This document shows, piece after piece, positions 1 to 64,000 of a DNA stretch of 64,000 bases. The translations under genes were made by a program, and so were the position numbers. This DNA comes from Oxalobacteraceae bacterium (GTDB lineage Bacteria; Pseudomonadota; Gammaproteobacteria; Burkholderiales; Burkholderiaceae_D), in contig OMID01000060.1 in the NCBI GenBank assembly GCA_900299005.1, positions 19,790 to 83,789 on the forward strand. Direction: 5' to 3'. The notes beneath the pieces were generated by a model. The model was given only the letters and a program-made list of their open reading frames with translations, searched no databases and had not been told where the DNA came from. Every line of letters starts with the position of its first letter. Within the stretch, counting starts at the first letter, position 1.

Positions 1-302
1 TCAACTGCGGAATCATTTTTCGTGGTGCCCGAATTGGCCAGCGCAATCGCGTAATACACGTCACGCTTTGCCTGCATCACTTTGACGGCCTCGGCGAGCA
101 TGGCGGCACGGTGTGCATACGTCATTGCCTGTAGCGCGCGTGCGCCCTCGTGGCGGGCGAATGCAAAGGCCTCGGGCAAACCAGCGGCCGCGCCACCGGT
201 CACCGCGAGGGTCTCGCTCGTCACTGGATCGCTGAGCGTATGCACCGGTGTTGATGTCGCTTGCCATTCGCCATTGAGGTAGTTGTTCAGGTAAGGGGTC
301 AT
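1..302 (-). CDS. boxD: 3,4-dehydroadipyl-CoA semialdehyde dehydrogenase, N-terminal part (BoxD)
   Basis: Partial gene that runs off the left edge; about 100 residues are visible, starting MTPYLNNYLNGEW. The N-terminus has the aldehyde dehydrogenase layout (a short strand, then a helix rich in Ala/Glu) and the segment LANSGTTKNDSAV, which I recognise from the BoxD/PaaN-type semialdehyde dehydrogenases. In the box pathway BoxD oxidises the ring-cleavage product 3,4-dehydroadipyl-CoA semialdehyde with NADP+ in the cytoplasm. It is divergent from boxR and boxCBA, which supports the call. The catalytic Cys and Glu lie outside the window, so activity cannot be judged. The ATG at 302 is the first in frame; no strong ribosome site was seen. 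Confidence 0.85.
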   Translation of the reverse strand, partial: MTPYLNNYLNGEWQATSTPVHTLSDPVTSETLAVTGGAAAGLPEAFAFARHEGARALQAMTYAHRAAMLAEAVKVMQAKRDVYYAIALANSGTTKNDSAV

Positions 303-385
303 GTCGTTTCCGGGTGGGTGGGTGGACGAGCGTGTGGCGCTGGAACAAACCTGTCAATGACGGGATTTTATGATGGGCTGACGCG

Positions 386-414
386 TTGGCGATTCTGGGT
401 AATGAATTTATAAT
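386..414 (+). promoter_or_regulatory. Predicted sigma-70 promoter of boxR
   Basis: TTGGCG at 386-391 and a perfect TATAAT at 409-414 are separated by 17 bp. The predicted transcript starts near 421, so the in-frame TTG at 386 cannot be the start codon of boxR; this fixes the boxR start at 476. Confidence 0.7.
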
Positions 415-439
415 GCACAGCCGTTTCAGTGTAAGTGCA
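414..439. promoter_or_regulatory. Candidate BoxR operator (TGCA repeats) at the boxR promoter
   Basis: TGCA occurs at 414-417, overlapping the end of the -10 box, and again at 436-439, just after the predicted start, within AATGCAC and GTGCAAT contexts. BzdR/BoxR repressors are known to bind TGCA-containing repeats, so this is a plausible autoregulatory site. Binding itself is inferred. Confidence 0.5.
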
Positions 440-475
440 ATATCTTGCGTGCGTCAAGGACGCGACCAACCCCCC

Positions 476-1348
476 ATGACCCCGTCATCTGCCGCTACCG
501 ACAAACATCCTTTTCTTGCTGCGCTCGGTGAGCGACTCAAGCTGCTGCGCGCACGTCGCGGCCTGACCCGCAAGGCGCTGGCGCAACTGGCCGACGTCTC
601 GGAACGGCATGTCGCGAATGTCGAGTCCGGGGTTGGAAACGCGTCGATTCAGTTTCTGCGCCAGCTCTGCACAGTGCTCAATTGCTCACTGGCAGAAATG
701 ACGGGCGACGAAACTGCGTCGTCCGCCGACTGGTTGATGATCCGCGAGATTTTACGGGGGCGCAGTGAGGAGGAGTTGGCCAAGGCGCGCACGGTACTGA
801 CTGAACTTTTCAAGTCACACACCAGTGAGGCGGCGCGTCGGCAGCGCATTGCGCTAGTCGGGTTGCGCGGCGCAGGAAAATCCACGCTGGGGCAAAAGCT
901 GGCCACGCGACGCAACGTTCCATTTATCGAGCTCTCTGGCGTCATCGAGAAGCTCGCTGGTTGCAGCATTGCCGAAATTTATGCGCTCTATGGTCAGAAT
1001 GCTTACCGTCGCTATGAGCGGCGCGCGCTGGAAGACACGATTCATCATTACCCCCAGGTCGTCATCGCGACTCCGGGGGGTATCGTGTCCGAACCAGCGA
1101 CATTCACCATGCTGCTCTCGCACTGCACGACTGTTTGGCTCAAAGCCTCCCCAGAGCAGCACATGAGCCGGGTATTGGCGCAGGGTGATCGGCGCCCCAT
1201 GTCCGGGAATCGCGAGGCGATGGATGATCTGAAACGCATTCTCGAAAGCCGAACGCCGTTTTATTCAAAAGCGGAGTTTTCCCTGGATACCTGCGATGTC
1301 AGCCTCGACAGCGCTTTCGAGCATCTTCTCACTTTCTTCGAGGCCTGA
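476..1348 (+). CDS. boxR: Benzoyl-CoA-responsive transcriptional repressor BoxR/BzdR family
   Basis: 290 residues. Residues 13-75 form an XRE-type helix-turn-helix (LGERLKLLRARRGLTRKALAQ, then SERHVANVESG). From about residue 122 the protein is shikimate-kinase-like with an intact Walker A motif GLRGAGKST at 129-137. This two-part architecture is diagnostic of BzdR/BoxR, in which the kinase-like domain senses benzoyl-CoA and releases the DNA-binding domain. The ATG at 476 was chosen because a promoter occupies 386-414 and the upstream extension (from TTG at 386) is not conserved in style. The gene sits between divergent boxD and boxCBA, and TGCA operators lie in front of it and of boxC. Confidence 0.92.
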   Translation: MTPSSAATDKHPFLAALGERLKLLRARRGLTRKALAQLADVSERHVANVESGVGNASIQFLRQLCTVLNCSLAEMTGDETASSADWLMIREILRGRSEEELAKARTVLTELFKSHTSEAARRQRIALVGLRGAGKSTLGQKLATRRNVPFIELSGVIEKLAGCSIAEIYALYGQNAYRRYERRALEDTIHHYPQVVIATPGGIVSEPATFTMLLSHCTTVWLKASPEQHMSRVLAQGDRRPMSGNREAMDDLKRILESRTPFYSKAEFSLDTCDVSLDSAFEHLLTFFEA

Positions 1349-1380
1349 GCAGCGCGCACTCACTTTGCCCGTATCGTTGA

Positions 1381-1430
1381 CCTTGCGGGCGATCGCGCTG
1401 CTTCGCGGCGCCTATTTTGATAGCCTGTTA
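1381..1430. repeat. Partial copy of the second MITE-like repeat family
   Basis: About 50 bp closely match the right half of the complete element at 41491-41620: both contain GCGATCGCGCTGCTTCGC followed by TATTTTGATAG or CATTTTGATAG and a CCTRTWA-like end. The left half is missing here. It lies between boxR and the boxC promoter and ends about 60 bp before the -35 box. Confidence 0.7.
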
Positions 1431-1492
1431 TGAATCTTCTCGGGATTTATGGCCTGAGTTTCGCTCCCTGGCACGTGGTAGGTGGGCGGGTG

Positions 1493-1521
1493 TTGACGCT
1501 GACCAGATAGTGCAATATAGT
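1493..1521 (+). promoter_or_regulatory. Predicted sigma-70 promoter of boxCBA
   Basis: TTGACG at 1493-1498 and TATAGT at 1516-1521 are spaced by 17 bp, giving a predicted start near 1528. The first TGCA operator (1511-1514) falls within the spacer, directly before the -10 box, a good position for repression. Confidence 0.65.
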
Positions 1522-1554
1522 GCCGGATAACCATGATAAATGCAGCATATTGCA
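1511..1554. promoter_or_regulatory. Candidate BoxR operator cluster upstream of boxC
   Basis: Three TGCA motifs occur in 44 bp, at 1511-1514, 1541-1544 and 1551-1554, in contexts (GTGCAATAT, ATTGCAAAC) that resemble the pair at the boxR promoter. The latter two overlap an in-frame ATG at 1540, which argues that translation begins downstream at 1567. Confidence 0.5.
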
Positions 1555-1566
1555 AACTATCGACCC

Positions 1567-3225
1567 ATGAGCACAGCCTTCGTCGTCAATTACCAAACGT
1601 CACCGGACCAGTACCGCCACTGGTCGCTGGAGGTTCATGGGCCAATCGCCACGCTCACCCTGAAGGTCGACGAGGATGGCGGACTCCGAGAGGGATACAA
1701 GCTCAAACTCAATTCTTATGACCTCGGAGTCGATATTGAGCTCCATGATGCGGTTCAGCGGCTCCGTTTCGAATATCCCAACGTGCATGCGGTCGTGATC
1801 ACGGGTGGTCGCGACCGTATTTTTTGCTCGGGTGCGAACATCTTCATGCTCGGCATGTCCTCGCATGCCTGGAAGGTCAACTTCTGCAAATTCACCAATG
1901 AGACGCGCAATGGACTGGAAGACGCCAGTCAGCACTCGGGGCTGAAATTCATCGCTGCCGTCAATGGCGCGTGCGCAGGCGGTGGTTATGAGCTTGCAGC
2001 GGCATGCGACGAGATTATTCTGGTGGATGACCGCTCCTCTGCCGTTAGCCTGCCTGAGGTGCCGCTGCTAGGCGTGCTGCCAGGCACCGGTGGTCTCACC
2101 CGACTGACCGATAAGCGCAAGGTTCGTCATGATCACGCAGATATTTTCTGCACCACTCCCGAGGGTGTGCGTGGGCAAAAGGCAAAAGACTGGAAACTGG
2201 TGGACGAGATCGTCAAACCAGCGGCATTCGCAGACACAGTTCGCGCGCGCGCGCTGACATTGGCATCGCTGAGCGATCGCCCCGAGCATGGCAAGGGGGT
2301 AAAGCTCACCCCGCTGTCACGCTACTTTTCCGATGAGGGTGTGAATTACGAATTTGTCGGCGTGACGATTGATCGCTCGGCACGCACGGCCACTTTCACG
2401 GTCAAAGCGCCTGCTAACGATCAGCCTACCGATGTCAGCGGTATCGAAGCAGCGGGCGTGCACTGGTGGCCGTTACAGATGGCACGTGAGCTCGATGACG
2501 CCATCCTGCATTTGCGCACCAACGAGCTCGATTTAGGGACCTGGTTGCTCAAAACCGAGGGTGATGCAGCCAAGGTGCTGGCCTGCGATGCGGTGCTGGT
2601 AGCTCAGCAGTCCCATTGGCTGGTGCGCGAAACCATCGGGCTGTTACGCCGCACGCTTGCGCGTCTGGATGTGTCCTCACGAAGCTTGTTCGCGCTGGTG
2701 GATGAGGGTACCTGTTTTGCTGGCACGCTGGCCGAACTGGTTCTCGCTGCCGATCGCAGCTACATGCTCGCGCTTCCCGATGCCCCCGATGCTGCGCCAC
2801 GCCTGACGCTCTCCGAGATGAATTTTGGATTGCTCCCCATGATCACCGGGCAGTCGCGACTCTCGCGCCGTTTCTACGACGATGCATCGATTTTGTCTGC
2901 CGTGCGTGCCCGGCTTGGTCAGCCGCTGGATGCGGAGGCAGCCATGGCGCTTGGGCTGATCACCGCCAACCCCGATGACATCGATTGGGCAGATGAAATT
3001 CGGCTGGCACTCGAAGAACGCGCAAGCATGTCGCCCGATGCACTGACGGGCATGGAAGCTAATCTTCGTTTCAATGGCAAGGAAACCATGACGACCCGTG
3101 TCTTCGGTCGTTTGTCTGCCTGGCAGAACTGGATATTCAACCGACCGAACGCAGTGGGCGAGGCCGGCGCGCTGAAAGTGTACGGCAGCGGCAGCAAGGC
3201 AAAATTTGATTTTGATCGTGTATAG
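1567..3225 (+). CDS. boxC: 2,3-epoxybenzoyl-CoA dihydrolase (BoxC)
   Basis: 552 residues, the usual length for BoxC, and much longer than an ordinary enoyl-CoA hydratase. The N-terminal half is a crotonase fold: the oxyanion-hole region reads FCSGANIFMLG and NGACAGGGYELAAACD, followed by LPEVPLLGVLPGTGGLTRL. The C-terminal half is a second, divergent crotonase-like domain typical of BoxC. The enzyme opens the ring of 2,3-epoxybenzoyl-CoA hydrolytically, giving 3,4-dehydroadipyl-CoA semialdehyde and formate. It is first in the boxCBA operon behind a TTGACG/TATAGT promoter. The start at 1567 is preferred over 1540 because 1540 lies inside the operator; no clear ribosome site marks either. Confidence 0.93.
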   Translation: MSTAFVVNYQTSPDQYRHWSLEVHGPIATLTLKVDEDGGLREGYKLKLNSYDLGVDIELHDAVQRLRFEYPNVHAVVITGGRDRIFCSGANIFMLGMSSHAWKVNFCKFTNETRNGLEDASQHSGLKFIAAVNGACAGGGYELAAACDEIILVDDRSSAVSLPEVPLLGVLPGTGGLTRLTDKRKVRHDHADIFCTTPEGVRGQKAKDWKLVDEIVKPAAFADTVRARALTLASLSDRPEHGKGVKLTPLSRYFSDEGVNYEFVGVTIDRSARTATFTVKAPANDQPTDVSGIEAAGVHWWPLQMARELDDAILHLRTNELDLGTWLLKTEGDAAKVLACDAVLVAQQSHWLVRETIGLLRRTLARLDVSSRSLFALVDEGTCFAGTLAELVLAADRSYMLALPDAPDAAPRLTLSEMNFGLLPMITGQSRLSRRFYDDASILSAVRARLGQPLDAEAAMALGLITANPDDIDWADEIRLALEERASMSPDALTGMEANLRFNGKETMTTRVFGRLSAWQNWIFNRPNAVGEAGALKVYGSGSKAKFDFDRV

Positions 3226-3287
3226 ACAACCGAACAGGCAGTTTACGTAGCCCGTGAGCGGGTGACTGATTTTCAGGAGAAGGCTTG

Positions 3288-4715
3288 ATGAGTTCCATTG
3301 ATTACAGCGAAAAAATCCCGAACAACGTCAATTTGTCGGAAGACAGAGCCCTGCAGCGCGCACTGGAACACTGGCAGCCGAACTACCTGCAATGGTGGCA
3401 GGACATGGGGCCGGACGGCTCGCAGAATTTTGATGTCTATCTGCGTACCGCCATCAGCACCACGCCAGAGGGTTGGGCGCACTTCGGCCATGTGAAGATG
3501 CCGGACTACCGCTGGGGGATTTTCCTGGCGGCCCAGGAAGAAGGTCGCCAAGTCAATTTTGGTGAGCACAAGGGCGAAGCGGCCTGGCAGGATGTCCCGG
3601 GCGAGCATCGCGCCAATCTGCGTCGCATCATTGTCACCCAGGGTGACACCGAGCCCGCCTCAGTGGAACAGCAGCGTCATCTCGGTCTCACCGCGCCATC
3701 GCAATATGATCTGCGCAATCTTTTCCAGATTAATGTGGAGGAGGGGCGTCATCTGTGGGCCATGGTGTACCTGCTGCACAAATATTTCGGGCGCGATGGT
3801 CGTGAGGAAGCCGAGGCCATGCTGCATCGTCACTCCGGCTCGCAGGACAATCCGCGCATTCTTGAAGCCTTCAATGAAGAGACACCAGACTGGCTTGCGT
3901 TCTACATGTTTACTTACTTCACCGACCGTGATGGCAAATTTCAGCTGTGCGCGCTGGCGGAGTCCGGCTTTGATCCGCTCTCGCGCACCTGCCGCTTCAT
4001 GCTGACCGAGGAAGCACATCACATGTTCGTCGGTGAGTCTGGCGTGTCACGCACGATTCAGCGCACTGCCGAGATCATGAAGCAGCACGGCATTGAAGAT
4101 CCGGAGCAGGTACGCCAGCATGGCGTCATCGATTTGCAGACGATACAGCGCTATCTGAATTTTCATTTCAGTGTCACGATCGACCTGTTTGGCGCCGATC
4201 AGTCATCGAATGCCGCCACCTTCTACAGCGCGGGTCTGAAGGGGCGCTACGAAGAAACAAAACGCGCGGACGATCATGCACTCAAGGGCGATCATTACAA
4301 GATCCTGGAAGTCAAAGATGGCAAGCTCGTAGAAAAAGAAGTACCCATGCTCAACGCGCTCAATGAAGTGCTGCGCGATGATTACATCAAGGATTCCATT
4401 GCCGGCATCAACCGCTGGAACAAGGTGCTCGAAAAGGCGGGCCTTTCCTTCCGTTTGCAAGCCCCGCACAAGGCGTTCAATCGTCATATTGGTTCTTTTG
4501 CCGGTATGCGTGTCTCTCCTGATGGGCGCATGATCTCGGAGACCGAGTGGCAGGGCAAGGTTCGCAACTGGCTCCCCAGTGAGGAAGATCGTGCCTATGT
4601 CGCGTCGCTGATGGGGCGCGTGGTCGAACCGGGCAAGATGGCAAACTGGATAGCGCCACCGGCCATCGGCATCAATCGACAGTCGGTCGATTTCGAGTAC
4701 GTGCGATTTAACTGA
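3288..4715 (+). CDS. boxB: Benzoyl-CoA 2,3-epoxidase, diiron subunit BoxB
   Basis: 475 residues. BoxB is the class I diiron oxygenase component that epoxidises benzoyl-CoA with O2 and electrons from BoxA. All six expected iron ligands are visible by pattern: E122, E152 and H155 (EEGRH), D213 (FTDRD), E242 and H245 (TEEAHH). Their mutual spacing matches my recollection of the characterised BoxB ligands with a uniform offset of two. AGGAGAAGG directly before the ATG at 3288 decides the start over the upstream TTG. It lies 62 bp after boxC and 13 bp before boxA, in one operon. Confidence 0.95.
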
Positions 4716-4728
4716 GCGGACGCGGCTG

Positions 4729-5952
4729 ATGAGTGCGATGGAAACCGAGGTGCTCATCCGTCAGCACCTGATTGACCCCGAGGTCTGCATCCGTTGCAAT
4801 ACGTGCGAGGAGACCTGCCCCATCAATGCGATCACCCACGATGATCGCAACTATGTCGTTGATCCCGCAGTCTGTAATGGCTGCAACGCTTGTCTGCCAC
4901 CGTGTCCTACGGGCTCCATCGACCATTGGCGCACGGTACCGAAACACAATGCGTACTCCGTCGAAGCTCAACTCGGGTGGGATGAGTTGCCCCCCGAGCA
5001 GGAGCTCGCTGGCGAGACGATGGCGGTCGTTGCAAGCGCGTCTTCGCAGCAGCTCAATGCAGCGGTGTCTGCCACATCGCCCATGGCGCCGCATTCTGCA
5101 GAGAAGCCCCAGGTACACTGCTTTGACACGCGTAACCCCGTGACGGCGACGGTAGCCGGCAACTACCGGCTCACTGCTGAGGACGCCGAGAGCGACATAC
5201 GGCATATCGTGCTCGATTTCGGTAATCATCGTTTCCCGGTGCTGGAGGGGCAATCGGTTGGCATCATTCCTCCCGGTGTGGACGCGGCCGGCAAGCCGCA
5301 TTATCTGCGCATGTACTCCATTGCCAGTCCTCGCGATGGCGAACGCCCTGGCTACAACAACCTGGCGTTGACAGTCAAGCGAGTAGTGGGCGAGCAGGAT
5401 GGCACAGTGATTCGGGGTGTCGCGTCGAACTATCTGTGCGATCTGAGAAAAGGCGATCGTGTCCAGGTCACGGGACCGTACGGCGACCGTTTCCTGATGC
5501 CCAACCACCCCGGATCGAATCTCCTGATGATCTGCACCGGCACCGGCGCTGCGCCGATGCGCGCAATGACAGAGTACCGGCGACGCTTGCAAGCGCAAGG
5601 CAGGGCGGTCGAGGGCCAGCTGATGCTGTTCTTTGGTGCTCGCATGCCTGACGAGCTGCCTTACTTCGGCCCCTTGCTCAAGCTGCCGCCAAGCCTGATT
5701 ACCAAACACTTTGCCTTCTCTCGCCTGCCCGGCGAGCCTCGCTGCTATGTGCAGGACAAGCTGCGCGAGCATGCTTCCGCGGTGGCCGAGCTGCTGACGT
5801 CAGACACCTTTATCTACATTTGCGGCCTTAAAGGTATGGAAGCCGGCGTCATGGAGGCACTGCACGATGTCTGCGCAAAGACAGGCATGAACTGGGAGGC
5901 ACTGCATCAGACGATGGTCAACGAAGGCCGCTTCCATGTAGAGACGTATTGA
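4729..5952 (+). CDS. boxA: Benzoyl-CoA 2,3-epoxidase, reductase subunit BoxA
   Basis: 407 residues. An N-terminal ferredoxin part carries two 4Fe-4S motifs ([12 protein letters not shown] near residues 23-34 and [12 protein letters not shown] near 52-63). After an Ala/Ser-rich linker (about 95-130) comes a ferredoxin-NADP reductase module with the FAD motif RMYSIASP and the NADP-binding segment [14 protein letters not shown]. It passes electrons from NADPH to the diiron centre of BoxB. It is last in the boxCBA operon; 5953-6177 beyond it is unusually C-rich and has only a weak hairpin (ACCCA/TGGGT then TTTT, near 6078-6100) as a possible terminator. Confidence 0.95.
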
Positions 5953-6177
5953 GCAGGGGTCGAGCCGAGCGAGCGGGATTGACTTGCGCATGCACCGGCC
6001 GCGTCCCCCAGATCCCCCGAATCCCCCCAATCGCTGAAATTCCCCGAATAAGCTGACGGCGAGCCGCCCCTGGCTTTACCCACAGGTTTCACTGGGTTTT
6101 AGCGCCCGACCGGTCGTTTAGGATTTACTATCGCGTGACCTGCTACCGAAATAAGATGAGAATCAGACGGCTAGCGA

Positions 6178-6307
6178 GGGAAGCGCTTCATTAAACACCG
6201 CAAGCATCCTCCTTTGGGAAATAGCGGCAGGCCTTTGTTTTGGCAGGCTCCCGCATCGCACCGCGATGCTGGCTCGCCATAGCATGCGGTGTGTTGAGCG
6301 TCTTCCC
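6178..6307. repeat. MITE-like repeat family 1, copy A
   Basis: 130 bp running from GGGAAGCGCTTCATTAA to GCGTCTTCCC; the two ends are inverted (GGGAAG-CGCT against GGGAAGACGCTC). The interior CCGCGATGCTGGCTCGCCAT recurs exactly in copy B (34951-35083), and the overall order is shared with copy C (43138-43269). It holds no coding frame. It lies directly before the A-rich leader of the NosR-like gene. Confidence 0.7.
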
Positions 6308-6347
6308 AAATAAAAATAAAACAAATAAAACAAATAAAAATAAAAAA
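6308..6347. other. 40-bp A-rich, G-free tract before the NosR-like gene
   Basis: A low-complexity run made of AAATAAAA and AAACAAAT units without a single G, stark in this GC-rich window. It ends 13 bp before the start codon at 6361, just ahead of GGGCGGGGGAC. It may be an unstructured leader or slippage-prone DNA; no function is shown. Confidence 0.6.
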
Positions 6348-6360
6348 TGGGCGGGGGACG

Positions 6361-8499
6361 ATGACGAAGACCTTGGTTTGCTGGCGCCGTGCCATCACGG
6401 GCCTGCTGTTGGTGGCAAGTGCTGTGGGTCATGCAGTCACGCTGAAAAAAGCCGATGTTGATCAGTACCTGTCGAAGCAGTACCTGGTCGGCGACATTAA
6501 CCCGAATGTTCCGGTCTGGCCCTTGTTCGAACGTCAGCCCACGACAGAGAATGAAAAACCCCAGCTGATCGGCTATGCGTTCGAGTCTGTTGATTTCGAG
6601 CCAGTGCGCGGCTATGGCGGCAAGCCGATTAATATTCTCGTGGCGATAGACACCCAGGGCAATTTCCTCTTGTCCAGGTTGCTCGAGCATCGCGAGCCCC
6701 TGTTTCGGTCCGAGGTGGGCATTGCCAAACTGACGGAATTCGCTTCCCAATATGTGGGCATCACCGTCAGGCATGAGACACATTTGCAGGGCTTTCGTGC
6801 GAAGACATCGCATGATGACAAGCGTGCCTACTTGCATGGCGTGCAGGCGGGCACGGTGTCGGCCAAGGCAATCGACCGCACCATTTTGCAATCGGCAGCC
6901 TCGGTCGCGCTCGCCCATGAGGAGGCTGCCCGAGCAGGAACGATCATCGGCGAGGGCGATGCGGTTACCCTCACCAAGGGTAATTTACGAAACGTCGAGG
7001 TCAAGCCGCTGACATGGGATCAGCTCCTCTCGCGCCGCATGGTCGAGCCAATGTCACTGACGCGCAGACAGATCGAAAAAGCATTTGCCGGTACCCGTGC
7101 CGCTGGCGCAGACAAGCTGGCCGCTACCCAACCCGACGAGGTAGCCTTGCAATTCCATGTCGCGCTGGCCAGCATTCCCCAGATCGGGCGCAATGTGCTG
7201 GGCGAGGAGGGATGGCGGCTGCTGGTGGCCAACATGCGCGATAGTCAGGCCCTGGTGATCAGCGAAAGCGGGCCCTTGTACAAGATGATGTACGAGAGCC
7301 AGCGCATCGTGGACGATCAGCCCTTCGTGCTAAAACAAGATGGCAAGGTCGTATCACTGCGCGCCATCGCCTACGATAAAGATCTCGTCGTGCCGGGCTA
7401 CCCGACGACGACGCGGGTCCATGTGCTGATTGTTGACAGCGCAACGCCACTGGATCCTTCAAGGCCCTTCGATCTTGCTCTGCGATTCGGTCGTCGTTAC
7501 GGGTCATTCGCGCATCAGGTTGCGTACACGGAGTTTGCCATGCCCTATGAGTTCTATGGCTGGCGAAGGACATTATCGCGATGGATGGACGCCGACTGGG
7601 TCGATGCGTGGAGCAAGCGCAGTGCCGAGATTGCGGTGCTGCTGGCAGGACTGATCGTGCTCAGTGTTGCGCTGGTTCGCCAACGCGTGACTGCGCACAG
7701 CGCACGACGGCTGAAGATCTTCCGCATTGCCTATTTGCTGTTCACGCTGGGCTTTATCGGCTGGTTCGCGCAGGGGCAATTAAGTATCGTGAACATCACC
7801 GCCTCCCTGGAGGCACTCTCGACAGGCAATGACCTCAGTTTCCTGCTGGCTGATCCGATGACGGTGATCCTCTGGATCTTTGTGGGTATGACCTTGCTCG
7901 TGTGGGGGCGCGGCACCTTTTGTGGCTGGCTGTGTCCCTTCGGGGCATTCCAGGAGCTTGTCAGCCTGATCGTGCGGCGCATCGGAATAAGGCCGCGCCG
8001 CCTGCGCGGGGCATGGGACCGCTCTCTCAAATGGATCAAATACCTGGTGCTGGGGGCAGTGCTTGCGACGATCTGGCTGGCGCCAACTTCCACCGAGCTG
8101 GTGGTCGAGGTCGAACCCTTCAAGACAGCTATCAGCCTGTATTTCGTCCGAGATTGGCCCTATGTCGTCTGGGCGGTCGGTCTCTTGGCGCTGAGTGTCT
8201 TCGTCTATCGCGGATATTGCCGGTATATTTGCCCACTGGGCGCCGCGCTTGCGGCCCTGAATCCGCTGCGTCGCTGGGGCTGGATTGCGCGCCGAGATGC
8301 CTGCGGCAAGCCGTGCCAGACTTGCCGTCATCGCTGCGAGTATCAATCGATCGCGCCGTCCGGCAAAGTGAGCTACAGCGAATGCTTTCAGTGCCTCGAT
8401 TGTGTCGCGATTTATCGCGACGACACCCAATGCCTGCCCCTGATCCAGGAGCGTAAGCGCAAGGTCATCCACCTTTACGAAGAAAGGGCTGCGGCATGA
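6361..8499 (+). CDS. NosR/NirI-like membrane flavin and iron-sulfur electron-transfer protein
   Basis: 712 residues. Order: signal-like N-terminus (1-25), periplasmic FMN-binding domain to about residue 185 (YAFESVDFEPVRGYGGKPI), a long periplasmic stretch, then several membrane helices from about 425. Two cytoplasmic polyferredoxin anchors follow, CGWLCPFG and CRYICPLG, and a cysteine-rich tail ending ECFQCLDCVAIY. This is the NosR layout; NosR moves electrons across the membrane to periplasmic enzymes. No nosZ or other nos gene is present, and the usual SGAT flavin-attachment motif reads AGTVSAKA (163-170). The ATG overlaps nothing; GGGGGAC precedes it. Its stop overlaps the start of apbE by 4 bp, so the partner FMN transferase is coexpressed. 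A second homologue is at 25054. Confidence 0.85.
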   Translation: MTKTLVCWRRAITGLLLVASAVGHAVTLKKADVDQYLSKQYLVGDINPNVPVWPLFERQPTTENEKPQLIGYAFESVDFEPVRGYGGKPINILVAIDTQGNFLLSRLLEHREPLFRSEVGIAKLTEFASQYVGITVRHETHLQGFRAKTSHDDKRAYLHGVQAGTVSAKAIDRTILQSAASVALAHEEAARAGTIIGEGDAVTLTKGNLRNVEVKPLTWDQLLSRRMVEPMSLTRRQIEKAFAGTRAAGADKLAATQPDEVALQFHVALASIPQIGRNVLGEEGWRLLVANMRDSQALVISESGPLYKMMYESQRIVDDQPFVLKQDGKVVSLRAIAYDKDLVVPGYPTTTRVHVLIVDSATPLDPSRPFDLALRFGRRYGSFAHQVAYTEFAMPYEFYGWRRTLSRWMDADWVDAWSKRSAEIAVLLAGLIVLSVALVRQRVTAHSARRLKIFRIAYLLFTLGFIGWFAQGQLSIVNITASLEALSTGNDLSFLLADPMTVILWIFVGMTLLVWGRGTFCGWLCPFGAFQELVSLIVRRIGIRPRRLRGAWDRSLKWIKYLVLGAVLATIWLAPTSTELVVEVEPFKTAISLYFVRDWPYVVWAVGLLALSVFVYRGYCRYICPLGAALAALNPLRRWGWIARRDACGKPCQTCRHRCEYQSIAPSGKVSYSECFQCLDCVAIYRDDTQCLPLIQERKRKVIHLYEERAAA

Positions 8500-9500
8500 A
8501 TCCGACTCGACGACAGTATCTCCGACTGGGCATGGGGCTGGGATTTCTGGCCGCCTGCCCCACGTTGTCGGTCGCGGCCGATGCGTCCGAGCGTGACCTG
8601 GCGGCCCGACTTAGCTGGCGCGAGCGCTCGCTCCTGGGCTTTGGCACTACGCTCTGGCTGCGCGCTGGTGACCTGAGTGCGGACAAGGCCGAGGCCGCGC
8701 TAGACAAGTCCGTGCAACTGCTTCGTCAGACCGAATCTCAGATGAGTCTGTTTGATGAGCACAGTGAGATCAGCCGTTTGAATCGCGCAAGTGAACTGCG
8801 CAAACCCTCGCGTGAGCTGCTGCAGGTCATCGCGCTGTCGTCGACGATTTCCTCGGCCAGCCACGGGACTTTCGACATCACAATGCAGCCGTTGTGGACT
8901 GTGTGGGCGCGCGCGCAGGCCGAGTCGCGCCTGCCAACCCAGCGCGAGCTTCAGGCCGCGCGAGCTCGCGTGAACTGGCAGGTGCTCAAACATGCCACGA
9001 ATTCTCTTGTGTTACCCAAGGGGATGTCGCTTTCTCTGAATGGCATTGCACAGGGGTTTGCTGCCGATGCACTGCGTACGCAGATGCAGGCCATGGGCAT
9101 CCGGCATGCGATGCTCGATACGGGCGAGACCGCCGTGTTGGGTGAGGCGCCCGGAGGGGTGCCGTGGCGTTTCGGCATCGAAGATGTACATCGGCCAGAC
9201 TCTGCACCAGTGCAGGCGGCAACTGTGCCTGATGGCTATGCGATAGCAACCTCCTCCGATGCGCATACCACCTTCACCGAGGATCGCGTGCACCATCACA
9301 TTCTCGATCCACGCACGGGTGATTCACCTGGCTGGTGGTCTTCCGTCACGGTGATGGCCAAAAGTGCGGCGCTCGCTGATGGTCTGACCAAGGTATTTTT
9401 CATGTTGCCTCCGTCGCAGGTGCAGCAGGCCGCCAAGCGCTGGGGTGTGGCAGTGATCTTGCAGGACAAGCAGGGCCGATGGCGTCGGTTTGCCGCCTGA
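8496..9500 (+). CDS. apbE: FAD:protein FMN transferase (ApbE family)
   Basis: 334 residues. ApbE transfers FMN covalently onto Thr/Ser of target proteins in the periplasm. The start carries a twin-arginine-like signal (TRRQYLRLGMGLGFLA). Family landmarks are visible: MSLFDEHSEISRLNR, THGTFDIT-like SHGTFDITMQPLW, SLNGIAQGFAAD, the DTGETAVLGE segment in place of the usual DxGG, and HHILDPRTGDSPGW. The start codon overlaps the stop of the NosR-like gene (ATGA), so that protein is the probable flavinylation target. The end-of-domain Mg-binding Asp/Thr region (ALADGLTKVFFML) is conserved. Confidence 0.9.
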   Translation: MNPTRRQYLRLGMGLGFLAACPTLSVAADASERDLAARLSWRERSLLGFGTTLWLRAGDLSADKAEAALDKSVQLLRQTESQMSLFDEHSEISRLNRASELRKPSRELLQVIALSSTISSASHGTFDITMQPLWTVWARAQAESRLPTQRELQAARARVNWQVLKHATNSLVLPKGMSLSLNGIAQGFAADALRTQMQAMGIRHAMLDTGETAVLGEAPGGVPWRFGIEDVHRPDSAPVQAATVPDGYAIATSSDAHTTFTEDRVHHHILDPRTGDSPGWWSSVTVMAKSAALADGLTKVFFMLPPSQVQQAAKRWGVAVILQDKQGRWRRFAA

Positions 9501-9621
9501 ACTGCGGCCCACTGCCGACTGCCACGGGGCAGCCCGTGGGGGATGCGCTGTCGTTTCTGATCCGTCCGAAGACTGATTCGGCGAGCGCTGATTCAGCACC
9601 GAGTGCGCAGGGGAGTTCGTG

Positions 9622-10023
9622 ATGAAGGCCGTTGTGCTTTCTCTCGCGCTTTGCTTAACCGGTCTCGTGACAACGACCGCGCACGCCGCATGGAAATTAA
9701 TCGACTTCACAGATGAAGCGGCGTTCTATATCGATGATTTCTTCGAGCCCGGGCCTCAGCCCCGGATCTGGGAATTGGTCGACTACCGTGTTCCCAATGA
9801 GTTCGGCAGCCAGTCGGCCAGGATATTGTGGGAGGTGGATTGCACGCGCAGCGTCGTGCGCACGCTGAGTTTCAGTTCACATCCTCATCGCATGGGTATC
9901 GGCGAACCCATCAGCATCGACAACCGGGTCGGTGAGTGGGCGCTGCCACCGGAATACTCGCCTCAGGAGGCGGTGTTCATCCTCGCCTGCGGCTTCGAAC
10001 CTGCTGCCGGCCCCAAGACCTGA
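9622..10023 (+). CDS. Small secreted protein, surface-adhesin E-like
   Basis: 133 residues with a clear Sec signal (MKAVVLSLALCLTGLVTTTAHA). The mature part (WKLIDFTDEAAFYIDDFF, then WELVDYRVP, SARILWEVDC and a second Cys near residue 126) has the pattern of the adhesin-E-like family of small periplasmic or surface proteins: a Trp start, an Asp-rich strand, and two cysteines likely to form a disulfide. No enzymatic residues are recognised. The ATG at 9622 is preferred over GTG at 9619 because GGGGAG lies just upstream. It follows apbE by about 120 bp and may be transcribed alone. Confidence 0.6.
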   Translation: MKAVVLSLALCLTGLVTTTAHAAWKLIDFTDEAAFYIDDFFEPGPQPRIWELVDYRVPNEFGSQSARILWEVDCTRSVVRTLSFSSHPHRMGIGEPISIDNRVGEWALPPEYSPQEAVFILACGFEPAAGPKT

Positions 10024-10187
10024 GCATGGGCTGACTTATCGATTTAGTAAATCGATAAAATTTTTCATCATGACTGGCCAGTCGCTGCGCACTTCTGTCC
10101 GCTTTTTGCGCATTTACCAGATAGAATGCCCGGTCGAGAAAATCTATAACAAAAATAAACGCCCGGCCATGGCGTAGGGGAGCCTGT

Positions 10188-10871
10188 TTGAAGATCAGTT
10201 TTCTACGACTGATGCCGTCCAGCCCGCACAGAAAGATCGAACCCATCCTGTTCGAGTGGTTCACGTTGATCGGCATGTTCCTGTTCGCCGCCTGGCTGCT
10301 CGGTCTCAAGGGGGTCTGGCAGTTGCTGCTGCAATCGGACCCCACCGGCATTACCTTCGTCATCATCGTTATTTTTTGTGTCGCGACAATCTGGTGCGGC
10401 ATGCGCAGCCGCGAGCTGGATCGTCAGCGAGAGAGTCTGGAGCATCAGATCGCCAACTCGGCAAGCGCGCCTGCGGAGTACTGCTGGTCTCATGCCTACT
10501 GGGAGGCACTGAGGTCCAATCCACGCGATTCAGGCGCCCCCATGGACCTGCTGACCGAGAAGACGCACGGTTGCCACAGCACCGCCTGGTGGGTGAACGG
10601 CCTGCAGCTGAAGCTTGGGCTGCTGGGCAAGGTGATCGGCTTTTCGATGCTGGCTATGCAGATCGGCCATATGCAAAGTTTTGACCAATCACAGGCGCAG
10701 GAGATGTTGCGCGATTTGACCACGGGCCTCGGCGTCGCGCTGCTGACCACGATGGTGGGTCTGGTTGCGAACATCTTGCTGGGCCTGCAGCTGACGCGGC
10801 TGGATCGGTTTGCAGATGATCTGGTGTCGCGTGCACAGACCCAGGGACTGAAGATCAAGGCATCGGAGTGA
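10188..10871 (+). CDS. MotA/TolQ/ExbB-like proton channel protein
   Basis: 227 residues starting with TTG, supported by AGGGGAGCC 6 bp upstream and lack of an alternative ATG until residue 9. Hydrophobic segments lie at about 20-45, 55-72, 140-160 and 180-205; the last two flank a region (GLLGKVIGFSMLAMQIG then TTGLGVALLTTMVGLVANIL) that strongly resembles the TolQ/ExbB/MotA channel helices. Such proteins form a proton channel with a TolR/ExbD partner, here the next gene. It begins a tight four-gene operon. The load driven by this motor is unknown, since neither TonB nor Tol genes adjoin. Confidence 0.7.
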   Translation: MKISFLRLMPSSPHRKIEPILFEWFTLIGMFLFAAWLLGLKGVWQLLLQSDPTGITFVIIVIFCVATIWCGMRSRELDRQRESLEHQIANSASAPAEYCWSHAYWEALRSNPRDSGAPMDLLTEKTHGCHSTAWWVNGLQLKLGLLGKVIGFSMLAMQIGHMQSFDQSQAQEMLRDLTTGLGVALLTTMVGLVANILLGLQLTRLDRFADDLVSRAQTQGLKIKASE

Positions 10872-10881
10872 GACAAGGCTG

Positions 10882-11514
10882 ATGCGTGATCGTCGCAAAT
10901 CCCGGGAGCCGGAGGTCGACCCAATGTATGACATGTTGTTCAACATGCTCATTGCATTCGTGTTTTGCTTCATCATTGCCTTCATTTCGATCAATCCCAA
11001 GGCGCAGAAGAGTGGCGACATCCCCGCAAAGGCAGAGTTCATCATCACGCTGAGCTGGCCGGACAATGACCCGAACGATCTCGATCTCTGGACCCAAGGT
11101 CCGTCGGGGGAGGTCGTCTGGTTCCGCAATCGCGAAGCCGGGCTCATGCACCTAGACCGCGATGATCGCGGTAGTTCGAACAACACCATCATGGTCAACG
11201 GCAAGAAGCTCGTGAACCCGCTGCGGCAAGAGGTGACCACGATACGCAGCATCGTTCCCGGCGAGTATGTGGCGAATGTTCACTACTACGAAACCAAGGA
11301 CCTCGATCCGGGTGAGCCCAAGTCCGGCAGGCCGGTCGAGGCCACGCTAACGGTCATCAAGGTGAACCCCAAGGCCGAGGTCGTGTTTTATGGGCAGGCG
11401 ACTCTGGAGAGTCGCGGCAAGGAAACCACCATGGTGCGGTTTACCGTGGAGCCCAACGGTTCAGTCTCGAATGTCAACACCATTCCCAAGTCTTTAGTGA
11501 AGTCAATCACATGA
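10882..11514 (+). CDS. TolR/ExbD-like protein with a large periplasmic beta domain
   Basis: 210 residues. A short cytoplasmic start is followed by one membrane helix (MLFNMLIAFVFCFIIAFISI, about 18-37), matching ExbD/TolR topology. The C-terminal domain is not the usual short ExbD fold: it begins LSWPDNDPNDLDLWTQGPSGE, a DxNDLDLW pattern I associate with YfaP/DUF2135-type domains, and continues with strands ending VEATLTVIKV. It lies 10 bp after the TolQ-like gene and overlaps the next gene by 4 bp, so it is probably its motor partner. The expected membrane Asp of ExbD is not evident inside the helix (D12 and D17 lie just before it), a point of doubt. Confidence 0.6.
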   Translation: MRDRRKSREPEVDPMYDMLFNMLIAFVFCFIIAFISINPKAQKSGDIPAKAEFIITLSWPDNDPNDLDLWTQGPSGEVVWFRNREAGLMHLDRDDRGSSNNTIMVNGKKLVNPLRQEVTTIRSIVPGEYVANVHYYETKDLDPGEPKSGRPVEATLTVIKVNPKAEVVFYGQATLESRGKETTMVRFTVEPNGSVSNVNTIPKSLVKSIT

Positions 11515-12008
11515 CCCTTACCCTGATCATCGCATTCGCGATCTTTGTTTTTCTGTTTGCGTTGGCCATCGTATTCTCGGGTTGGCCACGCTGGCTCAAG
11601 GGCGTGCTGACACTGGGTGTCTGCGCCTTTTATTTTTTTGGTTATCAGGCAGTATTCAGCCTGCTCGGCAATCCCAGTGTGGATCCCTTACCAGCGCGCT
11701 TTCTGCTGATCGCTGCTGTCGTCGAGGAGCCAAGGCCCAAGTATGCGGGCGCCCTCTATCTCTGGGTGACGCCCATCGAGGAGGGCAAGCAAGGACTTGA
11801 GCCACGCGCCTACAAGCTGCCTTACATGCGCGCACTGCACGAAAAAATCAATGAGGGAATGCGCAAGGGGCGCCAGGGCATTAGTCAGATGGGCACCGCC
11901 GAACCCAGAGCGGGCACCGGCAAGGGACCTAGCTGGCTTAATCCCGGCAAGGATGAGCAGGAGGTGAAGATTGTTGATCTGCCCGTGCCGCAAGTCCCGG
12001 AAAAATAA
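11511..12008 (+). CDS. Membrane protein of unknown function in the TolQR-like operon
   Basis: 165 residues. Two hydrophobic segments (about 3-22 and 28-52) are followed by a soluble tail with a conserved-looking block RPKYAGALYLWVTPIEEGKQGLE and a Gly/Pro-rich end. I do not recognise the family. The ATGA overlap with the TolR-like gene and the one-base gap to the next gene show translational coupling. It probably belongs to the same membrane complex. Confidence 0.6.
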   Translation: MTLTLIIAFAIFVFLFALAIVFSGWPRWLKGVLTLGVCAFYFFGYQAVFSLLGNPSVDPLPARFLLIAAVVEEPRPKYAGALYLWVTPIEEGKQGLEPRAYKLPYMRALHEKINEGMRKGRQGISQMGTAEPRAGTGKGPSWLNPGKDEQEVKIVDLPVPQVPEK

Positions 12009-12009
12009 G

Positions 12010-12723
12010 ATGCGACGACTGCTCTTTTCCCTGCTAATGATGTGCCTGCTGGCGGGTTGCGACAAGCCGGCGCAAGACCATCCTTTTTTTCCGCTTGAGT
12101 CAGGTAGAAGCTGGACTTACAAGGTCGAGATTGCTTTTGATGATCCTGATGCGCATCTCGACAGCTACCTGCTCACGCTCACTAACCGTGGGCGGGTGGA
12201 GCTAAACGGCAAAGAGGCCTGGCGCCGTCGTAGCGACACGGGCAATGAATACTGGCTGCGTACCGACGAGCAGGGTGTCTATCGCGTGGCCAGCCGTGGT
12301 CCGGCCGGCAAAGAAGCGATGCTCGATCCCGGACCGCGCATTGTCTTGCCGGCCAAACTCAGCAAAGAAGCGAAATGGTCGACGACCACCGTGCCCTATT
12401 TTCTTAAACGGCGCAACGAGTGGCCACCGGAATTCAAATACGTCGATAAATATCGCAACCTCACCATGAATTACACGATCGAAGCATTGGATCAGAAGGT
12501 GACCACACCCTCAGGCGCGTATAGCGGCTGTTTGATGGTCAAGGGTATTGCCGAGATCAACGTTTGGGTCGAGAGCGACATGACCTACAAGGAAGTACCC
12601 ATGGAAAATGTCGAATGGTATTGCCCGGGCGTCGGCCTGGTGCAATTGGAACGTCGCGAGCCGACGACAGCGCGTTTCTTTCAAGGTGGCGTCATGCGCA
12701 TGGTGCTGGTAAAGACAGAATGA
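12010..12723 (+). CDS. Outer-membrane or periplasmic lipoprotein, unknown function
   Basis: 237 residues from ATG 12010, which places a lipobox LLAGC at residues 16-20 (MRRLLFSLLMMCLLAGCDK). Position +2 is Asp, which in enterobacteria signals retention in the inner membrane; whether that holds here is unknown. The mature part has repeated beta-strand patterns (SGRSWTYKVE, LNGKEAWRRR, TPSGAYSGCLMVKG, WYCPGVGLVQLE) like bacterial lipoproteins that begin PLESGRSW. It ends the operon; the palindromic CCTGCGGCCGCAGG plus TTTT at 12737-12754 may terminate it. Confidence 0.65.
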   Translation: MRRLLFSLLMMCLLAGCDKPAQDHPFFPLESGRSWTYKVEIAFDDPDAHLDSYLLTLTNRGRVELNGKEAWRRRSDTGNEYWLRTDEQGVYRVASRGPAGKEAMLDPGPRIVLPAKLSKEAKWSTTTVPYFLKRRNEWPPEFKYVDKYRNLTMNYTIEALDQKVTTPSGAYSGCLMVKGIAEINVWVESDMTYKEVPMENVEWYCPGVGLVQLERREPTTARFFQGGVMRMVLVKTE

Positions 12724-13428
12724 GCAACGGGTCCCTGCGGCCGCAGGTTTTGACGTCTTCACAGCGACCGCAGGGCGGTGCCGCGCTCGCGTTGTGAGCG
12801 CACAGTAGCTTCCGGTGTGGAGCTGAGTCTTGACCTCAATCGATGGGGTTTGTAAGTTCAAGGTAAGTTATTCACCACCAATCGACAATTTTTTTATTTT
12901 TTATGGCATCGGTAAAAAAACCGAACGCCGGAAAAAATCAGACTCCTTTTTTTGATAGCCATCGTGTCCCAGACAATAGGCCTCTGGATACGCGCCGCCT
13001 TCTTGCAGTCGACCTTGTCGCTCCCCAGCGTAAGTTTCGGGTAAGACCTCTCTCTACGTCGCTCGACAAATCAAGCAAATTCAAGGTGTTACCGAAGTGT
13101 GAGCAGCGGCTTGTTTCGCTCAGAGGATGAGGACATTAATGACTGAAAATTCAAATAAAAATCTGCCTTAATGTTTGTAAAGTGACTGCGCGGTTTATTT
13201 TAGATATTCAAAGTAATTCAGCACCTCAAAACCATCGCGTCTGAAGAAGAGTTTTGCGTTAATTCCCGAAGGTTTTAGCGGGTTGTTCGTTGATTTTTCC
13301 TCTGCAGCTTGTACTATCGCGGTGCCTGATTACTTGTAGCACTGCATCAAGGTACAAGTGGCATTAGGTTGTTTGTAAATCAATAACAGAGTTTCTGGTT
13401 AATCCCGAGACAAAAAGATGGAGACAAT
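12724..13428. other. Long intergenic region before the first PQQ dehydrogenase
   Basis: About 700 bp, more AT-rich than its neighbours, with long T runs at 12886-12901. A possible 75-residue frame at 12903-13130 lacks a ribosome site and any recognisable pattern, so I leave it uncalled. The region probably carries the promoter and a long leader for the dehydrogenase at 13429; I could not settle on -35/-10 boxes. GGAGACA lies just before the start codon. Confidence 0.5.
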
Positions 13429-15108
13429 ATGAAATTCTCAACCAAGCTCATGACTTCTGCAGTGATGCTGGCAGCCGCCCAGCTCGCCGCTGCGAATAAT
13501 TGGGGTGTCTATGGTGGTGATTCGGGTAATACGCGATACAGCACTGCCAATCAGGTTACGCCCGCAAACGTAAAAAATTTGCAGGTCAAGTGGGCACTGC
13601 AATTAGGCACCAACCGCTCGCAGGAATCCGTGCCTATCGTGGTGGGCGATACGCTGTATGTGACCTCTTCCTATGGCCCGAAAAATGTGATCGCGGTCAA
13701 CGCGAAGACGGGCCAAATGAAGTGGAAGTATCAGCCGGAAATTCCAAAGAACGTTGATCAGTTCGCTTGCTGCGACGTGGACAACCGCGGCGTGGCATAC
13801 GCGAATGGCAAAATTTTCTTCGGCCGTCTTGATGCAAAAGTGACCGCCCTCGATGCCAAGACTGGTAAAGAGCTGTGGACCTCCACCGTCGTGGACTACA
13901 CACAGGGTTCGGCCATCACCTCCCCACCGACCATCGTCAAGAATTTGGTCGTCACTGGTTTCGCTGGTGGCGAGTACGGTGTAAGGGGTGCGATCGTCGC
14001 CTATGATCAGAACACCGGTAAAGAAGTGTGGCGCACGCATACCGTGCCCCTGCAGGGTGAAAAGGGTGGCGACACCTGGAAGGGCGACTCCGGCAAGCAC
14101 GGTGGCGCAGCTGCCTGGCTGATTGGTTCCTACGACCCCAAGCTGAACCTGGTCTACTACGGAACATCGAACCCGGCTCCCTGGTCTGCGGCGGTACGTG
14201 GTAATGACAGCTCCGACATCGGCAAGTACTCCAATCTTTACTCCGCATCGGTGCTGGCCATCAACGGCGATACAGGCGCCATTCAGTGGCACTATCAATT
14301 CACACCGCATGATGCATGGGACTATGACGGCGTGAACGAACTGGTCTTTGCTGATCTGCCCATCGATGGCAAGACCACGCCGGTGATCATGCAGGCTAAC
14401 CGTAATGGCTTCTTCTACGTGCTTGATCGCGCCAATGGCAAGCTGCTCTCCGCCAAGCCTTTCGTGGATGGCGTGAACTGGGCCACCGGTATCGACTTGA
14501 AGACCGGCATGCCGATCGAAGCTCCCGGCAACAAGTTCCGTCCTGGTCTCAAGCGCAAGGCTGTCAATGTCTGTCCTAACCTCATCGGCGGAAAGAACTG
14601 GCAGAGCATGAGCTACAACAAGGACACCGGCCTGGTGTACATCCCGACCACCAACCTCTGCATGGACATGGAAGCAGTTCAGGAGGATTACAAGCGTGGT
14701 CAGTTCTACCTGTCGGTTAACTTCGATCTGGGCAAAATGGGCCCCGGCGGTCACGGTGGTGGACTGAAGGCCTGGGATCCGGTCAAGCAGAAGGAAGCCT
14801 GGTTCTTCAAAGAAGAACTGCCGCTCAACGGTGGCACCATGACTACCTCAACCGGTCTGGTATTTGCGGGCGATGTGAAGGGTATCTTCCGTGCCTTTGA
14901 CGCCAAAACCGGCAAGATCCTGTGGGAGTTCAACACAGGTTCTGGCATCAGCGCCGCGCCGATGACTTACGTCATCGATGGCAAGCAGTATGTCGCTGTG
15001 GTGTCTGGACGCTCGCAGTCGATTCCTGCGTTCTTCGGAGAGGTTGGCCAGAAGATCGTGGACGCCAGCGCTGAGGGTGGCACGCTGTTCGTTTTTGCTG
15101 TTAATTAA
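13429..15108 (+). CDS. PQQ-dependent alcohol dehydrogenase, lanthanide type (XoxF-like), copy 1
   Basis: 559 residues with a Sec signal (1-22). An eight-bladed propeller is shown by repeated tryptophan-docking motifs such as NAKTGQMKW, DAKTGKELW and DQNTGKEVW. Active-site features: vicinal C114-C115 (FACCDVDNRG), the metal-ligand Glu E182 (GGEYGVRG), Asn in GTSNPAPW, and D298-Y299-D300 (WDYDGVN). The second Asp is the extra ligand that separates lanthanide-dependent enzymes from calcium MxaF, which has Ala there. It oxidises a primary alcohol in the periplasm; methanol, ethanol or another substrate cannot be decided by eye. A binding-protein/cytochrome fusion follows 15 bp downstream as probable electron acceptor. 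Confidence 0.9.
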   Translation: MKFSTKLMTSAVMLAAAQLAAANNWGVYGGDSGNTRYSTANQVTPANVKNLQVKWALQLGTNRSQESVPIVVGDTLYVTSSYGPKNVIAVNAKTGQMKWKYQPEIPKNVDQFACCDVDNRGVAYANGKIFFGRLDAKVTALDAKTGKELWTSTVVDYTQGSAITSPPTIVKNLVVTGFAGGEYGVRGAIVAYDQNTGKEVWRTHTVPLQGEKGGDTWKGDSGKHGGAAAWLIGSYDPKLNLVYYGTSNPAPWSAAVRGNDSSDIGKYSNLYSASVLAINGDTGAIQWHYQFTPHDAWDYDGVNELVFADLPIDGKTTPVIMQANRNGFFYVLDRANGKLLSAKPFVDGVNWATGIDLKTGMPIEAPGNKFRPGLKRKAVNVCPNLIGGKNWQSMSYNKDTGLVYIPTTNLCMDMEAVQEDYKRGQFYLSVNFDLGKMGPGGHGGGLKAWDPVKQKEAWFFKEELPLNGGTMTTSTGLVFAGDVKGIFRAFDAKTGKILWEFNTGSGISAAPMTYVIDGKQYVAVVSGRSQSIPAFFGEVGQKIVDASAEGGTLFVFAVN

Positions 15109-15123
15109 TTCGGAGTCTGAGTA

Positions 15124-16305
15124 ATGCCCAAGTTGCTTGTTACGCCTGGCAGGTTCGCGTTGAAGACTGCTGTTGTATTCGCTGGCCTTCTGTCGATGTC
15201 GGTGGCTTTTGCCGACACGCTGAAAGTCTGCTCCGATCCTGATAATTTGCCTTTCAGTAAATCTGAAGGGTCGGAAAAAGGTCTTTATGTCGAGCTTGCA
15301 GAACTGGTAGGCAAGCACTTGGGCAGCTCCGTAGAGTATGTCTGGTGGTTGACGCATAATCAGCGACGCGCCATCCGAAACACCATGGATGGCTGCGATG
15401 CGTATTTTGCTCTTCCCGCAACGGCTGACTACAAAGTCAGAGGCGCGGACAAGAGCCGTGCTTTCATGGATGTTGGTTTCGCTCTGGTTGGACCGGCATC
15501 TTTTACATTGAGATCTCTGGAAGATCTCAAGGGCAAGCGTGTTGGTGTTTTGCATGGATCGCCGCCTCATATCTTGCTTTCTGCCGAGCCGGGCTACGAA
15601 CCAAGGAATTACAAGTTTCAGGAAGAAGTGTTCGACGCTCTGGCCAAAGGCGAACTGGATCTCGCAGTCCTATGGGGCCCGAGTGCCGGCTACGAAAATC
15701 AGAGCCGACTGCAGAATCGCTGGACTATCACACCGGTTGCTGGTTTTGGCCTGAACGGGCAAGTTGCCGTGGCTGTCTCCAAGGGCAAGACCGAGTTGAG
15801 AGACAAGATTGATCATGCGCTCACCGAGCTGCAGCCCGAAATCAAGCAGCTGCAAAAGAAATATGGTTTTCCGCAGGCGGTGCCCGTCGTTCTGGATGCC
15901 AAGGGCTCGTGGAACACTATCATTGAACAAGTCGCTGGCGGCACAGCGCAAGCGAATGTAAAGAAGTTCAGCGACAAAGGCGCGGCGAAGATGACGCTGG
16001 CTGCTGCCGAAAAAACCGATCTGCAGTCGAACATGATCAAGGTCGCTGATGTCGACATGGAAGAAATCAAGGGTATGTTCAACAGCCGCTGCTCACATTG
16101 CCACGGTCAGAATGGCGCCAGCCCGCAGTCGGAACGAGATCTGCGCAAGCTGTCCAAGCGCTACGACGATAAATGGCAGGATGTTGCGCACACCACGATT
16201 ACCAATGGCCGCCCGGAACTGGGTATGCCGACGTGGGGCGGTACGCTATCTGATGCCGACATCCGCAATATCATCAAATTTCTGGGGACTATCCAGCGCA
16301 AGTAA
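15124..16305 (+). CDS. Fusion of XoxJ-like periplasmic binding protein and cytochrome c
   Basis: 393 residues with a signal peptide (to about residue 30, SVAFA). Residues 32-270 are a type II solute-binding fold of the MxaJ/XoxJ kind (LKVCSDPDNLPFS, GVLHGSPPH, DLAVLWGPSAGY). Residues 310-390 are a c-type cytochrome: haem site CSHCH at 323-327 and a likely axial Met in GMPTWG near 368. XoxJ is thought to help activate XoxF and XoxG is its cytochrome acceptor; normally they are separate genes. Here one polypeptide could do both. There is no stop or frameshift between the parts. It is cotranscribed with the dehydrogenase upstream and ends before a strong terminator. Confidence 0.85.
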   Translation: MPKLLVTPGRFALKTAVVFAGLLSMSVAFADTLKVCSDPDNLPFSKSEGSEKGLYVELAELVGKHLGSSVEYVWWLTHNQRRAIRNTMDGCDAYFALPATADYKVRGADKSRAFMDVGFALVGPASFTLRSLEDLKGKRVGVLHGSPPHILLSAEPGYEPRNYKFQEEVFDALAKGELDLAVLWGPSAGYENQSRLQNRWTITPVAGFGLNGQVAVAVSKGKTELRDKIDHALTELQPEIKQLQKKYGFPQAVPVVLDAKGSWNTIIEQVAGGTAQANVKKFSDKGAAKMTLAAAEKTDLQSNMIKVADVDMEEIKGMFNSRCSHCHGQNGASPQSERDLRKLSKRYDDKWQDVAHTTITNGRPELGMPTWGGTLSDADIRNIIKFLGTIQRK

Positions 16306-16328
16306 TTGTCTGCCTCTTGGGGGAAACC

Positions 16329-16363
16329 GCCCGCCGCGCCGTAAGGCCCGGCGGGATTTTTTT
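16329..16363 (+). terminator. Rho-independent terminator after the dehydrogenase/cytochrome operon
   Basis: A stem of CCCGCCG against CGGCGGG with an internal CGCC/GGC helix, followed by ATTTTTTT. It closes the 13429-16305 operon. Confidence 0.85.
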
Positions 16364-16469
16364 GTCATAGGGCGTGTGGTGCTCGGGGCGGTGGGGGGAG
16401 GTTGAATACCTTCTGGGGGTATCAGCGGGCGCAGCCGCACGGGGCCAGCACAGGAACGGAGGTGAAACG

Positions 16470-16667
16470 ATGAAGCACCGGGGCCTGATTGTATTGCCCG
16501 CTCTGTTGGGGCTATGGATGCTGACATCCTGCGTCAGCAAGTTTGATCGCTGTGTTGAGGAGCGACAGAACCAGTACAAAAAAGAGCACCCTCACTCTAA
16601 CTACGCGGAGCTGCTCGATAGTCGCGAGCTGTTCCAGAAGCAGTGCAGGGAAGCATACGGCGACTGA
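16470..16667 (+). CDS. Small lipoprotein
   Basis: 65 residues from ATG 16470, chosen for the AACGGAGG ribosome site 8 bp upstream. A lipid signal ends LWMLTSC (Cys at residue 19). The mature 46 residues are charged and contain two further cysteines (DRCVEE and KQCREAYGD) that could form a disulfide. No family is recognised. It stands alone between a terminator and the convergent usp gene. Confidence 0.65.
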   Translation: MKHRGLIVLPALLGLWMLTSCVSKFDRCVEERQNQYKKEHPHSNYAELLDSRELFQKQCREAYGD

Positions 16668-16679
16668 ATTTTTGGTTCA

Positions 16680-17120
16680 TTAATCCGACGCAATCAGAAG
16701 GCTGCAGTGCACGCGCTCCGCGAGCCGAATGTCGATCATTTTCCTGCCCAGTCCCGTGACGCTGGGGATTTTTTTTGAGTGACCTACGATGATCAGATCA
16801 GGGTGCAGCTCGCGGATCATTTTTTCAATTTCATCCAGTGGATCGCCGGTCCTCAGATGCTTGCTGACATGCTCGTGGAAGGACTTCAGATCGTCCACCC
16901 CGGCGTCAAGCTGACGGTGGAGGCGCTGTAGTGCCGGATGCGCGTCACTGCGCGGCTCGCTCAAATGAAAATAGTCAGCCAAATGTTCGAACACGCTGCG
17001 CTCGGCTACGCACACCAGATGAATACGTGTCTCGCTGCTGCTGGGCAGCTGCATGCAGCGGCGTACTGCGCAGTAGGTATCGCGGGTGCCATCGTAGGCG
17101 ACAAGAATGGTGCGGAACAT
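16680..17120 (-). CDS. Universal stress protein (UspA family)
   Basis: 146 residues, the usual single-domain length. The start MFRTILVAYDGTRDTYCAVRRC gives the first strand and the conserved DG, and HPDLIIVGHSKKIPS the fourth strand. The ATP-binding consensus G-2x-G-9x-G(S/T) is not well kept (after VGH comes SKKIPSVTGLG, then RVHCSLLIASD), so this member may not bind ATP. It is a cytoplasmic stress protein of unknown partner. It is monocistronic and convergent with the lipoprotein gene. Confidence 0.8.
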   Translation of the reverse strand: MFRTILVAYDGTRDTYCAVRRCMQLPSSSETRIHLVCVAERSVFEHLADYFHLSEPRSDAHPALQRLHRQLDAGVDDLKSFHEHVSKHLRTGDPLDEIEKMIRELHPDLIIVGHSKKIPSVTGLGRKMIDIRLAERVHCSLLIASD

Positions 17121-17301
17121 GGGGATAGCGTCAATCTATGCGCCAAGGAACTGTGGATTCAGACTGCCATAATAATCGGTCGCCGGCGGGTCAAATCCGC
17201 ACGCTGTCGCCTTAGCAAAAAGGCGACGGGCATGTGTATTTCGGCTTCGCACATTTAGGCAGACGCATTGCAAGATTGTCGAACGCGTGATTCATGTGGC
17301 T

Positions 17302-18558
17302 TCAGGTTCCGGCCAGATCGAGGCATCCGACGATAGCGCCGCAGGAGAGCGTGGCCAGCGTTCCGGATAACAGGGTGCGAGGGGCCAGTTGAATAATCTC
17401 CGCGCGCCGTGAGGGCGCCATGGCAGTCAGGCCGCCGATCATGATGCCCAGACTGCCGATGTTGGCGAAGCCGCACAGAGCATAGGTCATGATGAGTCGA
17501 CTACGGGGCGAGAGCGCATCCTCGGGCAGGCGCGCCAGATCGAGATAAGCGACCAGCTCATTGAGTATGGTCTTCGTGCCGAGTAATGAGCCGGCAGCGC
17601 CGGCCTCGGACCAGGGAATGCCGGCCAGCCATGCCAGAGGTTTCAGCAGTAAACCCAGCAGTCGCTGCAGCGACCAGGGGTCACCTTCATGTGGCAGCAA
17701 GCCCACCAGCTGATTGACGATGGCCAGCAGCGCTACGGCGACGATCAGTGAAGCGATGATATTCAGTAGCAGCGCCAGCCCTTCCGATGTGCCGCGATAG
17801 ATCGCCGATATCGCGCTGGCGTCGCTGTCGGCCACGACCATCTCGCTGCCAGTGCCGGGCCCCGAGTGCGGCACCATCAGGCTGGCAAACACGATCGCAG
17901 CCGGCGCACTGATAAAAGAGGCCGCCAGGATGTGCCCGAGCGCATTGGGCACTAGCGGTCCGATAACGGCGGCATATAGTCCCATTACGGTACCAGCCAC
18001 ACCGGCCATGCCCGCCGTCAGAATAATGAAGAGTTCGCCACGCGAGACTTGTTGAAGGTAGGGCTTGATGAAAAGAGGAGCCTCGACCATGCCAAGGAAG
18101 ACATTGGCAGCAGTCGAGACGCTGACAGCGCCACTGACCCCCATGGTTTTTTCCAGCCACCAGCTCATGTGCGCCACCAGCCAGGGAAGCAGGCGCCAGT
18201 AGAACAGCAAGGCCGACAGAGCACTCATTACCAGCACGATGGGGAGCGCTTGAAAAGCAAGGATGAACGTCGAAGCGCCCGGATTTACAGGGAAAGGCGA
18301 GGGAGCACCCCCGAGATACCCAAACACCAGCGAGGTGCCCTCACGCGTTGCCTGTTCCAGGGCGAGCATGGCTCCGTTCAAAGAGGCAAATGCGGCTTGC
18401 GCGGCAGGGAGTGTGAGTATCAGCAGCGCGAGCAGCCACTGCAGCGCTACCCCACTCGACACTGCACGCCAGGGGATGGCTCGTCTGTTTTCCGAGACCA
18501 GCCAGCCGATAGCCAGCAGGCCGCCGTAGCCGAGCAGAGAGTGCAGCAAAAGGCTCAC
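17302..18558 (-). CDS. Concentrative nucleoside transporter (NupC/CNT family)
   Basis: 418 residues, at family length, with about ten hydrophobic segments. Family motifs are visible: the GxxxFxFG-like GTSLVFGYLGG, FILAFQALPIVLVMSALSALLFYW, GVSGAVSVSTAANVFLGMVEAPLFIKPYL and the C-terminal ALCGFANIGSLGIMIGGL. CNT proteins import nucleosides with H+ or Na+. Its start overlaps the stop of the DUF4399 gene by 4 bp, so the two are translationally coupled. A perfect 8-bp stem (GTCGCCTT/AAGGCGAC near 17208-17229) lies downstream but lacks a T run. Confidence 0.88.
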   Translation of the reverse strand: MSLLLHSLLGYGGLLAIGWLVSENRRAIPWRAVSSGVALQWLLALLILTLPAAQAAFASLNGAMLALEQATREGTSLVFGYLGGAPSPFPVNPGASTFILAFQALPIVLVMSALSALLFYWRLLPWLVAHMSWWLEKTMGVSGAVSVSTAANVFLGMVEAPLFIKPYLQQVSRGELFIILTAGMAGVAGTVMGLYAAVIGPLVPNALGHILAASFISAPAAIVFASLMVPHSGPGTGSEMVVADSDASAISAIYRGTSEGLALLLNIIASLIVAVALLAIVNQLVGLLPHEGDPWSLQRLLGLLLKPLAWLAGIPWSEAGAAGSLLGTKTILNELVAYLDLARLPEDALSPRSRLIMTYALCGFANIGSLGIMIGGLTAMAPSRRAEIIQLAPRTLLSGTLATLSCGAIVGCLDLAGT

Positions 18559-19088
18559 TCCTTGTCTGGTACCACGGTGATCTCGATCTTCTTGCGGTAC
18601 TTCTCGCCATAAGAGCGGTGCGCGCCGTCACCGAACTGCAGTGTCAGCGTGTATTTGCCCGGAGGGAGGAATACCAGACTCTCGGACTGTCCGCGATCGA
18701 AGTGCTTGTACTGATCGTTTCGGGGGATGGTGTAACGCTCGGGTACATCTACCGCATTGACGAATAGATGATGATGGCCCGTGCCCGGGGTGTCGTCACC
18801 GGATTTTGATAGTTTTTTCCCTTCCACCGAAAATTTTGCGACGAAGGTCGAGTTGACGGTATCGCCATCCTGAGGCTGTATGAAATCCACACCTTCAGCG
18901 TGAACGGCACCGGCAAAAGCGGATATCGCGAGAACCCACAGCAGCTGGGTTGGACGCGCTGGCAAACACAATGCGCTGGCGGTGCTGGGGGCGTCTTGCG
19001 GTACGTCTGCACTGTCTGCGATGCGCCCACCTGGCCAGCGAGCGCAATGCTTAGCGATGCGCGTTTTTTTTGAGCTTGATAATGGCAT
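18555..19088 (-). CDS. Secreted DUF4399-type protein with a repeat-derived N-terminus
   Basis: 177 residues from ATG 19088, supported by GAGGAA 6 bp upstream. The C-terminal part from about residue 63 (VDFIQPQDGDTVNSTFVAKFSVEG, then GHHHLFVN and GKYTLTLQFGDGAH) matches the DUF4399 family of small periplasmic proteins. A Sec-like signal (PTQLLWVLAISAFAGAVHA) ends near residue 62, leaving an oddly long, charged N-region. Residues 8-36 are encoded by a family-2 repeat (18981-19066), so this N-extension looks like insertion-derived coding sequence. A downstream start closer to the signal would also be possible. It is coupled to the nucleoside transporter. Confidence 0.75.
   Translation of the reverse strand: MPLSSSKKTRIAKHCARWPGGRIADSADVPQDAPSTASALCLPARPTQLLWVLAISAFAGAVHAEGVDFIQPQDGDTVNSTFVAKFSVEGKKLSKSGDDTPGTGHHHLFVNAVDVPERYTIPRNDQYKHFDRGQSESLVFLPPGKYTLTLQFGDGAHRSYGEKYRKKIEITVVPDKE
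18981..19066. repeat. Repeat family 2 copy inside the DUF4399 coding region
   Basis: The stretch GCTGGGGGCGTCTTGCGGTA through TGGCCAGCGAGCGCAATG matches, in order, the repeat at 42684-42790 and the interior of 41491-41620. Its reading frame on the minus strand is open and fused to the DUF4399 protein. Confidence 0.7.
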
Positions 19089-19483
19089 GATGCTTCCTCG
19101 GGCTGGACAATGATCGCCTGCACCAGTCGGACTGAGGGCGCCGGACTGATGCCGTTGGTCTTTGGATTCTAAGCGAAACAGCCTACTGTTCCCGCATCTG
19201 CTGCCAGCCATTCGGCTTTAGACGCCATCGATAATTTTTGGCCTTTGCAGGAATCGCCCTGTGATACTCTTCCCACCTATCTTGTAAACTTGCTGGCGGC
19301 GTCGCCAATAGCTCGCTGCACCTCTGTACGGTCTGCGGTATTGTCCCCGTGCCATCAATCTAAGGAGATGGGTTCTTATTTCGCTAAAGCGAATGCAGAC
19401 TCAAGCAACTTACCAAACTGGCATGTATCGATTGTCGGCGAGTGGCCCAACCGAACCCCTGGGCACCGATATGCGAGGCTCCC

Positions 19484-19828
19484 ATGCACAATGATTTTTC
19501 GGTTTCCCTTAATCGCGAAGAGCTCTTTGCGCTCGAGAAGTTAATGGCATCGCTCCCTGCAGGCAGCCCCGGCGTCACCAAAACCCAGTGTCTTCGCAGC
19601 CCTGTGGATCAGGCCTGCTTGTCGCTGCGTGGACAAACGTCACTGGAAGACTGCGCGATCTCGCTCCGATTGGAGCCTGCGCAGGCAGATTCTCTTGCCA
19701 GCTGGCTGGGCGCGCTTACTGTGGATCAGATTGAAACCATGGTCGACGATGCGGACACTGCCGACTCGGCCTCACTGGCGCTCTGGAGTCTTCTGGGGGT
19801 GTTAAAACCGGTGAGCCTAGGCTTCTGA
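19484..19828 (+). CDS. Hypothetical cytoplasmic protein
   Basis: 114 residues. The ATG at 19484 is preferred (GCGAGG 7 bp upstream) over GTG at 19442. Composition is soluble and acidic, with no signal or membrane segment. The sequence MHNDFSVSLNREELFALEKLMASLP and a C-terminal VDDADTADSASLALWSLLGVLKPVSLGF suggest two helical parts with a small central sheet. I do not recognise the family. It is divergent from DUF4399 and convergent with the haemoglobin gene. The 19215-19483 region upstream probably holds its promoter. Confidence 0.55.
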   Translation: MHNDFSVSLNREELFALEKLMASLPAGSPGVTKTQCLRSPVDQACLSLRGQTSLEDCAISLRLEPAQADSLASWLGALTVDQIETMVDDADTADSASLALWSLLGVLKPVSLGF

Positions 19829-19856
19829 AACCCCCCTCGCCGCCTAGCCGGCATTC

Positions 19857-20219
19857 CTACTGGCCGACGATCTGGCTTTTGAGGGCATTCACGGTCCGGG
19901 TGATGGTATCGACATCCTGAGGTTCTACGCTGGCCGCTACCAATGCATCCTTGAGCAGATCGACGGCCAGTTCAAATGAGGCCGATGTAATTCTCAGCCC
20001 TGCATGCGCACTTTTCATGTCGCGCCCCGCATAGTCGTGCGGCACCTTGCCCATTGCCAAAGAGACAAAAGCGATCTGATGCATGATCAGATCCTCCATT
20101 TTCACGTCAACGAAATAACGCCTCAGATTGGGGCGTTTCATCACGCGTTTGTAGAAGTCTCTGACGATGGTGGTCACCGCAGGCACGCCACCGTATTTGT
20201 CGAATAAAGTCTGCTCCAT
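19857..20219 (-). CDS. Group I truncated haemoglobin (TrHbN-like)
   Basis: 120 residues, at the family length. The start LFDKYGGVPAVTTIVRDFYKRV matches the truncated-globin N-terminus with the helix-B Tyr (Y23), and SAHAGLRI gives the proximal His H72. Group I members bind O2 and NO and often act as NO dioxygenases; a role in NO protection is inferred only. It stands alone, convergent with the hypothetical gene before it. Confidence 0.85.
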   Translation of the reverse strand: MEQTLFDKYGGVPAVTTIVRDFYKRVMKRPNLRRYFVDVKMEDLIMHQIAFVSLAMGKVPHDYAGRDMKSAHAGLRITSASFELAVDLLKDALVAASVEPQDVDTITRTVNALKSQIVGQ

Positions 20220-20335
20220 GAGGACGATAGCTTACCGAATATTTGCTGTCATCGCACAGGAGGCTGTTCGCCGGCTTGTCTCGCCGGTCTTGAACTGGTT
20301 TTTCCGCGAGCGCGTCGGGATGTATTTGTTCGGCC

Positions 20336-20809
20336 TTATTTTAACCAGCCCTCCCACCCGGTAGTGGCAAGCGCTTCGTATTCCTGTCGAACTGGCGCAG
20401 GGATGAGTTTAGGTATGACGGGCACATGCGTAACGTTGTCTCCCTGAGCCAGAAAACCATCAGCCCATGCGCCGCACAGCACGACTTCCTCCTTGAGTGC
20501 CGCTTGTCGGGCCGGATAGGTCTCGCGGAATTCCGTGAGCAGCGCTGCCCGTCGCGCCGCACCCTCCGCGGGGCTACTGCTGCCGGTGCGATCTTTTTTC
20601 TCCTTCAGGTAGAGATCATTGAAGAGGCCGATAAAACGTTGGAAGACCGGAGCCCTCGGGTCAGTCGAAAACGCCTCCGAGAGCATGGTGAAGATGGCCG
20701 AGCAACGGGCGGATTTGATTTCTTCTTTGGATTCCTGGGCGAGGCCCGGTGCGCCAGTGAACAAGCAGCTGGCCGTGAGAAGCGCGGGGAGCAAGTGTCG
20801 CAGGTCCAT
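20336..20809 (-). CDS. Hypothetical periplasmic protein
   Basis: 157 residues with a Sec signal (MDLRHLLPALLTASCLFTGAPGLAQ, cut near residue 25). The mature part is helical and has two cysteines (ARCSAIF and VVLCGAWAD) placed as for a disulfide, giving a pattern seen in many small periplasmic proteins of betaproteobacteria. No catalytic motif. Function unknown. Confidence 0.6.
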   Translation of the reverse strand: MDLRHLLPALLTASCLFTGAPGLAQESKEEIKSARCSAIFTMLSEAFSTDPRAPVFQRFIGLFNDLYLKEKKDRTGSSSPAEGAARRAALLTEFRETYPARQAALKEEVVLCGAWADGFLAQGDNVTHVPVIPKLIPAPVRQEYEALATTGWEGWLK

Positions 20810-21273
20810 GGCTTTATCAGAAGCGTTTTTAATCCGGGTAATTGTACTCAGCGAGGTGGCCCAGAATAACTGACTTGGGTCAACGGTGATTCAGTCAGTG
20901 GTTTTGTGATGAATTTGGCCATAGATTTTCCGGTGATCGATTATCTGATGATGCAATAAATAACGCTTTGATAATCTTGTTGCTGCCATCGTCAGGCTGG
21001 GTCGGGAGGATGTGCTCATGCCCAGACAGGCATTAATGACCTTCGTCGTTTTCAGCCGCCTGTTCCGCCCGGCGCGCGCCGCGTGGGTGACCGTCGTGAG
21101 GGAGCGCGATGTCGCGGCAAAGCGCTTCTCCTTGTTTGTAGATTCTGAGTCTGGCTCGCCCTAAAGGGCGGTGCTTTCTTTCGTCTCTCTGGTCATTTTT
21201 CATTCTCGTCAGGCGCCGGTTGCCTCTGTTACCCTGCCAGACACCGGGCATGCATAGCCGCTGGGAGAGCACC
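20810..21273. other. Intergenic region of about 460 bp
   Basis: Apart from one weak small frame (21033-21203 minus), I see only an AT-rich part (20880-20985) and CGCCCTAAAGGGCGG at 21157-21171, a short perfect hairpin. No promoter was resolved for the small membrane protein at 21274. Confidence 0.4.
21033..21203 (-). CDS. Possible small basic protein, doubtful
   Basis: 56 residues, MKNDQRDERKHRPLGRARLRIYKQGE and onward, very charged, without family resemblance. GACGAGA precedes the ATG. It is kept only because the frame is clean and the composition is protein-like; it may be spurious. Confidence 0.2.
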   Translation of the reverse strand: MKNDQRDERKHRPLGRARLRIYKQGEALCRDIALPHDGHPRGARRAEQAAENDEGH

Positions 21274-21453
21274 ATGGAAGACACCACGACCACGACGAAT
21301 TCCGGAAACTCGGGTACAGATAATTCCGCAGAACCCTCGCCGGAACGTTTTCCGATATCGACCAAAGACATGGTCCGGCAGATCTATCTGCTCTGCGGTG
21401 TCGTGATCGCTTTGCTCAGTCTGGCAATCTGGCTGATGATGAGTCTCTCCTGA
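21274..21453 (+). CDS. Small single-pass membrane protein
   Basis: 59 residues from ATG 21274 (GGGAGAG 5 bp upstream). The first 30 are Thr/Ser/Asn-rich and acidic, followed by one helix (IYLLCGVVIALLSLAIWLMM) at the C-terminus. This is tail-anchor topology with a disordered cytoplasmic part. Family unknown. It precedes the dehalogenase operon by 150 bp on the same strand. Confidence 0.5.
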   Translation: MEDTTTTTNSGNSGTDNSAEPSPERFPISTKDMVRQIYLLCGVVIALLSLAIWLMMSLS

Positions 21454-21603
21454 TTGCTCCTGTCACTGGGCGGTTAAGCTCGATTTTGCGCGGTTGCGGC
21501 GGCAATTACTGCTAGACTTGCAGGTTTGCGCGATCTGCAACGAGCTTCGCGCCCGGACACGCACCTCGCCAAGCATCCAATAACAATAAAGAGGAGGGCC
21601 AGC

Positions 21604-22497
21604 ATGGCATTTTTCAAGGGGTTTTCACAGCGCCGCATCAAGACTTCCGGCGCCACTATCAACACCGTAGTTGCCGGTACCGGAGAGCCGGTGCTTCTGC
21701 TGCATGGCTATCCGCAGACGATGGTGTGCTGGCATGAGATTGCGCCCGCACTGGCGAAAGATTACACCGTGGTGTGCGCTGACTTGCGTGGCTATGGGGG
21801 CTCTTCCAAGCCCAAGGGTTTGCCGGACCACAGCAACTATTCCAAACGCGCGATGGCGCAAGACATGGTTGAAGTCATGACGGCGCTGGGGCACGACAAA
21901 TTTCATCTCGTAGGCCATGATCGCGGAGGACGCGTCGCGCACCGACTCGCGCGAGACCACGGCAAGCGGGTGCAGACGCTGACCGTGCTCGACATTTCAC
22001 CCACGCTCAAAATGTTCGAGAGTACCAATCTGGCCTTTGCGAGCGCCTATTACCATTGGTTTCAGATGCTCCAGCCCGCACCGCTACCGGAAAAGATGTT
22101 GCAGGGGATCGTACCTTTCAACATTCTGGGTCGTGTCGGGCGCGACGAGCTCGATCTCTCGGCATTTTCGCCTGCTGCCGTGCGCGAGTATGTCAAGGCA
22201 TTCAAGGATCCTAAAGCCATTCATGCGAGCTGCGAAGACTACCGTGCCGCCGGTACTATCGACCTCGTGCATGACCGCCGCGACCTGCACAAGAAACTGA
22301 AAATGCCGGTGCACGCGCTCTGGGGCAAGAAGGGTGTGATCCATCGTCTGTTCAACTGCCTGGAAGACTGGCGCGAGGTGGCCGAGCAGGTCAGTGGTGG
22401 CCCGGTCAACTGCGGACATTTCATTCCTGAAGAAGCGCCCGCAAAAACACTGTCCGAGATACGCCGCTTCATTCGCCAATATCCGATCGGAGGCTGA
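21604..22497 (+). CDS. Haloacetate (fluoroacetate) dehalogenase-type alpha/beta hydrolase
   Basis: 297 residues, at the family length. The complete fluoroacetate-dehalogenase set is present: nucleophile D106 with carboxylate-binding R107 and R110 (GHDRGGR), the acid D130 (LTVLDISPT), halide pocket H151, W152 and Y213 (YYHWF, EDYRAAGTID), and base H272 (NCGHFIPEE). The enzyme removes halide from haloacetate by Asp attack, giving glycolate. AGAGGAGG before the ATG at 21604 fixes the start. It is the first gene of an operon with an IlvD-type dehydratase 2 bp downstream. Related non-halogen epoxide hydrolases share the fold, but the pocket residues favour dehalogenase. Confidence 0.85.
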   Translation: MAFFKGFSQRRIKTSGATINTVVAGTGEPVLLLHGYPQTMVCWHEIAPALAKDYTVVCADLRGYGGSSKPKGLPDHSNYSKRAMAQDMVEVMTALGHDKFHLVGHDRGGRVAHRLARDHGKRVQTLTVLDISPTLKMFESTNLAFASAYYHWFQMLQPAPLPEKMLQGIVPFNILGRVGRDELDLSAFSPAAVREYVKAFKDPKAIHASCEDYRAAGTIDLVHDRRDLHKKLKMPVHALWGKKGVIHRLFNCLEDWREVAEQVSGGPVNCGHFIPEEAPAKTLSEIRRFIRQYPIGG

Positions 22498-22499
22498 GC

Positions 22500-24239
22500 A
22501 TGAGCGCCGATCCTAGACATAAGAGCAGCCCGCTGCTCGATGGCCCCGATCGCGCCGTGGCGCGCTCGATGATGAAAGCCGCAGGCTTTACTGATGACGA
22601 TCTGAGGAAACCGCAGATTGGTGTCGCGCACTGCTGGATAGGGACCATGCCCTGCAACCTCAATCATCGCGATCTTGCACAGCAGGTCATGCAGGGGATA
22701 CGCGAGGCGGGCGGTAATCCGGTCGAGATCAATACCGTGGCAATCAACGACGGCATCACCACCGGTACCGAGGGCATGAAGACCTCGCTTGTCAGTCGCG
22801 AGCTGATTGCCGATTCTGTCGAGCTCGTCGCGCGTGGTCACATGCTCGATGGACTGGTCACGCTGTCTGGCTGCGACAAGACCATTCCAGCGATGGCGAT
22901 GGTGCTAGGACGCGTGAACGTGCCGGGACTCTCGTTTTACGGTGGTTCGATCCAGGCGGGTCGTTGCCACAAGCCCTCGACGCTGTTCGAGGGCCGCAAG
23001 CTGACCATCCAGGAAGTGTATGAGGCGATTGGCGCATTCAACGCCGGACGCATCAGTGCCGAAGAGCTGCGTGACGTGGAAGACCATGCCTGTCCCGGCG
23101 CGGGTGCCTGCGGCGGTCAGTTCACCGCGAACACCATGGCGACAGCCTGTTCCATGCTTGGTATTTCGCCATTGGGCATCAATGACATTCCCGCACTCGA
23201 GCAAACCAAGGAAGCCGCTGCCCGCCAGTGTGGCCGCATGGTGATGGCCCTCGTGAACGCGGGTACGCGTCCGCGTGATCTTGTCACCCGCGAAAGCTTC
23301 GAGAACGCGATCACGGGCGTGATGGCAACAGGCGGCTCCACGAACGCCGTATTGCACCTGCTGGCCATGGCACATGATTTCGGCGTATCGCTGTCGCTCC
23401 AGGATTTCGATCGCATCTCGCGCAAGACGCCGGTGCTTGCCGATATGCGCCCCTGGGGCACCTACACTGCGCCTGAAATGTATGAGGCCGGTGGCATGCC
23501 CGTGGTTGGCAAGCGGCTTGTGCAGGCGGGCTTGTTACACACCGCATCGAAGACGGTCAGTGGAAAAACCCTGGGCGAAGAAATCGCCTCAGCATCAGAG
23601 CCCGTCGGACAGCAAGTCATTCGCTCGCTGGACAATGCGATCAAGCCCCAGGGGGGCCTGGCGATTTTGTCGGGCAATGTCGCACCCGGGGGCGCGGTGA
23701 TCAAATTATCGGGACAAAGCAAGTCGCTGCATCGCGGCCCCGCCCGTGTGTTCGACAATGAAGAAGTTGCCTTTCAGGCGATCAAGGCGGGCGAGATCAA
23801 GCCAAACGATGTGCTGGTACTTCGCTACGAAGGACCGCGAGGTGGTCCGGGGATGCGCGAAATGCAGCTACTGACCGGCGCTCTGCAGGGCGCGGGTCTT
23901 GGCGGTTCTGTAGCACTGATGACGGACGGCCGTTTCTCGGGTGCGTCACACGGTTTTGTGATCGGCCACATCGTTCCCGAGGCAGCCGATGGCGGGCCTA
24001 TCGCTGCACTTCGCGATGGCGACATCATCATCATTGATGTCGAGCAGCGTCAGTTGCGCGCCGAGCTAAGCGACGATGAACTCCGAGAACGTCTGAAACA
24101 CTGGAAGCCGCCAGAGCCTCGTTACACCGAGGGCGTGCTTGCCAAGTATGCGGCGCTGGTCACCGACGCCTCGGTGGGCGCCATTACCTCTGCATTCCCC
24201 ACCCGGCGCAGGGAGACGTCAGTGTTTGCGACCAAATAA
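22500..24239 (+). CDS. IlvD/Edd family dehydratase, dihydroxy-acid dehydratase-like
   Basis: 579 residues. Iron-sulfur cysteines typical of IlvD are in place: C52 (TMPCNLNH), C125 (SGCDKTIPAM) and the CPGAGACGGQFTANTMA block near 197-210; the C-terminal SDGRFSG-type motif reads TDGRFSGASHGF. The family dehydrates 2,3-dihydroxy acids, either branched-chain intermediates or sugar acids. It is slightly longer than standard IlvD, and its position between a dehalogenase and an EthD protein suggests a catabolic copy. The substrate is unresolved. The 2-bp spacing shows it is cotranscribed with the dehalogenase. Confidence 0.85.
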   Translation: MSADPRHKSSPLLDGPDRAVARSMMKAAGFTDDDLRKPQIGVAHCWIGTMPCNLNHRDLAQQVMQGIREAGGNPVEINTVAINDGITTGTEGMKTSLVSRELIADSVELVARGHMLDGLVTLSGCDKTIPAMAMVLGRVNVPGLSFYGGSIQAGRCHKPSTLFEGRKLTIQEVYEAIGAFNAGRISAEELRDVEDHACPGAGACGGQFTANTMATACSMLGISPLGINDIPALEQTKEAAARQCGRMVMALVNAGTRPRDLVTRESFENAITGVMATGGSTNAVLHLLAMAHDFGVSLSLQDFDRISRKTPVLADMRPWGTYTAPEMYEAGGMPVVGKRLVQAGLLHTASKTVSGKTLGEEIASASEPVGQQVIRSLDNAIKPQGGLAILSGNVAPGGAVIKLSGQSKSLHRGPARVFDNEEVAFQAIKAGEIKPNDVLVLRYEGPRGGPGMREMQLLTGALQGAGLGGSVALMTDGRFSGASHGFVIGHIVPEAADGGPIAALRDGDIIIIDVEQRQLRAELSDDELRERLKHWKPPEPRYTEGVLAKYAALVTDASVGAITSAFPTRRRETSVFATK

Positions 24240-24275
24240 GCACGATAATCACAACCCCCTCACAAGGAGAACAAC

Positions 24276-24605
24276 ATGAGAAAACCAAACGCTGTAAAAC
24301 GACTAGGCATGGTGCGTCGCAAGCAGAGCATGACCCATGAACAGTTCGTCGATCACTGGCTCAATGTCCATGCAGAGCTGTGCAAGAAGCTGCCTGGTAT
24401 GCGCCGCTACTCGGTGAACCTGCTCGCACCGGAATCCGTACCTGTACTTGGCTACGATGGCTTCTCCGAGCTATGGTTCGATTCAGTCGAAGCGCTGCAG
24501 GCTGCGCTGAGCAGCCCCGAAGGTAAAACCCTACTGGCCGATCTGCCGAATTTCACCGATCACATTCAGCCTATCCTGGTTGAGGATTATTTGATGCTGG
24601 GGTGA
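24276..24605 (+). CDS. EthD-domain protein
   Basis: 109 residues, a single dimeric alpha/beta-barrel domain. MVRRKQSMTHEQFVDHWLNVHAEL is the EthD start, with the conserved HW...HA, and FSELWFDSVEALQAALSSPEG the second half. EthD-fold proteins include small accessory or degradative enzymes; the specific role is unknown. CAAGGAGAACAAC precedes the ATG. It is 37 bp after the dehydratase and likely the last gene of that operon. Confidence 0.8.
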   Translation: MRKPNAVKRLGMVRRKQSMTHEQFVDHWLNVHAELCKKLPGMRRYSVNLLAPESVPVLGYDGFSELWFDSVEALQAALSSPEGKTLLADLPNFTDHIQPILVEDYLMLG

Positions 24606-24635
24606 TGTTTTCCCGGCCCTCGGTGTGCGGGCATG

Positions 24636-24780
24636 GGTCCCAGCTTTCGCTGGGACGACGGTGGAGGAGCGCTGGGACGACGGTGGAGGAGCGCTGGGAT
24701 CACAGTGACCCAGGTGTTCGCACGACGTTGAAATTAGCCACTGGCTTCTCAATCGTCATCCCGGCGTAGGCCGGGATCCA
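24636..24780. repeat. Inverted REP pair enclosing a 22-bp tandem repeat
   Basis: GGGTCCCAGCTTTCGCTGGG (24636-24655) and the reverse-oriented CATCCCGGCGTAGGCCGGGA (24758-24777) are copies of the same REP-like hairpin. Between them GCTGGGACGACGGTGGAGGA plus GC occurs twice without change (24649-24670 and 24671-24692) and a third time in part. The pair follows the EthD gene and may stabilise or end its transcript. Confidence 0.75.
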
Positions 24781-25053
24781 TCCTTGTTCTGGCAGTGAAT
24801 AGGCTTTCACAGGCAACCATCACGCACTGCGCTCACCCGCAGATTTTTCTTCCTACTGTCAGACAACCCTCAGGTTTCATTTCGACCCGAAGATTGCTGT
24901 TCAAATTGATAATCCGCTTCGCATCTAGCCCAGGCTTGAGTGCGAAATGTGCCCGGCTTCGTGGTAGATTGCATCTGCCTTTGCAGCAAACGAATAACCA
25001 AAAAAGGGCCGGCCGTCACCTGCAGTAGCGACCGTGCTTGTGGGGGAGGGTCT

Positions 25054-27282
25054 GTGCGCGCATTCGCGGTGTTGTGCTTGAGCCTGTTTAGCGCCTTGAG
25101 CGTCTCTTCCGATGCATGCGCCGGCTTGCTGAAGCGCGACGAGGTCGACAAACTGCTAGATAGCCAGTTCATCGTCGGCGAGATGCAGGCCGACATGCCG
25201 GTCTATCCTCTGATGTTGAAAAATCCTGCCGGCGGCAAGCCTGAGCTCAAGGGGTACGCCTTCGAGTCGCTCGACTTTGAGCCGGTGCGTGGGTATAGCG
25301 GCAAGCCGATCGATGTGCTGGTCGCCATGGATCTGACCGGCAGCTTCATCGACCTGAGGCTGGTCGATCACAAAGAGCCTTTTTTCAACAACCCGACCGG
25401 CACGGCGCGACTTGGCACGTTTACGGCGCAATACACGGATCTCTCGCTGCGCCATACGGTGCGCATTCATGACTGGCGCGCAGCGACCAAGCGTGACGAT
25501 CAGTCGGCTGATCTGCAGGGCGTCAATCACGGCACCGTCACGACCAAAGCGATCGACCGATCAATCTTTGCCTCGGCAGCCAAAGTCGCGGTGGCCAAGC
25601 TTGACCCGAGCATTGCGGCTGCGGCAGCGGCGCGTCGTCGCAGCACGCGAGAGAGCTTTCGACCATTGGACTGGGACGATTTGCTGGCACGCGGGATGGT
25701 GCGCACCACCGTCATCAGACTCGATGATATCGAGCGTGCCTATGCGAATATCAACGAACCCGGAGGCGGCAAACTGGAAGGCCTTGCGCGCGATGCACCT
25801 GTGCTGCGTTTTCAGGTGGCGCTGCTTGGCATTCCCTCGATTGGCCGTAACTTGCTTGATGACGAAGGTTGGCGCTATCTGAACACCAGCCGTCGCAAAT
25901 CGCAGGCGCTGCTGGTGACCGAGAGCGGCCCGCTGGCGGCGGTGTCTGATGCCCTGTTGCGGCCAGCCCTGCCCGAAGCGCGCAGCACGGGCGATCCGCG
26001 TCTTGCTGCGCAGGACGCTCAAGCACCGATCGACCGCCCGCCTTCAGACAATGCAATTAGTGCGCTGCGGGTGCCCGATGAACTGCCATTCGTGCTGACC
26101 CAAAACGGCAAACCCCTGAAATTCAGCAGCATTGGCTATGACAAGCGCCTCAAAGTGCCTGGGTATCCGAAATCCACCAAGGCGTATTTTCTGGTGATCG
26201 ACAAGGCCACGCCGCTGGATCCGGCTCAGCCTTTTGATCTCTCATTCCGGCTGGGCCGGCGATTTGGCACCAACCAGATCATGAATCATGTCGAACAGCG
26301 CCAATTTCCTCTGGTGTATGACTTCCACGGCTGGCGGGCAACCCTGTACGACTGGTGGGATACGGATTTTTCTTCCATCGACTGGATCAAGGCATGGCAG
26401 TCACGCTGGCTGGATATCGCTGCGCTAATCATCGGACTGGGCCTACTCACCGTGGCCTTGTTCGCTCAGCGCCGGATCACGGCCAGTACACGCACACTCA
26501 CGATCTTCCGCACGGCCTATCTGATCTTCACACTGGGCTTCATCGGCTGGACTGCACAAGGACAGCTGACCATCATCAACGTGACGGCAGCCCTGGAATC
26601 ACTCAGAGGCGGAGGCGATCTCGGTTTCCTGATGAATGACCCCATGACAGTGATTCTCTGGCTATTCACCGGTGTGACGCTGCTGGTCTGGGGGCGTAGC
26701 ACCTTCTGCGGCTGGCTGTGCCCCTTCGGGGCGATGCAAGAGCTGATCAGCATGATTGCCAATCGCCTTGGCCTTCACCAGCGACGTTTGCGGGCGGCGC
26801 TTGATGCGAAGCTCAAGTGGATCAAATACCTTGTGCTGGCCGTGATCATGGGCTCGGTATTCGTCGCACCGTCATTCTCCGAGCTGGCCGTCAAGGTAGA
26901 ACCTTTCGAGACTGCGATCAGTTTTTATTTCATGCGCGATTGGCCTTATATTGTCTGGGCGGTTCTTTGCCTCGCGTTTGGATTATTTCTTTACCGAGGC
27001 TACTGTCGTTACCTATGCCCACTGGGTGCAGCACTGGCCTGCGTTAATCTGCTGCAGCGATGGCACTGGATCCCGCGCCGTGCCGAGTGCGGAACGCCAT
27101 GTCAGTCCTGCCGGCACCGCTGCGAATATCAGGCGATCACACCTGATGGCAAGATTAATTACAGTGAATGCTTCCAGTGTCTAGATTGCGTGGCAATCTA
27201 CCAGGATGACAAGCGCTGCCTGCCATTGATAGAAGAGCGCAAGCGCCGCGTCATACCCATTCGCAGCACCCAGGCGGCCTGA
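25054..27282 (+). CDS. NosR-like membrane electron-transfer protein, copy 2
   Basis: 742 residues. GTG at 25054 is chosen because GGGGGAGGG ends 5 bp upstream and a Sec signal (RAFAVLCLSLFSALSVSSDACA) begins there; the frame is open farther upstream but without a site. The same order as the 6361 homologue is seen: periplasmic FMN-binding domain (YAFESLDFEPVRGYSGKPI), membrane helices, CGWLCPFG and CRYLCPLG, then CGTPCQSCRHRCEY and ECFQCLDCVAIY. The flavin-attachment region reads HGTVTTKAIDRS, again lacking SGAT. It carries an extra 40-residue Ala/Pro insert near 330 to 370. It is followed by a SorAB-like pair, so exchange of electrons with sulfite oxidation is a reasonable inference. Confidence 0.85.
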   Translation: MRAFAVLCLSLFSALSVSSDACAGLLKRDEVDKLLDSQFIVGEMQADMPVYPLMLKNPAGGKPELKGYAFESLDFEPVRGYSGKPIDVLVAMDLTGSFIDLRLVDHKEPFFNNPTGTARLGTFTAQYTDLSLRHTVRIHDWRAATKRDDQSADLQGVNHGTVTTKAIDRSIFASAAKVAVAKLDPSIAAAAAARRRSTRESFRPLDWDDLLARGMVRTTVIRLDDIERAYANINEPGGGKLEGLARDAPVLRFQVALLGIPSIGRNLLDDEGWRYLNTSRRKSQALLVTESGPLAAVSDALLRPALPEARSTGDPRLAAQDAQAPIDRPPSDNAISALRVPDELPFVLTQNGKPLKFSSIGYDKRLKVPGYPKSTKAYFLVIDKATPLDPAQPFDLSFRLGRRFGTNQIMNHVEQRQFPLVYDFHGWRATLYDWWDTDFSSIDWIKAWQSRWLDIAALIIGLGLLTVALFAQRRITASTRTLTIFRTAYLIFTLGFIGWTAQGQLTIINVTAALESLRGGGDLGFLMNDPMTVILWLFTGVTLLVWGRSTFCGWLCPFGAMQELISMIANRLGLHQRRLRAALDAKLKWIKYLVLAVIMGSVFVAPSFSELAVKVEPFETAISFYFMRDWPYIVWAVLCLAFGLFLYRGYCRYLCPLGAALACVNLLQRWHWIPRRAECGTPCQSCRHRCEYQAITPDGKINYSECFQCLDCVAIYQDDKRCLPLIEERKRRVIPIRSTQAA

Positions 27283-27389
27283 GTGTTGGGCAGGCGGGGT
27301 ATTGGCGTGGTGCGCCGTCGTGGCGTGGTGAAGGAGCAAATCATCTTGGGTATAGTAACTTTACGGGACCGTCCTCTGGTGGAGACGAT

Positions 27390-28658
27390 ATGAGCAAGAA
27401 GAACAACGCAAACAACCAGAAAAGCGAGGATCTCCTCGACGCGGATATGCGGCGACGAGCTTTATTACTGGGGGGTGCGGGTGCCGCAGCCAGTGCCATG
27501 CTCGCTCCCTATAGCAGCATCGCGCAGGCAGCTACGACCGAAGTCGAACTGCCTTTTGCCAATGGCCGCCGCCAGCTGGTGGCCTATCCGGAAAAGCGAC
27601 CGCTGATCGTGCTCACCTCGCGCCCCCCACAATTGGAAACACCGTTCGACGTATTCAATGAAGGCCTCATTACCCCGAATGATGCGTTCTTCGTTCGCTA
27701 TCATTTATCCGGCATACCCACATCGATCGATGGCGATCGGCATCAGATCAAGATTGGCGGCAAGGCCTGTGGTCGACCCTTCACCATTTCGGTGGCTGAT
27801 CTGCGGCAGCTTTTCCGGCCTGCCGAGATCGTCGCGGTCAATCAATGTTCTGGTAATAGCCGAGGTCATTTCTCGCCCCGAGTCACGGGAGGGCAGCTAT
27901 CGAATGGCGCCATGGGGAATGCGCGCTGGGTCGGCGTGCCGCTCAAAGACGTGCTTGCGCGCGCAGAGATCATGGACAGCGCCCGTCAAGTGGTGTTCAA
28001 TGGACTGGATACCGCGCCATTTGGTGGCGGCGATTTTGTCAAATCGCTGGATATCCATCACGCGATGGATGGCGAAGTCATGCTGGCATATCAGATGAAT
28101 GGCAGCGACCTACCCATGCTTAATGGGTATCCGATCAAGCTCATCGTCCCCGGCTTTTATGGGACCTACTGGATCAAGCATCTATCTGACATCGAGATCG
28201 TCGATAACACCTATGAAGGCTTCTGGATGAAGCCGGCCTATCGCATTCCGGATAACGACTGCGCCTGCGTCGATCCGGGCAAGGCACCGCAGTCCACGCG
28301 TCCGATTGGTCGTTTCGTCGTGCGCTCTTTCATTACTTCGCTGCGTGATGGCGCGCGCATTGCTGCCGGACGCAGTGTCAACGTTCGGGGTATTGCGTTC
28401 GATGGTGGTTCGGGTATTCGCAGTGTTGCCTACTCCACCGATGGCGGCCTGACCTGGCGCGAGGCGGCTCTGGGCCGGGAATTGAGTCGCTACTCATTCA
28501 GAGAATTTACGTTTGGTTTTACGCCTGCAGGCGGCGATTACGACTTGCGGGTTCGCGCCACGGCCCGCTCGGGTGAAACTCAGCCTGACCACGCCAAGTG
28601 GCAACCGGCTGGCTACATGCGCAATGTCATCGAATCTGTGCGCGTCACTGCGGCGTAA
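27390..28658 (+). CDS. Periplasmic sulfite dehydrogenase, molybdenum subunit (SorA-like)
   Basis: 422 residues with a Tat signal (MRRRALLLGGAGAAASAML after a 20-residue leader). The sulfite-oxidase fold follows: the molybdenum-ligand Cys C153 in AVNQCSGNSRGHFSP, GNARWVGVPLKDVL, YPIKLIVPGFYGTYWIKHL and a C-terminal dimerisation domain (GIAFDGGSGIRSVAYSTDGG). SorA oxidises sulfite to sulfate and passes electrons to a cytochrome c. The next gene, 13 bp downstream, is a haem protein of the right size. Other Moco oxidoreductases of this family (SoxC-like) are possible. Confidence 0.87.
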   Translation: MSKKNNANNQKSEDLLDADMRRRALLLGGAGAAASAMLAPYSSIAQAATTEVELPFANGRRQLVAYPEKRPLIVLTSRPPQLETPFDVFNEGLITPNDAFFVRYHLSGIPTSIDGDRHQIKIGGKACGRPFTISVADLRQLFRPAEIVAVNQCSGNSRGHFSPRVTGGQLSNGAMGNARWVGVPLKDVLARAEIMDSARQVVFNGLDTAPFGGGDFVKSLDIHHAMDGEVMLAYQMNGSDLPMLNGYPIKLIVPGFYGTYWIKHLSDIEIVDNTYEGFWMKPAYRIPDNDCACVDPGKAPQSTRPIGRFVVRSFITSLRDGARIAAGRSVNVRGIAFDGGSGIRSVAYSTDGGLTWREAALGRELSRYSFREFTFGFTPAGGDYDLRVRATARSGETQPDHAKWQPAGYMRNVIESVRVTAA

Positions 28659-28671
28659 TTCGGAGGATAGG

Positions 28672-29040
28672 ATGCCTGCTGATTCATTCATGCCGAAAGA
28701 CCTCATGAAAAAACGTGGATTAATTTTTTCTTTCGTGGCCGTAGCCCTGCTCAGCGCGACCGGCGTTGCCGGCGCTCGCGTCAAGACGATTAATCTGCCG
28801 CCTGATGGCGTGCAGCTAAGAGCGAGTCCGCTGCCCGGGTATGAAAAAGCGCGGATCAGCTGCGTGGCCTGCCACTCGGCAGAGTACATGCAGTATCAGC
28901 CACCGACGGCGGCTCGTCCCTACTGGGAAAACATGGTCAAGCGGATGAAGGCGGTATTCAATGCGCCGCTGGAGGACGCTGATATTCCCGACATCGTTGA
29001 TTATCTGGTCAAGACCTACGGCAATGAGCAGGCGCCCTAG
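28672..29040 (+). CDS. Cytochrome c, sulfite dehydrogenase partner (SorB-like)
   Basis: 122 residues from ATG 28672 with CGGAGGATAGG upstream. A signal (MKKRGLIFSFVAVALLSATGVAGA) starts at an internal Met, residue 12; translation from there is also possible. One haem site CVACH is followed by a possible axial Met in AEYMQYQPP or later (ENMVKRMKAV). SorB is the electron acceptor of SorA in a periplasmic heterodimer. It is cotranscribed with the SorA-like gene. Confidence 0.82.
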   Translation: MPADSFMPKDLMKKRGLIFSFVAVALLSATGVAGARVKTINLPPDGVQLRASPLPGYEKARISCVACHSAEYMQYQPPTAARPYWENMVKRMKAVFNAPLEDADIPDIVDYLVKTYGNEQAP

Positions 29041-29097
29041 ACGCGCCACTGTGGGCGATGTCGGTAGGGCATGGGTTGAGGCGTCAAGGGTGATGCT

Positions 29098-29982
29098 CTA
29101 GGGGGACGGTAGGCTCGAGATGGCGAGTCGATAGCTGAAATCCACCTCACAGGTGTCGACGTTGCCTTCAACGGGTGCCGCCGCAGCCGGCAGCGGTGCG
29201 CACGCCACGGGGACATGCGCCGCACCAGCGAGCAGGCCTGAGGTCGGGTCGAGTCCTATCCACCCGATGTCGGGGACATAGGCCTCGCACCACGCGTGCA
29301 GCTCGATTTGATCGGCGTGGGATACTGAGGGTGCTTCCGCAGGCTGCGCTGGCGGCGAGGGCTGCATCAGATAGCCGGATACAAAGCGTGCAGCAAAACC
29401 GCAGTGTCTGAGCAATTGAACCAGCAGCCAGCCGCTATCCCGGCAAGAGCCGCTTTGCTTGTGCAAGGTCTGTTCCGGCGTCTGTACACCATGCTCCCGA
29501 CGCACCAGATAGCGGATGTCGCTGTGAACGCGTTGATTGATCGCCAGTAGAAAATCAGTGGCTCGCCTAGTGCTGCGGTCTATCGTCCCCAGGTACTGTT
29601 GCAGCAGCGCTCCGGCGGGCTCAAGATGCCGGTAGGGCGCCAGTGCTTTTATCAATGGCGAATCATAGACCGGTGGGACGTCACAGGCATCGGGGTGGAG
29701 CAGAGTGCCGAAAGGATGGATTATCAGATCGTCGATCACCAGATCCACGCTGATACGAAACAGCTCACAGGCGTCCGGGAAGCTGACTTCGGCTATCTCA
29801 TTCGAGAACGCGTCCTGCATCCATCGCACAACTCCGCTGGCGGGTTCCACCTTCATCGCGTAGCTGATGACTCGACCGCGGTAGTGCGGCGCAGGCCGCA
29901 GTCGGATGATTTGCGGTCCCAGCCGAACATGGCGGTCGTAAAGATATTGGGTAACGTGATGTAAAGCGATAGGCATGGACAC
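29098..29982 (-). CDS. Transglutaminase-like cysteine protease family protein
   Basis: 294 residues, cytoplasmic. An N-terminal bacterial transglutaminase-like domain (HHVTQYLYDRHVRLGPQIIRLRP) precedes the catalytic core: C180 (GSCRDSGWLLVQLL), H229 (ELHAWCEAYVP) and D245 (GLDPTSG), a complete Cys-His-Asp triad. Members of this type often sit with circularly permuted ATP-grasp and alpha-E genes, which are absent here. Substrate unknown. It is convergent with the SorB-like gene and divergent from the RraA gene. Confidence 0.85.
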   Translation of the reverse strand: MSMPIALHHVTQYLYDRHVRLGPQIIRLRPAPHYRGRVISYAMKVEPASGVVRWMQDAFSNEIAEVSFPDACELFRISVDLVIDDLIIHPFGTLLHPDACDVPPVYDSPLIKALAPYRHLEPAGALLQQYLGTIDRSTRRATDFLLAINQRVHSDIRYLVRREHGVQTPEQTLHKQSGSCRDSGWLLVQLLRHCGFAARFVSGYLMQPSPPAQPAEAPSVSHADQIELHAWCEAYVPDIGWIGLDPTSGLLAGAAHVPVACAPLPAAAAPVEGNVDTCEVDFSYRLAISSLPSP

Positions 29983-30224
29983 GGTAGTGCGATGCTTTGA
30001 TATCGATAATCCGGGGGGACGGTTTCCAGGGATGAAGTGTACGGTATCTGGCAGTGCGCCTTCCCACTTGAGTTCGCAGTCCTGTCAATCAGCGACGCCT
30101 GACCGTTGTGCGGTAAGCTCCGTCGATCGACCGTCGCACCTGGTGTTTGTTCCGATAGCGTTTCGCTAAGTCTGCCCAGTGCGGCAACTCACACACGACT
30201 GAAAAACCTGCCAAGGAGACAGAG

Positions 30225-30965
30225 ATGCGAAAGGCAAGACTGCGCGCCATCGTGATGGGTGCGCTGATGATGTGGGTCGCAGGCATGAGCAGCAGTGCGC
30301 TGGCGATGACGCCCGAGCAGATCATTGCTGCCCTCGAGCGACCTGAGAACAGTACCGGCAACATCGCCGACGCCGTGGAGGAAGCGACGGGTGCGCGGGG
30401 CTGGATGTCGTCTGACATGAAGCCCATCTATGATGCGCGCATTGTAGGCCGTGCCGCTACGGCCCTGATGCGCCCAGTGCTCAAGAATGACACTCGCAAG
30501 TACCCAAACCATATGCTCGATATCCTCGATGAGGCGCCGGCCGGGTCGGTGCTGGTGTATGTGATGCAGGACGGTCTGGAAATCGCGGCGATGGGCAACC
30601 TGATGGGTACGACCGCCAAGGTACGCGGTCTCGCGGGTGCGGTCATTGATGGCGCAGTGCGGGACATCACTGAGCTGAAGCGACTGGCATTTCCTGTCTG
30701 GTCTCGCCGAGTCAGTCCGGCCACTTCGGTCGGTCGCATGATCAGTGTGGACAAGCAGATACCGGTGAAATGCGGCGAGATCATGGTGCATCCGGGAGAT
30801 TACATCGTGGCCGACGCCGATGGTGTTGTGGTGGTGCCGACGGCCGCGGCCGAGAAGGTCGTTGTCCTTCTCAAACAGTACGACGACAAGGAATCGAAGA
30901 TGATTCCGATCATTGAACGCGAGAAGTCGATGCGCAAGGCGCTGGAGCAGTACAACCGCTACTGA
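30225..30965 (+). CDS. RraA-family protein with an N-terminal signal peptide
   Basis: 246 residues. The RraA/HMG-aldolase-like core is clear: IYDARIVGRAATALMRPVLKND, then GNLMGTTAKVRGLAGAVIDGAVRDI, which holds the family's G-x-V-x-DG-x-x-RD metal and substrate motif, and HPGDYIVADADGVVVVP. What is odd is residues 1-27 (RKARLRAIVMGALMMWVAGMS then SSALA), which look like a Sec signal, whereas RraA-fold enzymes (RNase E inhibitor, pyruvate aldolases, acid lyases) are cytoplasmic. It may be a periplasmic aldolase or lyase. AAGGAGACAGAG precedes the ATG. Confidence 0.8.
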   Translation: MRKARLRAIVMGALMMWVAGMSSSALAMTPEQIIAALERPENSTGNIADAVEEATGARGWMSSDMKPIYDARIVGRAATALMRPVLKNDTRKYPNHMLDILDEAPAGSVLVYVMQDGLEIAAMGNLMGTTAKVRGLAGAVIDGAVRDITELKRLAFPVWSRRVSPATSVGRMISVDKQIPVKCGEIMVHPGDYIVADADGVVVVPTAAAEKVVVLLKQYDDKESKMIPIIEREKSMRKALEQYNRY

Positions 30966-31104
30966 GTTCGCAACTGCGTCAGAGCGGGCGGAATGACCGG
31001 TCCGGACCCAGCGGCATGCCGCACGCCTGCCTACTGCCTGCTGACCACCCCCTGCGGGCTCTGGCCGGTGATGCACGCGAACGCAAGGTCCGTCCACCAG
31101 AAAA

Positions 31105-32604
31105 TCAGCAGCGGATCCCGATGATGCTTACATCGTCGCGGCGCTGGTCTTGCCCCTGCCAGTCGGCAAGCGCTGCCAGCAATGCCTGTTTTGCGTCGCT
31201 AGCTGTTTGGATTGCATCGTTTGCCAGTGTGTGCTCAATGCGCCTGTTCCCGAAGCTTTTCCGGTGCGCGGGATCGCTGCCAATTTGATCCGTTACGCCA
31301 TCGGTCACCATCACCAGCAGATCACCCTCGGCCAGACTGATATGGTGTTCCAGCGGCGCTTGCGCGGGCGGCTTGAGATACCCGAGGCTGATGCGGCTTG
31401 CGCGATGGTGAATTACTGCGCCCGCGTGGCGGTGGAACAGATCGATCTTTGCGCCAGCGAACACCAGCTCGCGGCCACCGGGAGCGATGCGGATGATCGC
31501 GGCATCGCACCCATCATCGCTGGCCTTGTTTTCGCCTGCCTGATGCAGGCTCTCGCGCATGCCCGCATCGAGGGCTTGGAGTGCTTGCGCAGGCCGCACC
31601 GACGGATCGTGCGCAAAGATTCGGGCCATCGTCGATATCACCAACACTGAGAGCATGGCACCCGGCACGCCATGTCCAGTGCAATCCACCAGCGCCAGCG
31701 TGAAGCTGCCATCGCTACCTTTGTGTGTCCACCAGATATCGCCACCGATCAGGTCGCGCGGCTGCCACGCAATATCAATCGATTGGAAGGGGCCGCTCAG
31801 CTGTGCAATGTCGGGCATTTGTCCCTGCTGCAGCAGCCGCGCATACTGAATGGATTCCATGATCACGGAAAGCGAACGGTTCGATTGCTCTACAACGTTT
31901 TTAAGCAAGGACTCGCGCGCTTCCAGTCGGCTTTCCACAAGAATGACCTCGGCGCTTGGATCGCTGCTTGTTCGGCGGGTAAAGCTGACGCGGTAATGGA
32001 ACGCCGCCCAGTTCGGACCATGCGTAGTTTTGTCGGCAAGATAGCGGATATCCAGATCCCACTCACCCGAAGTGCTGCGGATCAGGAATGAAGCGAAAAT
32101 ACCTCTGGTGAAATCATGATGATCTGGTTCAGCGAAGGTGCTCGCCACGATGTCGAACTGATGATCACCCAGCGCGGTGCAGCGTGCGCAGAACAGATGA
32201 TGATAACGGTCCACCATGTAGGCAAAGTTGACGGTATAAGCGTGACAGATGTTGTGAATCATCGTTTCGAGCGCCTGACGCTCTGTCGCTGCGTTGCCGG
32301 CTGCCACGCGCATCGCCGCGCGATAGTTGTGATGATCTTCCTGCAACTGGGGTATGAGCGAATATTGCAGATCCGAGGTGGTGAAACCGAATGAGTAAAG
32401 CGCTTCGGCACCATAGCGAGCCAGCGCGGTCCTGTGCATGGCACGCCGCGCCTCGGCGGGGTACCACGCTTCCATGTCGATCTCGTGTATACCAAGCTCG
32501 GCGAGTGCCTGCACACCCAGAGATCCGAGAGAAGACATGCTGCGCACCGTCGCCGCCAGCATCCGGCCTTTGACCATCAGATCGCCATCCGTATCGAGCG
32601 CCAT
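31105..32604 (-). CDS. SpoIIE-type PP2C serine phosphatase with unrecognised sensor domain
   Basis: 499 residues. The C-terminal 240 form a PPM/SpoIIE phosphatase: GGDIWW (metal Asp), DCTGHGVPGAMLSVL (metal Asp and Gly), VMVTDGVTDQ and the last motif QRRDDVSIIGIR. The N-terminal about 200 residues form a domain I do not recognise, with many His (HHLFCARCTALGDHQF) and a predicted helix linking to the phosphatase (VEQSNRSLSVIMESIQYARLLQQGQM). Such proteins dephosphorylate anti-sigma antagonists in partner-switching systems; no partner kinase or STAS gene lies nearby. Confidence 0.82.
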   Translation of the reverse strand: MALDTDGDLMVKGRMLAATVRSMSSLGSLGVQALAELGIHEIDMEAWYPAEARRAMHRTALARYGAEALYSFGFTTSDLQYSLIPQLQEDHHNYRAAMRVAAGNAATERQALETMIHNICHAYTVNFAYMVDRYHHLFCARCTALGDHQFDIVASTFAEPDHHDFTRGIFASFLIRSTSGEWDLDIRYLADKTTHGPNWAAFHYRVSFTRRTSSDPSAEVILVESRLEARESLLKNVVEQSNRSLSVIMESIQYARLLQQGQMPDIAQLSGPFQSIDIAWQPRDLIGGDIWWTHKGSDGSFTLALVDCTGHGVPGAMLSVLVISTMARIFAHDPSVRPAQALQALDAGMRESLHQAGENKASDDGCDAAIIRIAPGGRELVFAGAKIDLFHRHAGAVIHHRASRISLGYLKPPAQAPLEHHISLAEGDLLVMVTDGVTDQIGSDPAHRKSFGNRRIEHTLANDAIQTASDAKQALLAALADWQGQDQRRDDVSIIGIRC

Positions 32605-32756
32605 CGTCCGCTGCCTTGATGATTTACCTTGTGGGTTGCTGCCTCGCTGGTGGGAGTTTGCCTGAATTTTAAGAACTGAGGTCGATTATTGAAATTTGCA
32701 GGCCACGCCCTCATGTCTGCTCTCGTCTTCACACCTGGGCAGGAAAGAGCGATGTC

Positions 32757-33866
32757 ATGACGACTACGGTCAAAACAGAAGTTTCAATTTTTTTATTGCT
32801 TGCGGCGATCGTGATTTCACTGGCCGGAGTGCCTGCTGCGTTGGCTGGTGTGAACGCTGCCCCGCGCCCGGTGACGCCGCGCGGCGAGCTGCACCCCGAC
32901 GAGAAGGCGACGATAGACTTGTTTGACAAATCGAAAGCCTCGGTCGTGTTTATTTCCACTCGCGAAAAGGTCGTCGATTTGTGGACCCGAAATGTGTTCT
33001 CCGTGCCGCGAGGCACAGGGTCCGGCTTTATCTGGGATGATGAGGGTCACGTCATCACCAACTTCCATGTTATCGAGGGCGTTAACGAGGCGCGTGTGCG
33101 TCTGGCAGATGGTCGGGACTACAAGGCAGTACTGGTGGGCGTGAGTCCGGCGCATGACATCGCCGTACTGAAGATTGCGGTTGATTTCAAACGTCCTCCA
33201 CCCGTGCCGATTGGCGAGAGCGCAAGGCTACGAACCGGCCAGAAGGTGTACGCCATCGGCAATCCGTTTGGGCTTGACTGGACCCTCACTACCGGGATCA
33301 TCTCGGCGATGAATCGTTCGCTGCCGGGCAACAATGGCACCCAGATCGATCATCTGATTCAGACTGATGCGGCCATCAATCCCGGTAATTCGGGCGGTCC
33401 GCTGCTTGACTCGGCCGGGCGTCTGATCGGCATTAACACCGCCATCTACAGCCCCAGTGGCGCCAGCGCGGGCATCGGCTTTGCGGTGCCGGTCGATACA
33501 GTCAATCGCGTCGTGCCGGAGCTGATCAAGCATGGAAAATACCTGCGCCCGTCATTGGGTATTGGCATGGCCGAAGACATCAATCAAAAACTCAGCGAAT
33601 TCCTGGGCAGGAAGGGCGTCTTCGTGCTGAAGGTGTACCGTGGTTCAGCGGCTGACCGGGCCGGGCTGAAAGCGGCCAGCGTGTCGGCGGATGGCGCGGT
33701 CACACCCGGAGATATCATCACGGCCATCGATGGTGTGCCCGTTGAGTCCGTCGCAAAACTGATGTCGCGACTCGATGATTTCAGTGTGGGAAGCAAGGTT
33801 AAGCTCACAGTACAGCGGGGCGCAGAGAAGACAGAGATATCACTGACACTCGAGGCACAGCGCTAA
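32757..33866 (+). CDS. HtrA/Deg-family serine protease with one PDZ domain
   Basis: 369 residues with a signal or anchor helix (residues 9-30). A trypsin-like domain carries the catalytic triad H104 (NFHVIEG), D134 (AHDIAVLKI) and S212 (NPGNSGGPLLD). One PDZ domain follows (about 280-365, YLRPSLGIGMAEDI then GDIITAIDGVPVES). DegS-like length and a single PDZ suggest a regulatory or quality-control protease of the periplasm. No rseA or sigma-E gene is adjacent. Confidence 0.9.
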   Translation: MTTTVKTEVSIFLLLAAIVISLAGVPAALAGVNAAPRPVTPRGELHPDEKATIDLFDKSKASVVFISTREKVVDLWTRNVFSVPRGTGSGFIWDDEGHVITNFHVIEGVNEARVRLADGRDYKAVLVGVSPAHDIAVLKIAVDFKRPPPVPIGESARLRTGQKVYAIGNPFGLDWTLTTGIISAMNRSLPGNNGTQIDHLIQTDAAINPGNSGGPLLDSAGRLIGINTAIYSPSGASAGIGFAVPVDTVNRVVPELIKHGKYLRPSLGIGMAEDINQKLSEFLGRKGVFVLKVYRGSAADRAGLKAASVSADGAVTPGDIITAIDGVPVESVAKLMSRLDDFSVGSKVKLTVQRGAEKTEISLTLEAQR

Positions 33867-34029
33867 AGAAGCTGGTTCATTAGCTCCAGGCGAGGTGATC
33901 ACTGTCAGAGGCTTTTAGGCGGATCAATTGTGGAGGCCCCTGCCGGGGTTGACCGACGACGGCAGCGCACAGGGGAGTTCCAGAACCGTCAAAGACCTTA
34001 CAATAGCGCGATTCACCGTTCGACTCAGG

Positions 34030-34932
34030 ATGTCGCCCATGGAGCAGGTATTTGGCAACGACGACTCGCTTCCCGAACAGCGACAGGAGGCGGCCAAGAA
34101 GACCACCTGGGTCAGCATGGTCGTTAATGTGTTCTTGTGCGCTGTGCAGGTCCTGGCGGGTATGCTGACCAGCTCGGCTGGCCTGATTGCCGATGGTCTG
34201 CATTCGCTGACTGATCTGACCGCTGATGCCATCGTGTTGCTGGCGAATCGCCACAGCAGCAAGGATGCGGATGAAGACCATCACTACGGTCATCAGCGCT
34301 ATGAGACTGCAGCCTCTTTGTTCCTTGGCTTGAGTCTGGTCGCGGTGGGCGTGGGCATTGCCTGGTCGGCGACTCTCAAAATCATGCAGCCGCCTGCAGC
34401 GGCAGTGCAGTTTGCCGCGTTTTACGTCGCCCTCTTGGCACTCGTTTCCAAAGAGCTGCTGTTTCGTTACATGCTGAGAGCGGCAGAGAAAGTACGCTCA
34501 TCCATGCTGATCGCTAACGCCTGGCATGCGCGCGCCGATGCAGCCTCATCGCTGGTCGTCGCGCTCGGTGTTCTGGGTTCTGCGCTGGGCCATCCCACAC
34601 TGGATGCAGTAAGCGCACTGGTCGTGGGTCTGATGATCTGCAAGACAGGCGCAGGCTTTGCCTGGGAGGCATTGCATGACTTGATGGACCGTGCCGCCTC
34701 GGCAGAAACGTATCAGCACATCTTCGACGTCATTGCCAATACGCCTGGTGTGCGCGGTGTGCACGATCTCAGAACGCGCAAGATGGGTGATCTGATCGTG
34801 GTCGATGTGCACATCGAAGTGGATGGGAATGCCACAGTCAGAGAAGGCCATGACATCGGGTTAGAAGCGGCGAACCGGGTCAAGGTTGAGCTGCCGGTAC
34901 TCACGGTAATGACCCACATTGATCCGGCATGA
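34030..34932 (+). CDS. Cation diffusion facilitator family metal transporter
   Basis: 300 residues with six hydrophobic segments and a C-terminal cytoplasmic domain (about 210-300, VRGVHDLRTRKMGDLIVVDVHIEVD). Metal-binding pairs of CDF proteins are present: HSLTDLTAD in TM2 and HARADAASS in TM5, with HYGHQRYE between. The family exports Zn, Fe, Co or Mn in exchange for H+; the metal cannot be fixed by eye. The ATG at 34030 or 34039 is the start; a longer open frame upstream lacks family features. Confidence 0.87.
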   Translation: MSPMEQVFGNDDSLPEQRQEAAKKTTWVSMVVNVFLCAVQVLAGMLTSSAGLIADGLHSLTDLTADAIVLLANRHSSKDADEDHHYGHQRYETAASLFLGLSLVAVGVGIAWSATLKIMQPPAAAVQFAAFYVALLALVSKELLFRYMLRAAEKVRSSMLIANAWHARADAASSLVVALGVLGSALGHPTLDAVSALVVGLMICKTGAGFAWEALHDLMDRAASAETYQHIFDVIANTPGVRGVHDLRTRKMGDLIVVDVHIEVDGNATVREGHDIGLEAANRVKVELPVLTVMTHIDPA

Positions 34933-34950
34933 ACCGCTGGCACAGCGTCC

Positions 34951-35083
34951 AGAGCAGCGCTGATGAAGTTAACGCCGTGAGATTGCTCTTTCGCGCAACA
35001 GTGGCAAGCCGTTGAGTTGGCAGGCTCTCGCGTCGCACCGCGATGCTGGCTCGCCATAAAATGGGCCTTTTTCAGTGTCTCCC
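34951..35083. repeat. MITE-like repeat family 1, copy B
   Basis: 133 bp from AGCGCTGATGAAGTTAACG to TTTTTCAGTGTCTCCCTA. It shares CGCACCGCGATGCTGGCTCG and neighbouring sequence with copy A. The right end, read on the minus strand, is TAGGGAGACACTG, and its TAG is the stop codon of the DUF1537 kinase at 35083-35085. Confidence 0.7.
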
Positions 35084-36441
35084 TACGGATCATTGCCCGA
35101 AAAGCCCTGCAGCATCAAGCCGTACAACGCTGCTGTACCTACCTGGCCACCCTTGAGCAGCACTTCTTTGCCATGGATCTGAGGATCCTCGGAAAACAAG
35201 CTGCAGACATGTGCGTTCTGTCGGAAATGGCTGGCCTTGGTCTCCAGGGCGATCGCACCCAGCTGGCGCATCGTGAAGCTGGATGAATCACCGCCGGCCA
35301 CCACAATGCGGCTCAGGCCAGCCTCAACGATGGCGGCGCGAGCGAGCTTCGAATACAGCAAACCGATGCGGTGGGCGACAAATGCCGGCGCCGACACCCC
35401 TGCGGGGAGTCGGTCTTGCACGGCCGCCACATGATCATCATCCGGGCCTTTTGCCGTGTACATCACCACGCTCTTGCCCGAGCTGAGGGCGTCAAGCATC
35501 TGCCGCTGCAGTGCCTCCTGAGTTGCCTCATCCGCGCTGATCAGCTGCTCTGGCGTGATGCGTAGGCCGATAAAGCCTGCGGCGATAGCCCAGTCGATTT
35601 GCGCTGCTGAGAGCGCAGAGCAGCTGCCCGAGAGTACCAGCAGACGGTCCACCGGTGCCAGTGTGTGCGAGGGTTCAGGCGCTGTGATCTGGCCTTGCTC
35701 GCGCAGGTGAGCACCCAGCGCATGCGCAAGACCTTGCGCCGCCATCGCGCAGACCCTGCGTGAGCGAGACAATTGCCACAGACTGGCAGCCCCAGTGATC
35801 ACCTGGCGCTGGGTGTAGCCGTCGAATACCGCGCTGTCCTCATTAGACAGTTGCGCCACCAGCGCATCACTGGCGTTTTCCAGCGCATCCAGCTGACGCA
35901 AATCGATCAGCTGTTGTGGTTCGAAGCCTTGCTCGGTCAGAATTTTTGCGAGATCCGATTCATGCATGGGCGTGACCGGATGACGCGACATGACCGGATG
36001 ACGATCCAGTCGGTACACCTGATCTCCGGCCCGCGCATAGTGATGGCCAAACAGCGTGTAGCGTCCGAATTCAGGTGTGGCCGATAAAATTGGCACAAAG
36101 CTCTCGGGCCACACTGTGCGCATCAGCCGTATCGCTTCGCCGAGACTGCCAATCGAGGCTGAGGAATCGAATGTGGAGCAGCATTTGTACTGGATGAAAT
36201 TCACCCCCAGCTGATGAAAATTTTCGAGTACTGGCAAGAGCTCATCGGCCATCGCTTCCGAAGGGAGCGAGCGCGCCGTGCCAGCCACGCCGATCACATC
36301 ATAGGACTGCGCTGCTTTTTGCAGCACATTCGCATCGGGGTTAGAAAAAAACAGCAATGTGCGCAGACCGTGCCGTGCATATTGCGCGGCATTGTCGGAA
36401 GCGCCGGTGAAATCATCACCGTAAAAGGCGAGGTGGATCAT
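35083..36441 (-). CDS. Four-carbon acid sugar kinase family protein (DUF1537), OiaK/OtnK-like
   Basis: 452 residues. The start MIHLAFYGDDFTGASDNAAQYARHG holds the DUF1537 substrate motif DDFTGA(S/N), and the C-terminal nucleotide-binding part has RIVVAGGDSSS and LLKGGQVGTAAL. The family phosphorylates acid sugars such as threonate, erythronate and 3-oxo-isoapionate. In this operon with a RuBisCO-like protein and an SDR, the 3-oxo-isoapionate kinase role (OiaK) of apionate catabolism is the best inference. It is the last gene; the stop is supplied by the end of a MITE-like repeat. Confidence 0.82.
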   Translation of the reverse strand: MIHLAFYGDDFTGASDNAAQYARHGLRTLLFFSNPDANVLQKAAQSYDVIGVAGTARSLPSEAMADELLPVLENFHQLGVNFIQYKCCSTFDSSASIGSLGEAIRLMRTVWPESFVPILSATPEFGRYTLFGHHYARAGDQVYRLDRHPVMSRHPVTPMHESDLAKILTEQGFEPQQLIDLRQLDALENASDALVAQLSNEDSAVFDGYTQRQVITGAASLWQLSRSRRVCAMAAQGLAHALGAHLREQGQITAPEPSHTLAPVDRLLVLSGSCSALSAAQIDWAIAAGFIGLRITPEQLISADEATQEALQRQMLDALSSGKSVVMYTAKGPDDDHVAAVQDRLPAGVSAPAFVAHRIGLLYSKLARAAIVEAGLSRIVVAGGDSSSFTMRQLGAIALETKASHFRQNAHVCSLFSEDPQIHGKEVLLKGGQVGTAALYGLMLQGFSGNDP

Positions 36442-36507
36442 CAGACAAAAAGAATGAACGCAAGAGCGTGAGCGTCGGAGAGTGAACGGAAGAGCGACTT
36501 CGCTGAT

Positions 36508-38370
36508 TTATTTCAGAAAACCGGTGGAGATCCAGGGCACCATAGCGACGATCACGATGCCGATGAAGAGCGCAACCATGTAGCCGATGATGGGACGGAT
36601 TCCTTCGTCCGGGTGCGTCTGGCTGACCGCACAGGCGCCGTAGTAGCCTACGCCGAAAGGGGGCGAGAACAGGCCAAGACCCATCGACAGAATAACCACC
36701 ATCGCATACTGCACTTCGTTGATGCCCATATCGCGGGCGATGGGGAAGAGGAGAGGGCCAAACAGGACGATCGCCGGGATGCCTTCCAGCACGCTGCCCA
36801 GAATGATGAACGCGACGATCGAGACCGCCATGAACATGCCGGCACCACCGGGCAGGCTGCCCATCATCTCTGCCAGCGATTGCGAGAAACCCGACTGCAC
36901 CAGTGCCCACGCCATCGCAGTCGCAGTGCCGATGATAATCAGGATGGCCCCGGACAAGGCCACGGTCTCGATGAGGATCTCGCCGAGTCGGCGCACATTG
37001 AACTGTCGGTAGATCAGCAAGCCCACCAGCAGCGAATAGACGATGCCCACGGTTGAGACTTCAGTCGCTGTGGCCACGCCCTCGATCACCGCCGCGCGGA
37101 TCACGAAGGGCAGCAGCAGGGCGGGCAGCGCAACGACAAAGCAGTGAAGGATTTCGCGTGGCGTGGCACGTGCAGGCAGTTCGACAGACTCGCGACGGGC
37201 GCGCCAGCCAATCAGCAGGCACAGCATCAGCGCCAGCACGAGCCCGGGCATCAGTCCACCGGCGAACAGCGCCGCTATCGACACGCCGGTCACCGAGCCT
37301 ATCGTGATGAGCACGATACTTGGTGGTATGGTTTCGGTCTGCGCCCCTGTGGACGCCAGCAAGGCCACCAGCTCGCCGCGTTTTTGTCCGCGCTTGGTCA
37401 TCTCCGGGAAGAGTACCGGCGCTACCGCGGCCATATCAGCGGCTTTCGAGCCCGAGATCCCGGACACCAGATACATCGAGCCCACCAGCACATAAGACAA
37501 GCCACCTCGCACATGGCCGAGCAGCGATGCCAAAAAAGCGACCATGGTGCGTGCCATACCTGTCATTTCGACGACGAGCCCGAGAAATACGAACATGGGC
37601 ACTGCCAGCAGGATGAGATGCGACACGCCCTCATCAACGCGGCCGACCACGACATCCAGCGGCATCGAGGTTGACAAGGACAGGTAAGAGAAGGTCGCCA
37701 GTCCGAACGCGAACGCGATGGGCATGCCGAGCATCACGGCAGTACCGACGATGCCGATGAAAAAGATAACGAGGTTAAGGTTGCCCAGGTCGGCCAGTAC
37801 CGGTCCTGCGACATGCAGCGTAGCCGCAAGTGCAAGCGCGATCAGCGCGGCCAATATCGTCTCTCTGGCGCCGCGCATCAGGAGTTTGACGATGGTGATC
37901 GCCATCATCAGCAAGGTCGCAACTGGCAGTGCCGCTGCGCGCCAGCCATCTGCGATCGACAGACCCGGTAGTTCGATCTCGCTTTGCTGCATGAGATAGC
38001 CGATGCTGGGCTCAGCCAGCAGCGCCAGAAAGCACAAACAAGCCGTCCATGCAGCAAAGTCCCAGCGCGCGCGCCAGAGATCGTTGCTGTTGTTTACTAG
38101 CGCCGTCATTCGCATATGCGCGTGGCGATGCAGGGCGACTGCGGCACCCATCATGGCCAGCCACAGGAACAAGACGCTGGAGAGTTCGTCAGCAACGATG
38201 AGTGGTTTGTGGAAGACGTAGCGAGCGATCACCCCGGTGAACAGCAGAATGACCTCGACAGCGACCAATGCCGCAGCTGGCAGCGCAACCAGCCAGCCGA
38301 GCAGCTTGTCAATGCGGGCGAGCGCACTGCTTGTTGATGCAGCGGCTTCGCGATCGACGTGCGCACTCAT
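36508..38370 (-). CDS. TRAP transporter permease, fused small (DctQ) and large (DctM) subunits
   Basis: 620 residues, longer than a DctM (about 425) because of a fused DctQ at the N-terminus: residues 20-180 hold the four-helix DctQ unit (GVIARYVFHKPLIVADELSSVLFLW). From about 195 the DctM part follows (FFIGIVGTAVMLGMPIAFAFG, GSKAADMAAVAPVLFPEM, LFSPPFGVGYY). It imports an acid substrate with Na+ using the binding protein encoded just upstream, with a 4-bp overlap. The substrate is probably the acid sugar handled by the operon. Confidence 0.9.
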   Translation of the reverse strand: MSAHVDREAAASTSSALARIDKLLGWLVALPAAALVAVEVILLFTGVIARYVFHKPLIVADELSSVLFLWLAMMGAAVALHRHAHMRMTALVNNSNDLWRARWDFAAWTACLCFLALLAEPSIGYLMQQSEIELPGLSIADGWRAAALPVATLLMMAITIVKLLMRGARETILAALIALALAATLHVAGPVLADLGNLNLVIFFIGIVGTAVMLGMPIAFAFGLATFSYLSLSTSMPLDVVVGRVDEGVSHLILLAVPMFVFLGLVVEMTGMARTMVAFLASLLGHVRGGLSYVLVGSMYLVSGISGSKAADMAAVAPVLFPEMTKRGQKRGELVALLASTGAQTETIPPSIVLITIGSVTGVSIAALFAGGLMPGLVLALMLCLLIGWRARRESVELPARATPREILHCFVVALPALLLPFVIRAAVIEGVATATEVSTVGIVYSLLVGLLIYRQFNVRRLGEILIETVALSGAILIIIGTATAMAWALVQSGFSQSLAEMMGSLPGGAGMFMAVSIVAFIILGSVLEGIPAIVLFGPLLFPIARDMGINEVQYAMVVILSMGLGLFSPPFGVGYYGACAVSQTHPDEGIRPIIGYMVALFIGIVIVAMVPWISTGFLK

Positions 38371-39380
38371 GCAAGCTTTCCGGCGGCTTTTTCAAGCAGT
38401 GTCCACGCCTCTTCGCCAAACTCCTTGCGCCAGTTTGCGTAGTAGCCACTACTGCGGAGTTTTTCGCGGAAGGAGACAGGCTCGGCGGCGTTGAATACCA
38501 TGCCTTTTTCTTCCAGCGCTTTGCGCAGCTGAGAATTCATCTCGGCGATGTCCTTGCGTTGCAAGAGGGCGAACTCATTGAAGTTCTTGGCAGCGATTTC
38601 TTGTATGCGTGCCGGCATTCTGTCCCAGGCACGCTTGTTGGCCAATATCCAGAAGCCATCCCACATGTGATTGGTCAGAGAGCAGTATTTCTGCACTTCG
38701 TAGAGTCGAGCGACGGAGGCGATCGCGAGCGGATTTTCCTGTCCGTCGACCACGTGCGTCTGCAGCGCCGAGTACACCTCGTTGAAACTGATGCCGGAGG
38801 GCGCAGCACCGAGTGACTCGAAGAGCGAAATCCACAACTTGCCGATCGGGACACGAATCTTCATGCCCGAAAGATCGCCGACGTTTGCGATGGGTTTCAC
38901 GTTATTCGTGATCTGACGGAAGCCGTTATCCCAGATGCGATCCATCACCACGAGCCCCGCACCAGTAATCTGCGCGCGGATATGTTTACCCAGATCGCCA
39001 TCCATGCCCTGCCAGACCTGGTCGTAGGTCTTGAAGGCGAAGCCGACGCCCGAGAGCGCGGCCTTGGGCACTAGTGAAGAGAGCGCATTCGCACCTGAAA
39101 CACTGAAAAATTCCAGTGCGCCACTGCGTAATTGCGTGAACATGGCCGGATCGCCACCGAGCTGGTTGTTCGGAAACACGCGAATATTGAGCTTGCCATC
39201 TGTCTGTTCTTTCATGGCTTTAGCCGCCTCGATCAAACGTGCTGACAGGGGGTGTGTGGCAGGCAGGTTAGTGCCGAACTTGAACTCGAATTCAGCGGCA
39301 TGGGCGGTGTGTACCCAGGGCCCGGTGATGGCGGCCGCGCCGGTGGCAGCCAGAAAATCGCGACGCGTGAATTGAGTCAT
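38367..39380 (-). CDS. TRAP transporter solute-binding protein (DctP family)
   Basis: 337 residues from ATG 39380, fixed by CAAGGAGAG 5 bp upstream and by a Tat signal beginning there (TRRDFLAATGAAAITGPWVHTAHA). The DctP fold is evident: FKFGTNLPATHPLS, the conserved Arg region PIGKLWISLFESLGAAPSGIS and DGQENPLAI. It captures the substrate in the periplasm and hands it to the fused DctQM permease coded next. The ligand is inferred to be an acid sugar, from the operon. Confidence 0.9.
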   Translation of the reverse strand: MTQFTRRDFLAATGAAAITGPWVHTAHAAEFEFKFGTNLPATHPLSARLIEAAKAMKEQTDGKLNIRVFPNNQLGGDPAMFTQLRSGALEFFSVSGANALSSLVPKAALSGVGFAFKTYDQVWQGMDGDLGKHIRAQITGAGLVVMDRIWDNGFRQITNNVKPIANVGDLSGMKIRVPIGKLWISLFESLGAAPSGISFNEVYSALQTHVVDGQENPLAIASVARLYEVQKYCSLTNHMWDGFWILANKRAWDRMPARIQEIAAKNFNEFALLQRKDIAEMNSQLRKALEEKGMVFNAAEPVSFREKLRSSGYYANWRKEFGEEAWTLLEKAAGKLA

Positions 39381-39430
39381 GGTGCTCTCCTTGTTTTTGT
39401 TGTTCATCACTGAGGTGATTGTCGAGTAAT

Positions 39431-40636
39431 TCAGCCGGAAAATTTTTCCAGGGCTTCACGGAGCTCGCGGTGTGTTCTCGCGGCGATCTCCAGAGGCACA
39501 CCTTGTATAGCCGCTTCCCAGGATTGCCGAAGTGCGGCCACACCCGCGGCAATGCCCCCCGGGTGGGCGAACAGCCCGCCGCCGGCAAGGAAAATAAGAT
39601 CGGTCGATTGCAGCGCTGTCCATGTCCCGGGCGCCTGCCTGACGGTTTGTCCTGACGAAAAGACGGGCATCACCGTGCAGGGTTTATGCGGGAACATGGG
39701 AGTCAGACAGGCGCGTGCCGAGGCGATCACACTGCTGTCACTCTCCCGAAACTTGTTTGCCAGACCGTTCACATGCATCTGATCAGCGCCGGCCAGTCGC
39801 CACAGCTTTTGCCAAGCCAGGTAAGACCATCCAGCCTGTAAATAGCCCCAACCGTTGCGATGCGCGTGAATCGGCAATTGGGCATGCTTGCGGAATGCAT
39901 TGAATCCGGTCATGCCGACCGAGTTCAGGCTCAGCATCGTCAGAGTGCCGCCCATCGACAGCACCAGATCGTGCCGGCGCTTCATCTCATCGAGCTCGCC
40001 GGTCAGATTGAACGCGTACATTACTTTCTTACCTTGCCGATCAGCGTGGCGATTGATCACGTGCATGACCTTGCGTACCCGCTCGTCGAAAGGACAGGCA
40101 GGCCCATCCGCTTGTAATTCGTCATCCTTGATGAAATCCACGCCTGCAGCACAGAGCTGATCGACCAATTCTGCGGTGCCGTCTGCTGATAGTCCGACGG
40201 AAGGTTTGATAATCGTGCCGATCAGAGGACCCGATGCCACACCCGAAAGCGCCCGGGTGCCGGCGATGCCGAAGGCCGGGCCGGGATAGGCGGCAGCAAA
40301 TTCGTTCGGCAGCTCGATATCCATCAGGCGCAGCCCTGCGGCGGGTTTCAGTTCGAACAGATTGCCGGCGACGGTAGCCATCAAATTCGGCAGCGATGCG
40401 CCAAAATTTTCTAGCGGCCATGAGAGTTTCAGCAAGTAGCGCTTGTGATCAGGCGGTGCCGATGTCTCTAGCGGCGTAATCTCCCAGGTCGCAGCGGCGC
40501 GAGCTTTGAGTGCCTCGTCTTCACCCGGAACAGGCACAAAGGTGCCGGATGATTGCTCGCCGGCGATGATGTCTGCGGCACGTTCAGGCGCAAACGCCGT
40601 GTCGAGATGATAGGTGGCGTGAACACGAGAGACCAT
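39431..40636 (-). CDS. RuBisCO-like protein (form IV), probable acid-sugar phosphate decarboxylase
   Basis: 401 residues. The large-subunit fold is kept with the metal triad K170, D172, E173 (DFIKDDE), and the active-site Lys K144 in TIIKPSVGLS. The residue equivalent to the second catalytic Lys of true RuBisCO is Ser (S146), so CO2 fixation on ribulose bisphosphate is not expected. H259, K295 and the glycine loop AGGGLFAHPGG remain. Together with a DUF1537 kinase, an SDR and a TRAP system, this fits the OiaX type that acts on 3-oxo-isoapionate 4-phosphate; RLPs of the methionine salvage kind are less likely. Operon order runs SDR, RLP, TRAP, kinase. Confidence 0.85.
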   Translation of the reverse strand: MVSRVHATYHLDTAFAPERAADIIAGEQSSGTFVPVPGEDEALKARAAATWEITPLETSAPPDHKRYLLKLSWPLENFGASLPNLMATVAGNLFELKPAAGLRLMDIELPNEFAAAYPGPAFGIAGTRALSGVASGPLIGTIIKPSVGLSADGTAELVDQLCAAGVDFIKDDELQADGPACPFDERVRKVMHVINRHADRQGKKVMYAFNLTGELDEMKRRHDLVLSMGGTLTMLSLNSVGMTGFNAFRKHAQLPIHAHRNGWGYLQAGWSYLAWQKLWRLAGADQMHVNGLANKFRESDSSVIASARACLTPMFPHKPCTVMPVFSSGQTVRQAPGTWTALQSTDLIFLAGGGLFAHPGGIAAGVAALRQSWEAAIQGVPLEIAARTHRELREALEKFSG

Positions 40637-40690
40637 GATGCATCGATGCGGGAATGTGGTCAGAGCGAACAGCTCAGATAAGCGGCACGA

Positions 40691-41455
40691 TCAGATGCCG
40701 CGCGCCCCGGAGGCAAGAAAGCCACCATCTACCGGCATCGAGATACCCGTGATGTAGGACGCCTGATCGGATGCGAGAAAGGCGACTACGGCAGCGATCT
40801 CGGAGACTGTCCCGTAACGGTTCATCGGTATGGCGCTGGAATATTCCTGTTTGAATTTTTCGGTGTGCAGAACGCGGGTGAACGGCGTATCTACCGGACC
40901 CGGTGAGACCGCGTTAGCGGTAATGCCATGCTCGGCGAGTTCGACGGCCATCTGACGCGTGAGCGCGATGACCGCGCCTTTCGAGGTGCCGTAGGCAGTG
41001 CGTCCGGTGCCCACTGCACGCATACCGGCAACGGAAGCAATGTTGATGATGCGTCCCCACTTTTCTTGCACCATCATGCGAGCCGCATGCTGGCTGCACA
41101 GAAGCGTCCCTGTGACGTTGACGTTCATGGTGTACTCGAAGTGGTCCAGCGGATACTCGAGGAAAGGGTATACCTTGGCCAGCCCCGCGCTGTTGACCAG
41201 TACGTCACAGCGGCCGAAGTCCTTGCGGATGCTGTCGAAGGCCGCAGTGACCGACGCCGCATTGCCGACGTCAATCTCGACGGTGCTGACGGAGAGGCCT
41301 TGCTGAGTCAGTTCGCTCGCCGTCTGTTGGGCGGCTGCGGTGTCGCGGTCTGCGATAACGACGTGGTGGCCGGATGCGGCGAGTTGTGCGACGGATTCGC
41401 CCCCAATGCCCATGGCACCGCCGGTAACGACGGCAACGCGTTGCTTATGCATCAT
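40691..41455 (-). CDS. Short-chain dehydrogenase/reductase of the acid-sugar operon
   Basis: 254 residues of the classical SDR type: TGGAMGIG cofactor site, NSAG, a catalytic S-Y-K set (IASVAG, AYGTSKGA) and the C-terminal ITGISMPVDGG. D in VIADRD after strand 2 favours NAD(H). It is first in the operon with the RuBisCO-like protein; it may oxidise the incoming acid sugar. The promoter should lie in 41456-41490, squeezed between it and a MITE-like element. Confidence 0.88.
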   Translation of the reverse strand: MMHKQRVAVVTGGAMGIGGESVAQLAASGHHVVIADRDTAAAQQTASELTQQGLSVSTVEIDVGNAASVTAAFDSIRKDFGRCDVLVNSAGLAKVYPFLEYPLDHFEYTMNVNVTGTLLCSQHAARMMVQEKWGRIINIASVAGMRAVGTGRTAYGTSKGAVIALTRQMAVELAEHGITANAVSPGPVDTPFTRVLHTEKFKQEYSSAIPMNRYGTVSEIAAVVAFLASDQASYITGISMPVDGGFLASGARGI

Positions 41456-41490
41456 GTCCCCTGCGCGGATCGTGTCCGCTTATTGTTTTT

Positions 41491-41620
41491 TTAAGAGGCC
41501 CTATCAAAATGCCGCTGGCTGCGTTGGGGGTGCCCTAACGTACCTCTGTACTGTCTTCGGCGTCCCCGCCTTGCCAGCGATCGCGCTGCTTCGCCGCGCT
41601 CATTTTGATAGAGCCTATAA
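41491..41620. repeat. MITE-like repeat family 2, complete copy
   Basis: 130 bp with terminal inverted repeats: left TTAAGAGGCCCTATCAAAAT, right (read inverted) TTATAGGCTCTATCAAAATG; 14 of 15 inner positions agree. The inside (GTACCTCTGTACTGTC to GCGATCGCGCTGCTTCGC) carries no gene. Related copies are at 1381, 18981 and 42684. It lies between the SDR and FGE genes. Confidence 0.8.
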
Positions 41621-41730
41621 GTCCGTAGTCCGATGCATGAAACCCGCCGCTATGAGGTACGGTACCGTGTCTCTTGCGATAGCAGACCATACCACAACGA
41701 AGGCACGGGACAAAGAGGTGGCGGGGACGA

Positions 41731-42498
41731 TCAGTCCTCGCGCACGACGCGGAACCCGCCGCCGCGGCTGCTGTAGCGAATTTCGGAAGAGAACTTCGTT
41801 CGCACCGACGACCCCACGGAGGCGGGCTTGCTGTACCAGGTGCCGCCGCGCACGACGCGCTGTCCGCAATCGCCGCTGGTCCAGGCGCTGCCATCCTCCG
41901 GAGCGCCCACATAGCTGGCGTTCCAGCAGTCATCTGTCCACTCCCAGACATTGCCGTACATGTCGTAGAGCCCGAAATCATTCGGCTTGCGCTGACCGAC
42001 CGGATGGGTAGTCTCCTCCGAGTTGTCATCGAACCAGGCATACTCGGCGAGTTGTCCCTGACCGAAGTAGTAGTCGCTCTTGCTGCCTGCGCGCGCGGCA
42101 TATTCCCATTCGGCTTCCGTTGGAAGCCGGTAGCGTTTACCGGTCTTTTCCGAGAGCTTGCGGGTGAATTCGCGCGCGAGCTTCCAGGTGACTTGTTCAA
42201 CGGGGTGGTTGCCGCCTTTGAACTGGGCAGGACGAGAACCCATGATCGACCACCATTCATCCTGCGTGACTTCGAATTTGCCGATGGCGAAAGCTTTGAT
42301 GTTGACCGGATGCGCGGGCTGCGCGGTATCGTCTGCGGCCTTGCTCGACCCCATCACGAAACTGCCGGCGGGCAGGGAGATCATCTCTGGGCAATCGGGA
42401 CAATCCCGGGAGACAGCGGGCTGTGCGGCGTGGACTGCGGTGGGCAGAGCAAGAGAAAAAAGACTGAACCCTACGATTGTTTTAATCTTGTTATTCAT
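41731..42498 (-). CDS. Secreted formylglycine-generating-enzyme-like (SUMF1) domain protein
   Basis: 255 residues with a Sec signal (to about residue 24). The FGE-sulfatase fold is clear: FVMGSS, FEVTQDEWW, HPVEQVTW, RLPTEAEWEYAARAG, GLYDMYGNVWEWTDDCW, VVRGGTWYSKP and RGGGFRVVRED. The two active-site cysteines of true FGE are not obvious in the last third (only DCGQ), so this may be a binding or structural SUMF1-like protein instead. No sulfatase is near. Monocistronic. Confidence 0.8.
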   Translation of the reverse strand: MNNKIKTIVGFSLFSLALPTAVHAAQPAVSRDCPDCPEMISLPAGSFVMGSSKAADDTAQPAHPVNIKAFAIGKFEVTQDEWWSIMGSRPAQFKGGNHPVEQVTWKLAREFTRKLSEKTGKRYRLPTEAEWEYAARAGSKSDYYFGQGQLAEYAWFDDNSEETTHPVGQRKPNDFGLYDMYGNVWEWTDDCWNASYVGAPEDGSAWTSGDCGQRVVRGGTWYSKPASVGSSVRTKFSSEIRYSSRGGGFRVVRED

Positions 42499-42829
42499 GA
42501 GGCAGTTACGGGTGAAGCAAGCGCGGAATAACGCGCCGAGCGATGGAAATAGCGATGGAAATAGCGACCAAAGGCGATACGATAGCAGGTATTTGATAGC
42601 GGGTATTTTTTACCCGCATGATAATGTCCCGCGCTCGAGTGATTCGCGCTCGCGTCATTGATTGGCGCCCACACAATGTCGCGGGTGGTGGTCTTGGGGG
42701 CGTCTTGGCGTACGTCGCTACTGTCTGCGACGACCCCGCCCAGCCAGCGACCGCGCCACTTCGCAGTACTCGTTTTTCAGGGCTTCTTGTTAACTGATCA
42801 GATTAATTCAAGAAAAGTAGGAGGAAACA
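42499..42829. other. Intergenic region with hairpin and repeat
   Basis: Holds a 12-bp direct tandem (GCGATGGAAATA twice, 42539-42565), a hairpin GCGGGTATTTTTTACCCGC at 42599-42617, and a family-2 repeat copy listed separately. AGGAGGAAACA precedes the next gene. Confidence 0.5.
42684..42790. repeat. Repeat family 2 copy without the outer inverted ends
   Basis: TTGGGGGCGTCTTGGCGTAC, then TACTGTCTGCGACGACCC and CAGCCAGCGACCGCGCC match, in order, the copies at 18981 and 41491. The CTATCAAAATG ends have decayed to CGTTTTTCAGGGC. Confidence 0.65.
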
Positions 42830-43138
42830 ATGAAACGCACGGGTATGGCTTTGCTGCTGGCGAGTGCTTGTCTCTCTGTGACTGCGGCACCCTATCCGCT
42901 AGGGACGATGACCTGCGCGGATATGGGTCGCTTTGCGTCGGAGGCCCAGGGTTGGCGCGAAGCCGGAATGAAGCGTGAAGAGGCGTTTGATCGGCTCGAG
43001 ACCCGTAGCTTCAACGATCCGGTCGAGAAGAAAAATCTTGAAAGAGTGCTGGCCATGGTGTTTGGCAGTTATGGCAAGGCATGGACAATCGAGAGTGCTG
43101 GCAATGCTATCCGCTCGGATTGTCAGGCGGGACGCTAG
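42830..43138 (+). CDS. Small secreted protein of unknown function
   Basis: 102 residues with a Sec signal (MKRTGMALLLASACLSVTAA) and a strong ribosome site (GTAGGAGGAAACA). The mature part is helical with two cysteines (MTCADMG and RSDCQAGR), likely disulfide-linked, giving a small four-helix-like periplasmic protein. Family unknown. The stop codon TAG joins the first base of a MITE-like repeat (copy C), so the original C-terminus may have differed slightly. Confidence 0.6.
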   Translation: MKRTGMALLLASACLSVTAAPYPLGTMTCADMGRFASEAQGWREAGMKREEAFDRLETRSFNDPVEKKNLERVLAMVFGSYGKAWTIESAGNAIRSDCQAGR

Positions 43139-43269
43139 GGAAGCGCTCATTAATTTAAACGCTGCACGATTTCTCCTTTGAGAATGAGCTGCAAGCCTGT
43201 AATGTGGCAGGCTCCCGCGTCGCGCCGGGCTGCGGGATCGTCGTAACACGGGGGTTTTCCAGCGTCCCC
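43138..43269. repeat. MITE-like repeat family 1, copy C
   Basis: 132 bp from GGGAAGCGCTCATTAATTT to CAGCGTCCCC, with GGCAGGCTCCCGCGTCGC in the centre as in copy A. It begins at the last base of the preceding stop codon. Confidence 0.7.
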
Positions 43270-43867
43270 GAAAGAACCGATCTGCTCGGTTCGCTGGCGG
43301 CATCGTCGCCTTACCATCGCCCGAATGAGCCAAATTCACGGCGATAACCCCTCGACCGACAGGGCCAAGTTGATCTCCTACCGGCGGCGCCTTGCATATT
43401 TTGTTAATGCCCTTCTTTTAAATATAAAAACACATTTGCGTGCAGTAGCAGAACGCTGCGCCGCAAAACAGGGCGGCATTTTTGCTGGCAAAGCGCACAT
43501 TTTTCGTCGGATTTACACTAGCTTGCGTCGCTAAGTGATTGATGTGGATGGGCATGATCAGATGGCCCGCTTATTTGGCGCTGCAAAAAAAAAGATGGTC
43601 ACCGATGGCGATTCCTTCCTCGCCTACAGTTCTCCCTGTGCCCATGCGTCACCGGCCCAGGCCAGAGTGCGAGCTTGCCAGAAAAAAAATCAAGGCCAGA
43701 TACAAAAGAATGGCTTGTTTGAATATAGTTTGAAACGTATATTTCATCCGTCACCGTAGTTTCACCGGATTAAATGTTGGTTTCACGGGGCAGGCGACCG
43801 TGGCTGACTGGGTGAGCGGGACTCACTAGAACGATAAAAAGCGTAAGTCTAATTGGAGGAAACAACG
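43270..43867. other. Long leader/intergenic region before PQQ dehydrogenase copy 2
   Basis: About 600 bp with AT-rich patches (43395-43435, 43685-43775). Short frames at 43325 and 43535 have no ribosome site or family pattern and are not called. The promoter for the dehydrogenase is expected here; I could not assign it with confidence. Confidence 0.45.
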
Positions 43868-45613
43868 ATGAAGAATGGTGTCAACACCAAACTGAAGGTA
43901 GTGGCTGGCTCTCTGATGTTGGCCGGTGCCGCAGTCGCCGTCGCGGGCGACGTCACTTGGAACCGTCTCCTGAATGCGCACAACGACCCCAACAACTGGC
44001 TGATGTATCACCAGTCGTTCAATGGTTATCACCATAGCGGACTGGACCAGATCAATACATCGAACGTGAAGAATCTCGGCGTCGCCTGGATTCACACGCC
44101 GAATGCCACCAAGCGTGGTATCCAGTCGTTCCCGCTGGCAGTGGATGGCATCCTGTACTACACCTCTGCTTCGGGCAAGGTGTGGGCACTGGACGGCACC
44201 AACGGCAAAGCCATCTGGAGCTACCAGGCCAAGCTCGACAATGAGCGCGGCGAAGGTACGTTCTACAACCCGTACAACCGTGGTATCGCTATCGGTCACG
44301 GCAAGGTTTACCTTGGCACCGTTGACGGTCGCGTGATCGCGCTCGACCAGAAGACCGGCAAGCCCGTCTGGGACAAGATGGTCATGACCGTCGAGAAGGG
44401 CAACAAGGGCTTTACTGGCGCTCCGCTGGTTGTGAAAGACAAGGTCATTATCGGTTCCAACGGTGGTGAGCTGTCCGGCTGCTGCGGCCCGATCTTCGGC
44501 ATCAACGCCGAGACTGGCGACACCGTATGGCAGTTCGACACCATCGGTGGCGACGAGCGCTCACGTGCCTCCTGGGGCAATGACTCCTGGAAGACTGGTG
44601 GCGGCGGTGGCTGGATGACCGGCCAGTACGATCCCAAGACCAACTCGGTCTGGTGGGGTACTGCAAACCCAGCGCCTGACTACGACTACTCTGGCGACAA
44701 GTGGAAGACCGAGGGCGCACGTCCTGGTGACAACCTCTACAGCTCGTCGGTCGTAGTTCTGGATCCGGACACTGGCAAGCTGAAGTCCTATTTCCAGGAA
44801 ATGCCTCACGATGCCTGGGATTTCGACAGCGCCGTGGGTGAGTTCATGCGCATCTCGAAGAATGGCAAGGACTATGTCGTTCACCCGAACAAGGGCGGCA
44901 TTATCTTCGTCTACAACGGTGCTAACGTCGGCGGTGGCAATAAGCTCGACGTCGAGAACGCCTACATGATCGATGACGGTACCTTCAACTACATCAAAGG
45001 CGTATCGCCCAAGGGTGAGCTGATCGGACGCGTCGATTTCACCGAGGGCAAGTTCCCGAACATGTGCCCCGCGATCGATGGCTCGGTGTCGTGGAATGCC
45101 GGTTCCTACAGCCCCAAAACGGGCCTGATGTACAAGGCCACGCAGCAGTGGTGCTTCGACCTCGAAGTGGTGAAGGCAGATCGTCCGAAGGACTTCTCTG
45201 GCCAGAACTACTTCGGCGCATCGTGGACCGCGACGCATCCGAAGGGCAAGCAGGCGTACGGCACCATTCAGGCACGTGACCCGATCAGCGGCAAGATGGC
45301 ATGGCGCGTCGAGTACAAGTACCCTGTACTCGCTTCGCTGCTCTCGACCAAGGGCGACCTCGTGTTCGTCCCAGGCGCTGATGGCGTATTCCAGGCACTG
45401 GATGCGAAGACCGGCAAGGAACTGTGGAGCCACAACAATGGCCTCGGTCACCACGGTGGCGTGATCTCCTACACCGCGAAGGGCAAGCAGTATGTGGCCG
45501 TCGTGACTGGCTGGGGTAGCCACGTTGCTGGTAACTACGGTCCGCTGTTTGGCTCACCATTCAGCGAAATGCCGACGGATAACGGTCAGCTGATCGTTTT
45601 CGCACTGAAGTAA
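43868..45613 (+). CDS. PQQ-dependent alcohol dehydrogenase, lanthanide type, copy 2
   Basis: 581 residues from ATG 43868, set by TTGGAGGAAACAACG, with a Sec signal (to about residue 27). Propeller docking motifs (GTNGKAIWSYQ, DQKTGKPVWD, NAETGDTVWQ) and the PQQ fold are clear. The metal site has E201 (GGELSG) and D318-F319-D320 (WDFDS), again with the extra lanthanide Asp. The vicinal cysteine pair that stacks on PQQ in methanol dehydrogenase is absent at its usual place (TFYNPYNRG); instead a CC occurs at 205-206 (SGCCGPI). A strong terminator and a c-type cytochrome gene follow, the likely electron acceptor. Substrate unknown. Confidence 0.9.
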   Translation: MKNGVNTKLKVVAGSLMLAGAAVAVAGDVTWNRLLNAHNDPNNWLMYHQSFNGYHHSGLDQINTSNVKNLGVAWIHTPNATKRGIQSFPLAVDGILYYTSASGKVWALDGTNGKAIWSYQAKLDNERGEGTFYNPYNRGIAIGHGKVYLGTVDGRVIALDQKTGKPVWDKMVMTVEKGNKGFTGAPLVVKDKVIIGSNGGELSGCCGPIFGINAETGDTVWQFDTIGGDERSRASWGNDSWKTGGGGGWMTGQYDPKTNSVWWGTANPAPDYDYSGDKWKTEGARPGDNLYSSSVVVLDPDTGKLKSYFQEMPHDAWDFDSAVGEFMRISKNGKDYVVHPNKGGIIFVYNGANVGGGNKLDVENAYMIDDGTFNYIKGVSPKGELIGRVDFTEGKFPNMCPAIDGSVSWNAGSYSPKTGLMYKATQQWCFDLEVVKADRPKDFSGQNYFGASWTATHPKGKQAYGTIQARDPISGKMAWRVEYKYPVLASLLSTKGDLVFVPGADGVFQALDAKTGKELWSHNNGLGHHGGVISYTAKGKQYVAVVTGWGSHVAGNYGPLFGSPFSEMPTDNGQLIVFALK

Positions 45614-45625
45614 TCTGTGTGATGG

Positions 45626-45660
45626 AAAAGCGGGAAGTGAAAACTTCCCGCTTTTTTTTT
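45626..45660 (+). terminator. Strong Rho-independent terminator after dehydrogenase copy 2
   Basis: A perfect 13-bp stem (AAAAGCGGGAAGT / ACTTCCCGCTTTT) with GAAA loop, then a run of T. The cytochrome gene downstream therefore needs its own promoter or partial read-through. Confidence 0.95.
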
Positions 45661-45786
45661 GCTCGGCTGCCCGAGCGCAGGTCCGAGCGGTGCCGGCAAC
45701 GATGGCGGCCGCATCCCTTATAATATTGCTCCGTGAGTGTCGCTAACACGATAACAAAACAATAAGTTTGAACCATTGGAGTTGAA

Positions 45787-46116
45787 ATGAGTAACATGTA
45801 TCGCGGCATCAAGGCCTTGGGCCTGGTTGCTATGGCAGGTCTTCTGAACGCCCCCGCATTCGCGCAAGATTCACAGGAAATCTCTCCTGAAGACGCAAAG
45901 AAGCTATTTGCAGCTAGTTGTAGCTGGTGTCATGGAAATTTCGGCATGAAGGCTGGCAAGGGTGGCCCCAAGCTGGCAGGCACGTCCAAAGACGAAGAGG
46001 GTGTTTACAACACCATCGTCAAAGGGCAAGGCGCCATGCCAAGCTTCAAGAACACATTGACGGAAGTCCAGGCGCGCGCACTGGCAAAATACATCAAGTC
46101 GCTGCCAAACGAGTGA
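45787..46116 (+). CDS. Class I cytochrome c, probable acceptor for PQQ dehydrogenase
   Basis: 109 residues with a Sec signal (to AFAQ, about residue 26). One haem site CSWCH (residues 45-49) and a probable axial Met in GAMPSF. Size and pattern fit XoxG/cytochrome cL-type acceptors. It lies 170 bp after a PQQ dehydrogenase on the same strand but beyond a strong terminator, so its level may be set separately. GGAGTTGAA precedes the ATG. Confidence 0.85.
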   Translation: MSNMYRGIKALGLVAMAGLLNAPAFAQDSQEISPEDAKKLFAASCSWCHGNFGMKAGKGGPKLAGTSKDEEGVYNTIVKGQGAMPSFKNTLTEVQARALAKYIKSLPNE

Positions 46117-46152
46117 TACCTGATCATCACGGACAGCGGCGCTGAGACACGA

Positions 46153-46179
46153 CCCTGCGCGAAGACGCGCAGGGTTTTT
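46153..46179 (+). terminator. Rho-independent terminator after the cytochrome gene
   Basis: CCCTGCGCG / CGCGCAGGG with loop AAGA, then TTTTT. It separates the cytochrome from the convergent gene at 46188. Confidence 0.9.
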
Positions 46180-46187
46180 CTGGTACT

Positions 46188-46586
46188 TCAGTCGTCTTTG
46201 TTGAATACCAGTTTGGCAACCGCGCCGTCGAATTTGCCGCCACCATCGAGCACGCGGCCATCGCGCTTGTTCTTCAGCGAGACAGCAAAATTCGCGCTGC
46301 CCTTGCTGGGCACGGCGAAGCTTAGTGTCTCGCCATCGAAGGCAAGGCGTGCCACGTCGATGTCGTGGTCGCCAAATTCATCAGTGAGATTGGTGAAACT
46401 GATGTGCCCACGATTTTCTTTTTCCAGCACGAGCGTGGCCTTGCCGCTGCTCATGCCGATGTACCAGACGCCAGACCACTTGCCTTGCAGCGCCGCCAAA
46501 TCTGCGGCACCGGTGGTGGCTGATGTAATGAGCAGTGATAGTGATAGCGCCAGCGCACCGGAACGCCACCGTGTGATTGCTTGCAT
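46188..46586 (-). CDS. Small secreted beta-rich protein, unknown
   Basis: 132 residues from ATG 46586, fixed by GGGAGGGAAAC upstream. A Sec signal ends near residue 28 (ITSATTGAA). The mature protein is strand-rich (LQGKWSGVWYIGMSSGKATLVLE, GHISFTNLTDEFGD, VLDGGGKFDGAVAKLVF), like small lipocalin-type beta-barrels. No catalytic residues. Divergent from the gene at 46626. Confidence 0.6.
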   Translation of the reverse strand: MQAITRWRSGALALSLSLLITSATTGAADLAALQGKWSGVWYIGMSSGKATLVLEKENRGHISFTNLTDEFGDHDIDVARLAFDGETLSFAVPSKGSANFAVSLKNKRDGRVLDGGGKFDGAVAKLVFNKDD

Positions 46587-46625
46587 GAAGTTTCCCTCCC
46601 ACCCATTCACTTGACAAAATACCCC

Positions 46626-47069
46626 ATGAAAAAAATTTCACAGCGCACCCTGATCCCCATGGGCATGTCATTGTTGTTATTGCTGGCCACGCAGTTTGCG
46701 CCGGCACAGGCCGTTGAGATCAAGCTCCAACGACAAGGTGAGTATACCTTCATCACGGGTGGCCTTAGTGATGAGGAGACAGCCTTCCTGGACGCGCAGT
46801 CGCCCAAGTTCCCGATACAGCTGACCTTCCGCAGTGGTGGCCAGACTCAGGGTGTCAAGGATGTGACGGTCAGGGTTCGCAATGTCCGGGGCGAGGTCGA
46901 TGTCGAGACGGTGGCACGCGGGCCTTACCTGTACATTAACCCCCCTGCCAGCGGGCGTTTCACGATTGAGGCAGAATTAGGAGAAGAAAAGCTGACCATG
47001 ACCAGGGACCTGGTCGGCAGGCGCTATTTGCACCTGCTCTTCGAATTCGGCCGCGCCAAGAAGGAATAA
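46626..47069 (+). CDS. Secreted carboxypeptidase-regulatory-like protein, unknown
   Basis: 147 residues with a Sec signal (to about residue 28, QAVE). The rest (VEIKLQRQGEYTFITGGLSDEETAFLDAQSP, then PYLYINPPASGRFTIEAELGEEKLT) resembles small beta-sandwich proteins with a conserved GGLSDEE motif, seen in betaproteobacterial periplasmic proteins. Function unknown. It is followed at 54 bp by the HExxH protein, perhaps the same transcript. Confidence 0.6.
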   Translation: MKKISQRTLIPMGMSLLLLLATQFAPAQAVEIKLQRQGEYTFITGGLSDEETAFLDAQSPKFPIQLTFRSGGQTQGVKDVTVRVRNVRGEVDVETVARGPYLYINPPASGRFTIEAELGEEKLTMTRDLVGRRYLHLLFEFGRAKKE

Positions 47070-47123
47070 CCCGCCAAGATTCGGGTTGCCCCAAGGTCGC
47101 GGTCTTTCATAGGAATGATCGCG

Positions 47124-47732
47124 ATGCCCGGCAGATTGCCCACGCTGACCTCTGTTGTCCTCACCGCGCTTGCGCTGACCTGTGTATTTGTCAGCGGGAG
47201 TCATGCGGCCGGGCCCAACCCGGCGAACGTCAACCAGCGCATGTACGAAAAGTACAAAAGCGAGCAGCAAAAATTTCTGGATGACTTTGATGGTGCCAGC
47301 ACGCAGCTCGAAATGCACGAATTGCTGCCCGTGCTTTTCAGGACGATACAAAAGCTCTCGCGCTACACGCCACCAACCGAATATCCCGAGCTGATGTATC
47401 TGCCAACACCCGAGCTGAACAAGCTGGCATGCAAGGGCGCCTGCAATGTTCTGGGTCACTACGCCGGCGGCCGCCAGATCTACCTCGACGATCGTCTGAA
47501 ACCGTTGACAAACCTCTTCGATCGATCAGTGCTGTTGCATGAGGCGGTGCACTACCTTCAGGGCCTTCAGGGAAGCCAGTACATCGACCCCTCGGACACC
47601 GCCGACGATGTGCAGAAGTGCCGTCTCTGGTACAGGCGCGAGCGCGAGGCCTACGCCATTCAGGAGGCCTATCTGATTATGGTGTCTAGCCCGGTGCGAG
47701 CCGGTTATTTCCCGGCTCGCGCTCCCTGCTGA
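47124..47732 (+). CDS. Secreted HExxH-motif protein (putative zinc metalloprotease)
   Basis: 202 residues from ATG 47124; AGGA at 47111-47114 fits this start better than ATG 47115. A signal ends near residue 28 (SGSHA). A zinc-protease-like motif HEAVH lies at 139-143 (LLHEAVHYLQGL) and an acidic REREAY block downstream may give the third ligand. Two Cys pairs are possible. The family is not recognised with certainty (DUF6647-like); activity unproven. It is convergent with a MORN gene. Confidence 0.65.
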   Translation: MPGRLPTLTSVVLTALALTCVFVSGSHAAGPNPANVNQRMYEKYKSEQQKFLDDFDGASTQLEMHELLPVLFRTIQKLSRYTPPTEYPELMYLPTPELNKLACKGACNVLGHYAGGRQIYLDDRLKPLTNLFDRSVLLHEAVHYLQGLQGSQYIDPSDTADDVQKCRLWYRREREAYAIQEAYLIMVSSPVRAGYFPARAPC

Positions 47733-47736
47733 GGAA

Positions 47737-48240
47737 TCAGGTCTGATTCGATGGCGCGCGCTCGTCCTCGAACTCGCCGTGGTGCCAAGTGCCGCTGAAA
47801 ATCCTGCCGTCCGGCGTGCGCATCTGGCCATGGCCATGCGGATGTCCATCGGCCCACGCTCCTTCATACCAGCTGCCATCTTCGTGTTCGTAGCGGCCCT
47901 TGCCATGCTGGAGGCTGTTCTTCCAGTCACCGGTATACACGCCATCCTTTCGAGTCAGCTTACCTTTGCCCTCGGCCCAGCCCCGCTCCATGTTGCCTTC
48001 ATAGACGTCTCGCTCGACGCCTTTCATGTACCAGGTGAGCTTGCCCTGGCCGTGGGCAAAATTGTTCTTGCAGGGGCCGTTCCAGCTGATGCTTTCGCCA
48101 TCTTGCGGGAAGATGTTGGCCACCTTGCAGCCGCGCTTGTCGGCGATCCATTCCACATCGTTGGCAAGCGTTGTCAATGGCAAGGCAAGCAGAAGAGATA
48201 AACCAAGCCGGTGCACTGATTTTCCGATTGAGTTTTTCAT
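47737..48240 (-). CDS. Secreted MORN-repeat protein
   Basis: 167 residues with a Sec signal (to about residue 26, TTLAND). Four MORN-type repeats follow: GPCKNNFAHGQGKLTW, YEGNMERGWAEGKGKL, YTGDWKNSLQHGKGRY and YEGAWADGHPHGHGQM. MORN repeats are beta-hairpin units for lipid or protein contact; a periplasmic member has no known specific role. Another MORN protein runs off the right edge. Confidence 0.8.
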   Translation of the reverse strand: MKNSIGKSVHRLGLSLLLALPLTTLANDVEWIADKRGCKVANIFPQDGESISWNGPCKNNFAHGQGKLTWYMKGVERDVYEGNMERGWAEGKGKLTRKDGVYTGDWKNSLQHGKGRYEHEDGSWYEGAWADGHPHGHGQMRTPDGRIFSGTWHHGEFEDERAPSNQT

Positions 48241-48483
48241 AGTGATGTCTGTTCAGTAGTCGTGGGGTGGTAAGTTGTCTTGGCCCGATCGCTGGCTGAC
48301 ACATCGCGCTGCGGGCCGTGTGGAGAACCTGTCTCGTTAGGAGCTTGGCAATGCGGCAGCATTGGAAGCAGCACACCGAAGACAGCGCCAAGGTGCAGCG
48401 AAATACGGCCGACAAGGCCAGCGGCCCGACGAGATTTGCTTACGTTACCACCAATGAGAAATTCGCGTGGAAGGGGCCCTGAA

Positions 48484-49533
48484 TCAGTCAGCGGTTCCCG
48501 CAGCGAGCCGTTCAAGGCCTGCTGCCAGCGCCCGGTGAAAACGTTCCGGATCCTGCATCTGAGGCGCATGGCCAAGATCGGGGAACACGATCAGATCGGC
48601 GTGGGGAATCGCGGCGCCAGCGCGGCGGGCGAGCTCGGCGTAATGACCCAGGCGAGGGCGCACCTCGGGCGGTGCGAGGTCTTTTCCGATGGCGGTGTTG
48701 TCTTTCTCGCCGATCAGCAGCAACACGGGCATGCGCAGCCTGCCGAATTCATAGAGCACAGGTTGGTTGAAGATCATGTCGTACACCAGCGCTGAATGCC
48801 ATGCAACGAGATGGCCTCCGGGTCCCCGAAACATCCCGGCGAGCATCTGCACCCAGATCTCATACTCGTCTCGCCATTCATTCACATAATAGGTGGTGCG
48901 CTCATAGTTGCGAATGCGCTCATCCGAGACCTGCAGCTCGCGCGCATACCACTGGTCAATCGTCGGTGAGGGTACTCCCTCGGATTTCCAGTCCTCCAGA
49001 CCAATGGGGTTGACCATCACCAGTTGCTCGACTTGCTCGGGAAACATGAGTGCGTAGCGTGTGGCCAGCATGCCGCCCGTGGAGTGACCCATGAGGGTGA
49101 CTTGTTTTATGCCCAGTGTGGCCAGGAGGCTGCGCGTATTATGCGCAAGCTGCTGAAAACTGTACTGATAGGTAGGTGGCTTGCTCGATTTGCAGAACCC
49201 GATTTGATCGATGGCGATCACACGAAAACCTCGCTGCGAGAGGAAGCGCATGGTGGCTTCCCAAGTCGCGCCGCAAAAATTCTTGCCATGCATGAGCACG
49301 ATGATGCGGCCATTGGGCTTCTCTGCAGGCACATCCATATAGGCCATCTGTACCGACTGGCGCTGGGACTCGAAGACAAAGCGTTTCAGGGGGAAGGGAT
49401 AAGCGAATCCTTCCAGCTCGGGTCCGTAGATGACCGGTTCGGCGGCATACCCAGTGCTGCTCATCGTTAGCGCCATCAATGCGGTGATCAAGACGCGACT
49501 CAGCGATGAGCTCAGGGAAAGCTTGGTTGTCAT
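48484..49533 (-). CDS. Secreted alpha/beta hydrolase
   Basis: 349 residues with a Sec signal (to about residue 31). Alpha/beta-hydrolase core: oxyanion HGKNFCGATWEA, nucleophile S151 in GHSTGGMLA, acid near LLLIGEKDNTAIGK and His in DLGHAPQ. The cysteines CGATWEA and IGFCKS are typical of a subfamily found in periplasmic esterases. Substrate unknown. About 240 bp lie between it and the MORN gene downstream. Confidence 0.82.
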   Translation of the reverse strand: MTTKLSLSSSLSRVLITALMALTMSSTGYAAEPVIYGPELEGFAYPFPLKRFVFESQRQSVQMAYMDVPAEKPNGRIIVLMHGKNFCGATWEATMRFLSQRGFRVIAIDQIGFCKSSKPPTYQYSFQQLAHNTRSLLATLGIKQVTLMGHSTGGMLATRYALMFPEQVEQLVMVNPIGLEDWKSEGVPSPTIDQWYARELQVSDERIRNYERTTYYVNEWRDEYEIWVQMLAGMFRGPGGHLVAWHSALVYDMIFNQPVLYEFGRLRMPVLLLIGEKDNTAIGKDLAPPEVRPRLGHYAELARRAGAAIPHADLIVFPDLGHAPQMQDPERFHRALAAGLERLAAGTAD

Positions 49534-49700
49534 AGTCTTTTATTTTGTCTATTTGTGGCGCATACGTTGAACATGACAATGGCAGCACATAACAAAGGAT
49601 CAGAGCAATCACGATCGCATCAGAACAATCCGTACTCAAACGGTGCCTGCGCAAGGCAACGCTGATTACGAGATTGTCTCGGGGTTACGGCTACTTCTGG

Positions 49701-50234
49701 CTACTTGCGGCTTTGTGCGACGCATTGCAAGGTTCGATGCCAGAACATCGCTCCTGATCCGCCATATTCTTCAGGGAGTATTAGCATGCTCAGGTGAATG
49801 GCTTCCAGTTCTTTCATGCGGTGGTAGTTCATTAACCCACGACGCTCCAGCTCGATGTAGGACGCGCAATTCGCCTCGATTTCGCTCAGGCTGGGTTGTT
49901 GCGCATGAGCGCATTCATGGAAATAAACGAAGTCCCAGATGGCCGGAGTGCCTTTGGAGGTGCGCTTGTGCGCTTCCGCATCTATGATGATCGTTGGCCA
50001 GCCCTCGGCGTTCATTCGCATCACGGCCACTGCTCGGCCCAGCTCCGGGTTGCGATCATTACTGTTTTCGTAGGCGTTCCAGATCTCGGTAGCAATGCCC
50101 GAAACACCCTCGTGCATAAAGTGGCATTGTGCCTCCTCGCCGTTCGACAAGACGAAAGCGCCTGCGGGCAGGGTCGAAATCGTGAGCACGAAAGCCACCA
50201 GCCACGTTCTCAGGCGCTGAATCAATATCCTCAT
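49701..50234 (-). CDS. Secreted HExxH-motif protein (putative metallopeptidase), second
   Basis: 177 residues from ATG 50234, supported by GGGGG upstream; TTG at 50240 is an alternative. A signal ends near residue 26 (PAGA). HECAH at 106-110 followed by EIEANCASYIELE gives a zincin-like HExxH plus distal Glu. It shares no close sequence with the 47124 protein apart from that motif. Function unproven. It is downstream of a terminator and transcribed away from the third dehydrogenase. Confidence 0.65.
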   Translation of the reverse strand: MRILIQRLRTWLVAFVLTISTLPAGAFVLSNGEEAQCHFMHEGVSGIATEIWNAYENSNDRNPELGRAVAVMRMNAEGWPTIIIDAEAHKRTSKGTPAIWDFVYFHECAHAQQPSLSEIEANCASYIELERRGLMNYHRMKELEAIHLSMLILPEEYGGSGAMFWHRTLQCVAQSRK

Positions 50235-50282
50235 CGGCAAACCCCCGCATGACAGTACTCGGGATTATGCAGAGAAAAGAAT

Positions 50283-50313
50283 AAAAAAAACCCGCCGAGT
50301 TGGCGGGTTTTTA
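50283..50313 (-). terminator. Rho-independent terminator after dehydrogenase copy 3
   Basis: On the minus strand AAACCCGCC / GGCGGGTTT with loop AACTC, then TTTTTT. It follows the stop of the 50338-52074 gene by about 25 bp. Confidence 0.9.
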
Positions 50314-50337
50314 AGGCCTTGCGTATTACTGTTTTAC

Positions 50338-52074
50338 TTATTTTTCCAGTTTGAACACCATGATGGTGCCGCCCTGCGGGACGAGGGTGACGTTGCCTTC
50401 CAGCGCGTCGATGCCGTTTTGCATACGCTGAGCATCGATACCCCAGCCGGCCTGCACCGCGATGTACTGCACGCCATTCACCTCGTAGGACGAGGGCACG
50501 GCGGTCACGCCAGAGGGCATGTTGTACTGCCAGAGTACCTTGCCGTTGGTGGCATCGAAGGCACGGAAAACACGGTCATTCGTGCCGCCGGTGAAGACGA
50601 GATTACCCGCAGTAGTCAGCAGCGGAGCCCAGATCGGACGATCGAACTTGTGTACCCAGGCCAGCTTGCCGGTGTTCAGATCCCATGCCTGCAATTCACC
50701 AATGGTGCTTGGCTTCTTGCCGTCCTGGTAGCGCAGGCTACCCAAGACGCCGTCGATCGGGTAACCGATGTAGAGGTCGCCTTTTTTGTAGGTGATCTCA
50801 TCGGCTTTGGGCAGCTCAGAGCAGAGGTTGTTGTTTGCAGGGATGTAGAACAGCTTGGTCTTCGGATTCCAAGCCTCTGGTGGCCAGTCCTTGCCACCCC
50901 ACAGCGAGGGGCAGAAGTTCACGGCCTTGCCCATGCCCGGCGTGTGAGCCTTGTTGTAGCTGGGGCGACCTGTCTTTTTATCAATGCTGGTGAAGACATC
51001 ATTCTTCACATAAGGAACCGCATTCACATAGTCGATCTGGCCACTCTTCTGGCGATCAAGCATCCAGAGATAGCCGTTACGGCCTGCGTGAACCGCACCA
51101 CGCACTTTCTTGCCATTGATTTCGGTATCCATCAGGATCGGTGCACTGACCTCATCCCAGTCCCAGGCATCGTTGTGATGGTACTGATGGTGACCTTTGA
51201 TCTTGCCGGAGTCGACGTCCAGTGCAACCACCGAGGTGCTGTACAGATTGTCGCCAACACGACCTTCGGTCGGCCAGGGAGCCGGATTGCCCGTGCCCCA
51301 GTAGGCGATGTTGTTTGCCGAATCATACGTGCCGGTGATCCAGACGCTGGCGCCACCATGCAGGTGGGTGTTGCCCGGCCATGTGTCACCACCTGGCTCG
51401 CCGGGAGCCGCAGTCATGAATGTGCGCCAAGCTTCTTTGCCCGTGTTGGCGTCAAAGGCCGCCACGAAACCACGCATACCGGTCTCGCCGCCGGATGAAC
51501 CTACCAGAATCTTGCCCTTGGCAGCCAGTGGCGCCAGCGTGATGTAGGAGAGTGCCTTGACATCACCCACGGTAGCATCCCACACGACTTTACCGGTCAC
51601 GGCGTCGAGTGCGATCAGATGAGAGTCGACGGTTGCCACGAAGACTTTGTCACCATACAGCGCAACGCCACGGTTGGTGTTGTGCAGCATGAGCAGATCG
51701 GCAGGAATTTCTTTCTTGTAGCGCCAGATTTCCTGACCTGTGACCGCGTTCAGTGCGATGACTTGCGCATTCGGCGTCGTCACGTACATGTAGCCGTTGT
51801 TGACGATCGGAGGCGATTGATGCCCCTCGGTGACGCCAGTGGCCGAGGACCAGGCCAAGGACAGCTTGCCGACGTTTTTGCTGTTGATTTTCGCCAGAGC
51901 GCTGTAGCCCCAGCCCTCGTAGTTACCACGGTACATGAGCCAGTTGCTCGGCTCAGGGTTTTGCAGTCTTGCATCAGTAACTGGGGAGTAGGGGCCCAGC
52001 TTATCGCCAGCATGAGCCATAACTGCGGTGGCGCTGACGAGTGCTAGCGTCAATTTTTTTAATGTGTGACTCAT
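50338..52074 (-). CDS. PQQ-dependent alcohol dehydrogenase, lanthanide type, copy 3
   Basis: 578 residues with a Sec signal (to about residue 22). Docking repeats (NAVTGQEIWRYK, DAVTGKVVWD, DANTGKEAWRT) define the PQQ propeller. The metal site has E197 (GGETGMRG), Asn in GTGNPAPW, and D305-W306-D307 (WDWDEVS), the third instance of the lanthanide-ligand pattern. No vicinal Cys pair is present at the PQQ face (LLMLHNTNRG instead). It is preceded by a Rieske protein gene 42 bp away on the same strand, and no cytochrome c is adjacent, suggesting an unusual electron outlet. Substrate unknown. Confidence 0.9.
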   Translation of the reverse strand: MSHTLKKLTLALVSATAVMAHAGDKLGPYSPVTDARLQNPEPSNWLMYRGNYEGWGYSALAKINSKNVGKLSLAWSSATGVTEGHQSPPIVNNGYMYVTTPNAQVIALNAVTGQEIWRYKKEIPADLLMLHNTNRGVALYGDKVFVATVDSHLIALDAVTGKVVWDATVGDVKALSYITLAPLAAKGKILVGSSGGETGMRGFVAAFDANTGKEAWRTFMTAAPGEPGGDTWPGNTHLHGGASVWITGTYDSANNIAYWGTGNPAPWPTEGRVGDNLYSTSVVALDVDSGKIKGHHQYHHNDAWDWDEVSAPILMDTEINGKKVRGAVHAGRNGYLWMLDRQKSGQIDYVNAVPYVKNDVFTSIDKKTGRPSYNKAHTPGMGKAVNFCPSLWGGKDWPPEAWNPKTKLFYIPANNNLCSELPKADEITYKKGDLYIGYPIDGVLGSLRYQDGKKPSTIGELQAWDLNTGKLAWVHKFDRPIWAPLLTTAGNLVFTGGTNDRVFRAFDATNGKVLWQYNMPSGVTAVPSSYEVNGVQYIAVQAGWGIDAQRMQNGIDALEGNVTLVPQGGTIMVFKLEK

Positions 52075-52116
52075 CGATCTTGTCTCCTTAATGACGGGTT
52101 TCTTGTGAAGCGTGTG

Positions 52117-52704
52117 TTACTCCCCCGGCTTCACAGGGGGTGCTGCGATAGCTAGAAACTCTCCCTCCAACGTCAGGGGAATTGCTGGCAATGGGCTTGG
52201 AGCCGGACCACTGACCACTTTGGCTCCATCGAATAAATTGAATTTGGACGCATGGCAGTAGCACGCCAGCACGCTTTCTTTCGACATCCATGTCTTTACA
52301 TCGCAACCCTGGTGCGTGCAGATGCCGGAATAGGCAACGACACCCGACGCGGAGCGCGCGCGGGTCTCGGGGGTCATCTGATCTTCGGGCAGTCGAACCA
52401 GCACGATCTTGTTGAGTCGTGATTCATTCTTGGGCGTGCCGGTCTTGGGATCAAAGGGGAATGCCAGGAAGGGCTTGGCAACGGCCAGATCGGCCACCCG
52501 CAGCGGCGTGAAATTTGCCTCGGCATCGGCATCCACCAGCAGCGTGGGGGAGGTCTGGGCAAACGACTCGGTGGATACGAAAGGCATAGGGGCCACCAGG
52601 CTGGTGGCAACGAGATTCATGACACGTCGGCGATCCGCATCGACCCCGCGGTCAGTTTTTTTGCACCCGCAACCGGCGGGGATGGCGCAGTCTTGATTTT
52701 TCAT
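52117..52704 (-). CDS. Tat-exported Rieske 2Fe-2S protein
   Basis: 195 residues with a twin-arginine signal (DRRRVMNLVATSLVAP, residues 24-39). The cluster site is complete: C129-T-H131 and C148-Y-C150-H151, plus C134 and C150 to form the stabilising disulfide, as in bc1-type Rieske proteins. N-terminal cysteines (DCAIPAGCGCKK) are extra and lie before the signal. It is not next to cytochrome b or c1 genes, so it is probably not the bc1 subunit. It is coded just upstream of a PQQ dehydrogenase and is a candidate electron acceptor. Confidence 0.85.
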   Translation of the reverse strand: MKNQDCAIPAGCGCKKTDRGVDADRRRVMNLVATSLVAPMPFVSTESFAQTSPTLLVDADAEANFTPLRVADLAVAKPFLAFPFDPKTGTPKNESRLNKIVLVRLPEDQMTPETRARSASGVVAYSGICTHQGCDVKTWMSKESVLACYCHASKFNLFDGAKVVSGPAPSPLPAIPLTLEGEFLAIAAPPVKPGE

Positions 52705-52792
52705 GAGTCTGTAGCTTATTTAACAAACTGACATTATTCACGGTGGGTTCGGTGTCCCTGTTTCCCGCCATTTTCCTCGCCTTACAGCATTC

Positions 52793-52814
52793 GGAATTCT
52801 GAATTCATTGTCAG
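52793..52814. promoter_or_regulatory. Weak third copy of the GntR-type operator
   Basis: GGAATTCTGAATTCATTGTC keeps the CTGAATTC core and the left half-site of the strong palindrome at 57464-57485 (6 of 8 flank positions) but the right half poorly (3 of 8). It lies 89 bp upstream of the Rieske gene start. Confidence 0.3.
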
Positions 52815-52979
52815 TATAACGAAAGTTTCGCGTATCGGTAAAGGGGTCTCATGACTAAAATTCCGGCGCGAAATGGCCAGGGTGGAACATTAATTTCTTT
52901 AAATTAATCATGGGCTTAATGGATTTTGGCGATACTTTCAGAAGAGCAATGCTGCGTATGGGCGTCACAGCCGCGCTTA

Positions 52980-54554
52980 TCAGGCCATCTGCAAACTATT
53001 CGCCTCGTCAACGAATCGATTTTTCAGGTGACGATGAACGATCTTCCCGGTTGCGGTTCTAGGCATGTCCTGATCAGCGATAAAGCTCACCCGGCTCGGG
53101 CACTTGAAGCCGGCCAGACGCTCACGGCACCATTGGCGAATCTCGGCCTCTGTCGCCTGCTCACCCTCATGCAGCACGATCACGGCGTGCACACTCTCGC
53201 CCCATTTTTCGTGCGGCATGCCGATGACAGCGACATCTTTTACTGAGGGATGCGCGCCGATGGCACCCTCGACTTCGGAGGGATACACATTTTCGCCACC
53301 GCTGATGATCATGTTGCTCTTGCGGTCGACTAACCAGATGTAGCCATCTTCATCGCGGCAGGCCATGTCGCCGACCGAGCACCAGCCACCATCAAACGAT
53401 TCGGCCGTTTTTTCCGGATTTTTCCAGTAACCATCGAACACGTAGGGCGTGCGCGAAAACAGCTCGCCGACTTCGCCATCGGCGACTTCCTCGCGCTGCT
53501 CGTTCAAAATGCGGATGTTGCCGCTGCCCGACCATTCGCGTCCCACAGAACCGAGTTTGGTCAGCTGTTCATCAGGACGCAGAAGCGTGACCCAGCCAGC
53601 CTCGGTGGAGCCGTACAGTTCATACAGGCGGCCGTTCTTGAAGTAATCAAGTATCGCTAGCTTGGTATCTCTGCGCGCAGGTGCCGACGAGACAAGCAAT
53701 CTGCCGACCGAGCTGACGTCGTATTTACGTTTGACCTCTTCCGGTAGCGACAGCAGCATGATGTAGTGCGTGGGCACCAGCGAGGTGAATGTGACTTTCT
53801 CCTGCGAGAGCGTTGCGAGCAAAGCCTCGGGATCAAAACTGCGACGATCATCAATGATGCAGGCAGCGCCCAAATGAATGAAGGTTGTGGCGAAGTACAG
53901 CGAATTCGCATGGCACATCGGCATCACCAGCAGACCGGTATCATCTTTGCTGAATCCCATCTCCAGCGCCGTGGCCAGCGCGATCAGGTAGCTGCCCTGA
54001 TGATTGCGGATGGCACCCTTCGGTTTGCCCGTGGTGCCCGAGGTGTACATCAGAGCGCACATGCTTTCCGGATCGGCCGCGCTGAATACCCGCGACGGGT
54101 CTCCGCGACTAATCAGGGTTTCATAGTCGAGCCAGCCATCGTGGGGCGCATCGCCGAGCACGAAGTGTCTTCCGGCAGGAAGCCTCAACTCCGTTTTCTG
54201 CGCATCAAGCGTCTCGCAGAACTCGGCGCCTGCAATCACCGCGCCGACTTCGGCATTGTTGAGTATGTAGGCAATCTCGGGGCCGGTGAGGCGGAAATTG
54301 ACCGGTACCGCGACCAGTCCGGCGCGCGCCAGCGCTACATAAATCTCCATCCATTCGAGGCAGTTGTAGGCGAGCAGCCCGACCCGGTCGCCAGTTTTCA
54401 GACCAGCGCCGAGCAAGCCATCGGCCAGTCGGCTTGCGCGCTCATTCCACTGAGAATAATTCAGTGATCTGCGCGAATCACGCGCGCCGAGTTTCGTGGG
54501 CATCAGCCGGGCATGGGTGGCGATGGCATCGGAGAGTGTAAGGAATTGGCTCAT
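52980..54554 (-). CDS. Acyl-CoA synthetase (AMP-forming)
   Basis: 524 residues of the ANL superfamily: P-loop YTSGTTGKPKGA (near 170-181), YELYGSTEAG, GDMACRDEDGYIWLVDRKSNMIISGGENVYPSEVE and the catalytic Lys in PRTATGKIVHR. It activates a carboxylic acid as its CoA thioester. It is divergent from the TPP-lyase gene, across an intergenic region holding a GntR-type operator, and so probably begins the pathway encoded by 54796-61936. Substrate class (short hydroxy- or keto-acid) is inferred only. Confidence 0.88.
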   Translation of the reverse strand: MSQFLTLSDAIATHARLMPTKLGARDSRRSLNYSQWNERASRLADGLLGAGLKTGDRVGLLAYNCLEWMEIYVALARAGLVAVPVNFRLTGPEIAYILNNAEVGAVIAGAEFCETLDAQKTELRLPAGRHFVLGDAPHDGWLDYETLISRGDPSRVFSAADPESMCALMYTSGTTGKPKGAIRNHQGSYLIALATALEMGFSKDDTGLLVMPMCHANSLYFATTFIHLGAACIIDDRRSFDPEALLATLSQEKVTFTSLVPTHYIMLLSLPEEVKRKYDVSSVGRLLVSSAPARRDTKLAILDYFKNGRLYELYGSTEAGWVTLLRPDEQLTKLGSVGREWSGSGNIRILNEQREEVADGEVGELFSRTPYVFDGYWKNPEKTAESFDGGWCSVGDMACRDEDGYIWLVDRKSNMIISGGENVYPSEVEGAIGAHPSVKDVAVIGMPHEKWGESVHAVIVLHEGEQATEAEIRQWCRERLAGFKCPSRVSFIADQDMPRTATGKIVHRHLKNRFVDEANSLQMA

Positions 54555-54639
54555 AGTGTCAAAAAGAAACTGTTTTTCACCTGCGGATTTCCGCGTCCAG
54601 AAAACTCGTTATGCGGCCGAAAAAATAAAAACTGCATAT

Positions 54640-54661
54640 TGAATACTGAATTCAGAGTGCA
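54640..54661. promoter_or_regulatory. GntR-type operator between acyl-CoA synthetase and TPP-lyase genes
   Basis: TGAATACTGAATTCAGAGTG plus CA is a near-palindrome that shares the core CTGAATTCAGAGT with the perfect palindrome at 57464-57485. Its position between two divergent genes allows control of both. Confidence 0.6.
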
Positions 54662-54795
54662 ATTCTAGTATACTTCGTTTCAAGCCAATACAAAATTTTT
54701 TCAGCAAAGGTCGCCAGAGGCCAGGTCAGCCAGGATGTCAGCCATTGTGGCGCCAACATCCGGGGTCCTCGGCTGAACAACCAGGAGTGAGCGCC

Positions 54796-56520
54796 ATGTC
54801 CGCACCCGAAATACACGAACAATCCGTCGCAGCCTTGATTGCCCGCTACCTGAAAAGCCAGGGCGTCAAGCGCGTTTATGGCCTGTGCGGCGGCCACGTC
54901 ATGCCGATCTGGATGCGCCTCGATGCCGAGGGCATTCAAATCATCGATGTGCGGGACGAGCGCGCAGCCGTCTATATGGCCCATGCAGAGGCCGACCTGA
55001 GCGGCGGGCTGGGCGTGGCGCTAGTGACTGCCGGCCCTGGCGTGACGAATGCGATCACCGGCATCGCTAATGCCCACGTGTCTCGCGCGCCCGTCCTGGT
55101 GTTGTCGGGCTTACCGCCCATGCCCCAGGAGAACCGCGGCGCGCTGCAGGATATCGTTCACACCGATATGGTTCGCAGTATTACTCGCTACGCACGCACG
55201 GTTCGTCATGCTGACCTCGCGCTGCAAGAGATTGATGAGGCGGTGTCGCGCGCGCTCGGACAAGGCGGAGAGCCGGGTCCTGTGTATCTGGATTTCCCCG
55301 TTGATGTGGTGCGTGCGCATGTGAGCGCTGCCATGCAAATGCCCGAGCGCTTCGCCTCGCGTGAGACCATGGAGATGGCCCCCCATCCTGAAGCTGTCCG
55401 CGCAGCGGTCGAGTTGCTGTGGACAGCCAAGCGGCCACTGGTGATCTCCGGTCGCGGCGCTAAAGGCGCGGACAAAGCATTGTGTGAACTCCTCTCGCGC
55501 CTGGGCGCTGCCTATCTGGATACTGGCGAGAGCAAAGGTCTGGTGCCCGAAAGTCATCCCAGCGTCGTGGCCGCAATGCGTGGCACGGTGATGCAGCAGG
55601 CCGATGTGGTGCTCACGATCGGACGTCGTCTGGATTTCCAGCTTGCCTACGGCTCTCCCTCCGTGTTTGGCGATGCAAAGTTCATCCGTATTGCCGACTG
55701 CGCGGCCGAACTTCGAGACAACCGTCGCGGTGCCGTCGAAATACTCGCCACTGGCAAGCTTGCTTTGCAGGCGATCCTGGCAGAGGCGGGTGAGCGCCCA
55801 TCTGCGGTGGATGACACTTGGACGACAGGTCTTCGCGCGAAACATCTGGAACGTTCGACAAAACTCGTCAATAGCATGCGTGATGCTGCCCCCGGCAGCG
55901 ACGGTCTGATGCATCCCAATCGGGTACTCGCTGCTCTGCGCGATGCCTTGCCTGAAGATTCAGTCGTGGTTGCGGATGGTGGCGATTTTCTCAGCTTTGC
56001 ACGCGTGGGTCTGCCCGCTTCGACCTATCTCGATCCGGGCTCGTTAGGCTGCATCGGCGTGGGTACACCCTTTGGTGTGGCGGCGAGTCTTGTCTGTCCC
56101 GAGAAAACGGTCGTCGTGGCAACTGGTGATGGCGCATTCGGCTTCAATGCCATGGAGTTGGATACAGCAGCAAGACACAAAGCGCCCGTACTCGTTGTGG
56201 TGGCAAACAATGGCTCGTGGGCGATTGAAGTGCGCGATCAGCAGGAAAGCCATGGCAAAGTCGTTGGAACGCGATTGCAGTTTTCAGATCACGCGGCAAT
56301 GGCCAGAGCGTTTGGTTTATATGCCGAAAGAGTAGAGCGCGCAGAAGATCTTGAGGGTGCAATAGAGCGTGCCATGGCCAATCGTCCGGCGCTGCTGGAT
56401 GTGCTGGTCACCCCCGAAGCCGTGTCCTCCGATGCGAAGTCGGGTCTCGCCTGGGTCCCGGATTTGCAACCTTTGTCCGCATGGGATGAGGCTGAGCAGC
56501 GCTGGCGGTCAAGCGTCTGA
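54796..56520 (+). CDS. Thiamine-diphosphate-dependent enzyme (acetolactate synthase/2-hydroxyacyl-CoA lyase-like)
   Basis: 574 residues from ATG 54796 (CAGGAGTGAG upstream). The three-domain TPP fold is seen: N-terminal Pyr domain with the catalytic Glu in VRDERAAVYMAHAEADLSG, middle domain near 195-330, and C-terminal PP domain with GDGAFGFNAMELDTA running to the NN of VVVVANNGSW, the TPP-binding motif. In a CoA-acid cluster, cleavage or decarboxylation of a 2-hydroxy- or 2-oxo-acyl substrate is plausible (compare oxalyl-CoA decarboxylase and 2-hydroxyacyl-CoA lyase), but carboligases share the fold. Followed by its likely regulator at 69 bp. Confidence 0.75.
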   Translation: MSAPEIHEQSVAALIARYLKSQGVKRVYGLCGGHVMPIWMRLDAEGIQIIDVRDERAAVYMAHAEADLSGGLGVALVTAGPGVTNAITGIANAHVSRAPVLVLSGLPPMPQENRGALQDIVHTDMVRSITRYARTVRHADLALQEIDEAVSRALGQGGEPGPVYLDFPVDVVRAHVSAAMQMPERFASRETMEMAPHPEAVRAAVELLWTAKRPLVISGRGAKGADKALCELLSRLGAAYLDTGESKGLVPESHPSVVAAMRGTVMQQADVVLTIGRRLDFQLAYGSPSVFGDAKFIRIADCAAELRDNRRGAVEILATGKLALQAILAEAGERPSAVDDTWTTGLRAKHLERSTKLVNSMRDAAPGSDGLMHPNRVLAALRDALPEDSVVVADGGDFLSFARVGLPASTYLDPGSLGCIGVGTPFGVAASLVCPEKTVVVATGDGAFGFNAMELDTAARHKAPVLVVVANNGSWAIEVRDQQESHGKVVGTRLQFSDHAAMARAFGLYAERVERAEDLEGAIERAMANRPALLDVLVTPEAVSSDAKSGLAWVPDLQPLSAWDEAEQRWRSSV

Positions 56521-56589
56521 TTCGCGTATGATTAAGCGTTACGGCGCTCACGTCATGGATACATTACAACGCCAAGAACATCTGTCCTG

Positions 56590-57267
56590 ATGAAAATCCT
56601 AGAAGCCCAACCCAAACTCGTGGAGCAAGTCCACAAAGCCATTCTCACGGAGATTGCCGAAGGTAAGCTGCGCCCGGGTGAGCGCATCATTCAGGAACAG
56701 ATCGCACAAGAGTTGGGTGTGTCACGCCAGCCGGTGCAGCAGGCCTTGGTCTTGCTGAAAAATCAGGGCGTGCTAAGCGATGCGCCGGGGCGCGGGCTGC
56801 AAGTCTCGTCCATGGACCCGACCTTCGTGCATCAAATGTACGACATGCGCGCTGTCATCGAAGGCCTGGCTTTCCGCAAGGCTGCGGAACATTTCACTGC
56901 GGATGCCAAAGCGCGCGGAGAGCAGCTGCTGGCAGCGGGTCGCGATGCGGTACGCCGAGATTCAGTGAGCGACATGATCAATGCGGACATGGCGTTTCAC
57001 AACTTCATCTACGAGCTTGCGGACAATCCGCTGATAGGTCCTGCGATGGAGGCGCAATGGGTAAATACCCAGCGCGTGATGGGGTCCGTCTTGCTGTCCG
57101 CTGACAAGCCGCGTGACATCTGGGACGAGCACGAGGCCATGTTCAAACTGGTCGCCAGTGGCGATGCGGCGCGCGCAGAGCAGGCGGCGCGCAAGCATAT
57201 TCAGGAAGCTGCCGACTTCATGATCCAGCGTCTGGGCGACTCGCAGGGCGACCAGGACGCCGCCTGA
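56590..57267 (+). CDS. GntR-family transcriptional regulator (FCD type)
   Basis: 225 residues. An N-terminal winged helix (VHKAILTEIAEGKLRPGERIIQEQIAQELGVSRQPVQQALVLLKNQGVL) is followed by an all-helical FCD effector domain (VHQMYDMRAVIEGLAFRKAAEHF, then FHNFIYELADNP and EHEAMFKLVASGDA). FCD members bind organic acids or CoA thioesters and release palindromic sites. The gene sits within the cluster whose intergenic regions hold matched palindromes, so it is the best candidate for their repressor. Confidence 0.88.
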   Translation: MKILEAQPKLVEQVHKAILTEIAEGKLRPGERIIQEQIAQELGVSRQPVQQALVLLKNQGVLSDAPGRGLQVSSMDPTFVHQMYDMRAVIEGLAFRKAAEHFTADAKARGEQLLAAGRDAVRRDSVSDMINADMAFHNFIYELADNPLIGPAMEAQWVNTQRVMGSVLLSADKPRDIWDEHEAMFKLVASGDAARAEQAARKHIQEAADFMIQRLGDSQGDQDAA

Positions 57268-57428
57268 CCCCGCCTGATCCTCCCCTTGACAAGCTTGGAC
57301 GGGTCGTTCGCCTGAGCTCAGTCAATTTTCAAGATGGCATCATTTTTGCAGAATTTTTCGATAATTGACGGCAATTTGTCGATAGTTAGCTGCATTTTCC
57401 CAAACCGCCATTATTGAAAAATCTTTGC

Positions 57429-57456
57429 TTGACAGGCGAAATCCAAACGCTATACC
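57429..57456 (+). promoter_or_regulatory. Predicted promoter upstream of the MFS gene
   Basis: TTGACA at 57429-57434 and TATACC at 57451-57456 are spaced by 16 bp. The start would lie near 57463, exactly at the left edge of the operator. Confidence 0.6.
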
Positions 57457-57463
57457 CTTATAT

Positions 57464-57485
57464 TGAACTCTGAATTCAGAGTTCA
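57464..57485. promoter_or_regulatory. Perfect 22-bp palindromic operator (GntR type)
   Basis: TGAACTCTGAA followed by its exact reverse complement TTCAGAGTTCA. It overlaps the predicted transcription start, so binding of the nearby GntR protein should block transcription. Confidence 0.7.
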
Positions 57486-57539
57486 TCATAGCTTGGCTTG
57501 CCGGCCAAGCGTTGTCAGATGAGTTTCCGCGTTGGGTTC

Positions 57540-57569
57540 GGGCCAGCCTTACGGGGCTGGCCCTTTTTT
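57540..57569 (+). terminator. Intrinsic terminator within the MFS leader
   Basis: A perfect 9-bp stem GGGCCAGCC / GGCTGGCCC with a short loop, followed by TTTTTT. It lies between the predicted promoter at 57429 and the MFS start at 57637. Confidence 0.85.
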
Positions 57570-57636
57570 AATCCCTCCACTGAAAGTCGCATAAGAATAA
57601 TCACGCAGTCCCCATCAAGTACCGGGAGGAGCACCC

Positions 57637-58938
57637 ATGGCAGTGAGCAGCATCGCGTCGGAGATGGCCACCGAATCCAACGGCCACGTGTACAAAAAAG
57701 TTGCCTGGCGGCTCGTGCCCTTTCTGTGCCTGTGTTACCTGGCCGCGTATCTGGACCGGGTGAATGTCGGTTTTGCGAAGCTGCAGATGCTCAATGATCT
57801 GTCCTTCAGTAATACGGTCTACGGTCTTGGCGCGGGCATCTTTTTTCTGGGTTACGTGATTTTTGAAGTGCCCAGCAATATCTTGCTGCATAAAGTGGGC
57901 GCCAAATTATGGATTGCCCGAATCATGGTGAGCTGGGGCTTGATCGGTGCGGCAATGGCGTTTGTACAAACGCCCACGCAGTTTTATGTGCTGCGTTTTT
58001 TGTTGGGTGTGGCTGAGGCCGGGTTTATCCCAGGCGTTCTGCTGTACCTGACCTACTGGTTTCCCGCCGCATGGCGCGGCCGCATCATTGCCTTGTTTCT
58101 GGCCGCAATACCGATGTCCAATATCATCGGCGGACCGCTGTCGGGCTGGATTTTAAAAAGTTTCGGCGGCGTGGCTGGGCTCGCGGGATGGCAGTGGTTG
58201 TTCATCATCGAGACTGTGCCATCGATTTTCCTCGGCATCGCCATCCTCATATTCCTTGATAACCGGGTCGAAGAGGCCAAGTGGCTCACGGATGACGAGA
58301 AGCGCATCATTCATGACGATATCTCGCACGAAGCGCAGCAGAGCGAGCATGTGAGTGTGCTTGATGCATTAAAAAGCGCTCGAGTCTGGCTGCTCGGCGT
58401 CGCTTATTTCTGTATTGCCAGTTCGATTTACATCGCCAGCTTCTGGATGCCGACGCTAATTAAACAGTTGGGCGTGTCCGATCCGCTGCACATTGGCTGG
58501 CTGACCACCATCCCTTATTCCGTCGCGATCATCGCGATGGTGCTGACCAATGTCAGCGCTGACCGTCAGCGCGAGCGCCGCTGGCATACGGCTATTCCCT
58601 GCCTCTTGACAGCGGTGGGTCTGGCGCTGTGCGCCACCCCGGACTATGGGCTCGTCATTGCGATGATGGCCCTTACACTCGCCGCTGCAGGCGCGTCTGC
58701 GGCGCAAGCCTCTTTCTGGAGCTTGCCCTCCTCATTTTTGACAGGTGCCGCCGCTGCGGCCGGTATCGCCTTGGTGAACTCCCTGGGCAACATCGCGGGG
58801 ATGGCAAGTACCTCGCTGGTAGGCTGGCTGACAGACGTGACGGGTAGTCCCTCCAGCAGCCTCTACCTGTTTTCCGGACTGCTGGTGGCCGGCGCCCTGA
58901 TCGTGCTGCGCTTGCCTGCTTCAGTGGTGAATCGATAA
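57637..58938 (+). CDS. MFS transporter, anion:cation symporter family
   Basis: 433 residues with 12 predicted helices. Family signatures: LDRVNVGFAKLQM (the ACS family D-R-N-x-G motif), GYVIFEVPSNILLHKVGAK and RFLLGVAEAGFIPGVLLYLTYWFP. The family imports tartrate, phthalate, glucarate and similar organic anions with H+. GGGAGGAGCACC precedes the ATG. It lies downstream of the strong operator and terminator, within the cluster of the acyl-CoA synthetase and dehydrogenase, and probably imports their substrate. Confidence 0.88.
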   Translation: MAVSSIASEMATESNGHVYKKVAWRLVPFLCLCYLAAYLDRVNVGFAKLQMLNDLSFSNTVYGLGAGIFFLGYVIFEVPSNILLHKVGAKLWIARIMVSWGLIGAAMAFVQTPTQFYVLRFLLGVAEAGFIPGVLLYLTYWFPAAWRGRIIALFLAAIPMSNIIGGPLSGWILKSFGGVAGLAGWQWLFIIETVPSIFLGIAILIFLDNRVEEAKWLTDDEKRIIHDDISHEAQQSEHVSVLDALKSARVWLLGVAYFCIASSIYIASFWMPTLIKQLGVSDPLHIGWLTTIPYSVAIIAMVLTNVSADRQRERRWHTAIPCLLTAVGLALCATPDYGLVIAMMALTLAAAGASAAQASFWSLPSSFLTGAAAAAGIALVNSLGNIAGMASTSLVGWLTDVTGSPSSSLYLFSGLLVAGALIVLRLPASVVNR

Positions 58939-58989
58939 AAAGCCGCATACTGATCCCGATAATGCCTCTCTTTTTTTGACTTAGACGAT

Positions 58990-60153
58990 ATGGATTTTTC
59001 CCTTTCCCCAAGAGCCGAGGAACTGCGAGAACGCACTCGCCAATTCATCGCCGAGCAAGTCATCCCGCTGGAGAACGATCCGCGTCAGGATAGTCATGGC
59101 CCTCACCCCGAACTGCGTGCTGAATTGATCAGCCGGGCTCGCGCAGCGGGCCTGCTCACACCGCATGCCTCGCGTGAGCTTGGCGGCTTGGGCCTCACGC
59201 ATGTAGAGAAGGCGGTGGTTTTCGAGGAGGCAGGCTATTCCTGGTTGGGTCCGACCGCGATGAATATTCATGCGCCCGACGAGGGCAATATCCACTTGAT
59301 GGAAGAGGTCGCCACGCCAGCGCAAAAGGCCCGTTGGCTGCGCCCCCAAGTCGAAGGCCATATCCGTTCGTGCTTCTGCATGACCGAACCCTCGCCCGGT
59401 GCAGGTGCCGACCCGAGCATGCTAAAGACTGCGGCAGTTCGCGATGGCGATCAGTTCGTAATCAATGGCCGCAAATGGCTGATCACGGGCGCCGATGGTT
59501 CCTCGTACGCCATCATCATGGCTCGCATGGAAGATGGTAGCGCCACCATGTTCCTCTCGGATATGGATCGTCCCGAGATCAAACTGGTGCGTAATCTGGA
59601 TGCGATGGATCGCTGCTTTTCCGGTGGGCATGGCGTGGTTGAATTCCATGACCTTCGCGTACCGGCCGCCGATGTCCTTGGAGAGATCGGCAAAGGCTTC
59701 CGCTACGCGCAGGTGCGCCTTGCACCGGCCCGGCTTACGCACTGCATGCGCTGGCTTGGTCAGGCGCGGCGCGCACATGAAGTCGCACTCGATTACGTCA
59801 GAAAGCGCGAAGCCTTCGGCAAGCCGCTGGTCGAACATGAGGGCGTGGGCTTCCAGATTGCCGACAACGACATGGATCTGATGACGGCGCGTCTGCACAT
59901 CTGGCATACCGCCTGGCTGCTCGACAAGGGTGAGAAGGGTGCCTTCGAATCCAGCCGGGCAAAGGTCGTTTGCTCCGAGGCAGAGTGGCGCGTGGTGGAC
60001 CGCAGCATACAGATCATGGGCGGCCTGGGTGTGACGGGCGACACGCCCGTGATGCGCATATTCACCGATATGCGTGCCTTCCGTATTTATGACGGTCCCA
60101 GCGAGGTGCATCGCTGGAGTATGGCTAAAAAAATTGCGGGGGGTAAAGCGTAA
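58990..60153 (+). CDS. Acyl-CoA dehydrogenase (ACAD10/11- or LvaC-like)
   Basis: 387 residues of the flavin-dependent ACAD family: FCMTEPSPGAGADPS, KWLITGADGSSYAIIMARM, IMGGLGVTGDTPVMRIFTDMRAFRIYDGPSEVHR. The Glu/Arg block at the end and the FAD region are intact. In this operon with an aminoglycoside-kinase-like protein it resembles the ACAD10/11 and LvaC branch, which eliminates phosphate from 4-phosphoacyl-CoA rather than performing simple dehydrogenation; that is inferred from context. Its stop overlaps the next gene by 1 bp. Confidence 0.85.
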   Translation: MDFSLSPRAEELRERTRQFIAEQVIPLENDPRQDSHGPHPELRAELISRARAAGLLTPHASRELGGLGLTHVEKAVVFEEAGYSWLGPTAMNIHAPDEGNIHLMEEVATPAQKARWLRPQVEGHIRSCFCMTEPSPGAGADPSMLKTAAVRDGDQFVINGRKWLITGADGSSYAIIMARMEDGSATMFLSDMDRPEIKLVRNLDAMDRCFSGGHGVVEFHDLRVPAADVLGEIGKGFRYAQVRLAPARLTHCMRWLGQARRAHEVALDYVRKREAFGKPLVEHEGVGFQIADNDMDLMTARLHIWHTAWLLDKGEKGAFESSRAKVVCSEAEWRVVDRSIQIMGGLGVTGDTPVMRIFTDMRAFRIYDGPSEVHRWSMAKKIAGGKA

Positions 60154-60923
60154 TGGCCACCGAAGCACTCTTTTCTCGCTTCCGTCTGGATGGCAAGCGT
60201 GCGCTGATCACCGGGGCGTCCAGTGGTTTTGGCGCACATTTCGCTGAAATCCTGTCAGCGGCAGGCGCAGAAGTCATCCTGGCGGCTCGTCGCGCCGACA
60301 AACTGACTGATCTTCAGCAGGCTTTGCAGGCGCGGGGTCGTCCGGCCTCATCGGTCAGTATGGATGTCAGCTCCCGAGCCAGCGTTGAGGCGGCCTTCGA
60401 TCAGGTGCACGCCTGCGATATCGTCATCAATAACGCGGGCATCACTGTCACACGCGCCTTGCTCGACCAGACGGAAGAAGACTGGGATAGCGTGATCGAC
60501 ACCAATCTGAAAGGATGCTGGCTGGTGGCCACGGAAGCTGCGCGGCGCTTGCGTGGCGCAGACAAGCCTGGCGTCATCGTGAACGTGGCTTCGATATTGG
60601 GAGAGCGTGTAGCGGCGGGCGTGGCGCCGTACGCGATCTCCAAAGCCGCCGTGATACAGGCCACCAAAGTGATGGCACTGGAGCTGGCGCGCTACCAGAT
60701 TCGTGTGAATGCGCTCTTGCCAGGTTATGTCGTGACTGATCTCAATCGCGATTTTCTGAAAAGCGAACTGGGAGAAAAGCTGCGCAGCCGTATTCCGACC
60801 CGCCGGTTCGGTGATATGACCGATCTCGACGGCCCCCTGCTCCTGCTGTGCTCCGATGCGGGCGCGGGCATGACAGGATCCTGTCTGACCGTCGATCACG
60901 GACATCTTCTCAGCTCACTCTAA
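60153..60923 (+). CDS. Short-chain dehydrogenase/reductase (LvaD-like position)
   Basis: 256 residues, classical SDR: TGASSGFGAHFAEIL, NNAG, NVASILGER with the Ser, YAISKAA with Tyr and Lys. VILAARRADKL after strand 2 (Arg-Arg) favours NADP(H). It is translationally coupled to the ACAD gene (TAATG) and lies 5 bp before the kinase-like gene. It could interconvert a keto- and hydroxy-acyl-CoA, as LvaD does in levulinate catabolism. Substrate inferred only. Confidence 0.87.
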   Translation: MATEALFSRFRLDGKRALITGASSGFGAHFAEILSAAGAEVILAARRADKLTDLQQALQARGRPASSVSMDVSSRASVEAAFDQVHACDIVINNAGITVTRALLDQTEEDWDSVIDTNLKGCWLVATEAARRLRGADKPGVIVNVASILGERVAAGVAPYAISKAAVIQATKVMALELARYQIRVNALLPGYVVTDLNRDFLKSELGEKLRSRIPTRRFGDMTDLDGPLLLLCSDAGAGMTGSCLTVDHGHLLSSL

Positions 60924-60928
60924 ACACG

Positions 60929-61936
60929 ATGGACCAATCGAGACAAACACGCCTGTGCGCGTGGCTGAAGTCGCAGGGATTCATTGGCTCAGATGGCCTG
61001 AGCATCAAAGCGCTCACTGGCGGGCAATCGAATCCTACTTTTCTGCTCACGTCAGGCAGAGATAAATTCGTCTTGCGCAAAAAGCCAGATGGTGTACTGC
61101 TCAAATCCGCCCATGCGATCGATCGCGAATATCGGGTGATTAGTGCCCTCAAAAATACGCCGGTGCCGGTGCCAGCGGCGCTGGCCTGGTGCGATGACGA
61201 GGACATCATCGGCACGCCGTTTTATCTCATGTCTTATCTCGATGGGCGCGTGTTTGTCGATCAGAGTTTGCCAGGCATGACCCCTGACCAGCGTGGCGCA
61301 ATCTATCGCGAAATGAATGGCGTGATCTCCGCACTGCATCTGCTGGACATCGATGCGATCGGACTGGGCGACTACGGCAAGCGCGAAAATTATCTCTCGC
61401 GCCAGATCAGTCGCTGGTCTTCACAACTCAGCGCTGCGACGATTCCGGTGCCGGATGCCGCTTTGCGGCTAATGGAGTGGTTGCCTGCGCATTTGCCGCC
61501 TGCGCAGCCAGCGGCGCTCATTCATGGAGATTTCAGGCTGGACAACCTGATCTTTCATCCAGGCGAGCCCCGCGTGATCGGTGTGCTGGATTGGGAGTTG
61601 TCAACCATCGGAGATCCGATCGCCGATTTTGCCTATCACTGCATGAGCTGGCACATACCGCATTCGCTTTGGCGTGGCATCGCAGGTCTTGATTTGAAGG
61701 CCTTGGGTATTCTGTCCGAGCCTGACTATCGGCAGCGATATTTTGCGGGACGTGCAGCGATTGATCCGGCGGCGTGGCGCTTTTATCTGGCTTTCAATTT
61801 GTTTCGCATGTCTGCGATCTTGTTCGGCATTGCCGAACGCGCGCAACAGGGCAATGCGAATGCAGCCGATGCAGTGCAAACCGGTGCCAAGGCGGGACCG
61901 CTGGCCGATCTGGGGTGTGAAATCGCTGGAATCTGA
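60929..61936 (+). CDS. Aminoglycoside-phosphotransferase-fold kinase, ACAD10/11- or LvaA-like
   Basis: 335 residues from ATG 60929. Kinase motifs: GGQSNPTFLL loop, Lys in FVLRKKPDG, catalytic D201 and N206 (HGDFRLDN) and metal D221 (VLDWELSTIGDP). The exact sequence style, including REYRVISAL and the DWELSTIGDPIADFAYHC segment, matches the kinase domain of ACAD10/11, which phosphorylates 4-hydroxyacyl-CoA, and not antibiotic kinases. In P. putida the lva operon splits the same functions between LvaA/B and LvaC. Last gene of the cluster. Confidence 0.82.
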   Translation: MDQSRQTRLCAWLKSQGFIGSDGLSIKALTGGQSNPTFLLTSGRDKFVLRKKPDGVLLKSAHAIDREYRVISALKNTPVPVPAALAWCDDEDIIGTPFYLMSYLDGRVFVDQSLPGMTPDQRGAIYREMNGVISALHLLDIDAIGLGDYGKRENYLSRQISRWSSQLSAATIPVPDAALRLMEWLPAHLPPAQPAALIHGDFRLDNLIFHPGEPRVIGVLDWELSTIGDPIADFAYHCMSWHIPHSLWRGIAGLDLKALGILSEPDYRQRYFAGRAAIDPAAWRFYLAFNLFRMSAILFGIAERAQQGNANAADAVQTGAKAGPLADLGCEIAGI

Positions 61937-62868
61937 CAGGCGCAACCGCACGTCATGGCGAGCTGTATCGCGTAGCGCTGAAGAGCAAGCAAAAGCGCAC
62001 AAGCGGTGTGGGCGCATCTTCAGGCACCGCTGTGCTATCTGCAACGCTGCCGACAACGCCCGGGACGACTTGCGGTACAGCGCATCTTGGCCCCATGCAG
62101 CACACGAGCAAGAAAGCGTGGTGGGCGTTCAGCGGAAAGAACAAAGCCCACTAGGGCAGTGGGCTTTGTCAATTACGGCGAAGCTCGTGAATCTATAGCC
62201 GAACGGTGGGAGCGTTGTGAATGCAGCTACCGACCTGACGAGGACAACAGCACACACTTACGCCGGCACGGGCTGTGACATTCGAGTCAGGAGAATCTCA
62301 CTCATGTAACCCGCAACCACCGGCTGGTCGCTATTTTTTGTAGTTGCAAAAATAACCGTCAACTCGTAGACCACTTATTTCGCACAGCCCGCTGCAATAC
62401 CAAACTCAGTCTCTGCGCATAAGACCAAACCGGTTTCAGTAGACCGTTGTGGGCCAGCCAACGCATCGCGACCTGACAGGAGATCATAACCAGGTTGCTC
62501 ACCGCTATGCGTCGTCCTTACTTGTGAGGGGTCTCTCGCCACACCAGTGACCACGTTTCTACAGTACTCTCGCTCGGAGCCAATTTCAAGCGGAAAGCCG
62601 ATTTATTTTTTTGATCTTTGTGGGCTGATATTTAGGCAGATGCTTATCGCAATCCGAGGGGCGAAAGCGTCATCGAAGCGTTGCGCCAAGGTCTCTCGAA
62701 AAATCAAAGGCTTGGAAGATCTAATTCCAGGTCGCTAGTTGTGTTGGGGGCGTTTTGTCGCCCGGTCATCCGATTGATGAGGTGGGTTCTTTTTTGCGAT
62801 TGCTGCAACCACTGCATTGTTTGCGCAGTTTCGATCAAGCCTGCCCAGGATTCACCCGGCGACTGTTG
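61937..62868. other. Gene-poor region of about 930 bp
   Basis: No gene can be supported. A perfect 11-bp stem ACAAAGCCCAC / GTGGGCTTTGT (62141-62169) may end the preceding operon though it lacks a T run. Short frames (for example 62547-62738, and one of 42 codons on the minus strand near 62360-62490) have no family pattern. The composition after 62300 is more AT-rich, and it could be decayed mobile DNA. Confidence 0.5.
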
Positions 62869-63198
62869 TCATGAATTTCGTGGCTTGGGAAAGAAATCCA
62901 CGGGCCTCATCAGTTTGTTTTGCTGGGATTCCAGTGCACCAAGCCGGGCGCTTTTCTCAACATAATCAAGCCATTCCGGATCAGCCCACAAGCCGGCTCG
63001 CCGTTGTTCGCGATCGCCAGCATTTTGATAACACCAGATGTGAACATATTCATTGGGATTGCCAGTCTCACAAGCCGCGTAAAGCAGTGGCAATCCCAAA
63101 TGGCGTACTTGTGCGTCCTTGCCGAATTGTTCATACAAGGCCAAGTGCGACTTGATCGTGCCTGGCTTACAGACATAGGTTCTGACGTCCAGCAGCAT
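62869..63198 (-). CDS. NIPSNAP family protein
   Basis: 109 residues, a single dimeric alpha/beta-barrel domain. The start MLLDVRTYVCKPGTIKSHLALYEQFG and the segment EYVHIWCYQNAGDREQRRAGLWADPEWLDYV are typical NIPSNAP features (the R-Y at the start, strand HIW, and the WxxxPxW helix). Small members act as accessory proteins or lactone-type isomerases in catabolism; the role here is unknown. It is isolated on the minus strand. Confidence 0.85.
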   Translation of the reverse strand: MLLDVRTYVCKPGTIKSHLALYEQFGKDAQVRHLGLPLLYAACETGNPNEYVHIWCYQNAGDREQRRAGLWADPEWLDYVEKSARLGALESQQNKLMRPVDFFPKPRNS

Positions 63199-63328
63199 GT
63201 GGCCTCCGAGTGCGTGGTGTAGGGTGTATGGGGGTAAGACTTATCTCATTTGGCCCTTGGCAGCGTTCCCAACGACCTGATGAGATAGCTTCTGTCTTGG
63301 TGCTGATCGTGATCCTGCAAGAGAAGTT

Positions 63329-64000
63329 CTATGCGTTACTGCTTTTTCGAACAAGCTGCAGGTGCTGATCGTAAGAGTTTTCTTCATAGCTTTCGATGAG
63401 CACATCTTCTCTCCAAATGCCACATTCCTTGACACCATTCGCGTGGGTCAGCGTGCCAAGCCCATGCATTAATCCGGCCTCCCACTCGCCCTGGTAGGTG
63501 GCGCCGTCGGCCCAGACATAAGTTCCTGTGCCTTCAAAATTATCGTCAACCCAATCACCTTCGTACCGGTCGCCTTCGATGTAAATCTCGATGCCCTTTC
63601 CGGCACGGCGGTCGTTTCGATATTCGCCGGAGTAGGTATCTCCGTTAGCCCATTTGAATGTACCGATACCGTGTTTCTTCCCATCTTTATGATCGCCAAC
63701 ATAGCTGTTGCCCGATCTGGAGATAGAGGTGCCGTGTCCATTCGCCAGACCATTTCTGAATTCGCCGTGGTACGTAGCCCCGTCAGTCCATAGCTGGATA
63801 CCTTGCCCGTGCGGCACGCCTAGCTTGAATTCACCCATGTATTTGTTGCCGTTACTGAAGGTCTCAGCGCCGGTGCCATTCGGGAATCCATTTTCGAATT
63901 GTCCTGCATACACTGCACCATGAACGGCAGCATAGATGCCATTACCATGGCGACTGCCTTGCTTGTAATCTCCGATGTAATTGTCGCCATTGGAAAAAAG
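63329..64000 (-). CDS. MORN-repeat protein, partial at the window edge
   Basis: Partial gene: the C-terminal 223 residues are visible and the start lies beyond the right edge. Eight consecutive MORN repeats of 23 residues can be read (from NYIGDYKQGSRHGNGIY through VYAGQFENGFPNGTGAE, KYMGEFKLGVPHGQGI, TYHGEFRNGLANGHGT, SYVGDHKDGKKHGIGT, TYSGEYRNDRRAGKGI, RYEGDWVDDNFEGTGT to TYQGEWEAGLMHGLGT), then a 35-residue acidic tail. The function is unknown; MORN arrays bind lipids or proteins. An N-terminal signal or enzyme domain cannot be excluded. Confidence 0.85.
   Translation of the reverse strand, partial: LFSNGDNYIGDYKQGSRHGNGIYAAVHGAVYAGQFENGFPNGTGAETFSNGNKYMGEFKLGVPHGQGIQLWTDGATYHGEFRNGLANGHGTSISRSGNSYVGDHKDGKKHGIGTFKWANGDTYSGEYRNDRRAGKGIEIYIEGDRYEGDWVDDNFEGTGTYVWADGATYQGEWEAGLMHGLGTLTHANGVKECGIWREDVLIESYEENSYDQHLQLVRKSSNA

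Follow-up and report, generated by a model that had tools for sequence, protein, structure and literature searches.

A XoxJ-like domain fused to a c6/CcoP-like cytochrome beside a predicted lanthanide-type PQQ dehydrogenase

In lanthanide biology, the functions of XoxJ and MxaJ are still debated. Maturation, regulation and an adaptor function have all been proposed (PMC9728263, PMC12997753), and in M. extorquens XoxJ is required for XoxF function, the loss of xoxJ being equal to the loss of xoxF (PMC7391723). In Methylacidiphilum, XoxF passes its electrons to cytochrome cGJ, which is encoded by xoxG:J, and a separate xoxJ is present besides (PMC8498564, PMC6688271, PMC12235487). The original prediction for the locus described here held that XoxJ and XoxG are normally separate, to which cytochrome cGJ is a known exception.

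We analysed a stretch of 64,000 nucleotides from an Oxalobacteraceae bacterium (contig OMID01000060.1; hereafter, the window), in which a XoxJ-like domain and a cytochrome are encoded as one protein. Like cytochrome cGJ from Methylacidiphilum fumariolicum SolV and its relatives (PMC8498564, PMC6688271), it combines a J-type domain and a monohaem cytochrome in a single periplasmic protein, and its gene adjoins that of a lanthanide-type PQQ dehydrogenase, here a predicted one. In cytochrome cGJ, the cytochrome is XoxG, a cL homologue, and precedes a truncated J domain (an order based on the name xoxG:J and on the description in PMC6688271, not on sequence), and a separate xoxJ exists. In the window, in contrast, a full J domain precedes a c6/CcoP-like cytochrome, the genome has no other J-like gene, and the organism belongs to the Proteobacteria. 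Descent from the cGJ family itself, by a move to the Proteobacteria, would explain why a single protein next to a XoxF-like enzyme unites the same two functional halves. However, the opposite domain order, a cytochrome that is not of the cL type and a genome without the extra xoxJ of Methylacidiphilum already disfavour such a descent, and we consider it very improbable.

A fused XoxG:XoxJ is already known and characterised as cytochrome cGJ, and the J-first order with a c6/CcoP-like cytochrome is a new variant. The original prediction had allowed that the fusion might prove widespread and already characterised: the J-first order is indeed fairly widespread, but the literature searched, which omits most subscription journals, yielded no description of it.

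A J domain and a monohaem cytochrome in one frame

The fusion gene is a single ATG-to-stop frame of 393 codons on the forward strand (15124..16305, stop included). Its 393-aa product contains both domains according to NCBIfam and Pfam (TIGR03871 at residues 33-251, PF13442 at 312-387), which bears out the continuous frame originally predicted. The features of this gene and of its partner enzyme described below lie on the same strand. At the N-terminus, the sequence and a pLDDT below 50 for residues 1-29 suggest a Sec signal peptide (residues ~1-30, MPKLL...SVAFA/DTLK; 15124..15213), and export is also implied by the covalent haem. The MxaJ/XoxJ-type solute-binding domain follows (residues ~31-256; 15214..15891). 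It had been placed at residues 32-270; the domain stands, but its end lies nearer to 251-256, as indicated by TIGR03871 and by the structure model. The linker (residues ~257-310; 15892..16053) is probably disordered, with a pLDDT below 50 for residues 259-309, and is variable in length and poorly conserved in a 17-row alignment of fusions. The C-terminal part is a class I monohaem cytochrome c domain (residues ~311-393; 16054..16302). In the AlphaFold2 model, two structured parts are joined by the very-low-confidence stretch 259-309; with a mean pLDDT of 71 and a pTM of 0.57, this model is of modest confidence and informs on the fusion alone, not on its complex with the enzyme.

The J domain is matched by the NCBIfam model TIGR03871 (MoxJ-like, quinoprotein-dehydrogenase-associated) with E=2.7e-30, at a score of 105.7 bits, about half of the curated cut-off of 212.15 bits, which is thus not reached. 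Its best PDB sequence match is XoxJ 6onp (E=1.9e-27), ahead of amino-acid binders, and 6onp is also among the structural matches (TM 0.75 on target) of the modelled domain, which has a two-lobed solute-binding fold. Cys36 and Cys91 are invariant in the 17-row alignment, and the domain carries the motifs CxDPxNxPFS and LWGPxAG; the motifs CxDPxNxPF, CD and WGP also occur in 6onp. The likeness to XoxJ, MxaJ and PedG (TIGR03871, TIGR03870; 6onp, 5sv6, 9ism) includes homology over the full length, the conserved Cys pair, these motifs and an adjoining PQQ dehydrogenase. Unlike those proteins, the window J domain is joined to a cytochrome, lies under the TIGR03871 cut-off and belongs to a clade of its own. 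The fusion is the sole TIGR03871 match in its genome, in which no other MxaJ/XoxJ-like protein was found.

In amino-acid importers, as in the LAO protein, an Asp binds the amino group of the ligand. In the fusion J domain, the invariant Trp184 aligns with this amino-acid-binding Asp of ordinary binding proteins. No ABC permease or other ABC gene lies beside the fusion gene. A component of an ordinary amino-acid importer is thus rejected, by the missing adjacent ABC genes, the position of every copy beside a dehydrogenase and the replaced Asp. Alternatively, the J domain could act as a sensor or gate, binding a small ligand (the substrate, an aldehyde or another compound) and, by opening and closing, bringing the cytochrome closer to the enzyme or further from it. 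A two-lobed solute-binding fold on a flexible linker would suit this role, but the Trp in place of the binding Asp argues against it and, to our knowledge, no ligand is known for XoxJ or MxaJ. We regard such gating as improbable.

The cytochrome domain is matched by Pfam Cytochrome_CBB3 (PF13442; residues 312-387, 3e-11, above the cut-off). Its haem c attachment motif CSHCH lies exactly where predicted, at residues 323-327 (16090..16104). Together with the distal Met, it forms the class I monohaem pattern of CXXCH plus Met, with C323, C326, H327 and M368 invariant in the 17 fusions. Met368 (16225..16227), in a GMP motif, is the presumed sixth haem ligand and, by analogy with class I cytochromes, likely the distal one. 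The PDB matches of the domain are c6 and CcoP, and its original assignment to XoxG did not hold. The cL model TIGR03872 does not match the fusion, no XoxG/cL structure appears up to E=1 among the best 60 of the 62 PDB matches of the domain, and profile and PDB sequence comparisons gave no significant match to XoxG/MoxG. We therefore reject a XoxG/cL identity. PedF is a weak sequence match only (E=1e-4, far under the cut-off). PedF/ExaB cytochrome c550 and XoxG/cL are functional counterparts, which accept electrons from PQQ dehydrogenases, yet their sequence likeness to the fusion cytochrome is weak or absent.

Recurrence and origin of the fusion

The genome is a draft of 122 contigs, and a misassembly or a lost stop codon could in principle have joined two genes. 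Such a sequencing or assembly join, which had been named as potential counter-evidence, is refuted by 24 distinct intact copies from two classes that span both domains and conserve the haem ligands; its probability is negligible. This number includes the window copy and was obtained after dropping records of identical contigs. Twelve of the copies are from Burkholderiales and 12 from a second class of that phylum, which is probably Alphaproteobacteria. The homologues spanning both domains are 28-85% identical. Named records with the fusion comprise Oxalobacteraceae, a Polynucleobacter-labelled MAG, a Limnohabitans MAG, and other Burkholderiales or Betaproteobacteria MAGs.

At the genus level, seven of 20 sampled genomes carry an intact fusion, and one more an interrupted copy. 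The sample of the order added two further genomes out of 399. In the other class, the fusion was present in five of 399 genomes, and in one of its families in nine of 200, two of which are shared with those five. A plasmid collection contained J domains, but no fused protein that reached 80% coverage of the query. In the interrupted same-genus copy (L031/L119; L119:5604-6602), a TGA lies in the cytochrome part and the remainder is in another frame, which reflects either gene decay or an error in the sequencing of this assembly.

Compared with 51 stand-alone J domains, the fused J domains form one clade (support 98/88) and make up one side of a branch in 100% of the bootstrap trees (all 200). 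For this tree, the interrupted copy L031 was relabelled from "alone" and one very long row was dropped; with L031 as "alone", the one-clade p-AU is 0.006. The single clade of fused J domains fits one origin of the fusion. Tentatively, we propose a single-origin family in which a XoxJ-like domain may serve as a docking subunit that stays permanently on the mature dehydrogenase of lanthanide type, with a tethered acceptor unrelated to cL. This reverse-order fusion would have arisen independently of cytochrome cGJ, so that two lineages would have reached the same solution. Two J-cytochrome fusions of opposite order and with different cytochromes argue that J acts where the dehydrogenase meets its acceptor.

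The partner dehydrogenase and the electron acceptor

Directly upstream of the fusion gene, a PQQ alcohol dehydrogenase of 559 aa is encoded (13429..15108). It is matched by TIGR03075 with 648 bits against a cut-off of 480, and its best PDB hits are PedH 6zcw and XoxF 4mae. Alignment to XoxF 4mae and PedH revealed a lanthanide-type Asp298-x-Asp300 site (14320..14328) and the adjacent Cys114-Cys115 (13768..13773), the presumed disulfide ring next to PQQ. Based on the Asp-x-Asp site, the enzyme is predicted to be of the lanthanide type. In a 34-row tree, three XoxF rows form the sister group of its clade (96/95), with long branches around it. As its identity is nearly equal to XoxF 4mae (45%) and to PedH (46%), we term it XoxF/PedH-like. 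The intergenic gap of 15 nt contains a Shine-Dalgarno-like GGAG (15112..15115), 8 nt before the fusion ATG. A possible intrinsic terminator (16337..16363) could close the two-gene unit; it matches the consensus, and the number of such sites is near the shuffled expectation.

The search for the same fusion beside xoxF-like genes, which the original prediction had called for, confirmed this linkage: all 24 intact fusions lie directly 3' of one dehydrogenase clade, whose members are at least 55% identical to the window enzyme (at locus L004, the contig carries only the C-terminal end of the dehydrogenase). The second lanthanide Asp is present in 14 of the 15 aligned enzymes of the fused clade, as well as in all of L124-L131. 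The exception is L007 (L007:4041-5720), where a dehydrogenase of this clade has a Val in the position of the second, lanthanide-binding Asp (DAWDYVGVNE), perhaps reflecting a change of metal. The window genome also encodes PqqE and five further TIGR03075-like proteins, not all of them above the cut-off. The formaldehyde-activating enzyme Fae, sought in the genome as a sign of methylotrophy, was not found.

With a probability of roughly two thirds, we interpret the fusion as a periplasmic protein dedicated to the dehydrogenase whose gene ends 15 nt upstream; the J domain would dock it to this enzyme and probably help the enzyme mature, while the linker would hold the acceptor cytochrome. The J domain would no longer serve an ABC importer, but bind the enzyme for docking and probably also for maturation. 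The flexible linker of ~50 residues would keep the C-terminal cytochrome at a high local concentration by the enzyme, near the electron exit. There, the cytochrome would accept electrons singly from PQQH2 and hand them to the respiratory chain. This proposal builds on the structure 9ism, which contains MxaJ along with the MDH alpha subunit and both chains of which match the J-enzyme pair of the window, on the need for XoxJ in M. extorquens, on the adaptor and maturation proposals, and on Trp184 at the Asp position. It is favoured by the linkage to one enzyme clade, the cytochrome of the sister clade, the 6onp match, the sole TIGR03871 match, the lack of an adjacent ABC permease, the presence of PqqE and the accepted role of a fused XoxG:J as acceptor for XoxF in Methylacidiphilum. 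The unsettled function of XoxJ, the J score at half of the TIGR03871 cut-off, the modest model, the Val at L007 and a sister clade without a nearby J speak against it.

In the nearest enzyme clade without the fusion, a stand-alone cytochrome directly follows the enzyme gene at 11 of 11 loci. These cytochromes (e.g. L106, L100) are homologous to the C-terminal domain of the fusion (34-47% identical) and occupy the same place after the enzyme gene, but lack a J domain. No J domain was detected near these enzymes in the 7-14 kb stretches of the 11 loci, one of which ends at the cytochrome and another of which is shortened by the contig end. A cytochrome in the same place points to its function as electron acceptor. 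It looks like the constant partner, with J added or, under another rooting, lost. The enzyme tree rejects neither a single fused clade (p-AU 0.265) nor a sister clade that has lost the fusion. Elsewhere, at locus L064, a J gene and then a cytochrome gene, unfused, follow a different dehydrogenase (36% identical), a layout that could be the source arrangement for such a fusion.

The sister clade also bears on a different division of labour, in which J would mainly be a maturation chaperone for inserting PQQ and lanthanide into the apo-enzyme, and the cytochrome would check or oxidise the freshly charged cofactor instead of being a steady acceptor. XoxJ/MxaJ have been proposed to bind the partly folded apo-enzyme and to help insert PQQ and metal (PMC12997753), and the equal effects of losing xoxJ and xoxF in M. 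extorquens (PMC7391723) agree with this. Yet, the sister enzymes keep a cytochrome, and not J, in that position, which suggests that the cytochrome is needed for turnover, and none of the fused loci read has another acceptor gene beside it. We therefore judge a mainly maturing role unlikely.

The original prediction had described the fusion as an acceptor plus chaperone, which couples activation to electron withdrawal. Both ideas stay hypotheses, as the function of XoxJ is itself unsettled in the literature, and sequence cannot separate docking from maturation by the J domain. For the tethered partner, the binding to the enzyme, the passage of electrons, a possible part in inserting metal or PQQ and the kind of substrate are inferences that go beyond the conserved frame, the strict linkage to one dehydrogenase clade and the lanthanide-type site. 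As a natural one-to-one construct, the fusion would allow docking, maturation and electron transfer to be told apart by severing the linker or deleting a domain.

Other genes of the window

No Rfam family was matched in the window. Ahead of the dehydrogenase (9619-12723) lie the genes for an ExbB/MotA-like channel protein (10188-10871), an ExbD-like protein of 210 aa, a membrane protein of 165 aa and a lipoprotein of 250 aa. The order of this ExbB/ExbD-like block is kept in L118, L119 and L007, but the block is not found beside more distant fusions.

Two more PQQ dehydrogenases with the lanthanide-type Asp are encoded in the window (43853-45613 and 50338-52074), both with other residues (F-Y and M-L) in place of the adjacent Cys pair. 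One of them is followed by a stand-alone cytochrome (45787-46116), and beside the other lies a Rieske protein (52117-52704), which could be an electron acceptor of an unusual kind. The window also encodes two NosR-like membrane proteins (6361-9500 and 24940-27282), both scoring far below the NosR cut-off. The first is accompanied by an ApbE flavin transferase, and the second adjoins a SorA-type sulfite dehydrogenase (27390-28658).
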